DNA of 46,398 bases from Acidobacteriota bacterium (GTDB lineage: Bacteria; Acidobacteriota; Blastocatellia; UBA7656). The notes below the pieces were generated by a model that was not told the origin of the DNA, did no database searches, and saw nothing but the letters and a program-made list of their open reading frames with translations. The stretch spans positions 45,202 through 91,599 of the forward strand of contig JBBPIG010000027.1 of assembly GCA_038040445.1 (NCBI GenBank), read 5' to 3'. The translations under genes and the position numbers were made by a program. How positions within the stretch are numbered: the stretch's first letter is position 1; each line of letters starts with the position of its first letter. Below are positions 1 through 46,398 of the stretch, in pieces.

Positions 1-157
1 TCGCCGTAGGTTGAAGCTGATCCTCCACGCGGCTGAAGCCGGTGGTGTCATCCGCGCGCCGGGCCTCGCCGTAGGTTGAAGCTGATCCTCCACGCGGCTG
101 AAGCCGGTGGTGTCATCCGCTGCGCTTGCCTCGCCGTAGGTCGAAGCTGAGCCTCCA
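1..157. repeat. 65-bp tandem repeat, about 2.4 copies
   Basis: A unit beginning TCGCCGTAGGTTGAAGCTGA starts at 1, 66 and 131, so the period is exactly 65 bases. The first 55 bases of copies 1 and 2 are identical; the last ten bases of each unit differ (GCGCCGGGCC against TGCGCTTGCC). The third copy breaks off near 157 and has two substitutions. The array touches the left edge, so it may continue outside. No convincing reading frame runs through it. It may be a locus-specific tandem array or a dispersed genomic repeat; the sequence alone does not decide. Confidence 0.9.
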
Positions 158-276
158 AACCCTTGGCATCTAAGGTATGCGCCAAAATCGATGCACCCTT
201 TCTGATGCAGCCCATTGTTCTGAACCCCGGCAACAAGTAAACTAACCCCGCCGAGAGAATCCACAAGGAGGCCATA

Positions 277-1206
277 TTGAACAAGATCGAACGCGTCACC
301 GGTGCGCTCAATGGAGCAGAAGTTGACCGCCCCCCGTTCAGCTTTTGGTATCACTTCGGGCTTCAGCATATGCCGGGACGAAAACACGCAGAAGCACAGA
401 TTGATTTCTATCGCGCGTACGACTTGGACTTCTTGAAAGTGATGAGCGACTATCCCTATCCGTTACCTCACGGCCTTGAAGCCGTCGAGACCGAAGAAGA
501 CTGGAGAAGGATCGAGCCCCTCGCTCCAGGCAATGAATGCTGGAGCGAACAGCTTTCGGCCCTCTCGATGATCAACGACGCGATAGGTAGAGAAGCGCTG
601 TTCATCGAAACGATCTTCAGCCCATGGATAACTGCGCGGAGGCTTGCGCGATCGGGTGGCCTAACCAGCGCCCGGGAACGTTATCCCGAAGCGCTGCTTG
701 GGGCGATGGACGCCATTGCAGAGTCGCTTGCCGGCTATTCGAAGCAAGCCCTTATGCGAGGGGCTGCCGGTATCTTCCTCTCGCTCGGAGCGGCTACTGA
801 TGATGTGATGACCGCCGGCGAGTATGAGACGTGGGGCCGTCCGTTTGATCTCAAGATCCTTGAAGCCGTCAGCGAAGCGCCATTCAACGTGTTGCACATT
901 CACGGCAAACGAATCCACTTCGATTCGGTGATGGACTATCCGGTCAGCGCATTGAACTGGTCCCATTTCGCGACGGATCCGTCGCTCAGCGAAGGCAAGA
1001 GACGATCAGGTAAGGCAGTACTGGGTGGAATTGATGAAGCCGGCGCGAGTCACGTCTCGGCGTCTGAGATAGGTGAACAGGTAAAGAACGCGATTCGCGA
1101 AGTGGGAACGCGAGGTTTGATCGTGACACCGGGATGTTCGGTCGCCACGGACACGCGAGAGCGGAGCCTTCGGGCTATTAAGACGGCTGTCGAAGGCAAG
1201 CGCTGA
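277..1206 (+). CDS. Uroporphyrinogen decarboxylase (URO-D) family protein
   Basis: A 309-residue cytosolic protein of the URO-D / corrinoid methyltransferase superfamily. It opens with the family-type start NKIERVTGALNGAEVDRPP, continues with a DFLKVMSDYPY-like segment, and ends with a conserved ILGGID-like strand (AVLGGIDEAG) and a GLIVTPGCSV segment, where the family places its last barrel strand. True HemE enzymes are around 340-350 residues and carry clearer substrate arginines, and no other haem gene is nearby. A URO-D-like enzyme of unknown substrate, possibly methyl transfer, is therefore likelier than HemE. The start is TTG at 277, supported by AAGGAGG at 265-271 with five bases of spacing. 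The flanking genes do not indicate a pathway. Confidence 0.85.
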   Translation: MNKIERVTGALNGAEVDRPPFSFWYHFGLQHMPGRKHAEAQIDFYRAYDLDFLKVMSDYPYPLPHGLEAVETEEDWRRIEPLAPGNECWSEQLSALSMINDAIGREALFIETIFSPWITARRLARSGGLTSARERYPEALLGAMDAIAESLAGYSKQALMRGAAGIFLSLGAATDDVMTAGEYETWGRPFDLKILEAVSEAPFNVLHIHGKRIHFDSVMDYPVSALNWSHFATDPSLSEGKRRSGKAVLGGIDEAGASHVSASEIGEQVKNAIREVGTRGLIVTPGCSVATDTRERSLRAIKTAVEGKR

Positions 1207-1218
1207 ACCAGCGAACTG

Positions 1219-1302
1219 ATGATGGTCTTCGGACTCCTTGATGAAAAAGAAGAGGCCGAACTGGCACTTGAGAATATCAGCGCGTTTGCGGACTGCGAGT
1301 AG
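1219..1302 (+). other. Possible 27-codon gene remnant
   Basis: A short frame starting with two ATGs (1219 and 1222) reads MMVFGLLDEKEEAELALENI before stopping at 1302. The pattern VFG-x-D-x-x-EEAE-x-A resembles the first strand and helix of small stress-type domains in which a VVGVF strand is followed by an EEA helix. It looks like the N-terminal remnant of a longer gene cut by the start of the minus-strand cluster, whose last gene overlaps it. It could equally be chance, so this is a weak call. Confidence 0.2.
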
Positions 1303-1534
1303 TGGTTTCACGAGGCAAGTCTTTTGCGACTTCCGGTGGTAGCTCAATCGAAACGAAATACTTCTTTGGATAAAGGTAATCTTCACCGGTTTCATCAATC
1401 ACTCGGATGTAGTTATTTGCGGCAGCGCGTTCATCCGGTAGCACAGCGTATACTTTGCGCACCTCGAGCGACTCGGGATAGCCGCCATCGTTAATGCATA
1501 GCACGTAAGAGCTAATTTGCTGATCGTTAGTCAT
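1277..1534 (-). CDS. Conserved hypothetical protein, 85 aa
   Basis: A small soluble protein with the core VLCINDGGYPESLEVRKVY followed by RVIDETGEDYLYPKKYF. I recognise this as a widespread uncharacterised type (a short beta-rich protein with an ESLE-x-x-K-x-Y motif and a SGEDYLYP-like motif) found in cyanobacteria, Chloroflexi and Acidobacteriota, often next to small toxin-antitoxin-like genes. No function is known to me. It starts five bases after the end of the frameshifted gene upstream on the same strand, so the two were probably cotranscribed. No clear ribosome binding site precedes the ATG, which suits translational coupling. The low-complexity tail after residue 70 (TTTRSPQTR) looks unconserved. 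Confidence 0.6.
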   Translation of the reverse strand: MTNDQQISSYVLCINDGGYPESLEVRKVYAVLPDERAAANNYIRVIDETGEDYLYPKKYFVSIELPPEVAKDLPRETTTRSPQTR

Positions 1535-1539
1535 AACAA

Positions 1540-1839
1540 TTAATCAAGATAATCTTTGATCTTTAGTTTCTTGCGCCCGATTCCGTGTGCTTCATACCAG
1601 TGAAGCTCAACGCGGTGAATTTGTACCATTTTCCAGGCGCACGGTTGCAATCCCTTTCAGCTTGCGCCAACGCCCCTCGCCAAAACCTTTCCGGAGACGT
1701 TTGATCTCGTGGATGCGCGTCCCGACACCAATAGTCTCGATCTGTTCGATTCTGCCGATGATCTCAATCTTCGCCCACGGAAAGACCGTCCGTCGCGTAC
1801 TTCCGTACTCAGGGTCGCACCTTTGTACCAAGTCTCCAT
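1540..1839 (-). pseudogene. Small conserved protein gene with two compensating frameshifts
   Basis: Three pieces of one protein lie in two frames. The start METWYKGATLSTE (1839 downward) is in one frame. The middle, from EYGSTRRTVFPWAK through RWRKLKGIATVRLENGT (about 1808-1625), is shifted. The end HRVELHWYEAHGIGRKKLKI, stopping at 1540, is back in the first frame. The spliced reading gives about 99 residues and ends in an HWYEAHGIG motif that I recognise from a conserved uncharacterised small-protein family. The gene is therefore either decayed or carries two sequencing or assembly errors, near 1800 and near 1625. It sits between the nucleotidyltransferase and the 85-residue protein on the same strand. 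If the frameshifts are real, the longest intact product would be a 74-residue fragment lacking the conserved C-terminus. Confidence 0.6.
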
Positions 1840-1923
1840 CGCCTACGTCTCCTGTTCTCTATATAGCGAATGGCTAGGCAGGCGATTCCGAATCTCATCC
1901 CGAACACTTCGAGTCTCACCTCT

Positions 1924-2244
1924 TCAGGTCGCTTCATAAATGACTATTCCGTACTTGTTCGCGGGAAACGCCAATCCACCGATGACGTTTTTTGTCTCTT
2001 CGAATCGCTCAGGTTCCACGGGGAAAACATCGACAGGAATGCCAGGGCTTCCCAGCCCTGCACGCAACCGAATACTCTCTTCGCGCGCATTACCGAAACC
2101 TTGCTCGATCACCAGAAGATCAAGGTCGCTGTCAGGGCCCATATGACCTGTAGCCGCTGACCCGAATAGGATGATTTTTTCCGGCCAGGAAACGGCCAGG
2201 ACGCGAGCTACCACTTCTTGAATCAGACTCTCGTCAATATACAT
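1924..2244 (-). CDS. MNT-type nucleotidyltransferase (minimal nucleotidyltransferase)
   Basis: A 106-residue polymerase-beta-fold nucleotidyltransferase. The signature GS-x10-D-x-D is complete: G28-S29 in ILFGSAATG, then D40 and D42 in DSDLDLLV. A further acidic strand (IPVDVFPVEP) fits the third catalytic carboxylate. Such minimal enzymes usually serve as the MntA antitoxin of HEPN/MNT modules, adding AMP to a HEPN RNase. No HEPN gene follows here, so its partner is missing or it acts alone. The start at 2244 is chosen over an upstream codon because GAGGGAAGG lies just before it and the domain begins at once. It heads a three-gene minus-strand cluster ending at 1277. Confidence 0.85.
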   Translation of the reverse strand: MYIDESLIQEVVARVLAVSWPEKIILFGSAATGHMGPDSDLDLLVIEQGFGNAREESIRLRAGLGSPGIPVDVFPVEPERFEETKNVIGGLAFPANKYGIVIYEAT

Positions 2245-2728
2245 CAACCTTCCCTCGGTACTGCTAATAGCAAGCATCCAAAAGCCTCTTCTCTTCCGAG
2301 TCCTTAGGGTAATAAGATTCGAATCACTGAACTCAGCCTTATCTTCAGATATCTATTAGGGTTAATGGACGGGGGAACCTTCTCTGGGGCGGAGATAGCT
2401 GACTTAGCTAACTCTGGATAACCCATTACCAGTTATAGCCGTAGCCAGTTGGCTGCAGGGTCGTATTGCAATCGGAACTGCTCTCAATACCTCTCTGGGG
2501 CTCGGACGCACCGATAGCCTGAGCTTCGATCGATGAGGGCAACGGGCGGTGACCGAAAGAAGGGATTCCATGTTGGCTTCGGATTTCGGACCCAGGTGAT
2601 AGGACGATACTTCTCGGATGAAGAGGCCCCTTTTCAGAGTGTTGTTTCAAAGATGAGTTCAATAAATGAGAGAGGAGTTTCAGATATGAGTGGGGAGCTC
2701 CATCGCAAGAACCGGAGGATTGATACTA
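2245..2728. other. Intergenic region without recognised gene
   Basis: This 484-base gap separates divergent units: the nucleotidyltransferase cluster (minus) and the amidohydrolase/transporter operon (plus). Short frames in it lack ribosome binding sites and family-like sequence. Promoters for both directions must lie here, but I see no pair of close -35 and -10 boxes to name. Confidence 0.6.
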
Positions 2729-4012
2729 ATGGCTCAGAGCAGATGTGCGTTTTCAATTGATGATGAACTAGGAGAATCAAATCAGCCAGTCACTCGCATA
2801 GACAAGTTTGTCAGCAACCACTCGCACGAATTGGTAAGCCGTCGCCGCTGGTTTCACCAGCATCCGGAGATCGCATACTACGAGGAAGAAACGGCTAATT
2901 ACATTCTCGACCAGTTGAGACAACTTGGAGTGCAAGCGATCACTCGCGCAGCCAAAACGGGAGTTATTTGCGACATTGGAGTTGGCTCGCCGACAGTGCT
3001 CTGCCGCTTCAACATGGATGCACTACCGATACCCGAAAAGACTAGTCTGACCTACTCGTCACTAAACGACGGATATTCTCATGCATGTGGGCATGACTTC
3101 GAACTCGCGTGGGGCCTGATGCTTGCGAAGTACTATCAAGCCTACCCGCCTAACGGCACTGTGAGACTCGTCTTTCAACCAGCGGAGGAAGACCCTGGTG
3201 ATGATGTAGAATCGCGGACCGGAGGACAGTGGCTCGCACAGCTGGGCATATTTGACGGGGTTGATGGAGCGTTCTCGTTGCACGTCGATCCCGAGCTACC
3301 GGTTGGCACTCTCTCGATAGTCGAAGGTCCGGTTACGGCGTCAGCATTTGACTTTGACATCGCTATTCGAGGGAAGGCATGCCACGCGGCTAAGCCGCAC
3401 CAGGGACTTAACCCGATCCCTTATGCTGGAAGAGTCATAGATGACCTCGCCGCTTTGGAAACGGGCCTTAGAGCGCGTATCGGTGAAGACGGTTTCGTTC
3501 TCATAACTCCATCTCAGGTGGCCTCTAGGGTCGATCTTGACTCGCCTGAAGCAGGCTCCAGAAACACAATCCCCGAGCATGTTTTCATCAGCGGCATCAC
3601 CAGAGTCAGGCCTCCACAAATGCAGACGGAGCTTTTGGTTGGGCTCGAGCGGATTTGCGAGAAGTACCGAGACCTGATCGATTGCTCGATAAAGGTAGTA
3701 AAGAGAGCTCCAGCAACCGTGAACGACAGCCGTTTGGTGCCGTTCGTACGCGAGGTCGGCAGCAGATTAGGGCTCACGCCGGTCGAGAAAGTAACCAGTT
3801 GGCGGGATGACGCCGGCTGGTGCTCTGAGAAGGCGCCGACTGCGCATGGATTTGTTGGGGTCGAAACGGACAACCAAAGCGTGCTGCATTCGCCGTACTT
3901 CAATCCAGACGAGCGCGGGCTACAGATCGGATTGAAGGTGCTGATCGGGGCGACGGAGTTGTTTCTTGCGTCGCCAAGCAGTGGCCGACTGTCTGCCGCA
4001 CTCGATAACTAA
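2729..4012 (+). CDS. M20D family amidohydrolase / peptidase
   Basis: A 427-residue zinc or manganese amidohydrolase of the M20D group (N-acyl-amino-acid amidohydrolase, IAA-amino-acid hydrolase, carboxypeptidase). Visible motifs in order: FHQHPE (residues 42-47), RFNMDALPIPE, ACGHDFEL (metal-binding His and Asp), FQPAEEDPGDD (catalytic Glu pair), LHVDPELPVG, the dimerisation domain with GKACHAAKPHQGLNPI, and near the end the VGVETDN/LHSPYF region with the last metal His. There is no signal peptide, so it is probably cytosolic. The ATG at 2729 is chosen because GGAGG at 2714-2718 precedes it. It leads an operon with an amino acid importer 17 bases downstream, which suggests it releases amino acids from an imported acylated or small-peptide substrate. 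That substrate is inferred. Confidence 0.92.
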   Translation: MAQSRCAFSIDDELGESNQPVTRIDKFVSNHSHELVSRRRWFHQHPEIAYYEEETANYILDQLRQLGVQAITRAAKTGVICDIGVGSPTVLCRFNMDALPIPEKTSLTYSSLNDGYSHACGHDFELAWGLMLAKYYQAYPPNGTVRLVFQPAEEDPGDDVESRTGGQWLAQLGIFDGVDGAFSLHVDPELPVGTLSIVEGPVTASAFDFDIAIRGKACHAAKPHQGLNPIPYAGRVIDDLAALETGLRARIGEDGFVLITPSQVASRVDLDSPEAGSRNTIPEHVFISGITRVRPPQMQTELLVGLERICEKYRDLIDCSIKVVKRAPATVNDSRLVPFVREVGSRLGLTPVEKVTSWRDDAGWCSEKAPTAHGFVGVETDNQSVLHSPYFNPDERGLQIGLKVLIGATELFLASPSSGRLSAALDN

Positions 4013-4029
4013 CGAAAGGGATTACTCAA

Positions 4030-4917
4030 ATGAAAAACATTAGAAATCGAAAGCATCTCGCTACCTTGCTGCCTCTCGTGGTTCTGTTAGCTGTTTCGAT
4101 CATTCCTTTTTCTGGCTGTGACAGGCAGAATGCAGGACAAAAGCGTGAATCGCTGCTTGATAAGATTCTTCGCGAAAAGAAGATACGATGCATGTACATC
4201 AACTACCCCCCCACGATCCAGGTGGATCCTAACACCAAACAACTTTCTGGTATCTTCTATGATGTCGTTAAACGATTCGGTGAAGATACAGCGCTCGAGA
4301 TTGAATGGGTTGGGGAGACAACTTGGGGCACAATGATTGAGGATTTGAAGAATGACAAGTATGACTTGCTTGTCACTGGAGTCTTCCCGACAGCCGTCAG
4401 GGCAAAAGAATCTGCATTCACGAAACCGATCCTTTATATCGGCATGGGCGCGGTAGTGCGAGTCGGCGAAACGAGGTTTAAGACGGTTGAGGATTTCAAT
4501 AATCCAAATGTCACGATCGCGACGGTTGACGGCGAGGTTGGCGATGCTTATGTCAAGCAATTTCTGCCTAAAGCTAACCGACAGGCAATTCCAACCGGTG
4601 AAATCCCACAGGCAGTCGACCAAGTTGCTTACAAGAAGGCTGACGTAGCCATTACCGACATGTTGAGCGCCGGGAGGTACGTAATGCAGCATCGTGACGC
4701 TGTATACGATATGTTCGCAGATAAACCCATTCGCGTATATGGCGCTTCAATGATGACGAAACGTGGGGAATTTGAGTTTCTTAATCTGCTGAACGTAGCG
4801 CTAGACGAGTACCTCAACTCAGGCTTCATTGATTCCCTGGACAAGAAGTACAAGCAAGCTCCCAACGAATGGCTACCCGCAGCAAAGATGTTCGGACAGA
4901 CAGAGAAAAATCAATAA
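4030..4917 (+). CDS. Amino acid ABC transporter substrate-binding lipoprotein
   Basis: A 295-residue periplasmic binding protein of solute-binding family 3. A lipoprotein signal peptide is visible: charged MKNIRNRKH, a hydrophobic stretch, then a lipobox ending PFSGC with Cys30 as the lipidation site. The mature part shows the family layout: IRCMYINYPP first strand, GIFYDVVKRFGED, TWGTMIEDLKNDKYDLLVTG, FTKPILYIGMGAVVR, and the second lobe VTIATVDGEVGDAY. GAAAGGG at 4014-4020 is the ribosome binding site. It lies between the amidohydrolase and the permease and should deliver a polar amino acid or small acylated derivative. The exact ligand cannot be read from sequence. Confidence 0.93.
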   Translation: MKNIRNRKHLATLLPLVVLLAVSIIPFSGCDRQNAGQKRESLLDKILREKKIRCMYINYPPTIQVDPNTKQLSGIFYDVVKRFGEDTALEIEWVGETTWGTMIEDLKNDKYDLLVTGVFPTAVRAKESAFTKPILYIGMGAVVRVGETRFKTVEDFNNPNVTIATVDGEVGDAYVKQFLPKANRQAIPTGEIPQAVDQVAYKKADVAITDMLSAGRYVMQHRDAVYDMFADKPIRVYGASMMTKRGEFEFLNLLNVALDEYLNSGFIDSLDKKYKQAPNEWLPAAKMFGQTEKNQ

Positions 4918-5021
4918 TCCTCATATAACACTTTCGGGACAGCGCCTGGCATTACTTCAGTCATTGGAGGGTGGTTCTGCGTAAAGATGCCGTTTTGTGA
5001 CCGACCGGAGATGGAACTAAG

Positions 5022-5678
5022 ATGGACGTGTTTTACGCGTATAGGGAGGCGTTCCTTCAAGGTTTTCTGATAACAGTCGAACTGTCAGTTATTATGATAG
5101 TCGCTGGCACAATTATCGGAATCCTGTGGGGAATACTCGCGACGAGCCGTTTCCCGCTGCTCAAGTATGCAGCGGTTTGGAGCTATGAGATAATCAGAGC
5201 TGTTCCCGCTCTCGTGCTCTTATTTTGGTTTCACTATCCTTTTCAACGGATTCTCGATGTATCAATCGACCCCTTCATCACGTCTGGGTTTGTTTTCACG
5301 ATCTTGAACGCATCGTACATCGCGGACTACGTGAGGAATGGAATTCTGAATGTTCACAGGGGGCAGGTTGAGGCTGCAGAGTCGCTTGGGATTCCGGGTG
5401 CGACCATTCTGCGTCGTATCACATTGCCCGAAGTGCTGCGGTCATTGCTCCCCACGTTTGTTGGACAGAATGTTCACATGATGAAGACGATCCCTCTCGC
5501 AAGTATGATTTCTGTGGGCGATTTATTTCGCGTCGCCCAGCAAGTGAATGCGTACACTTATAAGACCGTAGAGGTTTATTCGGTGGTTGCGATTGTCTTC
5601 ATACTGATGATTCTTCCTCTCACCTTTTTTGGCCGGCGGCTGGAAACGAGCAAATGGTTTCTCAGGAGAACAGCGTGA
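5022..5678 (+). CDS. Polar amino acid ABC transporter permease
   Basis: A 218-residue inner-membrane permease of the HisM/GlnP type. Four to five hydrophobic segments are visible, starting with FLITVELSVIMIVAGTIIG near residue 15 and ending with VVAIVFILMILPLTFFG near residue 195. The cytoplasmic EAA loop that docks to the ATPase is clear: EAAESLGIPGATILRRITLP. Only one permease gene is present, so the channel is probably a homodimer. Its stop codon overlaps the GTG start of the ATPase (GTGA at 5675-5678), showing translational coupling. A 104-base gap separates it from the binding-protein gene. Confidence 0.93.
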   Translation: MDVFYAYREAFLQGFLITVELSVIMIVAGTIIGILWGILATSRFPLLKYAAVWSYEIIRAVPALVLLFWFHYPFQRILDVSIDPFITSGFVFTILNASYIADYVRNGILNVHRGQVEAAESLGIPGATILRRITLPEVLRSLLPTFVGQNVHMMKTIPLASMISVGDLFRVAQQVNAYTYKTVEVYSVVAIVFILMILPLTFFGRRLETSKWFLRRTA

Positions 5679-6547
5679 CGTTCGACGTTGAAAATGATGT
5701 CGTTGTCGACGTTCAAGGTTTATCGAAATCGTTCGGCGATAAGCATATCCTCAGTGACGTAGGATTTCGCATTCATCGCGGCGACGCCGCGGTTATAATC
5801 GGTCCGAGCGGCGGCGGCAAAACCACCCTTCTGCGCTGCCTCACCCTTCTTAGTCAACCTGACGAGGGAAGCGTCAGAATCGGTGACGTTGCGTTCACCA
5901 TGAGACAGGCCGACGCTGGTGGAATAGGACCATGGTTCGGACTGAGCAAGCTACTTGCCGGCAAGACTGCCCTGGAAAATGTTTATCGAACTAACGGCAA
6001 GTCACGAGACAGACTCTCGTCAGAGGAATTGCGTCGACTGAGGTTGCACTGTGGATTTGTGTTTCAGCAATACAACCTCTGGCCCAACAAAACCGGCTTG
6101 GAAAACATCATCGAAGCGCTGGTCGTCGTAAAGAAGCTCGCGCGCGACGAAGCCGAGAAGCGGGCGATTCAAGTCGCCGAAGAACTGGACATCACCGACA
6201 TACTCAAGTCTTATCCTAATGCGATGTCGGGAGGCCAACAGCAGCGGCTAGCCCTTGCACGCACCTTGGCGATCGAGCCAACAGTCCTGCTTCTGGATGA
6301 AATAACCGCAGCCTTAGACGTCGAGGTCGTCGCGGACATACTTTCCGTATTGACGAAGATCAGACAACAAGGAAGAACCATGGTGCTGATAAGTCATCAC
6401 CTGGAGTTTGTAAAAAGAGTTGCAGATAGAGTATTCTTTCTCGCCGACGGTAACCTGCTCGACTGTGGTACGCCGGAAGAAGCGTTCGAGCATCCACCAA
6501 CTGAACGCTTGCAGAAGTTCCTCGGGCAGGTGGTGGCCACTCACTAG
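5675..6547 (+). CDS. Amino acid ABC transporter ATP-binding protein
   Basis: A 290-residue ABC ATPase energising the preceding permease. Motifs: Walker A GPSGGGKTT (from residue 43), Q-loop FQQYNLWP (about residue 130), signature MSGGQQQR, Walker B LLLDEITAALD, and the switch His in LISHHLEF. The GTG start at 5675 is preferred over an ATG at 5654, because GGAGA at 5665-5669 precedes it and GTGA overlaps the permease stop. Unusually, about 80 residues separate Walker A from the Q-loop, against roughly 40-50 in GlnQ/HisP. The extra stretch (MRQADAGGIGPWFGLSKLL onward) is a family-specific insertion. The next gene starts eight bases after the stop, so the signalling cassette downstream is probably in the same transcript. 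Confidence 0.93.
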   Translation: MTFDVENDVVVDVQGLSKSFGDKHILSDVGFRIHRGDAAVIIGPSGGGKTTLLRCLTLLSQPDEGSVRIGDVAFTMRQADAGGIGPWFGLSKLLAGKTALENVYRTNGKSRDRLSSEELRRLRLHCGFVFQQYNLWPNKTGLENIIEALVVVKKLARDEAEKRAIQVAEELDITDILKSYPNAMSGGQQQRLALARTLAIEPTVLLLDEITAALDVEVVADILSVLTKIRQQGRTMVLISHHLEFVKRVADRVFFLADGNLLDCGTPEEAFEHPPTERLQKFLGQVVATH

Positions 6548-6555
6548 TTCAAGAA

Positions 6556-9048
6556 ATGGGGTCTCCTCACATGGACCCAAACGACTCTTCATCGACGAAC
6601 CTATTCTCGGAGAAGGACCGCGCCCTGTTCTTCGCGGTCACTCAGCGACTCTGGGATCTCATCAACAAAGACACTAGACGCACCACCCAGGAGCAATCGC
6701 AAGAAGGCGAATTGCAGCAGTATCTTGATGGGAAGGATGCCGAACGTGAGTTTATCCAAGCGAGAGACCGGCTCCAAATCTACGGCGGGGCGCTGGCGAT
6801 CTGGAACGAAGTTGACAGAGAGTTGGTCCATGTCCAGGACAGAAAAGATTACCCATCAAAGTATCGGAGTTCACTTGAGGCGTGCTCCTGCGATCTAACC
6901 GAAAGGATCTTTCGTAACGGCAATTGGGAGGTCAACCCTTTCGATGAAGTTGTGAATTTCATGTTCATACGATCTAGGGGCAGAGAGCATTCGGAAGCTC
7001 TTCCGGAGTTCCTAGAGGAATTCCGACTCGCTCCAGAACATAGCCGGATGAGCCAGGTAGAGAGAAAGTACAGGTGTATCTTTTGCAGTGATGGCGAGGT
7101 TGGCGCTGGTACCCTGCTTCTAAGGCTCACAATGGCATACATGATGGCCTCCGGCCTGTGCGGGAATGACATTGACAGTTTTCTTTCGTCGACCTTCGTG
7201 CGATCCGAGGACGGATACGAAAAGCTAACGTTTGATTCGTGTGCTTCCAGCCCCGCCGAGAAGTGTAGGGATGACGGAATGATGGCCTCCTGCCATAGTC
7301 TTCGGGAAATAACGTGCAAGCAGTTCCCGACTGTGGATGTTGCGAAGCCGGACTCTACTGGAAAAGGGCGTAAAGACAACCTAGAAAAAATCAAGAGCAA
7401 GTATGACGAAATCGATCGCGCGATCTACCCTCCAGGTGGCCACACCATTTTCCGGGAAATGGAACTGCACGGTTTGATAGAGCGTGATCCGGGCGCGACC
7501 GGTGTAATGGTCGAGATCACAGAGCGTTACGTCAATTTGTGCCGCTTCATCTTCGGGCAAACTAATGACAGAATCAGACAAGATGCCAAAGCCAAAGACA
7601 TGGCGGTTAAGTGGCGTCACAGGAAGCCTGGGGACAAGCCGGAGGACCCTGGAGAAGTTTGTCTTTGGTTTGATCGATCGGATGAAAAAGAAACCCTGAG
7701 CAAGCTATCGACATACCATAGCCTCAATCGCGATAGGGAGTGTCTTCGCCGCTATACTGAACGTGAATTTAGTGAAGACACGAAGGCGATCACCTTAGAT
7801 GCATTTGAAGAGCAGATGCGCTTTATCTGTAAAGTTCTGCTGCTATCTATCGATGTCGAGGCGTTTGGCGCCACGCCCGAGCCGAGGACAAACATGAAAC
7901 GCGTGTTGGGAACGATCGATGAAGTAGTTCGTTTTCCAACTTACCCGTATTTTATTTGGCGGCTGAACGGAGTCGAGTCGAGCGAAACGAAAACGCGGTT
8001 GGGGGGAACATCGGCAATGGCACACATCGCGTTGCAACTCGGGCTCACGCAGACAGGAGCAACCTATAAGGAAATTGGATACCTCCTAGCCGGCATTCGG
8101 AACGTGTACGAAGATCCTGAAGGCAATCGACAAGTCATTTCGATCCACAGTGACGAGACTCAGCCATTCAAAGAATTGGTTACGAACATTCGGGCGCTAT
8201 TCCTCCCTTTGATGTCACCGTTGATGGATAGAATCTACTACGGCGAGATTCTAAAGGATTCGGAATGGAAGGATGTCGTGTTTCAATTAAGTCACTCCAT
8301 CAATAACGACATGATGCAATTGCGGACGAGGATAGCATGGGCCCATCACAAGACTAAAAACATCCCGGGTGGTCCCGCCGAAGAGCTAAGGCTTGCCTCA
8401 GAGAGTGCGCAAAACGCTTCCGACTTGATGGATCTCCTAGTGGGATATCGAAGGCTCTTCAGGGAGGAGGGACTAACGAAAGTCGAATTGGAGAAACAGA
8501 AGGAGGAGAGGAATGCTTTTCTAAGCAACAAAACAGAACGCTTAAATGTCAGGGACCTCGTGCGAGAGACGCTTCAAACCCTGGCCGGGACAACCAAACT
8601 CCTCCGACTCAATGTTGAGAATCATGGTAACGCGATCAGGAGTTTGATTGAGGAGAACTTGGACACGTACACTTCCAACTGCGACGACTTTGCGCTGTCT
8701 TATTGGCGAGCACCAGTACGCTTAATTATCCTGGATTTGTTCAAAAACGCTGTACGCCATACTAAACCCAATTCACCAGAGCTTCGAATCGAAGGCAGGC
8801 TCCTGGATGATGGATGGTTCTCTCTCTCACTCGCTAACAACAAGCGGATGACTCAAGAGGAATGGAACTACTGTGAAAACGGGATCGAAGCGAGAGGATT
8901 CAGTGCCTCCATCAAAGTGGGAATGAAAGTAGTACGTTGGTGGGCGGCCGTGCTCGGATGGAAAATCCATTTCGAGAACCCCTCGACCCATCAGGAAGAC
9001 TGGACGAGGTGCTCGATAAAAATCCCTCCTGGAGGGGCTATTTCATGA
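6556..9048 (+). CDS. Histidine-kinase-like protein with large unknown N-terminal region
   Basis: An 830-residue soluble protein. Residues 1 to about 550 match nothing I recognise and contain a Cys-rich stretch (YRCIFCSDGEVG ... SCASSPAEKCRDDG). From about 570 it resembles a dimerisation/phosphoacceptor helix: FQLSHSINNDMMQLRTRI, with H580 in the phosphoacceptor position. A GHKL ATPase domain follows, with an N-box LFKNAVRHT (N731). The next motif is degraded: where DxGxG is expected the protein has LANNKRM, and the glycine lid is weak (SIKVGMKVVRW). ATP binding is therefore doubtful. The first ATG (6556) lies eight bases after the transporter gene; ATG 6571 is an alternative start. The stop overlaps the next start as ATGA. 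I infer a divergent or pseudo-kinase working with the next protein. Confidence 0.65.
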   Translation: MGSPHMDPNDSSSTNLFSEKDRALFFAVTQRLWDLINKDTRRTTQEQSQEGELQQYLDGKDAEREFIQARDRLQIYGGALAIWNEVDRELVHVQDRKDYPSKYRSSLEACSCDLTERIFRNGNWEVNPFDEVVNFMFIRSRGREHSEALPEFLEEFRLAPEHSRMSQVERKYRCIFCSDGEVGAGTLLLRLTMAYMMASGLCGNDIDSFLSSTFVRSEDGYEKLTFDSCASSPAEKCRDDGMMASCHSLREITCKQFPTVDVAKPDSTGKGRKDNLEKIKSKYDEIDRAIYPPGGHTIFREMELHGLIERDPGATGVMVEITERYVNLCRFIFGQTNDRIRQDAKAKDMAVKWRHRKPGDKPEDPGEVCLWFDRSDEKETLSKLSTYHSLNRDRECLRRYTEREFSEDTKAITLDAFEEQMRFICKVLLLSIDVEAFGATPEPRTNMKRVLGTIDEVVRFPTYPYFIWRLNGVESSETKTRLGGTSAMAHIALQLGLTQTGATYKEIGYLLAGIRNVYEDPEGNRQVISIHSDETQPFKELVTNIRALFLPLMSPLMDRIYYGEILKDSEWKDVVFQLSHSINNDMMQLRTRIAWAHHKTKNIPGGPAEELRLASESAQNASDLMDLLVGYRRLFREEGLTKVELEKQKEERNAFLSNKTERLNVRDLVRETLQTLAGTTKLLRLNVENHGNAIRSLIEENLDTYTSNCDDFALSYWRAPVRLIILDLFKNAVRHTKPNSPELRIEGRLLDDGWFSLSLANNKRMTQEEWNYCENGIEARGFSASIKVGMKVVRWWAAVLGWKIHFENPSTHQEDWTRCSIKIPPGGAIS

Positions 9049-10838
9049 TCACGATCCATTGCTTAGACGACGAGCTCAACGTTGGGGAGGGGTCGGTCCC
9101 AATGTTTCTCGAAATGGCGTTCGGCGACGGCTGGGGTACAGACTTGAAATACGAATCGTTCCAAAACGCCGAGCAGTATTTCTCCAAGATAGGAACGGCG
9201 ACCCAACTGCTGCCCGACATTCTACTCTGCGATATCGATCATTTGCTCAACCAGGAGTTGGGCGACATCGTTTACCAAGAGAGGCACTACGATAAAAAAA
9301 TCGCCGGCGTACCTGTAATTCGCAAGACGTTTGACCTCGCTGGTATGGCAGGTAAGTATGTCGAAATATGCTTCCTCACCGGCCACTACTTGGATAGTCC
9401 TGCCCTTTATACAGAGATTCAGGAGTTACTGAAGGAAAACATCATTACTGGTCTGGAACGCCAGATCCAAAAGCAGCATGCGATCCCGGATATATCTTCT
9501 AATTGGGCGGACAAGCATCAGAACCAATACACGCTAGACAGAACGCTAAGAATATTGTGCAGGAATGTCGGCAGATCAGTTATTAGACGTCTGCGAGACT
9601 ACGAAGTCGCCCCAATAAGCAAAGCCTGCTATGAGGCTATGAATGGGGGGAAAAGCATCCTACAATTCGGCGATAGTAAGTTCAAAGTAGCAGGTTCTTT
9701 TTGGACGATCAGGCAGTTGTTCATAGGTTGGTGGGACACTGCGGGCACAATCACGACGCCGGATCTGGCCCATCAGATTCTCTTGGAAATAGGGGGTCCT
9801 CTCTCAAGCCAACTCACGCATCAACTGCTGAGAAGTGGCTGGCGGCATGGAACGCGAGAATATAGCCGAGCTTTTGCGGAGCGCCTGAAGAAGGCGACTT
9901 TCATCTCGCCAGGTGCCGCCCCCCAATCGATTGCTGTGGGGAGTCATTCTTCCTCCCCAATTCTGAAATTGTCATTGGGGGAATCCGTAACGACCTGTGC
10001 AGAGGATTTGGTTCCTTCTCTGCTGGAAGGCGGCGTCTCGATCAGACTAAAAGACTATGATGTCCATCACCTGTTTGCCAGATGGAGAGAGATCTTCACG
10101 CAGCAGCAATTCCCAGATGACAGCACGAATTTGGCCTGGACGTATGACCACGCGAAGAGCATTCTGAGATTCCAAAACAGAGTAAGTTTCACCCTCGACA
10201 TCCCAAATTGGGATGGAGGCACGGACGGGCCGATCGAGAATCAGCCTCGTGCGGGAATGATGTACTTCTCATTGAGAGAGATCTTCGACATTGCTCTTCG
10301 CGTCGACACTCGAGCATACCCGAATGAACCTCAAGGTCGGAAGGTGGATTCCCTCCTTCGAGAAATTGCGAGTCACGCATTTACGGATGAGTCGACAAGC
10401 AATCAAGTGCTGTGTCGACATACTCTAGAGGGCGATTGGGCCACCGAACCCGTGTTGGAAGGGCTAGAAGCATCCAAGCAGTTAAGGCTACAAAGGGACA
10501 GAGGCTTTCGTCTGTTCGTCGCGGACAATGGGGTAGGAATAGATCCTCGAGAAGCTCAGTTCATTAGTCGATGGAACCGCCGAACCGGGGGCCTTTTGAG
10601 TCACATAGTACCGAGAGCGAAGAATTGGTGTTCATTCTTTAATGCCTATTCGGAGCATAATGGCGAAATATTCAAGATTGATTTTTTCCGTTATGAGCCA
10701 AATTACGAGATCCTCGATTCTGGTTGGCCTTCGACCGTCCCCGAGGAGATTAAAGGGAATCATCGTGGAACGTGTTTCGAATTCGTTTTCATAGTTCATC
10801 GCGACGAGGTGTTGTATGAACCGAGTCTTAGTCGTTGA
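9045..10838 (+). CDS. Receiver-like plus GHKL ATPase-like protein
   Basis: A 597-residue soluble protein. Residues 1-125 look like a receiver: acidic pair D8-D9 in HCLDDELN, a probable phosphoacceptor at D63 in LLCDIDHLL, and T112 in FLTGHY. The conserved Lys after the fifth strand is not visible. The middle is unassigned. The C-terminal third resembles a GHKL ATPase: VADNGVGIDP supplies DxGxG at D494, and GTCFEFVFIV looks like the last strand. The likely N-box, LREIFDIALRV, has Ile416 where the magnesium-binding Asn should be. The ATG at 9045 overlaps the previous stop (ATGA) and follows GGAGGGG at 9031-9037; a longer frame begins at 8937 but has no such support. Tight coupling suggests a complex with the upstream kinase-like protein. 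Confidence 0.65.
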   Translation: MITIHCLDDELNVGEGSVPMFLEMAFGDGWGTDLKYESFQNAEQYFSKIGTATQLLPDILLCDIDHLLNQELGDIVYQERHYDKKIAGVPVIRKTFDLAGMAGKYVEICFLTGHYLDSPALYTEIQELLKENIITGLERQIQKQHAIPDISSNWADKHQNQYTLDRTLRILCRNVGRSVIRRLRDYEVAPISKACYEAMNGGKSILQFGDSKFKVAGSFWTIRQLFIGWWDTAGTITTPDLAHQILLEIGGPLSSQLTHQLLRSGWRHGTREYSRAFAERLKKATFISPGAAPQSIAVGSHSSSPILKLSLGESVTTCAEDLVPSLLEGGVSIRLKDYDVHHLFARWREIFTQQQFPDDSTNLAWTYDHAKSILRFQNRVSFTLDIPNWDGGTDGPIENQPRAGMMYFSLREIFDIALRVDTRAYPNEPQGRKVDSLLREIASHAFTDESTSNQVLCRHTLEGDWATEPVLEGLEASKQLRLQRDRGFRLFVADNGVGIDPREAQFISRWNRRTGGLLSHIVPRAKNWCSFFNAYSEHNGEIFKIDFFRYEPNYEILDSGWPSTVPEEIKGNHRGTCFEFVFIVHRDEVLYEPSLSR

Positions 10839-11556
10839 CCACACGGAGGGAACCTCACACGAGGTTGGGTGGAAGTCTTTCAATTGCGCGAATGGCGCGT
10901 CCGTTTCACTAACGTTTTGCACAAGCTGGCAACAAGTAACTGATCAGAACCTGCTGGCTTCTACGCGTTATGAATACCTGGTTGTTCATCTCGCCGATTA
11001 TTTTGCAACAGCGTACTTTTTCAAAGACTTTCTGTCACTTCTCGATGGCGTCGCACGCGAAACGCGCGATGAAGGCACAAATCAGACCTGGTACGAACGA
11101 GGGACACACTTCGATGCTGTGCTAGGCTTTGCCGGGGGCCCATACGCCCTGCAGGATGTCCTTGGATCTGTGCGAGTTCCTGAACCTTCAATTCGTCGGT
11201 TGCATGAGAAAATGAACGCCGGCACCTTCGAGTATCTTGCAGGTGTCGAAGAAATCAAGTCGCGCCTTTGTTTCGACCCCGTGCTCGAAGCAAAGCTGGA
11301 AATCCTACATATGTGCCTTACCCCTGAAGGCTGCTCGCGGCTAATGAAGCAGCATGCAGGAAGCTGGGGACGTTTCGCCTCATTACAAATTGAGGTCACC
11401 CGTGAAAATGGAGAAAAGACTTTCACCGGCAACCTTGCCGATGCGATAAAGGAGCTAGCCCATCCCGAGCGAGATTGCTTCAGTCCCGAGTACGTAGGCA
11501 TTCTTTCCGAAATCCGTGATGCGCTACTCCCAATCTCCAAGCCACGACCGGAGTAG
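10816..11556 (+). CDS. Unknown protein with receiver-like start, 246 aa
   Basis: A soluble protein beginning MNRVLVVDHTEG, like the first strand of a response-regulator receiver but with His instead of the second acidic residue. A second hydrophobic strand YEYLVVHLADYF sits where the phosphoacceptor strand would be, yet carries no suitable Asp, and FDAVLGFAGG follows. This suggests an inactive receiver fold, inferred from pattern only. The C-terminal half is helical and unassigned. It overlaps the preceding gene by 23 bases, with GAGGTG about ten bases before the ATG. A 90-base gap follows before the next gene. No enzyme motif is seen. Confidence 0.6.
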   Translation: MNRVLVVDHTEGTSHEVGWKSFNCANGASVSLTFCTSWQQVTDQNLLASTRYEYLVVHLADYFATAYFFKDFLSLLDGVARETRDEGTNQTWYERGTHFDAVLGFAGGPYALQDVLGSVRVPEPSIRRLHEKMNAGTFEYLAGVEEIKSRLCFDPVLEAKLEILHMCLTPEGCSRLMKQHAGSWGRFASLQIEVTRENGEKTFTGNLADAIKELAHPERDCFSPEYVGILSEIRDALLPISKPRPE

Positions 11557-11646
11557 CGTAGCCAGCGGCCGAGCGCTCATTCGGCGTGGACTATCCCCCT
11601 TCCTACTATCGGTCACCGGCCCGTTTCCTCGATGGCAAGGAGGCTA

Positions 11647-14433
11647 ATGAAGACTATCATCATCGACGACAATGAAGACTTCGCCAAGAGACTCATGGAG
11701 AGACTCGAAGGTGAGACCGCATTGATCGCTTGCGGAGATACCCATGGCAGCAAAGAGGAAATCGAGGGCTTAGTCAAAGACGAGTTGGACAAAGCGAAAA
11801 CAGAGAATGAGAGTGGCAACCTGAGAGTGATAGTGAATCGGGAACTGAAATCTTGCGACCTCAGGCGACAGGACTGCGTCGGCGAATCGATTCTTTCAAA
11901 TCTAGCCTGGAGATACGATTTTCCCTTCTTGATGTATTCTTTCCTTCCGCCGCGGCCGGACCAGGTAAACCAAACTATTCCGTTGCCGTCAGGAGCATTC
12001 CGCCGGTTGCCTTCTCCCAGTGCGCAAGAATTGTTGGACCTGAAGATAAGTCAGTGCCAGGACTACATCGCTCGGGCTTTCCCAAAGATGCAACACGGGT
12101 TCAAGGCGGTGAGCCCGGCTGCCGTTAGTGTCGTGCGGCTCGCATACGGCGCCGTTCTGGCAACAAGAATCAAGAGAGATGACCAGTTCAAGAGGCTAGA
12201 CGATATACTCTTGCAGTTCTACGCAGATGAAACTCTCGCCACAATCGGGGAGTTTCTGGAGGTACTCAAACGTCTCGTGGGATTGTACAAGATGAAGGCA
12301 GGGAGTCAGCCATCTGAGGTCGAGGCCAGCAATGCCGATCGCTCGCGCTCCGTGTCTTCTCAGGTTGTAGTGGTCGATGACGACGCGATCAACATCGACG
12401 GGAGATCACAGTGGGCCGCGGTGTTGGAGTTAATGTTCAAAGAGTATGGAATCTCTTTCTCGAGCATCTTACCATCGGAGATTGGAAGCGATGCATCCAA
12501 AAAAGCCCTAATGAAGGCGAGCTTGATCCTATTGGATATTGATTTCTCGGGCGACCCGCAATATGGAGACAATTCGCAATTCGGCGGCCTCAAGCTTCTT
12601 AAAAAGTTTTGTCAGGAATTGCCTCACATTCCTGTCGTGATGATGAGCAGATATGATGAGGTAAGTTTGTATGAGGAGTGCCTTCGTCTGGGTTGTTATG
12701 CCTATTTGACAAAGGACTGGGGCTCCTACAGCCGATTCAGGGCCAAGGATTCCGAGCGAAAGTGGTTCGAAGAGTGGGATAAGGCCATTACAACGCCCCT
12801 TCGGTTCAACCCGTTCTTTAAGGATGCTGCAATGCTTGATAGAAGGGGCTTGCTGCAACCTCAGGAAATCGAAGGTCTCACCGAGGCATTGAAGGAAATC
12901 AAAGCGCCGAAGGAGCATACCGCCAAGTCGCTTGCTTCCTTCTTCGAGACTTTCGTCGTGGCGTATCTGTCGTCGCGAGGCGAATACACCGGGCAAGTTC
13001 TCTACGACTCGGTGAGGAAGGTCGAAAAAAATGAAAGCGGCCTGCGTGTTGGTCAACTCCTTCACGTGATGAGGAACAATATCGTTCACGGACTGGCACA
13101 CATAGACAGTTTTGATTCGTGGCTGTTTCTTGTCCTTCAAAGGGTTTTTGTACTTAGGTGCTTTAAGCACAGTTCTTTGAAGGATAACGCCTGGACTGAG
13201 GCGACATTCGATGAGTTTCTACGGCCATTTGGTCGCTACGATTTCACTTCGGATGAGTTCTTCTTCAAGAACGAGGAGGGAAAGACAAGCGAGATCAATC
13301 GACTATTCCTGATACGACGCAATGAGTTGCTTTCGGAGATCACCAAGAGGAGTTCTCTTGATTACGGTGAGTTCCAAGAGCAGATCAACGCATTCATCAG
13401 ATGCGTAGCGGCGACCTTTCCGCGACATTTCCTAGCCAAAAGGAATGCACCGTTATGTGAGATCGGAAGGTCTCCGACAAGAAAGTTGATAGGCTTAATA
13501 ACAGCCCGCGTCACTCGTAGGGGTAAGCCATTTGAGCGCGGTTATGAGGTATTCGGGTCAGTTTGGTGGCTTGTCGAATGCTATTCCAATCTGGGAGGGC
13601 ACACTCGAAATATCCAGGACTATGAGCGGAAGTTGCTATGGTTCCTCGCCGCGAGATGTTGGACTTGGTACTATGGGGTGCTCCTCGGGACGCCGAACGA
13701 AGCGATGTTCTTGAACGCGCTCGACGAACAGAATCTCTCGCGGGAAATCGCGCTCACGCGTGCCGATGAGCGGCTGGTCGATCATTTTCTGCGGCGCAAC
13801 CTGACTGATTATGTTCCCGCCTATTGCCTCTTGGTCGCAATGACGTCGATCAGCAACTTCACAAGTGAGAGAAAGAGTCGACTCTTGGACGAGATCAAAC
13901 GGAGCCCAGTTCCGGAATTGACGCGCCGTGAGATCCAGACAGTGGAGAGTGCTATCGAGGACGTCAGGGGTTCGATATCAAAAAGAAGGGCTGAAAAAGA
14001 GGAGTATGAAAGAGAGCAACTCGATCTCACGCGAGGAGCGGCGGCTAAGAGAGTCGCCGAGTTCCTCACTGGTCTGGAATCGAAGATAGCTGACAGCGAC
14101 AAGGATATCCAGCAACTCAACGGGCGTTTGGAAGGGCTGGAGGACGAGAAGCGTCTCATCGAGAGACAGATCAATGATCGAGCGCGGTTGAGCGATACAC
14201 TTGAAAGGGTCGAAGACGAAGAAGCGAATCCCCCCAGTCATATGGGCCGGGTCGAGATGCTTCAAAGCCGCATCAAAGCCAAGTTCTCAACTTTGAGGCG
14301 AGTCTTCAACGTACAGTTAGACCCCGAGATATGGCTCGCCGGCGCAGGAAAGGCCAAGACCTACATAGAGGTTCGAACGGCGATCGATGACCTTAAGACG
14401 GCCCTCAACGACGCGACGATTGAGCGGAAATGA
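11647..14433 (+). CDS. Multi-domain receiver protein with HEPN-type Rx4H motif and coiled coil
   Basis: A 928-residue soluble protein. An N-terminal receiver-like region starts MKTIIIDDNEDFAKRL, but its phosphoacceptor strand (RVIVNREL) has Asn. A second receiver at about 238-370 is canonical: D244-D246 in VVVVDDDAIN, D297 in LILLDIDFSG, S334 in MMSRYD, K356 in YLTKDW. Around 430-500 lies a helical region with LLHVMRNNIVHGLAHI, giving R476-N477-x3-H481, the Rx4H motif of HEPN ribonucleases. An unassigned stretch follows, then a long charged coiled coil (about 770-870). The ATG at 11647 is chosen because the receiver begins there and AAGGAGG lies at 11637-11643, though spacing is short; 11632 is the alternative. 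The stop overlaps the next start (ATGA). The RNase role is inferred. Confidence 0.7.
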   Translation: MKTIIIDDNEDFAKRLMERLEGETALIACGDTHGSKEEIEGLVKDELDKAKTENESGNLRVIVNRELKSCDLRRQDCVGESILSNLAWRYDFPFLMYSFLPPRPDQVNQTIPLPSGAFRRLPSPSAQELLDLKISQCQDYIARAFPKMQHGFKAVSPAAVSVVRLAYGAVLATRIKRDDQFKRLDDILLQFYADETLATIGEFLEVLKRLVGLYKMKAGSQPSEVEASNADRSRSVSSQVVVVDDDAINIDGRSQWAAVLELMFKEYGISFSSILPSEIGSDASKKALMKASLILLDIDFSGDPQYGDNSQFGGLKLLKKFCQELPHIPVVMMSRYDEVSLYEECLRLGCYAYLTKDWGSYSRFRAKDSERKWFEEWDKAITTPLRFNPFFKDAAMLDRRGLLQPQEIEGLTEALKEIKAPKEHTAKSLASFFETFVVAYLSSRGEYTGQVLYDSVRKVEKNESGLRVGQLLHVMRNNIVHGLAHIDSFDSWLFLVLQRVFVLRCFKHSSLKDNAWTEATFDEFLRPFGRYDFTSDEFFFKNEEGKTSEINRLFLIRRNELLSEITKRSSLDYGEFQEQINAFIRCVAATFPRHFLAKRNAPLCEIGRSPTRKLIGLITARVTRRGKPFERGYEVFGSVWWLVECYSNLGGHTRNIQDYERKLLWFLAARCWTWYYGVLLGTPNEAMFLNALDEQNLSREIALTRADERLVDHFLRRNLTDYVPAYCLLVAMTSISNFTSERKSRLLDEIKRSPVPELTRREIQTVESAIEDVRGSISKRRAEKEEYEREQLDLTRGAAAKRVAEFLTGLESKIADSDKDIQQLNGRLEGLEDEKRLIERQINDRARLSDTLERVEDEEANPPSHMGRVEMLQSRIKAKFSTLRRVFNVQLDPEIWLAGAGKAKTYIEVRTAIDDLKTALNDATIERK

Positions 14434-16532
14434 CGACTTCGAAATACTTGGTGCTTTGGAATAGCGGTGATTTCGCGGACCGACTCCGGAAGGTTTTCGG
14501 CCGCGAGAACGTCTTGACCTCAACCGCCGAAATGGCGGCGGCCATTAACCAGACCGGGGTCGCCGGCGTCATAGTACTCGGTGAGCTGAATTGGGATCGC
14601 CATAGACCATCCGACTTGTACGGGATCGAGTACGCCAAACGAAGCCTCAGGGCCGAATACAAGATCAGACACCCGATCCTCTTTGTCTCGTTCCTGGATC
14701 TCAGCGAGATAGTGCGAGATCCCAAGCGGGAAATAGTCGTTGCGGTAGGCCACGACTTCCTGCGACTTCCTTCATACCCCGCCCAGTGGCAAGAGAAAAT
14801 CGATAATATGCTGCCACTGACGGACCTTCAGTTCACGGACGTCTTTAACAATCTTTGCAACTTGAGGGGCCTGATCGACGAAACTATTCATCGAGTTCAG
14901 GGTGTCTTTCGGACCTTGTTATCCAAACCAAATCCAGATTCCACTACTCTTTCAGCGATGAGGGACCATCTGGAGAGTGGCTTGAAGAAAATAGTCTCCT
15001 TGTTGGGCGATGCCAAAGACGCCAAGTCGAGAGGACAAGAGGTCATTCAGCGTTTTGAGAAAGAGATTCTGGATCAGGAAGCTTTTGGCGATTCGCTCGA
15101 CTTTCTGTCAAGAATCGGAGAGGAGCTAAAGTCGCTCTTACCTGAAGCAGAGGGGACAGGAGAGAGGGCGGATGGCGAGACTGCTGCTCAACCAAACACT
15201 CCCTGGAAAGTGCTACTAGTGGACGATGAGCCTGACGGGCTGAATCTGATTTTGGGAGCGTTCGGTCGAAAGGGGATTGACTATGTCGTTGCGAAAAGCG
15301 TCAATGAGGCGGAGCGAATAATAGAACAGGATATCAACAACCAAATCGTTGTCGTTGTCTGTGATTACAGGCTCTACGAAGTCAGAGGCGGAATACTCAG
15401 GCAGCAGAGTAAGCAAGGATATGATCTTCTTTTTGACCTTTCCAGAGGAGATCGCTTCACCAGACTTATTGCGCTCAGCGGGTTGAGCAGAAGGTTTTTG
15501 TTGGAGAGTTTTCAAAAGTACCACGCACGCGTCGCTATTTATTCCAAGAACGATCTCCGCAGTACCGGTGCCACTAACATTTTCGTCGATAACATTCTGG
15601 ATACCGGCAGTGAAGTATGGGAAGCGCTGTGCTCACAGCCCGAAGGCGGTGATTGGGAGCATTTGAGGCCTTTCTATGTTGCGCATCGTGAGTCCCATGA
15701 TTATGCCTCAGCCGAGGAAAAAATCAGTCAGCGTGCCCTAAGATACGTTTCGCAGATCGATTCAATTCTGAGCTGCTCCGACCCTGAACTGTTGCTGAAT
15801 CCGTCATTGCCGCAATTGAAGGATCTTCAAGCGAAAATGGTGTCTAAGGATCCAAGGAACCCTAGGCACCTGGAGGTATTCAGGACCAAGCTCGTTGCGC
15901 GGAGAATTGCATTATGGCTTTCTTTCGTAAAAGGGTTCAGTGCGGTCCGAATTTATGCGGCCTTAAGCGGCGCGCTGGACTTAGCAGTTCCATTAGGCCA
16001 GATTTCAAACGAGTTGAGACGCAACGGCAATCCCAAAGAATTCGATGCCAACTCGATAGAAAGCAGGAGCAGGGAAAAGCTGGAGAACAAGGCCAAGACA
16101 CTCATTAATACGAACCTTGCCCTAGCTCTCTCAGAACTTCCCTCTGGCATACTTGTCGAGGAGAAGAGGTGGTTCGAACACGATATCGGAATCAGCATAT
16201 ACGCCGTGCAGGAATTGTTATCGCAAATTGCCTACCACATACAGGTTGGATTGGAGTACTGGCTTGAGGAGAATCCAAATCTTGTAGAGCGCTTACCGGG
16301 ACTAGGTGAGATATTCGGAAGAACAGGACACCTAACAATCGGGAGCTTCTCGAATGCCAAGCGGACTTTGCTTTTGATCAACAATGCCATATCGGGTAAG
16401 GACGACCGCAAGCGATTTGGCCAGTTACTTCATGAAATAGAGACGGTCATCAGAACTGACAAGTACTGTGTCCCTTACCTGGAAGGGTTTTCTAAGTATA
16501 CCCAAAGACTCGTGGAGTCGAACATCTCGTAG
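14430..16532 (+). CDS. Double-receiver response regulator with unknown C-terminal domain
   Basis: A 700-residue soluble protein. Residues 1-125 have receiver-like strands (KYLVLWNSGD, GVIVLGELNW, PILFVSFLD) but no acidic pocket, so this receiver is inactive. A helical linker (about 130-255) leads to a canonical receiver at about 260-385: D265-D266 in VLLVDDEPDG, D312 in VVCDYRLYE, S350 in ALSGLS, K373 in YSKNDL. The C-terminal 300 residues are helical and match nothing I know; no DNA-binding or catalytic motif is visible. The order (inactive receiver, linker, active receiver, unknown output) mirrors the previous protein, suggesting duplication of an ancestral gene with different outputs. It is translationally coupled by ATGA. 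Confidence 0.7.
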   Translation: MTTSKYLVLWNSGDFADRLRKVFGRENVLTSTAEMAAAINQTGVAGVIVLGELNWDRHRPSDLYGIEYAKRSLRAEYKIRHPILFVSFLDLSEIVRDPKREIVVAVGHDFLRLPSYPAQWQEKIDNMLPLTDLQFTDVFNNLCNLRGLIDETIHRVQGVFRTLLSKPNPDSTTLSAMRDHLESGLKKIVSLLGDAKDAKSRGQEVIQRFEKEILDQEAFGDSLDFLSRIGEELKSLLPEAEGTGERADGETAAQPNTPWKVLLVDDEPDGLNLILGAFGRKGIDYVVAKSVNEAERIIEQDINNQIVVVVCDYRLYEVRGGILRQQSKQGYDLLFDLSRGDRFTRLIALSGLSRRFLLESFQKYHARVAIYSKNDLRSTGATNIFVDNILDTGSEVWEALCSQPEGGDWEHLRPFYVAHRESHDYASAEEKISQRALRYVSQIDSILSCSDPELLLNPSLPQLKDLQAKMVSKDPRNPRHLEVFRTKLVARRIALWLSFVKGFSAVRIYAALSGALDLAVPLGQISNELRRNGNPKEFDANSIESRSREKLENKAKTLINTNLALALSELPSGILVEEKRWFEHDIGISIYAVQELLSQIAYHIQVGLEYWLEENPNLVERLPGLGEIFGRTGHLTIGSFSNAKRTLLLINNAISGKDDRKRFGQLLHEIETVIRTDKYCVPYLEGFSKYTQRLVESNIS

Positions 16533-16548
16533 GAGCTGCAGCTTTATT

Positions 16549-17157
16549 ATGCCAAGAGACAACCCCGGCAATCTGTCTCCGTCGAAGATCATCAACGATC
16601 ATTTCTCTCGTCTCTCCGAGGAGGACTATCTCGAGGTACAAGGTGAAGCAATCCTGTTCTTATCGAGGGACACCGGTCATAGCAGCCTTAATCAACCCAT
16701 ATCAGAAGAACAAGCTGCTCTTCTCAAAAAGCACCTTTCTCGATACTTTGAGGAAAAGCAGAGGGAACTGTTCGGAAGATCTTTATTCGGTAGGTCAGGC
16801 GTCAGAACTGTTTCAGATTTTAGAGATGAGACAAACGAGAACACATCTGATGAGGAAGTAATCAGTCGTATTTCGGGGCTCGCCCAAGACGCCGATGGAA
16901 GGATGATAAGCCTCGAAAAAGGACTTGGTGATGCAAACCAAGCGCGTAGGGAAGATTTCTTGCAATCGCTCGATCTACGGAGAGAGCAATTGCGCGAAAT
17001 TCTTCCTGTGATTGAATACGAAGCTCTTGAGATCAAGACGCAAGACGAGATTGACCGGCAACCCCGATTCACTCTTGGCTTTGATCAAATTGGTTTGCAA
17101 ATGCTCTTTCGCCGGGCTTGCATTCGCATGTTGTGGCATAGCCAGAAGACGAAGTAG
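16549..17157 (+). CDS. Hypothetical protein of the receiver cassette, 202 aa
   Basis: A soluble, mainly helical protein with a short predicted start PSKIINDHFSRLSEEDYLEV, a charged middle (SDFRDETNENTSDEEVI) and a C-terminal helix rich in Arg and aromatic residues (IGLQMLFRRACIRMLW). No family was recognised. ATG 16549 is chosen as the first Met after the upstream stop, with AGGAG at 16531-16535; a longer frame from 16468 would overlap the previous gene without a ribosome site. With a 16-base gap from the double-receiver gene it is the last clear member of the cassette, and it might be an adaptor or output subunit. Confidence 0.55.
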   Translation: MPRDNPGNLSPSKIINDHFSRLSEEDYLEVQGEAILFLSRDTGHSSLNQPISEEQAALLKKHLSRYFEEKQRELFGRSLFGRSGVRTVSDFRDETNENTSDEEVISRISGLAQDADGRMISLEKGLGDANQARREDFLQSLDLRREQLREILPVIEYEALEIKTQDEIDRQPRFTLGFDQIGLQMLFRRACIRMLWHSQKTK

Positions 17158-17298
17158 TCGAAACCCATTTGTCCCCCGCTATCCCTGGACTCCTTTGCTT
17201 GCCAAAATTCCCACGGTTGTTAATCAAGCTAACTCTAGAAAACCCTCCTCACGTCATGAGTGAACCGACCGTTATGCGGAACGCAGGAGGCACTGAGG

Positions 17299-17472
17299 AT
17301 GAAAATAGCGTTAAGGATTACAAAGAAATATTGTAGAGTGTGTAGCCAAAGACGGGCGCTTTTCACCTATAGGGGAGCGGTGAAGTTTCGCAAAGATCAC
17401 CAACTTTGCTCGCGCTGTTGGCACAGCCTTGTGGACAGCACGCGCATCGTCGAGAGTTTCGAAGTGATCTAG
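17299..17472 (+). CDS. Small zinc-ribbon-like protein, 57 aa
   Basis: A short basic protein with two CxxC pairs, YCRVCSQ (residues 11-14 region) and QLCSRCWHSL (residues 37-40 region), spaced as in a single zinc ribbon. The surrounding residues (ITKKYCRVC, FRKDHQLCSRCW) resemble small conserved proteins of Acidobacteriota, but no function is known to me. The ATG at 17299 follows a GAGG; an upstream Met at 17260 has no ribosome site. It lies 141 bases after the receiver cassette and 53 bases before the vWA lipoprotein, on the same strand. Confidence 0.6.
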   Translation: MKIALRITKKYCRVCSQRRALFTYRGAVKFRKDHQLCSRCWHSLVDSTRIVESFEVI

Positions 17473-17525
17473 GCAAGACTGCCCATCCTCAACATTGGGG
17501 CGGCCCAGCGATAATCGGAGGACTT

Positions 17526-18317
17526 ATGTTTCATCAGTTGAGATTCTTCCTATTGGCCCTGGCATTGTTAGTGCTTTTCCTAGCCCAGGCCTGCGTGGGC
17601 ACGAACAGAGGTGAGCCCCCTGCAAAGGCGGTCACGAAGAACGGCCCAGCTGTTAAGGTGGCCCTATTCCTGGACCGCACCGGATCCTGGTCCGAGATGC
17701 GCATTAAGCCCGTGGCCGCCGAGGACATCAAACCGTTGCTCGATTTGATTGCCCAGACGGGAGGCGAGATCGCCTTTGGAATCATCAGGGAGCAAAGTAA
17801 CCGGCCCCTCGTGCGAGCGCGTATCGATCCTCCTCCCGTCAAGCCGGAAGAGCCCAAGAAGGGCAATCCCCTTAAGGACGTCGAGGAACGAGCGAAGTAT
17901 CAAACGCTACGGGCGAAATACGACGATGACAAGCGACAATGGGAGAGCGACAAGGACCAGAAATTGCAGAGATTCCTCGCGGAGATCAAGCCACTTGTCG
18001 ATCAGGAACCTGACGCAAGGGTCACCGATATCTGGAACGCCGTTGCGCGAGCCGAGCTGTTCCTTCTCGAAAAGGACTCCTCCGCCGCCGCGTCCCAGCA
18101 CTCTTACTTGGTACTCATAACCGACGGCCTCGAGACCGCAAGTGGGAAACCTGTGGTTCTCAAGAGTCAGGCCAAGGTAGTGCTCGTAAACGGAGCGGGC
18201 AAGATCGGCGCACTTGAGCCGCTCAACCCGATTCGATTCGAGGGTCTTGAAGCTGCGATGAGGTGGATTTCCGCCACAGAGCTTGGAGAAAAGAAAAATG
18301 CAGAATACACGCATTGA
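17526..18317 (+). CDS. vWA-like lipoprotein
   Basis: A 263-residue exported protein. A hydrophobic signal (FFLLALALLVLFLAQAC) ends at Cys23 in a lipobox-like context, so it is probably lipid-anchored. The mature part starts with a von Willebrand A-type strand VALFLDRTGSWSEM, with the MIDAS sequence DRTGS at D50. A later strand YLVLITDGLET fits the last metal-binding Asp. A charged insertion (about 105-150, rich in Lys, Asp and Glu) interrupts the domain. GGAGG at 17517-17521 supports the ATG at 17526. It overlaps the next gene by 20 bases, so both act together, probably with the membrane kinase two genes downstream. Metal-dependent ligand or protein binding is inferred from the family. Confidence 0.7.
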   Translation: MFHQLRFFLLALALLVLFLAQACVGTNRGEPPAKAVTKNGPAVKVALFLDRTGSWSEMRIKPVAAEDIKPLLDLIAQTGGEIAFGIIREQSNRPLVRARIDPPPVKPEEPKKGNPLKDVEERAKYQTLRAKYDDDKRQWESDKDQKLQRFLAEIKPLVDQEPDARVTDIWNAVARAELFLLEKDSSAAASQHSYLVLITDGLETASGKPVVLKSQAKVVLVNGAGKIGALEPLNPIRFEGLEAAMRWISATELGEKKNAEYTH

Positions 18318-19287
18318 TCGCGCAGCCCAACTGGACGAGACGCTTCGTCAACGGGAACGGGAGCGCCTCAGCCAGTACGGCACCGAGCTTCACGCCTATT
18401 CCCACGATGTGTCGAAACACCAGCGCAAGTTGAATCAGACGTGGGAAGATCTCGATTTCTCCGTCAAGGTAAACGCAGTGCTGGCGTTCGCCGACGCCAG
18501 GAAGATCGCCGGTTTCGTTGTCGTACTGATGGCGGCCCTGGCGGCTTACCTTCTTGACTACATTATGCTGTCGTCGGTGAGCGAGTACTTCGCAAGCCGC
18601 GTCTACGACAGCGAATCTCTGAAGGCCGCTGCAAGAGTCATCGTCCCGGCGGCCATCATCACGCTCGAGATGCTGATCTCCACCCAGTGTTGCTTTGCGA
18701 ATCAGCCCCTTCCGCGCAGTCGCAGTCGTGTAAGGTGGGGGTGGGTGTTTCTCGGCCTTGTCGTAGGAGTCGTCGTTCCGTCGATGTTGATAGCCGTCTC
18801 ACTTGCCTCACAGCCGCAGAATGCTGACAATGCAGCCAAAGCCGTCTTCACCTGGGAGACCATTGGACTTGTAGGCCTATCACTAGCCGTGCACGGGGCC
18901 ATACTCTATGGAGGAGCGCTAGCGCTTGAGGCCAAAGCCTGGGCCTTGGTGCGAATCAACCAACGCCTATTGAGCCGAAGAATCGCCAGGTTGGAGAACA
19001 AGCTTGAGGACGCGGCAACGGCCCTCACGAATGTGTTCTGCGAATACGTCGACGCCCTTAAGAATTACAACGCGCAAGTTCAGGCGGCGAAACGGCTCCC
19101 TGCCATATCGCTCGATGCGCAAACCAGGGCGCTGCTCGCTGAGAGGATGGGGAGGGACTTTATGTCCCGGCAACTCTCCTTCGACCTTGATTGGAATTCG
19201 GCCTGGCCAGTTTCACAGCCGGACGTTCTCGGTCTTCCTGGAAGCACGCGATCCGATCGAACTGGGGAAGCCGGCATGGTTACCTAG
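18298..19287 (+). CDS. Four-helix membrane protein with cytoplasmic coiled ends
   Basis: A 329-residue inner-membrane protein. Four hydrophobic helices are visible: IAGFVVVLMAALAAYLLDYI (about 70-90), VIVPAAIITLEMLIS (about 115-130), GWVFLGLVVGVVVPSMLIAV (about 147-166), and a fourth around TIGLVGLSLAVHGAILYGG (about 190-210). The first 60 residues and the segment after 215 are charged and helical, probably cytoplasmic. No family was recognised. ATG 18298 is preferred over TTG 18283, with GGAG at 18285-18288. It lies inside the tail of the vWA gene and 17 bases ahead of the kinase, which points to a vWA lipoprotein, membrane protein and kinase complex. Confidence 0.65.
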   Translation: MQNTRIDRAAQLDETLRQRERERLSQYGTELHAYSHDVSKHQRKLNQTWEDLDFSVKVNAVLAFADARKIAGFVVVLMAALAAYLLDYIMLSSVSEYFASRVYDSESLKAAARVIVPAAIITLEMLISTQCCFANQPLPRSRSRVRWGWVFLGLVVGVVVPSMLIAVSLASQPQNADNAAKAVFTWETIGLVGLSLAVHGAILYGGALALEAKAWALVRINQRLLSRRIARLENKLEDAATALTNVFCEYVDALKNYNAQVQAAKRLPAISLDAQTRALLAERMGRDFMSRQLSFDLDWNSAWPVSQPDVLGLPGSTRSDRTGEAGMVT

Positions 19288-19304
19288 CCCGGCGACGAGC
19301 TGAG

Positions 19305-20807
19305 ATGCTTGACCTGAATGATATGACCCACTTGTCATCCAACAGAGGCGACACCGTCTCGTCGCCTCTGTTGGATCTGGTAGGAATCCGGTTGAGAGAT
19401 CGCTATGAGATCGGCAGTCGGATCGCCCTCAGCCTGTATTCGGAAATATTTATTGCTACAGACTGGGCCCCGCAGAATGATTCTCAGAGAAAAGTCGTCG
19501 TTAAAGCGCTCAACTTGGCCCTCAATGGCCCGCTTGACCCAGACCTTGAGCGAACCCTGATAGAAAACATGGCGACCGAAGTTGCTGCCCTGCAACGCCT
19601 CCACCACCGCAACATAATCCAGCTGATTGAGTGCGGCAATGACTTGGACCGCAATAGTCGCTCATACTTCTATATTCTCCTTGAGTATATGAAAGGAGGC
19701 GACCTCGCCAGCTTGTGCCGCAACCAACCCCTCAGGCTGGAGCGCGCACTGTTCTATTTGACACAAATCCGTGACGCTCTGTCGTATGCGCACGATTCCG
19801 GCGTTATTCATCGGGACATAAAACCGCAGAACCTGCTTCTGTCCGGCGACAGAAACGTCGTCAAGCTGTCGGATTTTGGGACCTGTCGCTTAGACAGGCT
19901 CACGGGCGCTATTACGCAGGTCGGCACGGCTGACTATTCACCACCAGAACACTTTTCTCGCGCCCAGGAAACATCTGCCTTGACCCCGGCGAGCGATGTC
20001 TACGCGCTGGCTAAGACTTTCTGGTTCCTCATGAGCGGAAGGCCACCGAGCCGATTCTCTCAACGAGAGATCTCAGAACTCCCAGATACTGTAATAACTC
20101 ACCCTTGGGCAACGGCCATACTGGTGGTCTTACGAAAGGCGACGCGCGACCACCCACTGTCGCGCCATCAGTCAGTTAACGACTTTTGGGATGATTTGTG
20201 CTATGCAGCTGGAGACTTGGCCACGATGTCCAGTTCCTCGCGTTCAACGCGCTGCCGCCCAGGCGTTGTGATAGATATTGGTCGGTCACCCCGAGAGAGA
20301 AATCTCCACAGAGAGGAAGGCTTTCCTCAGATCCAGCCTCATCGCAGAGAGATCTTGCACAAGCTCGCGCTCAAGTTTTCGAGCCTTCGAAAACGATTCG
20401 AAAGGGTGCTCAGCAATAGCCGAGTCCCGCAAAATGCCCCTTTGCCAAAGACGTTAGTAGGGCAGGTAGTGATTGTATTCCTGGCGGTACTGCTACTTTT
20501 CGGGTCATATCAATTCATCAACGCGCGCCTCCGCGGATCTCCCCAGACTTCAGTCAGAAAGAAATCTGACTCGTCTCAGGTCAGGCGCACCGGCACTACA
20601 ATTACAAATGTCAACATTCGTCCAAACCCTAGTACCGACAACTCCCCCGTAGGGTTGGCAGACCGCGGTTCTCGCGTCCAAATATTACGCGAAAGCGGAG
20701 ACCAGAAATGGTATGAAGTTGTGGTTAACCCTTGCGTTAGCACGAAGGCGGATCAAGAGTCTGTATGTCGTGGATGGGTTAACAAGAGATTCCTCATACT
20801 CTATTAG
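19305..20807 (+). CDS. Membrane Ser/Thr protein kinase with extracytoplasmic SH3-like domain
   Basis: A 500-residue eukaryote-like kinase. Catalytic motifs: Lys67 in VVVKALN, catalytic loop HRDIKPQN (D171), DFG at D190, and a GTADYSPPEHF activation-end motif. The glycine loop is degraded: the expected GxGxxG reads IGSRIALSLYSE, keeping only the first Gly. After the kinase domain comes a basic linker, then one transmembrane helix (VVIVFLAVLLLFGSYQF, about 388-405). A C-terminal bacterial SH3 domain follows (VNIRPNPSTDNSPVGL ... RGWVNKRFLIL), placed outside the membrane, where SH3b domains often bind cell wall. The kinase probably senses the envelope and may partner the vWA and four-helix proteins just upstream. 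ATG 19305 follows the sequence GACGAG; later Mets are possible. Confidence 0.88.
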   Translation: MLDLNDMTHLSSNRGDTVSSPLLDLVGIRLRDRYEIGSRIALSLYSEIFIATDWAPQNDSQRKVVVKALNLALNGPLDPDLERTLIENMATEVAALQRLHHRNIIQLIECGNDLDRNSRSYFYILLEYMKGGDLASLCRNQPLRLERALFYLTQIRDALSYAHDSGVIHRDIKPQNLLLSGDRNVVKLSDFGTCRLDRLTGAITQVGTADYSPPEHFSRAQETSALTPASDVYALAKTFWFLMSGRPPSRFSQREISELPDTVITHPWATAILVVLRKATRDHPLSRHQSVNDFWDDLCYAAGDLATMSSSSRSTRCRPGVVIDIGRSPRERNLHREEGFPQIQPHRREILHKLALKFSSLRKRFERVLSNSRVPQNAPLPKTLVGQVVIVFLAVLLLFGSYQFINARLRGSPQTSVRKKSDSSQVRRTGTTITNVNIRPNPSTDNSPVGLADRGSRVQILRESGDQKWYEVVVNPCVSTKADQESVCRGWVNKRFLILY

Positions 20808-20972
20808 TTTCCGGGCCAGCCTCTTCAAAGAGAACAACTGCCACCATCGCCGACTCCATAGCCCACCCCGGAAGACATTTTGCAGTCGGCAACCGCGTTG
20901 ACAGTATTCATCTGGGCACACGAGTTCTCGCTCCCGCGCGAATTGCGAGATCGCCCTTTCTTACTACATTAT

Positions 20973-21713
20973 TCAAAGGGGGCCTTCGGCAGGCTGAACC
21001 CAGCAACGGAAATGTCGGCCCTTTGTTTGTCCTACAATCTTACGCGATTCAGCTCTCCGATGAAGACCCGAAGGCGGCCCGCTCGGCGGCGAAGTTGGCG
21101 GCATCGGGCCTGGGGGATTGTCCGGATGCTCGCCACTCGATGAGTGGCGCTCGACCTGACTCGCGCTAGCCCACTCGGGTAGCACGGCTCGGTCTGAGCT
21201 TAATTTGTTTCTCACGTTCACGTCCAGTTGTTGCAAGAGACTCATGCCCTCACCTACGTGCTCATCCTGCGCGGCATGGGCAGAGACCTTTGCGCCTTTT
21301 GTTCGATTCGCTTCGTTGTTCGAGGTCTCGAAATCGCTGATCGCCGCAGTCAACTCCTCCAGAGAGTCTCGGGGCAACTCCTCGCGAATGAAGTCCGCTT
21401 TGAGAGGAGTCGCGTTGGCGAGAAAGGAGCGAGCCGCCTTCAGCAGGTCTTGAGCCGGGAATGCGAGGGGCATTCGGAACTTGTCCTCGAGTCCCGGCGA
21501 GCGCGGCGCCAGCACACGAGACGTGCGATTGATCGCTTCCAACTGAGCAAGTAGCGAATCCCGGGCAACGCTTTTGGAAGCGGACATCTGCCGGCTTGCC
21601 CGCGTATCGGAGTCGTGCTCGGTGGCATGAGCCTGGATGCAGGCGACTGTGGCGTCCAAGGGCAGTGAACAGCTCTCGGCCCCGCGAACCCGCCGGTTAA
21701 GAGTCGCCGTCAA
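20973..21713 (-). CDS. Hypothetical protein, 246 aa, start uncertain
   Basis: A predicted soluble helical protein. The central part (LDATVACIQAHATEH ... VARDSLLAQLEAINRTSRVL ... EELTAAISDFETSNNEANR) resembles a recurrent uncharacterised family of about 200-250 residues in Acidobacteriota, with repeated amphipathic helices. The C-terminal tail after residue 195 is rich in Pro and Gly (PPGPMPPTSPPSGPPSG) and looks disordered. The listed start is a TTG with no good ribosome site. Compared with what I recall of the family, about 40 N-terminal residues seem missing, so the gene may be truncated at its 5' end. It converges with the kinase gene and lies 214 bases downstream of rpoD, behind the rpoD terminator. 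Confidence 0.5.
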   Translation of the reverse strand: MTATLNRRVRGAESCSLPLDATVACIQAHATEHDSDTRASRQMSASKSVARDSLLAQLEAINRTSRVLAPRSPGLEDKFRMPLAFPAQDLLKAARSFLANATPLKADFIREELPRDSLEELTAAISDFETSNNEANRTKGAKVSAHAAQDEHVGEGMSLLQQLDVNVRNKLSSDRAVLPEWASASQVERHSSSGEHPDNPPGPMPPTSPPSGPPSGLHRRAESRKIVGQTKGRHFRCWVQPAEGPL

Positions 21714-21879
21714 TGCGTTTTCTTTATTTTTTCCGGTAAAGAGTTAACCCCGCAAAGCGGAGCGACGAGGGTCCGGAGATAAACTGATCCGACGGACCGC
21801 GGCTGAAGGGGGTTCGCTGTTTGAGTTCTAATCAATTGTTAACTATGGGTGAAATGAACCACGGGTTGGGCAAAACAAA

Positions 21880-21900
21880 CGGGGCCGACTAGCGGCCCCG
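21880..21900 (-). terminator. Rho-independent terminator of rpoD
   Basis: A perfect 8-bp stem, CGGGGCCG with CGGCCCCG, closes a five-base loop (ACTAG). On the minus strand it starts 28 bases after the sigma factor stop and is followed by TTTGTTTTG, a T-rich tract. Position and strand fit termination of rpoD. Confidence 0.85.
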
Positions 21901-21927
21901 AGTCAAAACAAACCTGAGTATTATCAC

Positions 21928-23580
21928 TTAAGGCGACATCGCTGTGCCGTCGAGGAAGGCTCGCAGCCTGCGAGAACGGGAGGGGTGACGAAGCTTTGCC
22001 AGCGCTTTCGCTTCAATCTGTCGTATTCGTTCGCGCGTCACATTGAAGTGCTTTCCGACTTCCTCAAGCGTTCGCTCCTCACCGGTTTGATCGAGACCAA
22101 ATCGCATCTTGATGATTTCTTTCTCTCGCGGCGTTAGCGTCGAAAGCACGTCCTCAGTCAACTCGCGCAGATTGTTGGTTATCGCGGTCTCGGCCGGATT
22201 GGCCGAACGACGATCCTCGATAAAGCTCGCGATAGTAGTCTCGCCATCATCACCGATAGGCGTCTCCAACGAAATCGGCTGCTGCGCGATCTTCAGCGCC
22301 TTGCGCACTTTCCATGCCGGCATGTCGACGCGGCGCGCCAGCTCTTCGTGAGTCGGCTCGCGCCCGAGTTCTTGAACCATTAGCCGCTGCGTGCGCAGAA
22401 TCTTGTTTATGACCTCGACCATGTGCACCGGGACGCGAATCGTTCGGCCCTGATCGGCGATCGCACGAGTGACCGCCTGGCGAATCCACCACGTCGCGTA
22501 GGTTGAGAACTTGTACCCGCGCCTCCAATCGAACTTCTCAACCGCGCGCATCAACCCTATGTTGCCCTCTTGAATCAGATCAAGAAAATGCAGCCCCCGA
22601 TTGATATAGTTCTTCGCTATCGATATGACCAGGCGGAGGTTGGCTTCGATCATCTCGCGCTTCGCCTGCTCGACTTCAGCCTCAGCCGCGATGATGGTTT
22701 GCTGAGTCCGCTTTATGTCAACCGAAGATGCCGCATATCGCCGCTCCGTCTCGCGGGTTGTCTTGCGAAGCGAGCGCTGTTGACGCTTGAAATCGTCGAT
22801 GTCCTTCCGTCGCTTAGATTCAAGCGCGCGCTCAACTCGGTTGAGCTCAGCTTCGGTAGCGCGAACCTGCTTGACTACGGCATCGATCGCCTCCATGAAG
22901 CGCCTTCGCGTTTCGGCGGTGAACGAGAACCCGCGCACGCGTTTTGACATCTCGATGAGGTTATGCGCGTATTGACGACGCAACCTCTTGCGCTTTTTTG
23001 AAGATTTAGGCTCCGCTTCGATCTTGGCCGAAAGCTTTACGAGTTTGTCGTGAGCTTTGATGATCCATTCAAACTCGGCCATTACGTGCAGGCGAATTTC
23101 TTCTCGCTGCTCTTCCAGAGCTTCTTCGGCTTCCGGGTCAGTTGCTACATCGACTACATCTTGAGGATTTATTTCTCCCTCGATGAGCTGATCATGGAGT
23201 CTGCTTATCTCCTCGATCGTGATAAACGACCTCGAAAGGGCCTTGTAGATGCGCTTGTTTCCACGCTCGATTCGCTTAGCTATTCGGATCTCATCTTCAC
23301 GAGTGAGTAGAGGCACTGAGCTCATTTCGCGCAGATACAGGCGCATTGGGTCCAGAGACTCATCCTTACCGGGTTCGAGGTCAACGTCGACTTCTTCCGA
23401 CGCCTCTTCAGCGACCTCAGGAGTCTCCTCTTCCTCAACTGTGACTGCTTCCCAAAGCGACTCAGCTTCATCCTCGTCGATTTCCGCAACAATGCGCTCG
23501 ATGCCACCGGCCGGCGCAAAGTCCTCTTGGGCCTCTTCGGGAGAAGTTACGAGAACATCTTTATCCAATCTGGCTTTCAT
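21928..23580 (-). CDS. rpoD: Primary RNA polymerase sigma factor (sigma-70)
   Basis: A 550-residue housekeeping sigma factor. In order: an acidic N-terminal stretch (EEAEDE-type), region 1.2 [20 protein letters not shown], a charged non-conserved region (about 140-300), region 2 with [40 protein letters not shown] and the -10 reading helix, region 3 with [20 protein letters not shown], and region 4 with the helix-turn-helix [20 protein letters not shown] followed by [21 protein letters not shown] recognisable region 1.1 is absent, so it is shorter than E. coli sigma-70 (613 residues). ATG 23580 is preferred over an in-frame GTG at 23607, because GGAAGG precedes it. It is transcribed alone and ends at the hairpin at 21880. 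Confidence 0.95.
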
Positions 23581-23620
23581 CTTGCCTTCCGTAGTTCGCC
23601 GTTTCACTGGTTCGAACTAA

Positions 23621-23645
23621 GAGGCGCCGCCGTCGGCGACGCCTC
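23621..23645 (-). promoter_or_regulatory. Hairpin in the rpoD leader
   Basis: GAGGCGCCGCCG and its near-complement CGGCGACGCCTC can pair over 11-12 bases with one mismatch and a minimal loop. It lies 41 bases upstream of the chosen rpoD start and would be in its transcript leader. It has no T-run, so it is not an obvious terminator. A role in leader folding or as a chance GC-rich palindrome is open. Confidence 0.35.
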
Positions 23646-23666
23646 AGTGAAGCAACCAAAAAGTGG

Positions 23667-23695
23667 TTGACACCTTGAAATGCAGTACATAGTAT
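23667..23695 (+). promoter_or_regulatory. Candidate sigma-70 promoter toward the GH13 gene
   Basis: A consensus -35 box TTGACA (23667-23672) and TAGTAT (23690-23695) as a four-of-six -10 box are separated by 17 bases. A perfect TATAAT follows at 23714-23719, without a matching -35. The direction is plus, about 300 bases before the amylase-family gene. The long leader makes the assignment uncertain. Confidence 0.4.
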
Positions 23696-23984
23696 TGGGT
23701 TTTCCCAAACTAGTATAATACACCATAATCGGCTGTTTATCTAGATGCAATAGGTGAGCCCTCGGATGTCCGCGAGTCAAGGCGTAACTCATTAGAAAGG
23801 TTTGGTTTACGAGGTTTTGAACACTGAAAAGGGTCTGAAGAAGCGACATCAACACTAGAGTTCTTTGCCCGCGGCAAGCGAATCCACCTGATAGCACCCG
23901 TTCGGTCCTCGTGGCTCGGCCGATCGGAATCAGACCCGACCTGTTCAAACCAGGAGCTTTGCAGATCGGCTGAGCCTCTCAGTC

Positions 23985-24016
23985 AAGGTTCACATTGCGA
24001 AAGGTTCACATTGCGA
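23985..24016. repeat. 16-bp perfect tandem duplication at the GH13 gene start
   Basis: AAGGTTCACATTGCGA occurs twice without a gap, at 23985-24000 and 24001-24016. The second copy contains the TTG start codon and part of codon 2 of the amylase-family gene. AAGG in the second copy lies seven bases before the TTG and can serve as its ribosome site, so both copies carry the same start signal in different frames. Confidence 0.9.
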
Positions 24017-25420
24017 CTATACGAAATCAATACTCGCGTCCATTGCGCCCGCTTTGATCAAGTCACAGATGCTGAGTTGACAGAATTGAGGCAGCTTGGC
24101 TTCGATGCCGTGTGGATGATGGGGGTGTGGCGGATTAGCGACGGAGTAAGAAAGATATCGAAGCTCACCTCAGAGGACTTCGAGGGCTCGCCTTACGCAG
24201 TACCTGTCTATGAAATCAACCGCGAGTTAGGCGGAAGAAGTCAGTTTGTCCGGCTCGTCAAGCGCGCGCGCGATGAGGGTCTATCGGTCATAGTTGACTT
24301 CGTTTCAAACCACATGGCGTTGGACTCGCCTTGGATTACGCAGCGCAGCGACCTTTTCATCCGCAGCGATGCAACCGCGCGAAAGCAGTCTACACACGAG
24401 TTCTTTCTGGACAGATCCGGCGAAGTAACGGCTTTTGGCCGCGATCCCTACTTCGCTCCCTGGCCTGATACAGCGCAGCTTGACTACGCAAATGGGGCTT
24501 TAAGAGCAAGAATGATCGAGGTGCTTAAGCGTATCAGCCAGTTTGCGGACGGAGTGCGTTGCGACATGGCGATGCTTGTGCTCAAAGATTGCTTTCGCCA
24601 TTTGTGGTATCCGTTAATGTCCGACTCGTCATTCGATGAGAAGATGCCGGGTGAGTTCTGGGACGAAGCGATCAGCGCGATCAAGAAGGTCCGTCCCGAC
24701 TTCAAGTTCATCGCCGAGGCGTACTGGGATAAGGAACGCCAACTCCGCGGGCTCGGATTTGATCTGTGCTACGAAAAGAAGCTGTATGACGGACTCGTCG
24801 CTCACGATCTTGGGCGGGTCATGGAGCGTCTCCAGAGGGACTCTGATGCGCTCCGCGGCTCGCTCTATTTCATCGAGAATCACGATGAGCCCCGGGCTGC
24901 TTCGGTGTTCGGCAGATCGGATAATCTTGCCGCGCTGGCTCTGATGCTATCGATTCCGGGATCGGTGTTGATACACGAAGGCCAAATGGAAGGAAAGCAT
25001 GAGCGGCTGCCCGTTCAGCGAATCAGACCGCTGACAGAAGAACCACCGGATTTTGCGCTGAGAGAATCCTACATTCAACTTCTGAAGATCACTCGCGATG
25101 ATGTTTTCAGGAAGGGCGATTTCCAACTCTTCGACCCGGGTGTGTATGGAGCAATAGGCTTCATAAGAAAAGATCAACAACGAGTGGTTGCCTATCTAGG
25201 ACAAATCTCCGAGGCGTGGCACCGGTTCAACGCACCGCCGATGAACCTCTCGCAAGTCGCTCGCGAAGTTGGCGCGCAAAGCCAACTGCGTCTGACCAAC
25301 CTTCTCAACGCCCGGACAATCACGGTGCAAGGAACCAACGCCGGGTTCCATCTGGAAATGAGTCAATTAGGTGTTGAGGATGACACCAAGTTTTGCTTGC
25401 TAGAAGCTTCCTCTGCTTGA
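24011..25420 (+). CDS. Alpha-amylase family (GH13) glycoside hydrolase
   Basis: A 469-residue cytosolic enzyme with a (beta/alpha)8 barrel. Conserved GH13 regions: region I FVSNHMALD, region II FADGVRCDMAML with nucleophile D185, region III KFIAEAYWDKE with acid/base E236, and region IV FIENHDEPR with D292. No signal peptide is present. The N-terminus RLYEINTRVHC matches short intracellular GH13 proteins that begin with a YEIN motif. The TTG start at 24011 is imposed by this conserved beginning; no ATG is in reach. Activity on alpha-glucans or trehalose-related sugars is likely, but the exact substrate cannot be read. It is transcribed divergently from rpoD. Confidence 0.88.
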   Translation: MRLYEINTRVHCARFDQVTDAELTELRQLGFDAVWMMGVWRISDGVRKISKLTSEDFEGSPYAVPVYEINRELGGRSQFVRLVKRARDEGLSVIVDFVSNHMALDSPWITQRSDLFIRSDATARKQSTHEFFLDRSGEVTAFGRDPYFAPWPDTAQLDYANGALRARMIEVLKRISQFADGVRCDMAMLVLKDCFRHLWYPLMSDSSFDEKMPGEFWDEAISAIKKVRPDFKFIAEAYWDKERQLRGLGFDLCYEKKLYDGLVAHDLGRVMERLQRDSDALRGSLYFIENHDEPRAASVFGRSDNLAALALMLSIPGSVLIHEGQMEGKHERLPVQRIRPLTEEPPDFALRESYIQLLKITRDDVFRKGDFQLFDPGVYGAIGFIRKDQQRVVAYLGQISEAWHRFNAPPMNLSQVAREVGAQSQLRLTNLLNARTITVQGTNAGFHLEMSQLGVEDDTKFCLLEASSA

Positions 25421-25968
25421 GACTCCTGACTTAACCCCACCATACAACATTCTCGCCGGCACCCGTAACATCCGCAGCTTAAACGCACAGGATCTAATCC
25501 GCGAATGGTGAATTGTTTGTTTCAGGAGTTACGTCATGACTTATGCGCGAGGCTACTCACTGTGCCACCCGCAATAAGACCGGATGCACGGACTGCTTCA
25601 TATTGCCTTGGCGGCAAGCAGCAGTAAATGAGAAAGCGGGCTCTGTTATTCGAAGCAAACAAACGGGTCGTGGCGCGATTCACTCGAGTTGATGATCGCA
25701 TTCACCCTCAGGAATGGGGATTCTGTGCGTAGTCAGAGGGTAATCGCTCGGCGCCGCGGGCATATGGCTCGTTGGGGCTGGCGAGCGCCCTGCGTTCAAC
25801 CACTAGATTTCACCGCGGTGCGTGCTTGTCCTGCCGCAGAGATGAGTTGCACCGGAGACAAGGCTGATCATTATGGCAACTTCAATCAGAGAAACCTCTC
25901 GAAGGCTATGGCTGCCGTTCGCGCAGTTCCTCATAACACAAACGTCAATAAGAGCGCGAGTTTGCACG
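25421..25968. other. Intergenic region without recognised gene
   Basis: This stretch of 548 bases separates the GH13 gene from the conflict-type operon. It should hold the operon promoter, but I see no strong -35/-10 pair, terminator or RNA gene. A frame at 25689-26093 is a shadow of the next gene in part and has no family-like sequence. The next gene could start as early as 25873. Confidence 0.5.
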
Positions 25969-28725
25969 ATGCGCGCCGCAATAATCGGGGCGCTTGTTGT
26001 CGGCGTGATGGCTTATGCTCCTGCGCAAAACGCCCGGCTGGTGCGCTCCGCGGACGCTTCACAGGATTGCCCTCAACCCGGCGCAAAGGTTGACTTGGCT
26101 TTCATCATCGACCGATCGGGCAGCCTCGATGTGAAGGCACAGGGACAGACGTACAACGTCGAGATTGAGGGTGTGCGCCGCGCGATCCTCGAGCCCAGTT
26201 TGATCCCTCGGGACGGGTCGATAGGCGTTGCGGTTTTCACCTTCGCTGGAGAGCCATCGCTTCGGGTGCCATTCACCGAGATCAAGTCGGAAGCAGATGC
26301 GGTGGCTTTTGCCGCAAAAGTCGAAGCCTTGAAGTGCGTCGCTGCCGAAACGTGTCCTCTAAAAGGTCCGAACCCGGAATCGAACGCGGGCCTGGCGCTG
26401 CTCGCCGCAAATCAGCACTTGAGCGATAACAAGAGAGCGGGCGCTCGCCGTGTGTTGCTGATGTCCACGGATGGCGGATTGACGGACCCGGACTTCGCGG
26501 AAATAGCTTCCAATCGAATACGTGAGGAGACTCGTGGAATCGCATCTGAACTGGATGTCATCCTACTCGGACTCTTCGCCAAGCCGGACGCCAGTGCGGA
26601 TACATGCCCGCCCAGGGACGCCGGGGAACTGGACGCCGCCAGAGCTAAAGTCAAACGGATCGTATTCCCAGAACCCGATAGCGATTTGCCTGGCGCGAGA
26701 CTCGACATAAGCGGAGGCGCCTGCAACTGTCCGAATGCTGTCTTTGGGTCTGACTGCGAACGCCAGGTTAGGGACTTTGTTGAACTCACGCGCAGAGTGC
26801 TCCGAAGCCAGCCGGCGACTCGTTTCTTGACGGTGAACACCGATGCGGATACCGACCCTGATACGCCGGTGATAGGCGGCACGCTGTCACTCAGGCAAGC
26901 AATCGAGCGCGCCAATAGCAACGGCGGCGCTACAACTATCACTTTCGACTCAGGCCTCAAAGACAAAACCATCCGGCCTCGTGTTCCACTGCCTGCGCTG
27001 ACCGCGCCCGACATCAGGATCTGCGGCTGCGGCGAGATGAATTGCGACTACTTAATCGATACTGAGAAGAAATGCGACCCCTTCTTAACTATTGATGGGA
27101 GCCAGACTGACACAACGAAAGGCGAACAGCATAGCGATGGGATATTGATCCGCTCAGACCGAGACGTAGTGCGCGGTCTTAGGATTATCAATTTCGCTGG
27201 AGCTGGAGTCGGCATCAAGCCGATTTGCAACCGCGGTTTCAACCGGATCGAGCGCAACAGATTTGAGAACAACAAGAAGGCAGGGGTACGCGTCCTGGAT
27301 TCGCCTGCGGACGCGGAGGGAGCATTCAGGCACAACACCGGCAACACAATTTCGATGAACGATATTCTTGGGAGCGAAACGCCGATTGATCTCGCCGGCG
27401 ATGGCCCGACGCCCAATGATCCCGGAGACCCGGACGTGGGACCGAACACGCTGCTTAACTTTCCCGACAACCTCAGCGCCGTCGCTCCCACATCCGACGT
27501 TTCCGCGACAGCCAATGGTGTGACCTTAACCGGCCAGGTCAACGGCCCAACCGCCGCCGGTGCAACGGTCGAGATATTCGCTATCACGAGCTTCCGGCCA
27601 GTACCAGGCGGGCGAGTCATTGACGGCGTGATCTTCCTCAAACAAGCAACGACCGACGCCAATGGTAGCTTCACCGTCACGGGACTTGCCGACTCGCCCA
27701 CCTGTGGCTACACCGCCACGGTAACAGATCTGGAAGGGAACACTTCAGAGCTGATGTTTCCGTGCGGAGGCTTTCCAAGAGCGAAGGTCACGAATGCCAA
27801 TTTCAACGTGGCGGTCCCAAACCAGCAGTCACCGCAAGAGGGGACATTCACGATTGAAAACACCGGGTGCGCTCCTCTCGCTGTCAGCTTCGCATCGATC
27901 ACGCGCGATGGATTTCCCAGGAGGCGCAGCAACGACGAAGATCGGTTCTCTATAGCGTCGGTAGGAGTCGGGCCTGGTGGCCGGACGGCTACAATTGAGG
28001 CCGGCCGGTTCCAGCAATTCACTGCGTTGTTCAACCCGACGATTCCAATCGCCGTCTCGGCAGGCAGCGCGAATTTATCCTCGCTGGTCTTGCCTGAAAC
28101 AACCAGGTCTACAGCGACACTCAACCACAATGGTTGTAGTGTTAGTGATAGAACGATCAGTCTCACCGGTCGTGTCAACAGTCAGGTCAAACTGATTGAT
28201 CCAAAGAACCCGCAGAACGCCGATGCCGTGGTGACGCTCGAACGGTTGGGAGATGTGTTCAGGGTCACGTTTTCGCTTTACGATTCGAACCCGCAGAACA
28301 TTGATAGCGTCACCTATCAGTTTCTTGACAGGAACGGGAACACGGTGCCGCTTGAGCAACCTCTGCGTGATCTCAGCAAGGTCATTCAAGATGCGCAACT
28401 GATTCCCGGCCAAAGTTTCTCTGTAGTGCAGGAGTTCTCGAACGCAAGCACAAAGCGAAATCGGCGTGCCGTGTCGGTGGTTGTGACGGTGATGGACAAG
28501 AAAGGAGGGAAGGACTCGGCCTCCGGCTCGCTGTCATCACTGACGGGCGCGGTTAGTATTCAGGCACTGCTCGCGCCGGGAAAAGCATTGGTGTTGCCAG
28601 TCGTAAAGCTCACGCCCGGCCTGGATAGGAACGGCTCGCCCCTAAGATACCCTTCGAGCCCCAAGACGCAGTCGTTCGCGGCAGTCGCGCCCAACGCGGG
28701 CGCGCGGAAGGAGAAACGACAATGA
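25969..28725 (+). CDS. Secreted vWA protein with CSLREA and beta-helix region
   Basis: A 918-residue exported protein. The ATG at 25969 gives a compact signal peptide (AAIIGALVVGVMAYAPAQ); an in-frame ATG at 25873 would add 32 residues. Residues about 40-260 form a von Willebrand A domain: LAFIIDRSGSLDVK carries the MIDAS DRSGS (D48), and LLMSTDGGLTD the later Asp. A CSLREA-like segment follows (TVNTDADTDPD ... TLSLRQAIERAN), then parallel beta-helix repeats (GILIRSDRDVVRGLRIINF, NRIERNRFENN). A carboxypeptidase-like or Ig-like stretch (ANGVTLTGQVNGP) and an ASH-like strand-rich region (FTIENTGCAPLAVSF) follow. Surface binding is likely. Its ATGA overlap with the FecR gene makes it the first gene of the operon. 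Confidence 0.82.
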   Translation: MRAAIIGALVVGVMAYAPAQNARLVRSADASQDCPQPGAKVDLAFIIDRSGSLDVKAQGQTYNVEIEGVRRAILEPSLIPRDGSIGVAVFTFAGEPSLRVPFTEIKSEADAVAFAAKVEALKCVAAETCPLKGPNPESNAGLALLAANQHLSDNKRAGARRVLLMSTDGGLTDPDFAEIASNRIREETRGIASELDVILLGLFAKPDASADTCPPRDAGELDAARAKVKRIVFPEPDSDLPGARLDISGGACNCPNAVFGSDCERQVRDFVELTRRVLRSQPATRFLTVNTDADTDPDTPVIGGTLSLRQAIERANSNGGATTITFDSGLKDKTIRPRVPLPALTAPDIRICGCGEMNCDYLIDTEKKCDPFLTIDGSQTDTTKGEQHSDGILIRSDRDVVRGLRIINFAGAGVGIKPICNRGFNRIERNRFENNKKAGVRVLDSPADAEGAFRHNTGNTISMNDILGSETPIDLAGDGPTPNDPGDPDVGPNTLLNFPDNLSAVAPTSDVSATANGVTLTGQVNGPTAAGATVEIFAITSFRPVPGGRVIDGVIFLKQATTDANGSFTVTGLADSPTCGYTATVTDLEGNTSELMFPCGGFPRAKVTNANFNVAVPNQQSPQEGTFTIENTGCAPLAVSFASITRDGFPRRRSNDEDRFSIASVGVGPGGRTATIEAGRFQQFTALFNPTIPIAVSAGSANLSSLVLPETTRSTATLNHNGCSVSDRTISLTGRVNSQVKLIDPKNPQNADAVVTLERLGDVFRVTFSLYDSNPQNIDSVTYQFLDRNGNTVPLEQPLRDLSKVIQDAQLIPGQSFSVVQEFSNASTKRNRRAVSVVVTVMDKKGGKDSASGSLSSLTGAVSIQALLAPGKALVLPVVKLTPGLDRNGSPLRYPSSPKTQSFAAVAPNAGARKEKRQ

Positions 28726-29846
28726 GATGCAGACACACTGCAACCGGCTTGTGCCTGATTCTTGTTTTGATTTGCGCTCTGGCCCCAAAACACGCGCGTG
28801 CTGATGAGGGTAGCCAGGCAAAGTATCGTCGACTCGACGCAAACCTAACGTTCGGCCCCATCGGCAAGGTCGCGTGGAACTCTCTCGGTCGCAGTTCGGT
28901 CGAGATTAACGGCCGGATGGCTCGCGCCGAGCAGGTCATTTGGAATGGTGATCTGATTGAAGTGACCGGCGACAACAGTGCCCGGGTGTTACTCGATTCG
29001 TTAGGCCAGGTCGCGCTCAAGAGCGGGGCACAAGTTAGACTTGCGACGACAATCGCGAAGCTTGCCGACAACTTCGCTCGCCCGGTGCTGGTCGCGGAAC
29101 TCGTTAGCGGGGACTTGGCGGTGAACCTCCAACAAGAGGCTGTCGCATACATCGAGGCCGGCGGATCGGTATTTTCCACAACGCCCGGAGCGCGATTTCG
29201 CATCGGCGTCTGGGAAGGCCGGCCGGTTATTGAGATGGCGCGCGGCGATGTGAGCATCGAGCAACAACGACGGACCAGAATCAAACCACGCGATGTCCAG
29301 GTCCGGCCCGGCGGCACACTTGTCGAGGTCGCAACCGTTGGTGGGGTCTCAACCGTTCCACTGAACACCAAGACGAATAAGCGCACGCCAGACAGAATCC
29401 GATGGATGAAGTCTCTCGAAGCGGGCGGGGGAGGGACATTCACGTTGGTCGCATTCCGCGGCAGTCCGATTGGGACCCAGACCGCACCGGATGAGACGCC
29501 CGTTGGTAATAGATTGGTGAAGTTCGATGTCGTGCCAAACAACCTTGCCACCATTCAATCTACCAACATTACTAACGCGGATGGCTATGTGCCTTATACC
29601 TTCGTCGCTGGCGGCAACCCGGGCACTGGTCGAATCATAGCGACGATCGCGCCCGATCAAACTCAAGACCCAGCGGACACTATCTACGAAACGTACTCCC
29701 GGGATTTCAATATCGAGAAGTTAGGATTCTGGCGGCTGCGAACCAAGATCCTGATCGCGATTGCCGCCGTGGGAGTTGGGTGCGTCGTCGGCTGCCACCG
29801 GCGCAGCGGACCAATACAACAGCAACCGCCGCCAACAATCCCTTGA
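28722..29846 (+). CDS. FecR-domain protein with Ig-like region and C-terminal membrane anchor
   Basis: A 374-residue exported protein. It has an N-terminal signal (GLCLILVLICALAPKHARA). A FecR-like beta domain spans about 45-200 (GRMARAEQVIWNGDLIEVTG, ALKSGAQVRLATT, GSVFSTTPGARFRIGVWEG). A bacterial Ig-like or invasin-type segment follows (about 240-330, FTLVAFRGSPIGTQ ... DGYVPYTFVAGGNPGTGRI). A C-terminal hydrophobic helix (ILIAIAAVGVGCVVGC) precedes a short Pro-rich tail. FecR domains usually relay signals from outer-membrane receptors to anti-sigma or sigma factors, but no such partner is adjacent. The start overlaps the vWA gene stop (ATGA). It sits 21 bases before the TCO1-like gene. 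Confidence 0.8.
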   Translation: MRCRHTATGLCLILVLICALAPKHARADEGSQAKYRRLDANLTFGPIGKVAWNSLGRSSVEINGRMARAEQVIWNGDLIEVTGDNSARVLLDSLGQVALKSGAQVRLATTIAKLADNFARPVLVAELVSGDLAVNLQQEAVAYIEAGGSVFSTTPGARFRIGVWEGRPVIEMARGDVSIEQQRRTRIKPRDVQVRPGGTLVEVATVGGVSTVPLNTKTNKRTPDRIRWMKSLEAGGGGTFTLVAFRGSPIGTQTAPDETPVGNRLVKFDVVPNNLATIQSTNITNADGYVPYTFVAGGNPGTGRIIATIAPDQTQDPADTIYETYSRDFNIEKLGFWRLRTKILIAIAAVGVGCVVGCHRRSGPIQQQPPPTIP

Positions 29847-29867
29847 TTGGAGTTTAGAGGTGAAGCA

Positions 29868-30212
29868 ATGAAAAGACTGATTGAGTTTCCGTTGGAAGAT
29901 GGCAGCACCATTGTGGTGGAAACGGATGATGCGCCGGCGGCAGGCACGGTACGTGGGGCTCACCCATCAGAAGTAGTCGAGAAGGCGAAGCAGACCTTTG
30001 AGGCCTCGTTGGAGAGAATCAAACCCGTGGCCGCTAGCATCATCGCTAAACTGCGCGAGCTGGGCGATCGGCCTGAACAGGTCGGGGTGGAGTTCGGAAT
30101 CAAGTTAAACGCAGCAGCGGGCGTAGTGCTCGCATCCTCTGGGGTGGAAGCAAACTTCAAAGTGACGTTGACGTGGAAGCTGGAGCAGAAAGACAGCACG
30201 CCCTCACCCTAA
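29868..30212 (+). CDS. Trypsin-co-occurring domain (TCO1, CU044_2847 family) protein
   Basis: A 114-residue soluble single-domain protein. The pattern is characteristic: IEFPLEDGSTIVVETDD strand pair, a helix with FEASLERIKPVAASIIAKLR, then VGVEFGIKLNAAAGVVLAS and a final EANFKVTLTW strand. The family occurs beside trypsin-like peptidases, CHAT proteases, NTPases and other conflict effectors and is regarded as an adaptor coupling sensor to effector; no catalytic residues are present. ATG 29868 follows GAGG at 29856-29859. The next gene encodes a CHAT-SIR2 effector, which fits the adaptor view. Confidence 0.85.
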   Translation: MKRLIEFPLEDGSTIVVETDDAPAAGTVRGAHPSEVVEKAKQTFEASLERIKPVAASIIAKLRELGDRPEQVGVEFGIKLNAAAGVVLASSGVEANFKVTLTWKLEQKDSTPSP

Positions 30213-30307
30213 GGGTAATGCATTGGAACCCAACGAAGAATCCAGCCCACGATAAGACGTGTGGAGTGAGGGCGCTATTGAGCGGACAGGCCGGGAAGGA
30301 GCGTGGC

Positions 30308-32344
30308 GTGAACGAGATTAAGTATCTGGATTTTGATCTCTTGATCGAGCGCGAGGGAGAGAGATACCAGGTGAGGGTCTACTCACCAGGCGGCGAGGTT
30401 ACTTCGACGTTTGATAAGCCTTTCTCGGAAGAAGAGCTTGAAGAATTTCTGCAGCTCGTTGGCTATTCCTGGGAAGCTGTGCACGACGTGGAAGAGGAGG
30501 CCAAGAAATTTGGCGGTCGGTTGTTCGACAAAGTATTCGGCAGAAGGGTCTACGCCCGTCTGTCCGAAAGCATCAATGACGCGAATGACGAGAACAAGGG
30601 TTTGCGAATTCGCCTTCGTCTGAACGATGTGCCGGAGCTGGCCGAGCTGCCTTGGGAATATCTCTATGATACAGAGGTCGAGAGATTTCTATTCCTGTCG
30701 TCAAACACCCCGCTAGTGCGCTATCTCGAGAGACCCGAGCGCATCCGTCCATTTCGTGTGAAGCGGCCTCTGCGATTCTTGGTAATGATTTCCAACCCCG
30801 CCGACGGTGTTTACTCGCCTCTAAATGTAGAGAAGGAGTGGAAACAATTGAACGAGTCTCTCGAAAGCTTGCACAGCGAAGGACAGGTTGAGCTCGTGCA
30901 GGTAGAGGCTACGGCGTCGGCACTTCAAGAGCAATTACGGCGTGGGACCTTTCACATCTTCCATTTCATCGGTCATGGGGGCTTCGACCCCGAGTTCAAG
31001 GATGGATTCCTGGTAATGAGCGATAAGGAAACTCCAACGTTGAGCGGCGAACAACTGGGAAGGCTTCTCTATGACCATAAGACATTGCGTCTGGTTGTGC
31101 TGAACGCCTGCGAAGGCGCGCGCGGCTCGCGCTCGAACCCATTCAGCGGCGTGGCCCAAAGTCTGGTGAAATACGGTATTCCGGCTGTGATCTCCATGCA
31201 GTTCGAGATAACCGATGACGCGGCAATCATATTCTCTAAACAGTTCTACAAGGCATTGGCCGACTACTATCCGGTGGACGCCGCGCTGGCCGAGGCCCGC
31301 AAGGAGATCTCCAGGAGCAGAAAGCGCGTGGAGTGGGGGACTCCCGCCTTGTACATGCGCCCCTCGGATGGAGCAATATTCGCCGAGGGGGATTGGTCGC
31401 CGCCTCCTATAAAACTGGGATATCGAGGCATCATGAAGGCCATAACCCAAGGGCGGCTGGTCCCTTTTCTTGGCGCGCGCGCCAACCTGGGTGATCGCAC
31501 GGGGAACGCCCCAGAAACCCTGTTTCCGCCAAGTGACGATCAACTAGCCGCGCGCCTGGCTGGGATTTGTGGTTCACCTGGTGAAGTGAAAGGACTGGTG
31601 GGCGTATCACAATTCTTCGCGCTAAAAAACTCTCAAGAACTTTCTTCCGAACTCTATGACGCCTTAACCGAGTATTTGTCCGTTCCATCCCTGCATGAAT
31701 TGCTGGCGGACCTCCCCGGCATCTTGAAGGAAAAAGGTTATCCCTTTCCCTACCAGCTTATCGTGACAACCAACTATGACGACGCGTTGGAAAAAGCCTT
31801 CGTGAAAAAGAAGGAGGAGTTCGACCTGATCTATTACGAAGCCGAGGGCGGGCACGGTGGCAGGTTTTGTTACAAACCGTGGGGTGGCAGCGCGGAGCCG
31901 ATCAAAAAGGCCAACAGTTTTCAACTGCCGGACTTCGAGAAACGAACCTTGATTCTAAAAATCCACGGCGAGGTTGATCGGTCTAATTCCGAGGGACGTA
32001 GGTATGCAATCACTGAAGACGACTACATCTACTATTTGAGCGGCAAGAGCATTAACCAGTACTTGCCGGCGCAAGTGATAAAAAGGCTAAAAGAGAGCCA
32101 ACACCTTTTTTTGGGCTACAGGCTTCATGACTGGAACTTGCGCGTGTTCTATCAACGGATCTTTGGCGATGCCAAGCCCCCCGATTCGTGGGTTATTCAG
32201 TCGGAGTCGGAGAACGATCCCTTTGACGAAGAGTTTTGGAAAAGCCGCGATATGAAGATTGTTAAAGACAGCCAGGAGGACTTTGTTAAAGAGATCAAAA
32301 GACGGCTTCAGGAGCTAAAGCGCGTCGAGGTTGCGGATGAGTGA
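30308..32344 (+). CDS. CHAT protease-SIR2 NAD-binding fusion protein
   Basis: A 678-residue soluble effector-type protein. Residues 1-150 form a beta-rich lead domain often seen before CHAT (LDFDLLIEREGERYQVRVYS). The CHAT (caspase-like, clan CD) peptidase domain spans about 150-365 with the dyad H223 in FHFIGHGG and C268 in VLNACEGARG. A SIR2-like domain follows (about 375-660): LVPFLGARANLG near G389, TTNYDDALE with N489, LKIHGEVD with H553, and FLGYRLHDWNLR. NAD-consuming SIR2 domains act as abortive effectors in several defence systems. GTG 30308 is chosen since AAGGAG precedes it; the frame extends upstream only by running into the TCO1 gene. Its stop overlaps the NTPase gene by 8 bases. 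Confidence 0.88.
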   Translation: MNEIKYLDFDLLIEREGERYQVRVYSPGGEVTSTFDKPFSEEELEEFLQLVGYSWEAVHDVEEEAKKFGGRLFDKVFGRRVYARLSESINDANDENKGLRIRLRLNDVPELAELPWEYLYDTEVERFLFLSSNTPLVRYLERPERIRPFRVKRPLRFLVMISNPADGVYSPLNVEKEWKQLNESLESLHSEGQVELVQVEATASALQEQLRRGTFHIFHFIGHGGFDPEFKDGFLVMSDKETPTLSGEQLGRLLYDHKTLRLVVLNACEGARGSRSNPFSGVAQSLVKYGIPAVISMQFEITDDAAIIFSKQFYKALADYYPVDAALAEARKEISRSRKRVEWGTPALYMRPSDGAIFAEGDWSPPPIKLGYRGIMKAITQGRLVPFLGARANLGDRTGNAPETLFPPSDDQLAARLAGICGSPGEVKGLVGVSQFFALKNSQELSSELYDALTEYLSVPSLHELLADLPGILKEKGYPFPYQLIVTTNYDDALEKAFVKKKEEFDLIYYEAEGGHGGRFCYKPWGGSAEPIKKANSFQLPDFEKRTLILKIHGEVDRSNSEGRRYAITEDDYIYYLSGKSINQYLPAQVIKRLKESQHLFLGYRLHDWNLRVFYQRIFGDAKPPDSWVIQSESENDPFDEEFWKSRDMKIVKDSQEDFVKEIKRRLQELKRVEVADE

Positions 32345-35036
32345 ACGGACTTATCCCGCGTCTCCCTACAAGGGACTGGCAGCATACTCGGAAGAGGATG
32401 CCCCGTTCTTTTTCGGGCGCGAAGAAGAGCGACGAAACATCATCAGCAACCTGACGGCCTCGCGCTTGACATTGCTATACGGCGCAAGCGGCGTTGGCAA
32501 GAGTTCAGTCCTCCGCGCAGGCGTCGTCCCCGATCTGCGCCGGCTTGCGAGAAAGAACAGTGATGAAAGCGGCTCGCCCGAATTCGCCGTAGCCGTGTTC
32601 AATACCTGGCGCGATGACCCGGTTGGCCGTTTGACAGCCTGTGTTCGCGAGTCAGTCATTAAGACCTTGGACGACCAGACAGTTGACCAGGTGCCACCAC
32701 CAAGCTCGCTCGTCGACACCTTTCGAGCGTGGACAAAACTAGTCGGCGGAACGCTGCTCGTCATCCTCGATCAGTTCGAGGATTTTTTTCTGTATCACCG
32801 GAATGAGAAAGGCGAAGGAAGCTTCGCGACTGAGTTTTCGCGTCTTGTCAATTGCCGTGACCTAAGAGTCAATTTCCTCATTTCGGTTCGTGACGATACG
32901 TATTCGAGACTCGACTTCCTAGAGAAGGACATACCTGGCCTCTTCGATAATTTCCTGCGCATTCCGTACCTCGACCGAGAAGCTACCCGCGCGGCTATTA
33001 TCAAACCGATTGAACAATACAATCGATTCTACGGAGCAGGCAGAAAACGAATCAGCATCGAGTCCGAACTGGTCGAGGAAGTCCTGAAAGGACCATCCAA
33101 GGCAAAGGCCTTGCACAGCGACCAGGAGCAGGCAGGAGTCGCCAACGCAGGTGCGATCATTGAAACTCCATTCCTGCAATTGGTGATGACCTCCTTGTGG
33201 AAAGAGGAGATGCGGTTGGGTTCGACCACGCTCAGGCTGGAAACGCTCAACCGCCTCGGCGGCGTGGACAGCATCGTGGAGACGCATCTAAGCGAGGCGA
33301 TGAAAAAGCTGTCGAGGAAAGAGCGGGCAATCGCGGCTTCCGTCTTTCATTACCTGGTCACACCGTCCGGCCACAAGATGGCCTATGCTGTTTCCGATCT
33401 AGCCAAGCAAGCACAATTGGATCAAAGAGAAACTACCGAGCTGCTGGAGAAGCTGGCGCGTGGGGACAACCGCATTCTGCGGCCATTCGCTCTTCCCGAA
33501 CGTCAGGATGAACAATTCTATGAGATATCCCTCGATGTGCTTGCCACGCCAATCCTGGACTGGCGGACGCGCGCCGAAGAGAAGGCCAGGTTCGCTGTAC
33601 GCCTGCGCATATTGACATTAGCGCTGATCGTGATGTCTCTGCTGACGGCCGCAGGGTTTGTGTACGCGAGGACGGAACGAGCTCTGCGTCGAGAAGAGGA
33701 GGCAAAACTTCGGGCAGTTAAGGCCAGTAATGTGAGTAGCCAGGTTCTGGCTCAGCTATACAAAGTATTAGTTGGAAGCGAGGACCCTGACGTCGCGAGG
33801 AAAAATGCGAAGGAAACGCTGGGCAAGCTCAACGAAGCGCGCGAAACCTATCGGATAGATGGGAGTCGAACGGGTGAAGGAATAGCGCTCAACAACCTGG
33901 CAGGGTTTTACCGTTTACTAGGCGGATCATACGCGGCCATAGAGGACTTTAAGCAGGCGGAGAGTAACTACCAGCAGGCGCAAGAAAACTACCAGCAGGC
34001 GCTTGAAATCCTGACGGATGCCCTCGGCCCGGACCATACGGAAGTAGCCACCAGTCTCACGGGCTCGGCGGTGGTTTACACCTATCAAGGTAAGTATGCC
34101 GAGGCCGAGCCGCTTCTCGAGCAATCGCTGATGATCCTAATCAACGCTTTGGGGTCAGATGACCGGTACTTGGCCGACGCAATCATGAACCTGGCCGAGT
34201 GCTACGAGAGTCAAGGCAAGTACTACCAGGCTGAGCCTCGATACAAGCGTGCGTTGGAGATTCGGAGGAACAAGCTTGGCGAGAATCATACCGAGTTGGC
34301 TGAGAGCTTATATCAACTGGCCGGGCTCTACTTTGAGCGAGGTAAGTACGCCGAAGCTGAACCGCTCTTCAAGCAGGCGTTGGCGATTTGGGAGCGTGAT
34401 AAGTCGGACATCCGGGATGCTGCCACCAGTCTTGACGCTCTGTCAGCACTCTACCGCGAAAAGGGTAATCTCGCCGAAGCCGAGCGGTATCTGAATCTAG
34501 CCTGGGAGATTCACAAAGACTTCATAGAACGGGACAAATTTTCAGTTGCTTATCACTTTGAGAATGTGGGACTGCTATACGACGCTCAAGACAATCCCAA
34601 CGCCGAGACGGCTTACAATGCCGCAGTTGTAATTTGGACGAGGGCCTTGGGTAAGAATCATCCGACCAGAGCGTTTGGGCTTAGTAAACTGGCGTCCTAT
34701 TGCTATAAGCACGGCAGGTTTAGCGATGCCGAGCGGCTCTTCAGCGAAGCATTAACAATTCAGCAAGCCTTGCCCGATTCCCCTGAGCTTGCACAAACGT
34801 CATACGGCCTTGCGCGAATCTATACTGATCAACTGAAGTACGTTGAAGCCGAGCCGCTCTTCAAGCAGGCGCTGGCTATCCAGGAGAAGGCGATACCGGA
34901 GCATCCCGACTTCGCTGCCACGCTCGACGCGTACGCTGACCTGCTGAGTAAGACCGAGCGCAACGCCGCCGCCGATGTATTACGGAACCGCGCGGAGCAG
35001 ATTCGGCAGAACCACCTGAAAGCAAATCCCAGGTAA
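32337..35036 (+). CDS. nSTAND-type P-loop NTPase with transmembrane helix and TPR repeats
   Basis: An 899-residue protein. The start SPYKGLAAYSEEDAPFFFGR is the hallmark of novel STAND (nSTAND1) NTPases. Walker A is GASGVGKSS (from G49), Walker B is LLVILDQFEDFF (D145), and a winged-helix-like region follows up to about 415. One hydrophobic helix (ILTLALIVMSLLTAAGFVYA, about 424-444) precedes a coiled segment. Eight or more tetratricopeptide repeats of the kinesin-light-chain type then run to the end (GKYAEAEPLLEQSL, GKYYQAEPRYKRALEI, GKYAEAEPLFKQAL). STAND proteins oligomerise on sensing a ligand and activate effectors, here presumably the CHAT-SIR2 protein. ATG 32337 lies within the previous gene's end. 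Confidence 0.88.
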   Translation: MSERTYPASPYKGLAAYSEEDAPFFFGREEERRNIISNLTASRLTLLYGASGVGKSSVLRAGVVPDLRRLARKNSDESGSPEFAVAVFNTWRDDPVGRLTACVRESVIKTLDDQTVDQVPPPSSLVDTFRAWTKLVGGTLLVILDQFEDFFLYHRNEKGEGSFATEFSRLVNCRDLRVNFLISVRDDTYSRLDFLEKDIPGLFDNFLRIPYLDREATRAAIIKPIEQYNRFYGAGRKRISIESELVEEVLKGPSKAKALHSDQEQAGVANAGAIIETPFLQLVMTSLWKEEMRLGSTTLRLETLNRLGGVDSIVETHLSEAMKKLSRKERAIAASVFHYLVTPSGHKMAYAVSDLAKQAQLDQRETTELLEKLARGDNRILRPFALPERQDEQFYEISLDVLATPILDWRTRAEEKARFAVRLRILTLALIVMSLLTAAGFVYARTERALRREEEAKLRAVKASNVSSQVLAQLYKVLVGSEDPDVARKNAKETLGKLNEARETYRIDGSRTGEGIALNNLAGFYRLLGGSYAAIEDFKQAESNYQQAQENYQQALEILTDALGPDHTEVATSLTGSAVVYTYQGKYAEAEPLLEQSLMILINALGSDDRYLADAIMNLAECYESQGKYYQAEPRYKRALEIRRNKLGENHTELAESLYQLAGLYFERGKYAEAEPLFKQALAIWERDKSDIRDAATSLDALSALYREKGNLAEAERYLNLAWEIHKDFIERDKFSVAYHFENVGLLYDAQDNPNAETAYNAAVVIWTRALGKNHPTRAFGLSKLASYCYKHGRFSDAERLFSEALTIQQALPDSPELAQTSYGLARIYTDQLKYVEAEPLFKQALAIQEKAIPEHPDFAATLDAYADLLSKTERNAAADVLRNRAEQIRQNHLKANPR

Positions 35037-35078
35037 CTGATAAAGGCCTCCCTTGTCCCTTCGTACAAGTAGCGTTTC

Positions 35079-35107
35079 TTGACAATGCCAGGGGTGCGGA
35101 TTATATT
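35079..35107 (+). promoter_or_regulatory. Strong sigma-70 promoter of hslVU
   Basis: TTGACA at 35079-35084 and TATATT at 35102-35107 are separated by exactly 17 bases. The start point would fall near 35113-35115, essentially on the first ATG of hslV. This implies a leaderless transcript or a later start codon. Confidence 0.75.
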
Positions 35108-35114
35108 CGCCATC

Positions 35115-35678
35115 ATGTCAGTAAAGCGTTCCCGCCCACCCGCGCGACCCAGGGTGCGTAGCACAACGATACTCGCAGTACGCAGAGATAATCGCGTTGC
35201 AGTCGCGGGTGATGGCCAGGTAACTTTCGATAAGACAGTAATGAAATCGGGCGCCCGAAAGGTTCGCCGCCTTTACAACGACAAGATCATCGCGGGTTTC
35301 GCAGGCTCGACCGCTGACGCCTTTACCCTGTTCACGAGGTTCGAAGCAAAGCTCGAGCAGTATCACGGACAATTGCAGCGCTCGGCTGTTGAGCTTGGCA
35401 AGGAATGGCGCACGGACAAGTACCTGCGTCATCTTGAAGCCTTGCTGATCATCGCCGACGAGAACACCTCTCTGATTCTTTCTGGCGGGGGCGACGTAAT
35501 AGAACCCGACGACGGCGTAGTCGCTATCGGATCCGGAGGACCTTACGCCACGGCCGCGGCCCGCGCGCTGCTTCGCCATACTGATCTCTCAGCGAGGGAC
35601 ATTGTCCAGGAGGCAATGAAGATCGCCAGCGAGATTTGCATCTACACCAATTTCGACCTGGTAATCGAGGAGTTATAA
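35115..35678 (+). CDS. hslV: ATP-dependent protease proteolytic subunit HslV
   Basis: A proteasome-type Ntn threonine peptidase that forms a dodecamer and works with HslU. The conserved mature start TTILAVRRD is at residues 17-25, with Thr17 as the nucleophile if ATG 35115 is used. [36 protein letters not shown] and [16 protein letters not shown] are classic HslV blocks. The 16-residue basic leader ([13 protein letters not shown]) is longer than usual. The strong promoter places the transcript start at about 35114, so GTG 35154, giving a two-residue extension before Thr-Thr after the initiator, is a serious alternative start. It is followed 51 bases later by hslU. Confidence 0.95.
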
Positions 35679-35729
35679 TCTAACAATCATCGCGGGCAAC
35701 TGTATTCAGCCGCGTTCAGCTACATCACT

Positions 35730-37115
35730 ATGGTCATCTATCTATCCGGTGAAGTGAAGGATCAACCAAGGCTCGACGAAATGACTCCCCGTCAGATCGT
35801 CGCCGAACTGGACAAGTACGTCGTCGGCCAGCACGCCGCCAAGCGCGCGGTTGCTATTGCGCTTCGCAACCGCATTCGGCGGCAGAAGTTGCCCGCGGAA
35901 CTCGCACAGGACGTCATACCCAAGAACATAATAATGATCGGCTCGACTGGCATTGGGAAGACCGAAATCGCACGCCGCCTGGCGCGGCTTTCCAACTCGC
36001 CGTTCTTGAAGGTCGAGGCTTCGAAGTTCACGGAGGTCGGTTACGTAGGGCGCGATGTCGAGTCGATGATCAGGGACCTGGTTGAGATTGGAGTCGATTT
36101 GGTGCGCGAAGAGAAGATCGCCGAGGTTGCTGAAAAGGCGGAACAGAACGCCGAAGAACGGATGCTCGATCTGCTTCTACCCCGAACCAAACAGATCGAA
36201 GAGCCCGAGAACGATTCTTCCTACGAGCAATTCGAACGCACGCGTGAGAAGCTACGTCAGCAATTGCGCGAGGGACGTTTGAACGCGCGGATAGTCGAGC
36301 TTGAGGTTCAGGAGCGGGCCAATCCTGGGCACTTCGAGATCTACACGCCACAGGGCATTGAAGAGATGGACATTAATCTGCGCGACATGTTTCCCAATAT
36401 GTTCGGCGGACGCCCTAAGTCCAGGAAGTTGAGCGTGGAGGAGGCAATGGAGTACCTCGTCCAGGAGGAAGAACAGAAGCTGATCGACATGGATCAGGTC
36501 GCTCGCTTGTCGATCGAACGCGTCGAATCAACGGGTATCATCTTCCTCGATGAGATTGACAAGATCGCGGGCCGCGAAGGCGGTCAAGGCCCGGACGTAT
36601 CGCGCGAAGGCGTTCAGCGCGACATCCTGCCTATAGTTGAAGGTACAACTGTTAACACCCGTTACGGTATGGTCAAGACCGATCACATACTGTTCATAGC
36701 GGCGGGCGCGTTTCACGTCTCGAAACCTTCTGACTTGATTCCCGAGCTTCAAGGACGCTTCCCAATTCGCGTTGAGTTGAAGCCGCTCACTATCGACGAC
36801 TTCAAGCGCATCCTCACCGAGCCGAAGAACTCCCTGGTGCGACAGTACACCGCTTTGCTGGGGACGGAGGGTATAGACATCAAGTTTGACGATGAAGCGA
36901 TTGACTCCATCGCGCGTTTCGCCTTCTCGGTCAACGAGCAGACCGAAGACATCGGCGCGCGCAGACTTCACACTATTATGGAGACGCTGCTGGACGAATA
37001 CTCGTTCGAGGGACCGGACCTTGAAGATAAGAACGTGAACATAGACGCTGCCTACGTCTACAAGCAACTGGCCGAGATAGTGAAGAACGAGGATCTCAGC
37101 CGGTACATACTGTGA
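35730..37115 (+). CDS. hslU: ATP-dependent protease ATPase subunit HslU
   Basis: A 461-residue AAA+ unfoldase feeding HslV. The N-terminus has [20 protein letters not shown]. Walker A is GSTGIGKTE (G71-K77-T78), with Ser replacing the usual Pro. [16 protein letters not shown] is the pore-loop block (GYVG). An I-domain spans about 110-235. Walker B is [11 protein letters not shown] (D274, E275). Sensor and C-terminal blocks end with [20 protein letters not shown] and a C-terminal tail SRYIL, which docks into HslV. ATG 35730 lacks a clear ribosome site; ATG 35781 is possible but would shorten the N-domain. Its stop overlaps the next gene's GTG. Confidence 0.96.
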
Positions 37116-38314
37116 GCCACATCCCGCTAGCGATTTGCTCCCGACGCGCGGGCCATCAGCTTATCAGGAATCGCTCTATTGGCGCCCATCCGGTCTCTTT
37201 GCGCGGCGGGTATCGCTTCCTACACCTCAATGCTTTGATTTGGGTTTTGAGCGCCGGGCTCGTCTGTGCATCGTGCGGAAAGGTTGGCGCGCCAGTCCCG
37301 CCCTCGCGTCTCACCGAACGCACATCGGATCTGACGGCGATCCAGCGTGGCGCGAGCATATTGTTGTCCTGGCCATCGCCCGCGCTGGTCCAGGACCAGT
37401 CAAGCCGTTTCTACATCTCACGCGTAGACATCTATCGCCTGAACGAGCGCCGCGATCAGGAAGCGGTCCTCGACCCAGATGATTACGAAGAGACTGCTCA
37501 GGTGATCGGCTTTTTGGATCGAGCCACAATTGAAGATCAGGCGAAGACTCTTGGTCATCTGCAATTCACGGATGCGGTGAACCTGACAAGCTCCAAACAG
37601 CTCGCGAACACGCGGCTGCGCTACGGTGTTCGGTATGTCAACAAACGTGGTCAAGTGGCGTCCTTCTCAAACACTGTAGCACTCGAAGCCGCGCCGGGAA
37701 TTGCAATGCCCCCGACTGGATTGGACGCGATCGGGACTCAAGACGCGATCGCGATCTCTTGGAGTCCGCCTCCCGCTAACGTTGATGGCGTCACTCCCGC
37801 CTCTGTGGTCAGCTACAACGTTTATCGGCGATCGGCGAAGCGCGACTTCGGCGGCGAGCTGCTCAACGCCGAGCCGGTAACCGGCACAAGCTTCGTTGAT
37901 TTCAGATTCCAGTACCTGATGGACTATGTTTATTTTGTGCGCGCCCTCTCTCAAGGGGCAAACGGATTGATCGAGAGCGCCGACAGCGAGCCGCTGCCGT
38001 TCGCACCTATCGACAAGTTTCCGCCCTCCGCTCCCGATCCGGTTTCAATCGCCTCTGCAAATGGAACCATCAGCCTGTTCTGGCCGAGCAGCCCCGAGCG
38101 CGATGTGATCGGATACAACGTCTACAGATCGGACGTGGCCGGCGCGCCTGACCCGAACTGGACTAAGCTCAACGATCAGCCCATTACTCCGGTAACGTTC
38201 AGGGATGATCGAGTTGTCATTGACCAAACGTACTTCTATAGACTAACGGCCGTCGATCGCTTTAATAACGAGAGCGCGCGGTCGCGCATCGTCAGCGAAA
38301 CTGCGCATCCGTGA
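37112..38314 (+). CDS. Fibronectin type III lipoprotein
   Basis: An exported protein with three fibronectin type III-like domains: about 70-190 ([20 protein letters not shown]), 195-295 ([26 protein letters not shown]) and 300-398 ([20 protein letters not shown]). A hydrophobic signal ends in a lipobox-like [12 protein letters not shown] at Cys56. The GTG at 37112 overlaps the hslU stop, but it puts 40 residues ahead of the hydrophobic core. A TTG at 37199 (then [16 protein letters not shown]) gives a more normal lipoprotein signal and may be the true start. Adhesion or protein binding at the envelope is the likely role; the link to HslVU is positional only. Confidence 0.8.
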
Positions 38315-38375
38315 TGGCGGACCCGAGTACAGGCTTCGCCATAGCGAGGGTTACTCGACTGAAAGGATGGATTGT

Positions 38376-39383
38376 ATGCCTACCGTCACCTACGTTCTTG
38401 ATAACAAGGCGGTCGAAGCCGATCCGGCCGAGACCATTCTTCGAGTGTCGCTACGCACAGGAATCCCGCATGCGCACGCTTGCGGCGGCAATGCTCGGTG
38501 TTCGACTTGTCGTGTTTTGATTTCCGAAGGGCTCGAACACTGCGTTCCTCGCAACGACAAAGAGCAACAGCTTGCCGACCGGCTGCACTTTACTGCCGAA
38601 ATTCGATTGGCCTGCCAGACAACGATCAGCAAAGACGTCAAGCTCCGGCGTCTGGTCCTCGACGACGAAGATCTTCAACTGACCGACCAGCGAACTATGG
38701 GACAAGCGCCCACCGCAGTCGGTGAAGAGAGGCAGCTCGCGGTATTGTTTTCCGACATTCGCGGCTTCACTCCTTTCGCCGAAGAGCTTCCCCCTTATGA
38801 CGTCGTCCATGTGCTGAATCGCTACTTTCATGAGATGGGACAGGTGATCAATCGCAACGGCGGGCACATCGACAATTACATGGGCGACGGGCTGATGGCT
38901 CTCTTCGGAATGGAAGACTCAAACGGGGCCGCGCTGCAAGCCGTCAAAGCCGGGCTCCAGATGCAAGCGGCGATGGAACATCTCAAGCCCTACCTTCAGA
39001 CGATCTACGCCAAGAGCTCTAACATCGGAGTGGGCATCCACTTTGGCGATGTAGTAGTTGGGGCTATCGGCGCTCAGAGTTTGAAACGAGTGACCGCCAT
39101 TGGGGATGCTGTTAATCTCGCCAGCCGAATTGAAGCCGCAAATAAGCAAGCCGGGACGGGGCTACTGATCTCAGAAGAGACTTACCAAGAAGTAAAAGAG
39201 CGCGTCCGCCTGGGCAAGACCATTCGCGTGACGCTTCCAGGCAAGACCGGTGAATTTTCTCTCCACGAAGTGGTCGGGTTATCAGATTCGATTGCGTACG
39301 CTTTCGGACGAGTAACCGAAAAGACAACCGTCTGGCCCTCGCCTTTCCTTCTAGTTGCAGCCGACGCCAACCCGAACGACTAG
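38376..39383 (+). CDS. Ferredoxin-adenylate/guanylate cyclase fusion
   Basis: A 335-residue cytosolic protein. Residues 1-95 are a [2Fe-2S] ferredoxin domain with ACGGNARCSTCRV (C36, C42, C45) and C80 in RLACQT; the Cx5Cx2C spacing is adrenodoxin-like. From about 115 comes a class III nucleotide cyclase domain: LFSDIRGFT (metal D127), DNYMGDGLMALFG (D171), and GDAVNLASRIEAANK (Asn and Arg that stabilise the transition state). The residue that usually helps choose adenine, a Lys before the MGD motif, is Asn168 here. The iron-sulphur domain suggests redox or oxygen control of cAMP or cGMP synthesis. ATG 38376 follows GAAAGG. Confidence 0.92.
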   Translation: MPTVTYVLDNKAVEADPAETILRVSLRTGIPHAHACGGNARCSTCRVLISEGLEHCVPRNDKEQQLADRLHFTAEIRLACQTTISKDVKLRRLVLDDEDLQLTDQRTMGQAPTAVGEERQLAVLFSDIRGFTPFAEELPPYDVVHVLNRYFHEMGQVINRNGGHIDNYMGDGLMALFGMEDSNGAALQAVKAGLQMQAAMEHLKPYLQTIYAKSSNIGVGIHFGDVVVGAIGAQSLKRVTAIGDAVNLASRIEAANKQAGTGLLISEETYQEVKERVRLGKTIRVTLPGKTGEFSLHEVVGLSDSIAYAFGRVTEKTTVWPSPFLLVAADANPND

Positions 39384-39512
39384 GCCAGCTACACAGCTAC
39401 GCGTTGTCGTCCCGGCTTCCACGAATTTAGTGATCCAATGAAGCGTCCAGAAACTGCATTTCGAGTGGAGCCCTCTGGTCGCGAGAGTGGTAGTCTAAGC
39501 GGAAGGGTCATC

Positions 39513-39607
39513 CGATAACGCGGCATTATGTTCGTCGACGCAGCGCGCGTGCCACTAAAAAAAGCCAGTGGCACTTGCGCTACACGACAACATAATACGC
39601 GTTATCG
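39513..39607. repeat. Large imperfect inverted repeat (hairpin)
   Basis: Arms of 44 and 41 bases (39513-39556 and 39567-39607) flank a ten-base A-rich loop. The outer ends CGATAACGCG/CGCGTTATCG, the ATTATGTT/AACATAAT blocks and the inner TGCCACT/AGTGGCA ends pair exactly; the middle is imperfect. It lies in a 421-base gap between the cyclase gene and the minus-strand toxin cluster and otherwise contains no gene. It has no T-run, so it is not a typical terminator. A folded recombination site, a MITE-like element or a structured RNA are possible. The rest of the gap (39384-39804) shows nothing else. Confidence 0.8.
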
Positions 39608-39804
39608 TACGCCCCGATATTCTCCTCGCGCTTGCGGCGGAAACTGCACCGCCGCCGCGCGCTCCGGTTCCCCACCCCCCTGCGCGCCACTCCGGTCGCC
39701 GAAGGTTGTTGCTTCGCGACTCTCCATTGAGCCGGTATCCCAGATTTATCAGTGAGTGAAGTTTAGAGGTCTCGGCCCCTCGACCTTGATTTACCCTGTT
39801 CTTA

Positions 39805-40311
39805 TCATTTTGTTGAGGACTTGGAGAAGTAGTTCCGACACTTTCGCTGTAAACTCTCCCGATTCTTACGGTTCTCTACGTACCCAAAGTACGCGTATAC
39901 TCCTTCGTCGGCAAAGCGTCTCCTTACACTGGCCGGTAGCATCTCCTCGAGGGCTCCGCCTGAAATGCGCAGAAAGATAAAAAAGGCTACGTCCCCAACC
40001 CTAAAGTTGTGATACGTTGGCGCCTGTCTGGGATCCTTCATTCTAGACGTATCAGTTATCTTGTTTAGAAGGCACGGAATGGCTTCTCGGCCCAAACGCA
40101 TTAGACCATTGTAGACCTCATCATCGACACGTTCGCCTTTGAAAGGCAAAACCTTTATTTCTGCTAGCCTCGCGCAAAGCTTCTCTGCTTCACGTCCAAC
40201 GTCGCTGGCCTGTCTGGATTCCACGACTTTGCCAGCGACAGTAGAGACTAGTACAAGGGGCAACGCAATCGCCGCCAAGACTTCGAGCCCAACGGACTTT
40301 CGAAATATCAT
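39805..40311 (-). CDS. Exported hypothetical protein, putative immunity protein for the RHS toxin
   Basis: A 168-residue protein with an N-terminal signal (MIFRKSVGLEVLAAIALPLV) and a small mature domain (REAEKLCARLAEIKVLPFKG, YNGLMRLGREAIPCLLNKIT, GDVAFFIFLRISGG). No family name is known to me. It directly follows the RHS gene on the same strand with a 78-base gap, the usual place for an immunity gene. An exported immunity protein would fit a toxin acting outside the cytoplasm. ATG 40311 is chosen since AAAGGAGCGGAG precedes it. The immunity role is inferred from position. Confidence 0.6.
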   Translation of the reverse strand: MIFRKSVGLEVLAAIALPLVLVSTVAGKVVESRQASDVGREAEKLCARLAEIKVLPFKGERVDDEVYNGLMRLGREAIPCLLNKITDTSRMKDPRQAPTYHNFRVGDVAFFIFLRISGGALEEMLPASVRRRFADEGVYAYFGYVENRKNRESLQRKCRNYFSKSSTK

Positions 40312-40389
40312 TACCGCTCCGCTCCTTTCAGTTCTGCAAGAAGTAAGGCGCTCTCGCGTCGTCGCGGAGTCAGCCCCCAATAATCCGTA

Positions 40390-43300
40390 TTAACGTCCGG
40401 GACGGAGGGTTATCTCACTACGTCGATAGTCGGGTCTTCCCGCACGATCCCTCCGGTCGGGCACCATGTATGTTGATCCACTACTTGGATGACGACGGGT
40501 ACCAGGATGCACGTTGCGGTTCGAAGAGAATGACAAGGTTGTATCGTACCCGGTCGTTGGCCGTTGGAGTTCATTCGCCATCCTGGCTCCGATAGATTGT
40601 TCACCACCTAATGCGCTGTTGCAGGAGTTTAGCACGGCGGTCGCCCCAGGGCTTAGATTCCGATTATCTAGTTCCGAAATGTTAGATGCGTCGATGTTCG
40701 TCTCAGCGCCGGAGCCCTGGCCGACAAACAGCATATCTGAACGACCGTGGCCGAAATATTCGACCCGATCGATCGTCCCATTAGTCGTTAGGGCCTCATT
40801 AAACTCGCCCACGGTTGACGCACGTTCGATGTTAACAGTGTATCCTGCTTGTCTGAGTTCTCCAGCTCTCGTTTCTGCGGCACGCACGAAATTATTGCCG
40901 ACGTTGTGGTCCAGTAAACCCGCATCACCCACGATTAGGACAGCGCGCTGCTGTTGTTGACGTCTTTGTTCCTCTTCAGCAACCGCCGCCGCCAAGCCAG
41001 CAATGGGCACACTAAGCTGACCTGTTGGATCTACGAACTTGAGCGGGTTGTTCCAGCAATAGACATAGTGGTTCCAGTTCCTTGGCTCACTCAGGTACCT
41101 CGTGAATTCCTTCTTGCCCTCGCTATCAAGGATCGGGTTATGGGGGTCAACCGACGTGAACCTCCCCTGCGCAGATGAGTAGTACCTCGCAAGGAAGTAA
41201 TCAAGCCCCGATTCGTTGTCTCTTTCTTTTTGGGTGAACCTCTGTCGCGTACTATCCAGAGCGCCGTAACCTGCTACGCTTCCACGCCCGCCGATCGTCG
41301 AGCTTATCTCTTCACCAAACGGAAGGCAGTCGTGTCGAGCGACGCTTCCATCGGGCTTCATCACGACCCGCGTGCTCCCAAGGTGATCGCTTGTCAAATA
41401 GCTTGTTCCGCTTCCAGTCGGAGGGCCAGATGTGTATTCAGCTATCAACTGGCCTCCAACATTATACACAAACACAGTTGTGCCTGAGCTGTCGATCTTC
41501 TTCACTCGATGACCATCGCCGTCATAGGAATAGAAGTTCGTAGCTTGTTGGGTCTTGGTGTACTGCGTCTGCCGGTTCTCTGCATCATAGACTATCCCGT
41601 TGGCAGAAGTAGCCGGTTCGCTCGTCAGATTGCCCGCGCCATCGTAGCCGTAGCTCTGTCCCGATGTGAAGCGATTGGTCGTCTGGCTTATTGTAGGATT
41701 CGGGCCAAGGACATTAGCGGTAGTGTTCGCCACATCGAAGTTTCGGTTGGCGTATCGATCATAGCTGAATGCCTGCTTCCATTGCAGTGTTCCTGTGCAG
41801 TTACTCCCGCTGCGCTCTTCCGCTGTCGCCAACCTGTTCAGCGAGTCATATCCATAGCACTGGTTCAGAGTCAGACCCGGCGCGGTGATCTTCTGTGTTA
41901 TGACATTGCCATTGTTGTTGCTCGTGGGTCCGTATCCATAATCCAGCATCAGGAGACTCGAATCCGTAGCGGATGTTCCGAGTCCGATCTGTATCGGCTG
42001 CAAGCGGCTATTGAACGTCGTGTGTTCCCACTTCCCGTTGCCAAGCTGCATCGCCGCCACAGCTCCGTGCGCAGCGTAGCTGAACTGCGAAGCGTAGGTC
42101 TTATTCGATTCGCCCGTCTTCTGGCCATCCACGCTGGTCAATCGTCCGGCCACGTCATAGGCATTGGCTATCGTTCGGCCGCTGGGATAGACCTCACTGG
42201 TCATCTCACTGGCGAGGTCGTACTCGTATGTGAACCTGTAGTTCTGCGAGTCGCTTTGCTGCACGCTCACATTCGCCCGCCCGAGCCGGTCATAGCCCGT
42301 GTAGTTTCCCGCGCTCGTCCCGCCGTAGGTGACCGCCACCAGTCGCCCCGTCGAGAAGCCGCGGTCAAACAAAGAGGTTCCCGGGGCATTTGTTGGCAGC
42401 GATTGCCCATCGTACTTGTAAGCCACCGCCGGCGTGTTCTGCGGATCGTTCGTGTACGTCCGGCTCGTCACTCGGTTCAATGTGTCGTAGGCGTAGGTCG
42501 TGGTGATGCTTCGCGCGTCAAGCTTCGTCTTCAGATTCGAATTCTCGTCGTAGGTGTAGCTGACACTCCCGCTCTCGGGATTGAAGGCGCTGGTCAATCG
42601 CTTCAATCCGTCGTAAACAAACGTCCGAGTCTGGGTCGTTCCAGTAGTCCCGATCTGCTGCTTCACTTGAGTCAAATCATCCAGCGCGTCATAGCTGTAC
42701 TTAGTCCGATAGCCTGCCGCCACCTCCGGGTGATTAGGAAACGTCACGGGTTCGGTTCCCGTTACCGTGTCGGCAGACCTGATCTCCCACACGTCGGTCA
42801 GTCGCCCGAGCCCGTCCGTCTTGCTGATTCGCTGCTTGCCCGCCTGGTCGGTCACAAGCACTCGCGATTCGCTGTAATCGGTCGTGACAGCGCCCGTTGA
42901 TGCGCCCGATCCATTGAATGTTTCCACGCGTTTCACTCGCCCAAGCGCGTCATAGCTGGTCACGGTCGTGCCGTAGGTCGCTTCACTGGTGGCAATGTAA
43001 GGGTTGGGGGTCTGACTCACTCTCCCGATCGCGTCAAAAGACTGCGTCGCGTGGATCACGCCTTCAGGTGCGTACTGTCTGCTATCAACGGGGCGCCCGA
43101 GCCCGTCGTACAGAATCTCAGTCTTCAGCGCCGCGTCTTGAAGGGCCGTCTGATCGCTCTCGGTCGTGATTAAGCGGGAGGTGTCGTTGTACGTGTAACG
43201 CGTTCGTCGTCGCTGAGGTGATGTTGGGTCCCCGGTTACTCGCCCAAGGATCACTTCGGTAGGCCTGTCCAGAGAATCGTCATAGCTCACGCTCGTGACC

Positions 43301-45639
43301 ATTCCGTTTGTGTCTTCGCTGTTGATGGGCTTGCCCACGTAGTAGTCGAACTGGATGTACAATTCGTGGGTCATCGCATTTGTTATCTTCGTTGTGAACG
43401 CATAAGTGTGCAATCCGCCTGTCAGCTCGACTGGGTTCTGATCGTTCAGGCGTGAGTCATCGTCGGGCGTGCCGAAGCGATCGCTGAAGTCAAACGACGT
43501 CGAGTTGTTTCTCGCGTCCGTCACGCTCACCGCGTTGCCGGCGATGTCGTACAGCATAGACGTGGTTATTGAGCCTCCGGTATTCAGCCACCTGGTTGTT
43601 GATGTGAGATTACCACGCGCAGTTGTGACCGGCGACTGCCATCCGGTGATGCTCGGACGGGCCATTAGCGCGGCCGCGTCGTAGTAGAAATGCGTCTGCG
43701 CAGCAAGCGTTGTCGAGCCAGTAGCGCTGACAGCGTAGACGCGCTGTTCTTTAGGCAGGCTGCGCAGGTATGGCAGCGTGTTTACATTGGTCGCGATGCT
43801 GGAACCCGTGTAGTCAATTTCGTTCGTCTCGCCGATGATAACGTAATCAATTTCGGTCCGCCGCTTGGGATTCGCAGGAGGACTGCCGGTTCCATAATCA
43901 AACTCTTGAATGACCGTCTTGTTGTTGTACTGATCGTAGGAGTAACTCTGCTTTGCCACCTGGTTTGTCTGTACCCAGGTCGTAAGAGTTTGAGTGATAC
44001 GTGGATTGTTCGTTGGGGGAATGCACTCAGTGCAGCCGGAAGGATTCCACCAGGGTGGCGCGGTTTGATCGAACGTGTGCTCTACTCTTTGCAGAACAGT
44101 GGAGCCATCCGTATCTAACGCCTCGGTCTTGTATTCCTTTCCATTATTCCAAGGCCAATAAAATCCGACACCGTTGTTGTCCTCATTGGGGTTGTATACC
44201 GCACTGCCGTTGAAGTAATGGTTACTAGCCGTAAGCAGATTGAGGTTTGAATCGAACTGCTTAACAACGACATAACCCACGTTAGGGGGAGGCCCGAGAT
44301 CACCATTGACATATGTCTCCGGCACACTGTAGGTCTCTTTGCTGGCGAAGGAGACGCCGCTCGCGCCGTTTGGATAGACTCGGCGTTCAAGCACCCTTCG
44401 GTAGATTCCGCCGCGGCCGGTGTAGCCGCCGGTCAGCGCATTAATCATTCCTTCTCCCCAGTCATACTCCACCGCTCCTCCCGTGGGCAATACGACGCGC
44501 GAAAGCTCGCCGTAATCATTGTAGTAGAACTTGTAAGATCTGCCGTCCGGCAACCACACCGCGGAGGTCACTGATTCATCGAACGGCGTGTAGCTGGAAC
44601 CGCTGAAATTGGGGAACAGATCGTGGTAGGTTCGTATCACGAAGCCTGAGCGCAGCACGTTGCTCATCAGGTCTTTCGAGACTCTGACTTTACGATTGTC
44701 TTCTCCGAACCCCTGGAAAGATATTTCATCGCAGGTGCCGAAGGGTGCTCCGGCAGGTACGTCGTACGAGATCGTTACCTGGCGATTCAATGAATCAATT
44801 ATTCTCGTAACACGGCCGTCCGGATTGCCCTGCCAGTCAGTATGCTCGTAGAAGAAGGTTATGCGATTCCCGTTGCGGTCCTGCATCCAGGTCACCAGAC
44901 TTCCATCGATGCGATACCGTGTGCCATCGCGGACCAACAGAAATCCGGAAGGTATGACAGGGTCCGAATCGTGCAGCGGGATAGGCGTTCCATCGGGCGC
45001 GCAAGAGAAAAAGGTTGCCGAGGAACCGTCGGCAGTCACGAACACGGTTCCGCGGTCAAACCAAGGGTAATTGGGGCAATTGGGATAATCTGGTATTGGC
45101 TGAGGAGCTCCATCGGTGAGCTGGTCACGTAGCTCGTACTCAGTCCCGTCAGAGGTAGTGAAGGTTAGCCGAAGCAGAGACTTATCGGGAATTTCCTCTC
45201 CGAAGGTGCAGAATTTTGTGCCGAAAGTACTCGGTCTTCCCTCCATTGTCCCGGGGCCGTATCCGACCGTGTATCCTGTCCACCAGTTATACGTCGGATA
45301 AAATGCCGGGCTGCACGGAGAACAAGGGACATCCGTTACAACCCGCCACCGCGCTTCGATCTTTTTCATTACCGGAATTCGCGCTCCGCCGCGGCCGGCA
45401 ACATCCATCAGCGGCAAATGAAAGTTCAAGTTGCCATTGAAGAGATTGACACTGTCAAAACCGCTCAGCGGGTATGTTCCAGCGGGCAATCCGGGTTTCA
45501 AGAAGGGAGGCGTTGTTCCCTCTGCCCCACCCTGGGCCACGGCAAGGCTGCATGTGCCGAGTAGAACAACTGCGGTGGCTAATGTCTTGGCGAGACCGCC
45601 TCGCAGGCCAGCCCAGATTCGGCGAGTTGAAGTGGTCAT
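40390..45639 (-). CDS. Secreted RHS/YD-repeat protein with CHAT/caspase-like C-terminal domain
   Basis: A 1749-residue polymorphic-toxin-type protein. The signal peptide is visible (LATAVVLLGTCSLAVAQ, to about 35). A long shell of RHS/YD repeats follows (GLGRPVDSRQYAPEG, YDALGRVKRVETFNG, YDSLNRLATAEERSG). The core-closing block LDYFLARYYSSAQGRFTSVD ends at DPTG 1537-1540. The variable tip (about 1560-1749) starts RAVLIVGDAGLLDHN and contains VEYFGHGRSD (H1631) and VLNSCNSALGG (C1673), a His/Cys arrangement typical of caspase/CHAT peptidases. The tip ends with an R-rich tail. The ATG is preceded by AGAGGAC. The small gene downstream may be its immunity protein. Confidence 0.85.
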   Translation of the reverse strand: MTTSTRRIWAGLRGGLAKTLATAVVLLGTCSLAVAQGGAEGTTPPFLKPGLPAGTYPLSGFDSVNLFNGNLNFHLPLMDVAGRGGARIPVMKKIEARWRVVTDVPCSPCSPAFYPTYNWWTGYTVGYGPGTMEGRPSTFGTKFCTFGEEIPDKSLLRLTFTTSDGTEYELRDQLTDGAPQPIPDYPNCPNYPWFDRGTVFVTADGSSATFFSCAPDGTPIPLHDSDPVIPSGFLLVRDGTRYRIDGSLVTWMQDRNGNRITFFYEHTDWQGNPDGRVTRIIDSLNRQVTISYDVPAGAPFGTCDEISFQGFGEDNRKVRVSKDLMSNVLRSGFVIRTYHDLFPNFSGSSYTPFDESVTSAVWLPDGRSYKFYYNDYGELSRVVLPTGGAVEYDWGEGMINALTGGYTGRGGIYRRVLERRVYPNGASGVSFASKETYSVPETYVNGDLGPPPNVGYVVVKQFDSNLNLLTASNHYFNGSAVYNPNEDNNGVGFYWPWNNGKEYKTEALDTDGSTVLQRVEHTFDQTAPPWWNPSGCTECIPPTNNPRITQTLTTWVQTNQVAKQSYSYDQYNNKTVIQEFDYGTGSPPANPKRRTEIDYVIIGETNEIDYTGSSIATNVNTLPYLRSLPKEQRVYAVSATGSTTLAAQTHFYYDAAALMARPSITGWQSPVTTARGNLTSTTRWLNTGGSITTSMLYDIAGNAVSVTDARNNSTSFDFSDRFGTPDDDSRLNDQNPVELTGGLHTYAFTTKITNAMTHELYIQFDYYVGKPINSEDTNGMVTSVSYDDSLDRPTEVILGRVTGDPTSPQRRRTRYTYNDTSRLITTESDQTALQDAALKTEILYDGLGRPVDSRQYAPEGVIHATQSFDAIGRVSQTPNPYIATSEATYGTTVTSYDALGRVKRVETFNGSGASTGAVTTDYSESRVLVTDQAGKQRISKTDGLGRLTDVWEIRSADTVTGTEPVTFPNHPEVAAGYRTKYSYDALDDLTQVKQQIGTTGTTQTRTFVYDGLKRLTSAFNPESGSVSYTYDENSNLKTKLDARSITTTYAYDTLNRVTSRTYTNDPQNTPAVAYKYDGQSLPTNAPGTSLFDRGFSTGRLVAVTYGGTSAGNYTGYDRLGRANVSVQQSDSQNYRFTYEYDLASEMTSEVYPSGRTIANAYDVAGRLTSVDGQKTGESNKTYASQFSYAAHGAVAAMQLGNGKWEHTTFNSRLQPIQIGLGTSATDSSLLMLDYGYGPTSNNNGNVITQKITAPGLTLNQCYGYDSLNRLATAEERSGSNCTGTLQWKQAFSYDRYANRNFDVANTTANVLGPNPTISQTTNRFTSGQSYGYDGAGNLTSEPATSANGIVYDAENRQTQYTKTQQATNFYSYDGDGHRVKKIDSSGTTVFVYNVGGQLIAEYTSGPPTGSGTSYLTSDHLGSTRVVMKPDGSVARHDCLPFGEEISSTIGGRGSVAGYGALDSTRQRFTQKERDNESGLDYFLARYYSSAQGRFTSVDPHNPILDSEGKKEFTRYLSEPRNWNHYVYCWNNPLKFVDPTGQLSVPIAGLAAAVAEEEQRRQQQQRAVLIVGDAGLLDHNVGNNFVRAAETRAGELRQAGYTVNIERASTVGEFNEALTTNGTIDRVEYFGHGRSDMLFVGQGSGAETNIDASNISELDNRNLSPGATAVLNSCNSALGGEQSIGARMANELQRPTTGYDTTLSFSSNRNVHPGTRRHPSSGSTYMVPDRRDRAGRPDYRRSEITLRPGR

Positions 45640-45716
45640 TAGAGTGTCCTCTGCTGAACGTTCTTACCTCTAGGGCCTCGTCTGTCGACCGAGGTGATGA
45701 GCGCTCGCTTATAGCG

Positions 45717-46223
45717 TCATTTTTTCTCGATCGTGATCGTGCAATGCCAAGCAGGATGGTTAGCCTCGCGCAAGACATATGCGCCTGGGACGAGATCAAA
45801 CTTTCGTGCTAAGTCATGCTTAGCAATGGGCATTCCCGCCGTGTACAATCTCTTTCCACCTGGACCTTCCAAGATTAGATCGATGGTTCGCAGACCACTT
45901 CTGTTCTCGACTGCCAGCAGAAATGGTCCTTGGGGGCGGGCGATCTTTTCCGGCGCAAAACCCGTAGGTCGAATTGTTATCACCTCGGCTTCGACGCGCG
46001 TTGGTTCGGTTTGGGAGCCGGACCGCAAAAGCTCGGACGCAAGGCGCGGAGACGGAGCTTTGACATCGGTCGGGACCCGAACCGATCGCTTGTTGTAGGC
46101 TCGGACACCGAACACTCCGATCCCACATATCAATGCCGCGAGGGTAACCATTACAATCTTCCGAGAGGTATGTTCCCAAAACTGACGGCCGAATCTGCTT
46201 GTCGATCTCAACCTGTGCTTCAT
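45717..46223 (-). CDS. Membrane-anchored cupredoxin-like protein
   Basis: A 168-residue protein with one N-terminal membrane helix (KIVMVTLAALICGIGVFGV, about 23-41) and a C-terminal beta-sandwich. The C-terminal sequence (ITIRPTGFAPEKIARPQGPF, LLAVENRSGLRTIDLILEG, PGAYVLREANHPAWHCTITI) resembles cupredoxin-like domains found in Acidobacteriota. Only one Cys and a few His remain, so copper binding is uncertain. ATG 46223 follows GAGG and leaves a normal anchor; a longer frame to 46316 has no ribosome site. It precedes the RHS gene by 77 bases on the same strand. Confidence 0.7.
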   Translation of the reverse strand: MKHRLRSTSRFGRQFWEHTSRKIVMVTLAALICGIGVFGVRAYNKRSVRVPTDVKAPSPRLASELLRSGSQTEPTRVEAEVITIRPTGFAPEKIARPQGPFLLAVENRSGLRTIDLILEGPGGKRLYTAGMPIAKHDLARKFDLVPGAYVLREANHPAWHCTITIEKK

Positions 46224-46324
46224 TCTTGTAACCTCGCCTTTGAAAGTCTTAAGCGCGCCGAAAGAGGTGGCCGCCCACTCAAGCACAAACCGGTAACGGA
46301 TCTGAGTCCGATCCACGACGCCAG

Positions 46325-46398
46325 CTATTGCAAACTGAGTAGCACCAGAATCTCTCCGGTGCCTTTATCCAACGGTTCGAGCGCTTTGCCTATCAGGG
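46325..46398 (-). CDS. 3' end of a gene ending in a GKALEPLDKGTG motif (partial)
   Basis: The last 23 codons read LIGKALEPLDKGTGEILVLL and stop at 46325. The ending GKALEPL-x-x-GTG-x-I-x-VL is one I recognise from the C-termini of large beta-rich surface or tail-fibre-like proteins with a self-assembly domain. The body lies beyond the right edge. It lies 101 bases before the cupredoxin-like start on the same strand. Confidence 0.55.
   Translation of the reverse strand, partial: LIGKALEPLDKGTGEILVLLSLQ

Follow-up and report, generated by a model that had tools for sequence, protein, structure and literature searches.

Organization of the locus

The window, by which we mean the whole stretch of 46,398 nucleotides that was analysed, carries a group of genes whose recurring elements span approximately 2690 to 19287; all coordinates given here refer to the + strand. 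The stretch first flagged in a sequence-only reading, 6556-17157, containing six open reading frames termed g1 to g6, was too narrow. The six + strand frames were themselves recovered as claimed, at 6556-9048, 9045-10838, 10816-11556, 11632-14433, 14430-16532 and 16468-17157. They had been described as packed with ATGA overlaps, which holds for two of the five junctions (g1/g2 and g4/g5) but not for the other three. The g2/g3 junction is a 23-nt overlap, 75 nt separate g3 from g4, and the listed start of g6 is a GTG inside g5, the ATG at 16549, 16 nt past g5, being the likelier start. The proposed six-gene unit has a real core order but is not a unit of six genes, as it is accompanied by an importer/enzyme cassette upstream and a vWA-like/transmembrane (TM) pair downstream.

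Pfam, NCBIfam and PADLOC returned no convincing match for g1, g2, g3 and g6, in agreement with the view that large portions of the six-gene set belong to no known family, and none of the libraries placed the proteins in any characterised pathway. Matches to Response_reg were found below the cut-off only (g4, E 1.3e-6; g5, E 0.033), together with coiled-coil-type matches in g4. The reported absence of a DNA-binding output was borne out, with no DNA-binding family in g1-g6 (Pfam, E <= 1), and hydropathy revealed no TM segment in the six proteins. An Rfam search of positions 1-24000 gave no match, and promoter and terminator predictions were rarer than in shuffled sequences. The GC content of g1-g6 (47-52%) is only slightly lower than that of the window (54%) and thus delineates no clear island.

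The upstream importer/enzyme cassette

The cassette opens with an M20 peptidase/amidohydrolase (2690-4012; Pfam Peptidase_M20, E 1.7e-24), a variable amino-acid enzyme that we infer to be part of the input; in counterpart loci this slot is filled by other enzymes (Haem_oxygenas_2, PALP, OTCace_N + Asn_synthase). It is followed by an amino-acid-type solute-binding protein (4030-4917; SBP_bac_3, E 8.8e-20), an ABC permease (5022-5678; BPD_transp_1, E 2.1e-16) and an ABC ATPase (5654-6547; ABC_tran, E 1.1e-30), the last ending 8 nt before g1. An amino-acid ABC importer lies directly upstream in all four loci that carry the relay, drawn from two importer families and with a different enzyme at each locus. 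The importer could instead be a neighbouring operon, its tie to the relay being positional only.

The kinase-like pair and the small proteins

The g1 product (6556-9048, 830 aa) is a soluble kinase-like protein that displays, by pattern, an H-box-like H580 within the motif SHSINN (8290-8307) and an N-box-like N731, while residues 1 to ~550 were assigned to no type by Pfam, NCBIfam or PADLOC. A pattern search found no DxGxG in g1, its Pfam HATPase_c match is weak (E 0.17 only), and its hhalign score against an ATPase profile was not separable from those of shuffles, two of 25 of which scored as high. No sequence kinship was found between g1 and the kinases of the other loci. The g2 product (9045-10838, 597 aa) comprises a GHKL-type ATPase at its C end, which scored 27.1 against an Escherichia coli HATPase profile (hhalign; 0/25 shuffles as high, maximum 14.9; reversed sequence 9.8) and presents a G1 box, DNGVGID (10524-10544), with DxGxG at D494. 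H-box and N-box patterns are absent from g2, and no counterpart was found in other loci. The earlier description of two ATPase/kinase-like proteins is thus upheld for g2, whereas an ATPase in g1 is hardly supported. As g1 supplies the histidine and the N-box and g2 the nucleotide-binding G1 box, the two proteins may act as one split kinase. A receiver at the N end of g2 was considered and rejected (hhalign 13.7, equalled by 4/25 shuffles).

The g3 protein (10816-11556, 246 aa) is conserved in place, presenting 29.6% identity over 142 aa with its G121 counterpart (E 1e-9). Its designation as a probable inactive receiver was not sustained, the hhalign score of 12.7 being matched by 3 of 25 shuffles. 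The g6 protein (16549-17157, ~202 aa) has a counterpart in G121 only (30.5% over 177 aa, E 5e-14).

The receiver proteins g4 and g5

The g4 protein (11632-14433, 933 aa) consists of an N-terminal domain, an active-type receiver, an RxxxxH region and a coiled coil. The receiver (12364-12720) contains the acidic cluster DDD (about 249-251), D302 and K361, scored 29.1 in hhalign with none of 25 shuffles as high, and gave Foldseek matches to receivers. The g5 protein (14430-16532, 700 aa), with homologues in G121, G060 and G073, comprises an N-terminal domain, a helical region, a receiver (15213-15554; D266, D312, K373) and a helical C end. The assignment of two large receiver proteins is therefore confirmed, since both score above all shuffles in hhalign and the D, D and K columns are invariant. 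The N ends of g4 and g5 resemble each other (28.4 versus 10.6 reversed); taken in isolation, these domains scored weakly as receivers and were not accepted as certain ones. Outside the receiver, g4 is linked weakly to its counterparts (22.6, 0/30 shuffles), a link that BLAST did not find.

The sole RxxxxH of g4, RNNIVH (13072-13089), is of the HEPN type. Six further RxxxxH occurrences in the other five window proteins indicate that the motif by itself is no more than chance would give. A single RxxxxH nevertheless lies 120-143 residues past the receiver lysine in all five g4-type proteins, comprising that of the window and four counterparts (RNNIVH, RNRASH, RNHASH, RSFYSH and RSHYSH). Similar to HEPN RNases, all five have a polar residue after the arginine (PMC3710099, in the excerpts available), which is N in three and S, rather than N/D/H, in G073 g4 and G060 g4b. 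In contrast with HEPN RNases, g4 shows no DUF4145 profile match: its C-terminal part scored 13.6 while permutations reached 18.9, in a profile test that represents one HEPN family (six DUF4145 sequences from four genomes). RNase activity of g4 is accordingly a prediction. The RxxxxH region is helical in a single-sequence model, with pLDDT under 50. The earlier HEPN-motif call thus stands for the motif and its position, matched in four counterparts, but not for a fold or a profile of the family compared. In the excerpted text of PMC3710099 the word "receiver" comes up a single time, in connection with a TM domain that receiver proteins also carry and not with a receiver-HEPN fusion.

In g5, an HPt-like H-R-V-Q-G site (14886-14903) was detected with a four-row profile, scoring 30.0 where the top score among 30 permutations was 18.4 and the reversed control gave 15.8, with controls up to 20.1. 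The score falls to 22.4, 18.4 and 17.7 in alignment subsets, and the site is suggestive of an HPt domain. A Foldseek search with the g5 model (best match KaiA, E 3.3e-3) was set aside because of a mean pLDDT of 42.

The downstream vWA-like/TM pair

The g7 gene (17526-18317) encodes a protein that resembles a vWA lipoprotein by motif, with DxTxS/DxSxS after an N-terminal hydrophobic stretch and 33-36% identity to its counterparts. A MIDAS-like DxSxS pattern is present in 5/5 g7-type proteins; the Pfam VWA profile gave no match for g7-type proteins (three counterparts). The adjoining g8 (18283-19287) encodes a multi-TM protein by hydropathy, 21-22% identical to its counterparts. The pair lies downstream in three of the four relay loci. 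Elsewhere, at sites that lack the relay, it belongs to a five-gene module that also includes an AAA ATPase and a DegT enzyme (vWA-like, TM, "290", AAA, DegT); this module recurs across phyla near conjugation genes and is named as a unit by none of the libraries used. Examples lie near TraA on a mobilizable Arthrobacter plasmid and, in G016, close to a coupling protein of the TrwB/T4SS type. The window carries the vWA and TM part only, and the module AAA has no close relative in the genome of the window. An alignment scan with the module AAA revealed 14 loci with the AAA only and no vWA, TM or 290 match; at one of them, L085, a DegT-like match additionally lies 8 kb away on the opposite strand; a phage scan with the same AAA found none. 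Beyond g8, a Ser/Thr kinase with SH3 (19191-20807, probable start ~19296; Pkinase, E 3.3e-37; SH3_3, E 2.3e-8) is an uncertain member of the locus, no counterpart having been seen in other loci.

Conservation and distribution

The gene order is not unique to this genome, as the core kinase-g3-g4-g5 was present in three other genomes of the phylum (G121, G060 and G073), across which g5 identity is 21-43%. The conserved order exceeds chance. The distribution is rare and patchy, with no such locus found in the nearest relatives: long g5 matches were found in 3 of 396 genomes of the phylum, and g4 beyond the receiver had no match in 97 relatives. Single-protein scans of genomes and viral contigs found no relatives of g1 or g2, and g4 and g5 were not found in viral contigs by alignment scans (for g5, by single-protein scan too). 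Plasmid tblastn returned nothing for g1-g5, two insignificant matches for g6 (E 0.4-0.6), and nothing for G060 g4a, G060 g5, the G121 kinase or G073 g4. Evidence of enrichment beside defence genes is thin. The G073 locus, one of four, ends 7.5 kb before type I-E cas genes (Cas3e/Cas8e/WYL), and in the window a CHAT-SIR2 and an nSTAND1-TPR gene form a pair that lies 9-14 kb beyond the last listed gene, on its downstream side, but no defence genes were recognised beside the G121 locus.

A candidate phosphorelay and its alternatives

We propose, with a probability of roughly 40%, that the locus encodes a cytosolic phosphorelay that takes an exchangeable amino-acid input, acts through non-transcriptional outputs and serves dormancy or defence. 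The importer and companion enzyme would import or convert an amino-acid-like ligand, which the soluble g1/g2 pair would read. The g4 and g5 receivers would accept the phosphate, perhaps via the HPt-like helix of g5, and phosphorylation would switch the RxxxxH region in the C-terminal part of g4, a region that is most likely a HEPN-type RNase slowing growth. The conserved adjacency of g7 and g8 suggests a membrane output arm, and the biological role may be that an amino-acid signal triggers controlled dormancy or defence. This proposal draws on the order kept in four genomes, the receivers of g4 and g5, the GHKL domain of g2, the RxxxxH at similar distance in 5/5 proteins, upstream importers in 4/4 loci, the lack of DNA-binding families and TM segments in g1-g6, and the patchy distribution. 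Against it are the negative DUF4145 test, the weak g4 link, the commonness of RxxxxH, the weak g1 ATPase, the HPt subsets, the lack of g1 kinship to other kinases and the serine after R in two g4-type proteins. It is doubtful that the locus exemplifies a broader modular class, in which swappable importer/enzyme/sensor cassettes feed a conserved relay that acts on a receiver-governed HEPN RNase as well as on a mobile vWA/TM/AAA/DegT membrane module, for metabolite-gated immunity or dormancy, with a split histidine kinase here.

An ordinary amino-acid-responsive operon, whose fast-diverged regulators contact the transporter, enzyme and membrane proteins and whose RxxxxH is incidental, is unlikely. 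It would account for the importer in every locus and for a motif that is frequent by chance and lacks a DUF4145 match, and it has a precedent, within the excerpts of PMC7386598, in the transporter AatJ/AatQMP paired with the two-component system AauS-AauR, where an amino-acid ABC importer likewise adjoins a histidine kinase and a receiver protein. AauS-AauR, as excerpted there, combines a sensor in the membrane with a regulator that binds DNA, whereas the present kinases look soluble; neither component was found here (g1/g2 show no TM segment, and Pfam gave no DNA-binding family for g1-g6), and two large receiver proteins, extra conserved genes of no known family and a rare, patchy occurrence outside the nearest relatives also speak against such an operon. 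The Detocs defence system consists of a kinase, a receiver protein and a receiver-effector fusion. A similar anti-phage function, with a kinase sensing infection, g4 killing or arresting the cell and the transporter a mere neighbour, would fit the patchiness, the cas genes near the G073 locus, the CHAT-SIR2/nSTAND1-TPR genes and the occurrence of the downstream module on a mobilizable plasmid. We consider it quite unlikely, given that the importer is kept in 4/4 loci, that g1, g2 and g5 have no relatives in the viral contigs or plasmids scanned, that G121 has no recognised defence neighbours, and that PADLOC is blank for g1-g3 and g6, with g4/g5 matches coiled-coil or marginal. Unlike Detocs, the locus has a transporter, two large receiver proteins, an RxxxxH region and a vWA/TM pair, and PADLOC 2023, whose output names no Detocs model and whose library may lack one, gave no shared family. 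It is very improbable that the relay governs how an integrated element, with the vWA/TM/AAA/DegT module as cargo, is maintained or transferred; the relay-free modules near TraA and the coupling protein would suit such a role, but neither the window nor the G121 stretches read showed any recognisable conjugation or integrase gene, and the window module is cut to vWA and TM, without a close relative of its AAA in the genome.

Two-component systems mostly end at DNA. The phosphorelay proposed here, if true, would end at an RNase-like domain and a membrane module, with an input that genomes exchange as a cassette, and would make it testable whether amino-acid sensing is linked directly to growth arrest or defence. 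Similar to vWA-centred conflict systems, as excerpted from PMC7159879 and PMC8195603, the locus has a vWA-like component, an AAA ATPase in relatives and receiver domains, which those systems have among their effectors. It differs in having a relay and a vWA-like component that is a lipoprotein; the 2020 paper of that pair reports its vWA-associated effectors to include no histidine kinase domains. Cam2, a defence protein that works without an amino-acid transporter, likewise places a REC domain in a non-transcriptional effector in the excerpts of PMC11229360, and is proposed there to sense nucleotides without a kinase, in contrast with the locus described here and its kinase-like proteins.

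Organization of the locus

The six ORFs (g1 to g6) that the sequence-only reading placed at 6556-17157 are present on the + strand and belong to a multi-gene signalling locus that is real, rare, conserved and bigger than first described. The ATGA packing ascribed to them is found at g1/g2 and g4/g5, two of the five junctions, but not at the other three. The order in the window is an M20 enzyme, polar-amino-acid-type ABC genes, g1-g6, a vWA-like lipoprotein (g7), a multi-TM protein (g8) and a Ser/Thr kinase. Three other genomes of the phylum, G121, G073 and G060, share the core order kinase-g3-g4-g5. The G121 locus (minus strand) comprises branched-chain-type ABC genes, Asn_synthase, OTCace_N, a kinase of 1060 aa and g3-g6, followed by a 127-aa protein and the vWA-like, TM, ~290-aa, AAA and DegT proteins. 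G073 displays five ABC genes, a Haem_oxygenas_2 protein, a 577-aa kinase, g3, g4 and g5, then a 152-aa protein, vWA-like, TM, ~290-aa, AAA, DegT and CHAP. The G060 locus consists of five ABC-type genes (the Pfam scan covered the binding protein only), a PALP enzyme, two kinase-like ORFs, a transposase-like ORF, g3, two tandem g4, g5, a DUF4407 TM protein, a 1162-aa multi-TM protein with no Pfam match and a 159-aa protein. Its transposase-like ORF (L026:4599-5813), between the kinase-like ORFs and g3, apparently splits the kinase. The proposed six-gene system is a conserved locus, but the unit is larger, with importer and enzyme upstream and, in three of the four loci, vWA-like and TM proteins downstream.

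An amino-acid ABC importer lies directly upstream, in the same direction, in all four loci. In the window, 8 nt lie between it and the gene that follows in the unit; in G121, 259 nt separate the last enzyme gene from the kinase. The importer families are SBP_bac_3/BPD_transp_1 in the window, Peripla_BP_6/BPD_transp_2 in G073 and G121, and Peripla_BP_6 in G060, while the companion enzymes are mutually unrelated. Since family is swapped while place is kept, these four loci, two of them of one genus, suggest that amino-acid handling may matter to the locus.

Receivers, candidate kinases and possible output of the proposed relay

Searches of Pfam, NCBIfam and PADLOC gave no convincing family for g1, g2, g3 and g6, and Response_reg matched weakly in g4 (E 1.3e-6) and g5 (E 0.033). 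With 64 Response_reg matches, the genome is rich in ordinary two-component proteins; the g4 receiver ranks among the weak matches, and that of g5 is not one of the 64. Against an E. coli receiver profile, the g4 profile scored 37.5 (15 permuted controls ≤16.5, reversed 14.8) and the g5 profile 32.0 (15 permuted controls ≤15.1, reversed 13.2). The window sequences alone scored 29.1 (g4) and 19.5 (g5), and g2 scored 27.1 against a GHKL profile, with 0 of 25 shuffles as high in each case. A single-sequence model of g4 (mean pLDDT 42) matches PDB receivers (best E 2.8e-4). Receivers in g4 and g5 and one GHKL ATPase are supported.

H580 and N731 patterns occur in g1, which lacks DxGxG, while g2 contains DxGxG without H-box and N-box patterns, hence the idea of a split kinase with g1/g2 as candidate pair. 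The G121 kinase shows H-box and N-box patterns but lacks DxGxG, and that of G073 has DxGxG only, so that this idea would be particular to the window. In a putative HPt of g5, the histidine of HRVQG aligns with that of ArcB HKIKG with a score of 30.0 (reversed 15.8; 30 permutations ≤18.4; other forward or reversed alignments ≤20.1). Subsets scored 22.4, 18.4 and 17.7, and in an ungapped reading the G060 and G073 histidines lie one residue off this position.

A single RxxxxH lies 120-143 residues past the receiver lysine in window g4 and in each counterpart, G073 g4 carrying an additional copy before it. The motif fits that described for HEPN RNases in PMC3710099. The claimed HEPN motif is present and keeps its place, but a profile test of g4 against DUF4145 gave no signal; the five remaining proteins of the six also contain six RxxxxH between them. 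We infer an RNase output, as we do the biological role of the locus. Elsewhere in the same genome (G000:C2:314913-318108), three consecutive DUF4145 (HEPN-type) matches adjoin a weak receiver match.

Kinship and distribution

BLAST detected counterparts of window g5, g7 and g8 in other loci and of g3 and g6 in G121 only; it revealed none for g1 and g4 at E 0.01 in other loci, nor for g2 in the other relay loci. What ties window g4 to the other g4 proteins is its receiver, which scored 35.6 (0 of 30 shuffles as high), and, weakly, its tail. Against the tail profile the score was 22.6; none of 30 shuffles reached it when a tail-only query was used, and 2 of 30 did so for the full-length query.

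Single-protein scans of genome contigs, viral contigs and plasmids returned no relatives for the queries tried. In whole-genome searches, g2 matched one of 396 phylum genomes and g1 one of 297, in both cases its own. For g4, six of 98 relatives matched, beyond the receiver stretch only in its own genome. The g5 query matched 9/396 phylum genomes and exceeded the receiver stretch in three: its own genome, G121 (E 7e-149) and G060 (E 3e-9); a three-row g5 profile matched 24/396, long only in the same three. Among five genomes of the G121 class, this profile found G121 itself alone. It matched 5/119 genomes of the G060 family, the matches in G060 and G073 being the only long ones. These two are of one genus, yet their g5 proteins are 46% identical.

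The downstream module

The vWA-like protein has no Pfam match and carries DxSxS-type motifs in 5/5 cases; its profile matched 3/282 phylum genomes (the window's own, G121 and G016). The five-gene module (vWA-like lipoprotein, TM, ~290-aa protein, AAA ATPase, DegT aminotransferase) keeps the same gene order across two phyla, whether or not the relay accompanies it, at L051:11857-18012, L024:6562-12665, L060:5521-11546 and L054:10767-16443. The relay is missing beside the copies in G016, close to a gene for a coupling protein, and on Arthrobacter plasmid pZXY24, near TraA, where AAA and DegT are similar and the other three resemble more loosely; conjugation genes thus lie near the module in two of four loci. 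The one AAA match elsewhere in the window's genome is 24% identical. Adjoining the G016 module, a 1269-aa protein (L060:210-4019) with no PADLOC match has a DFDGD motif that recalls, by eye, RNA polymerase beta'.

Defence neighbourhood

WYL, Cas3e and Cas8e follow the G073 locus, Cas3e starting 7.5 kb past DegT. Between that locus and these type I-E cas genes lies a DUF1810-PP2C phosphatase fusion (L052:1665-3149). In the window, a CHAT-SIR2_2 protein and then an nSTAND1-TPR protein (30173-35036) form a defence-like pair; no defence genes of such kinds were recognised in the stretches read around G121. As for the enrichment beside defence genes that the sequence-only reading proposed to look for, one of four loci does not amount to it.

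Within open-access literature, the parts consulted of PMC8195603, PMC7159879, PMC13092281, PMC12839542, PMC3710099, PMC7386598 and PMC11229360 do not describe an amino-acid importer combined with a receiver-HEPN relay. In a DefensePredictor legend, HATPase and REC are named as domains that occur in predicted systems; a related system might thus figure among the predictions. At 38367-39383 of the window, a ferredoxin domain is fused to a guanylate/adenylate cyclase domain.
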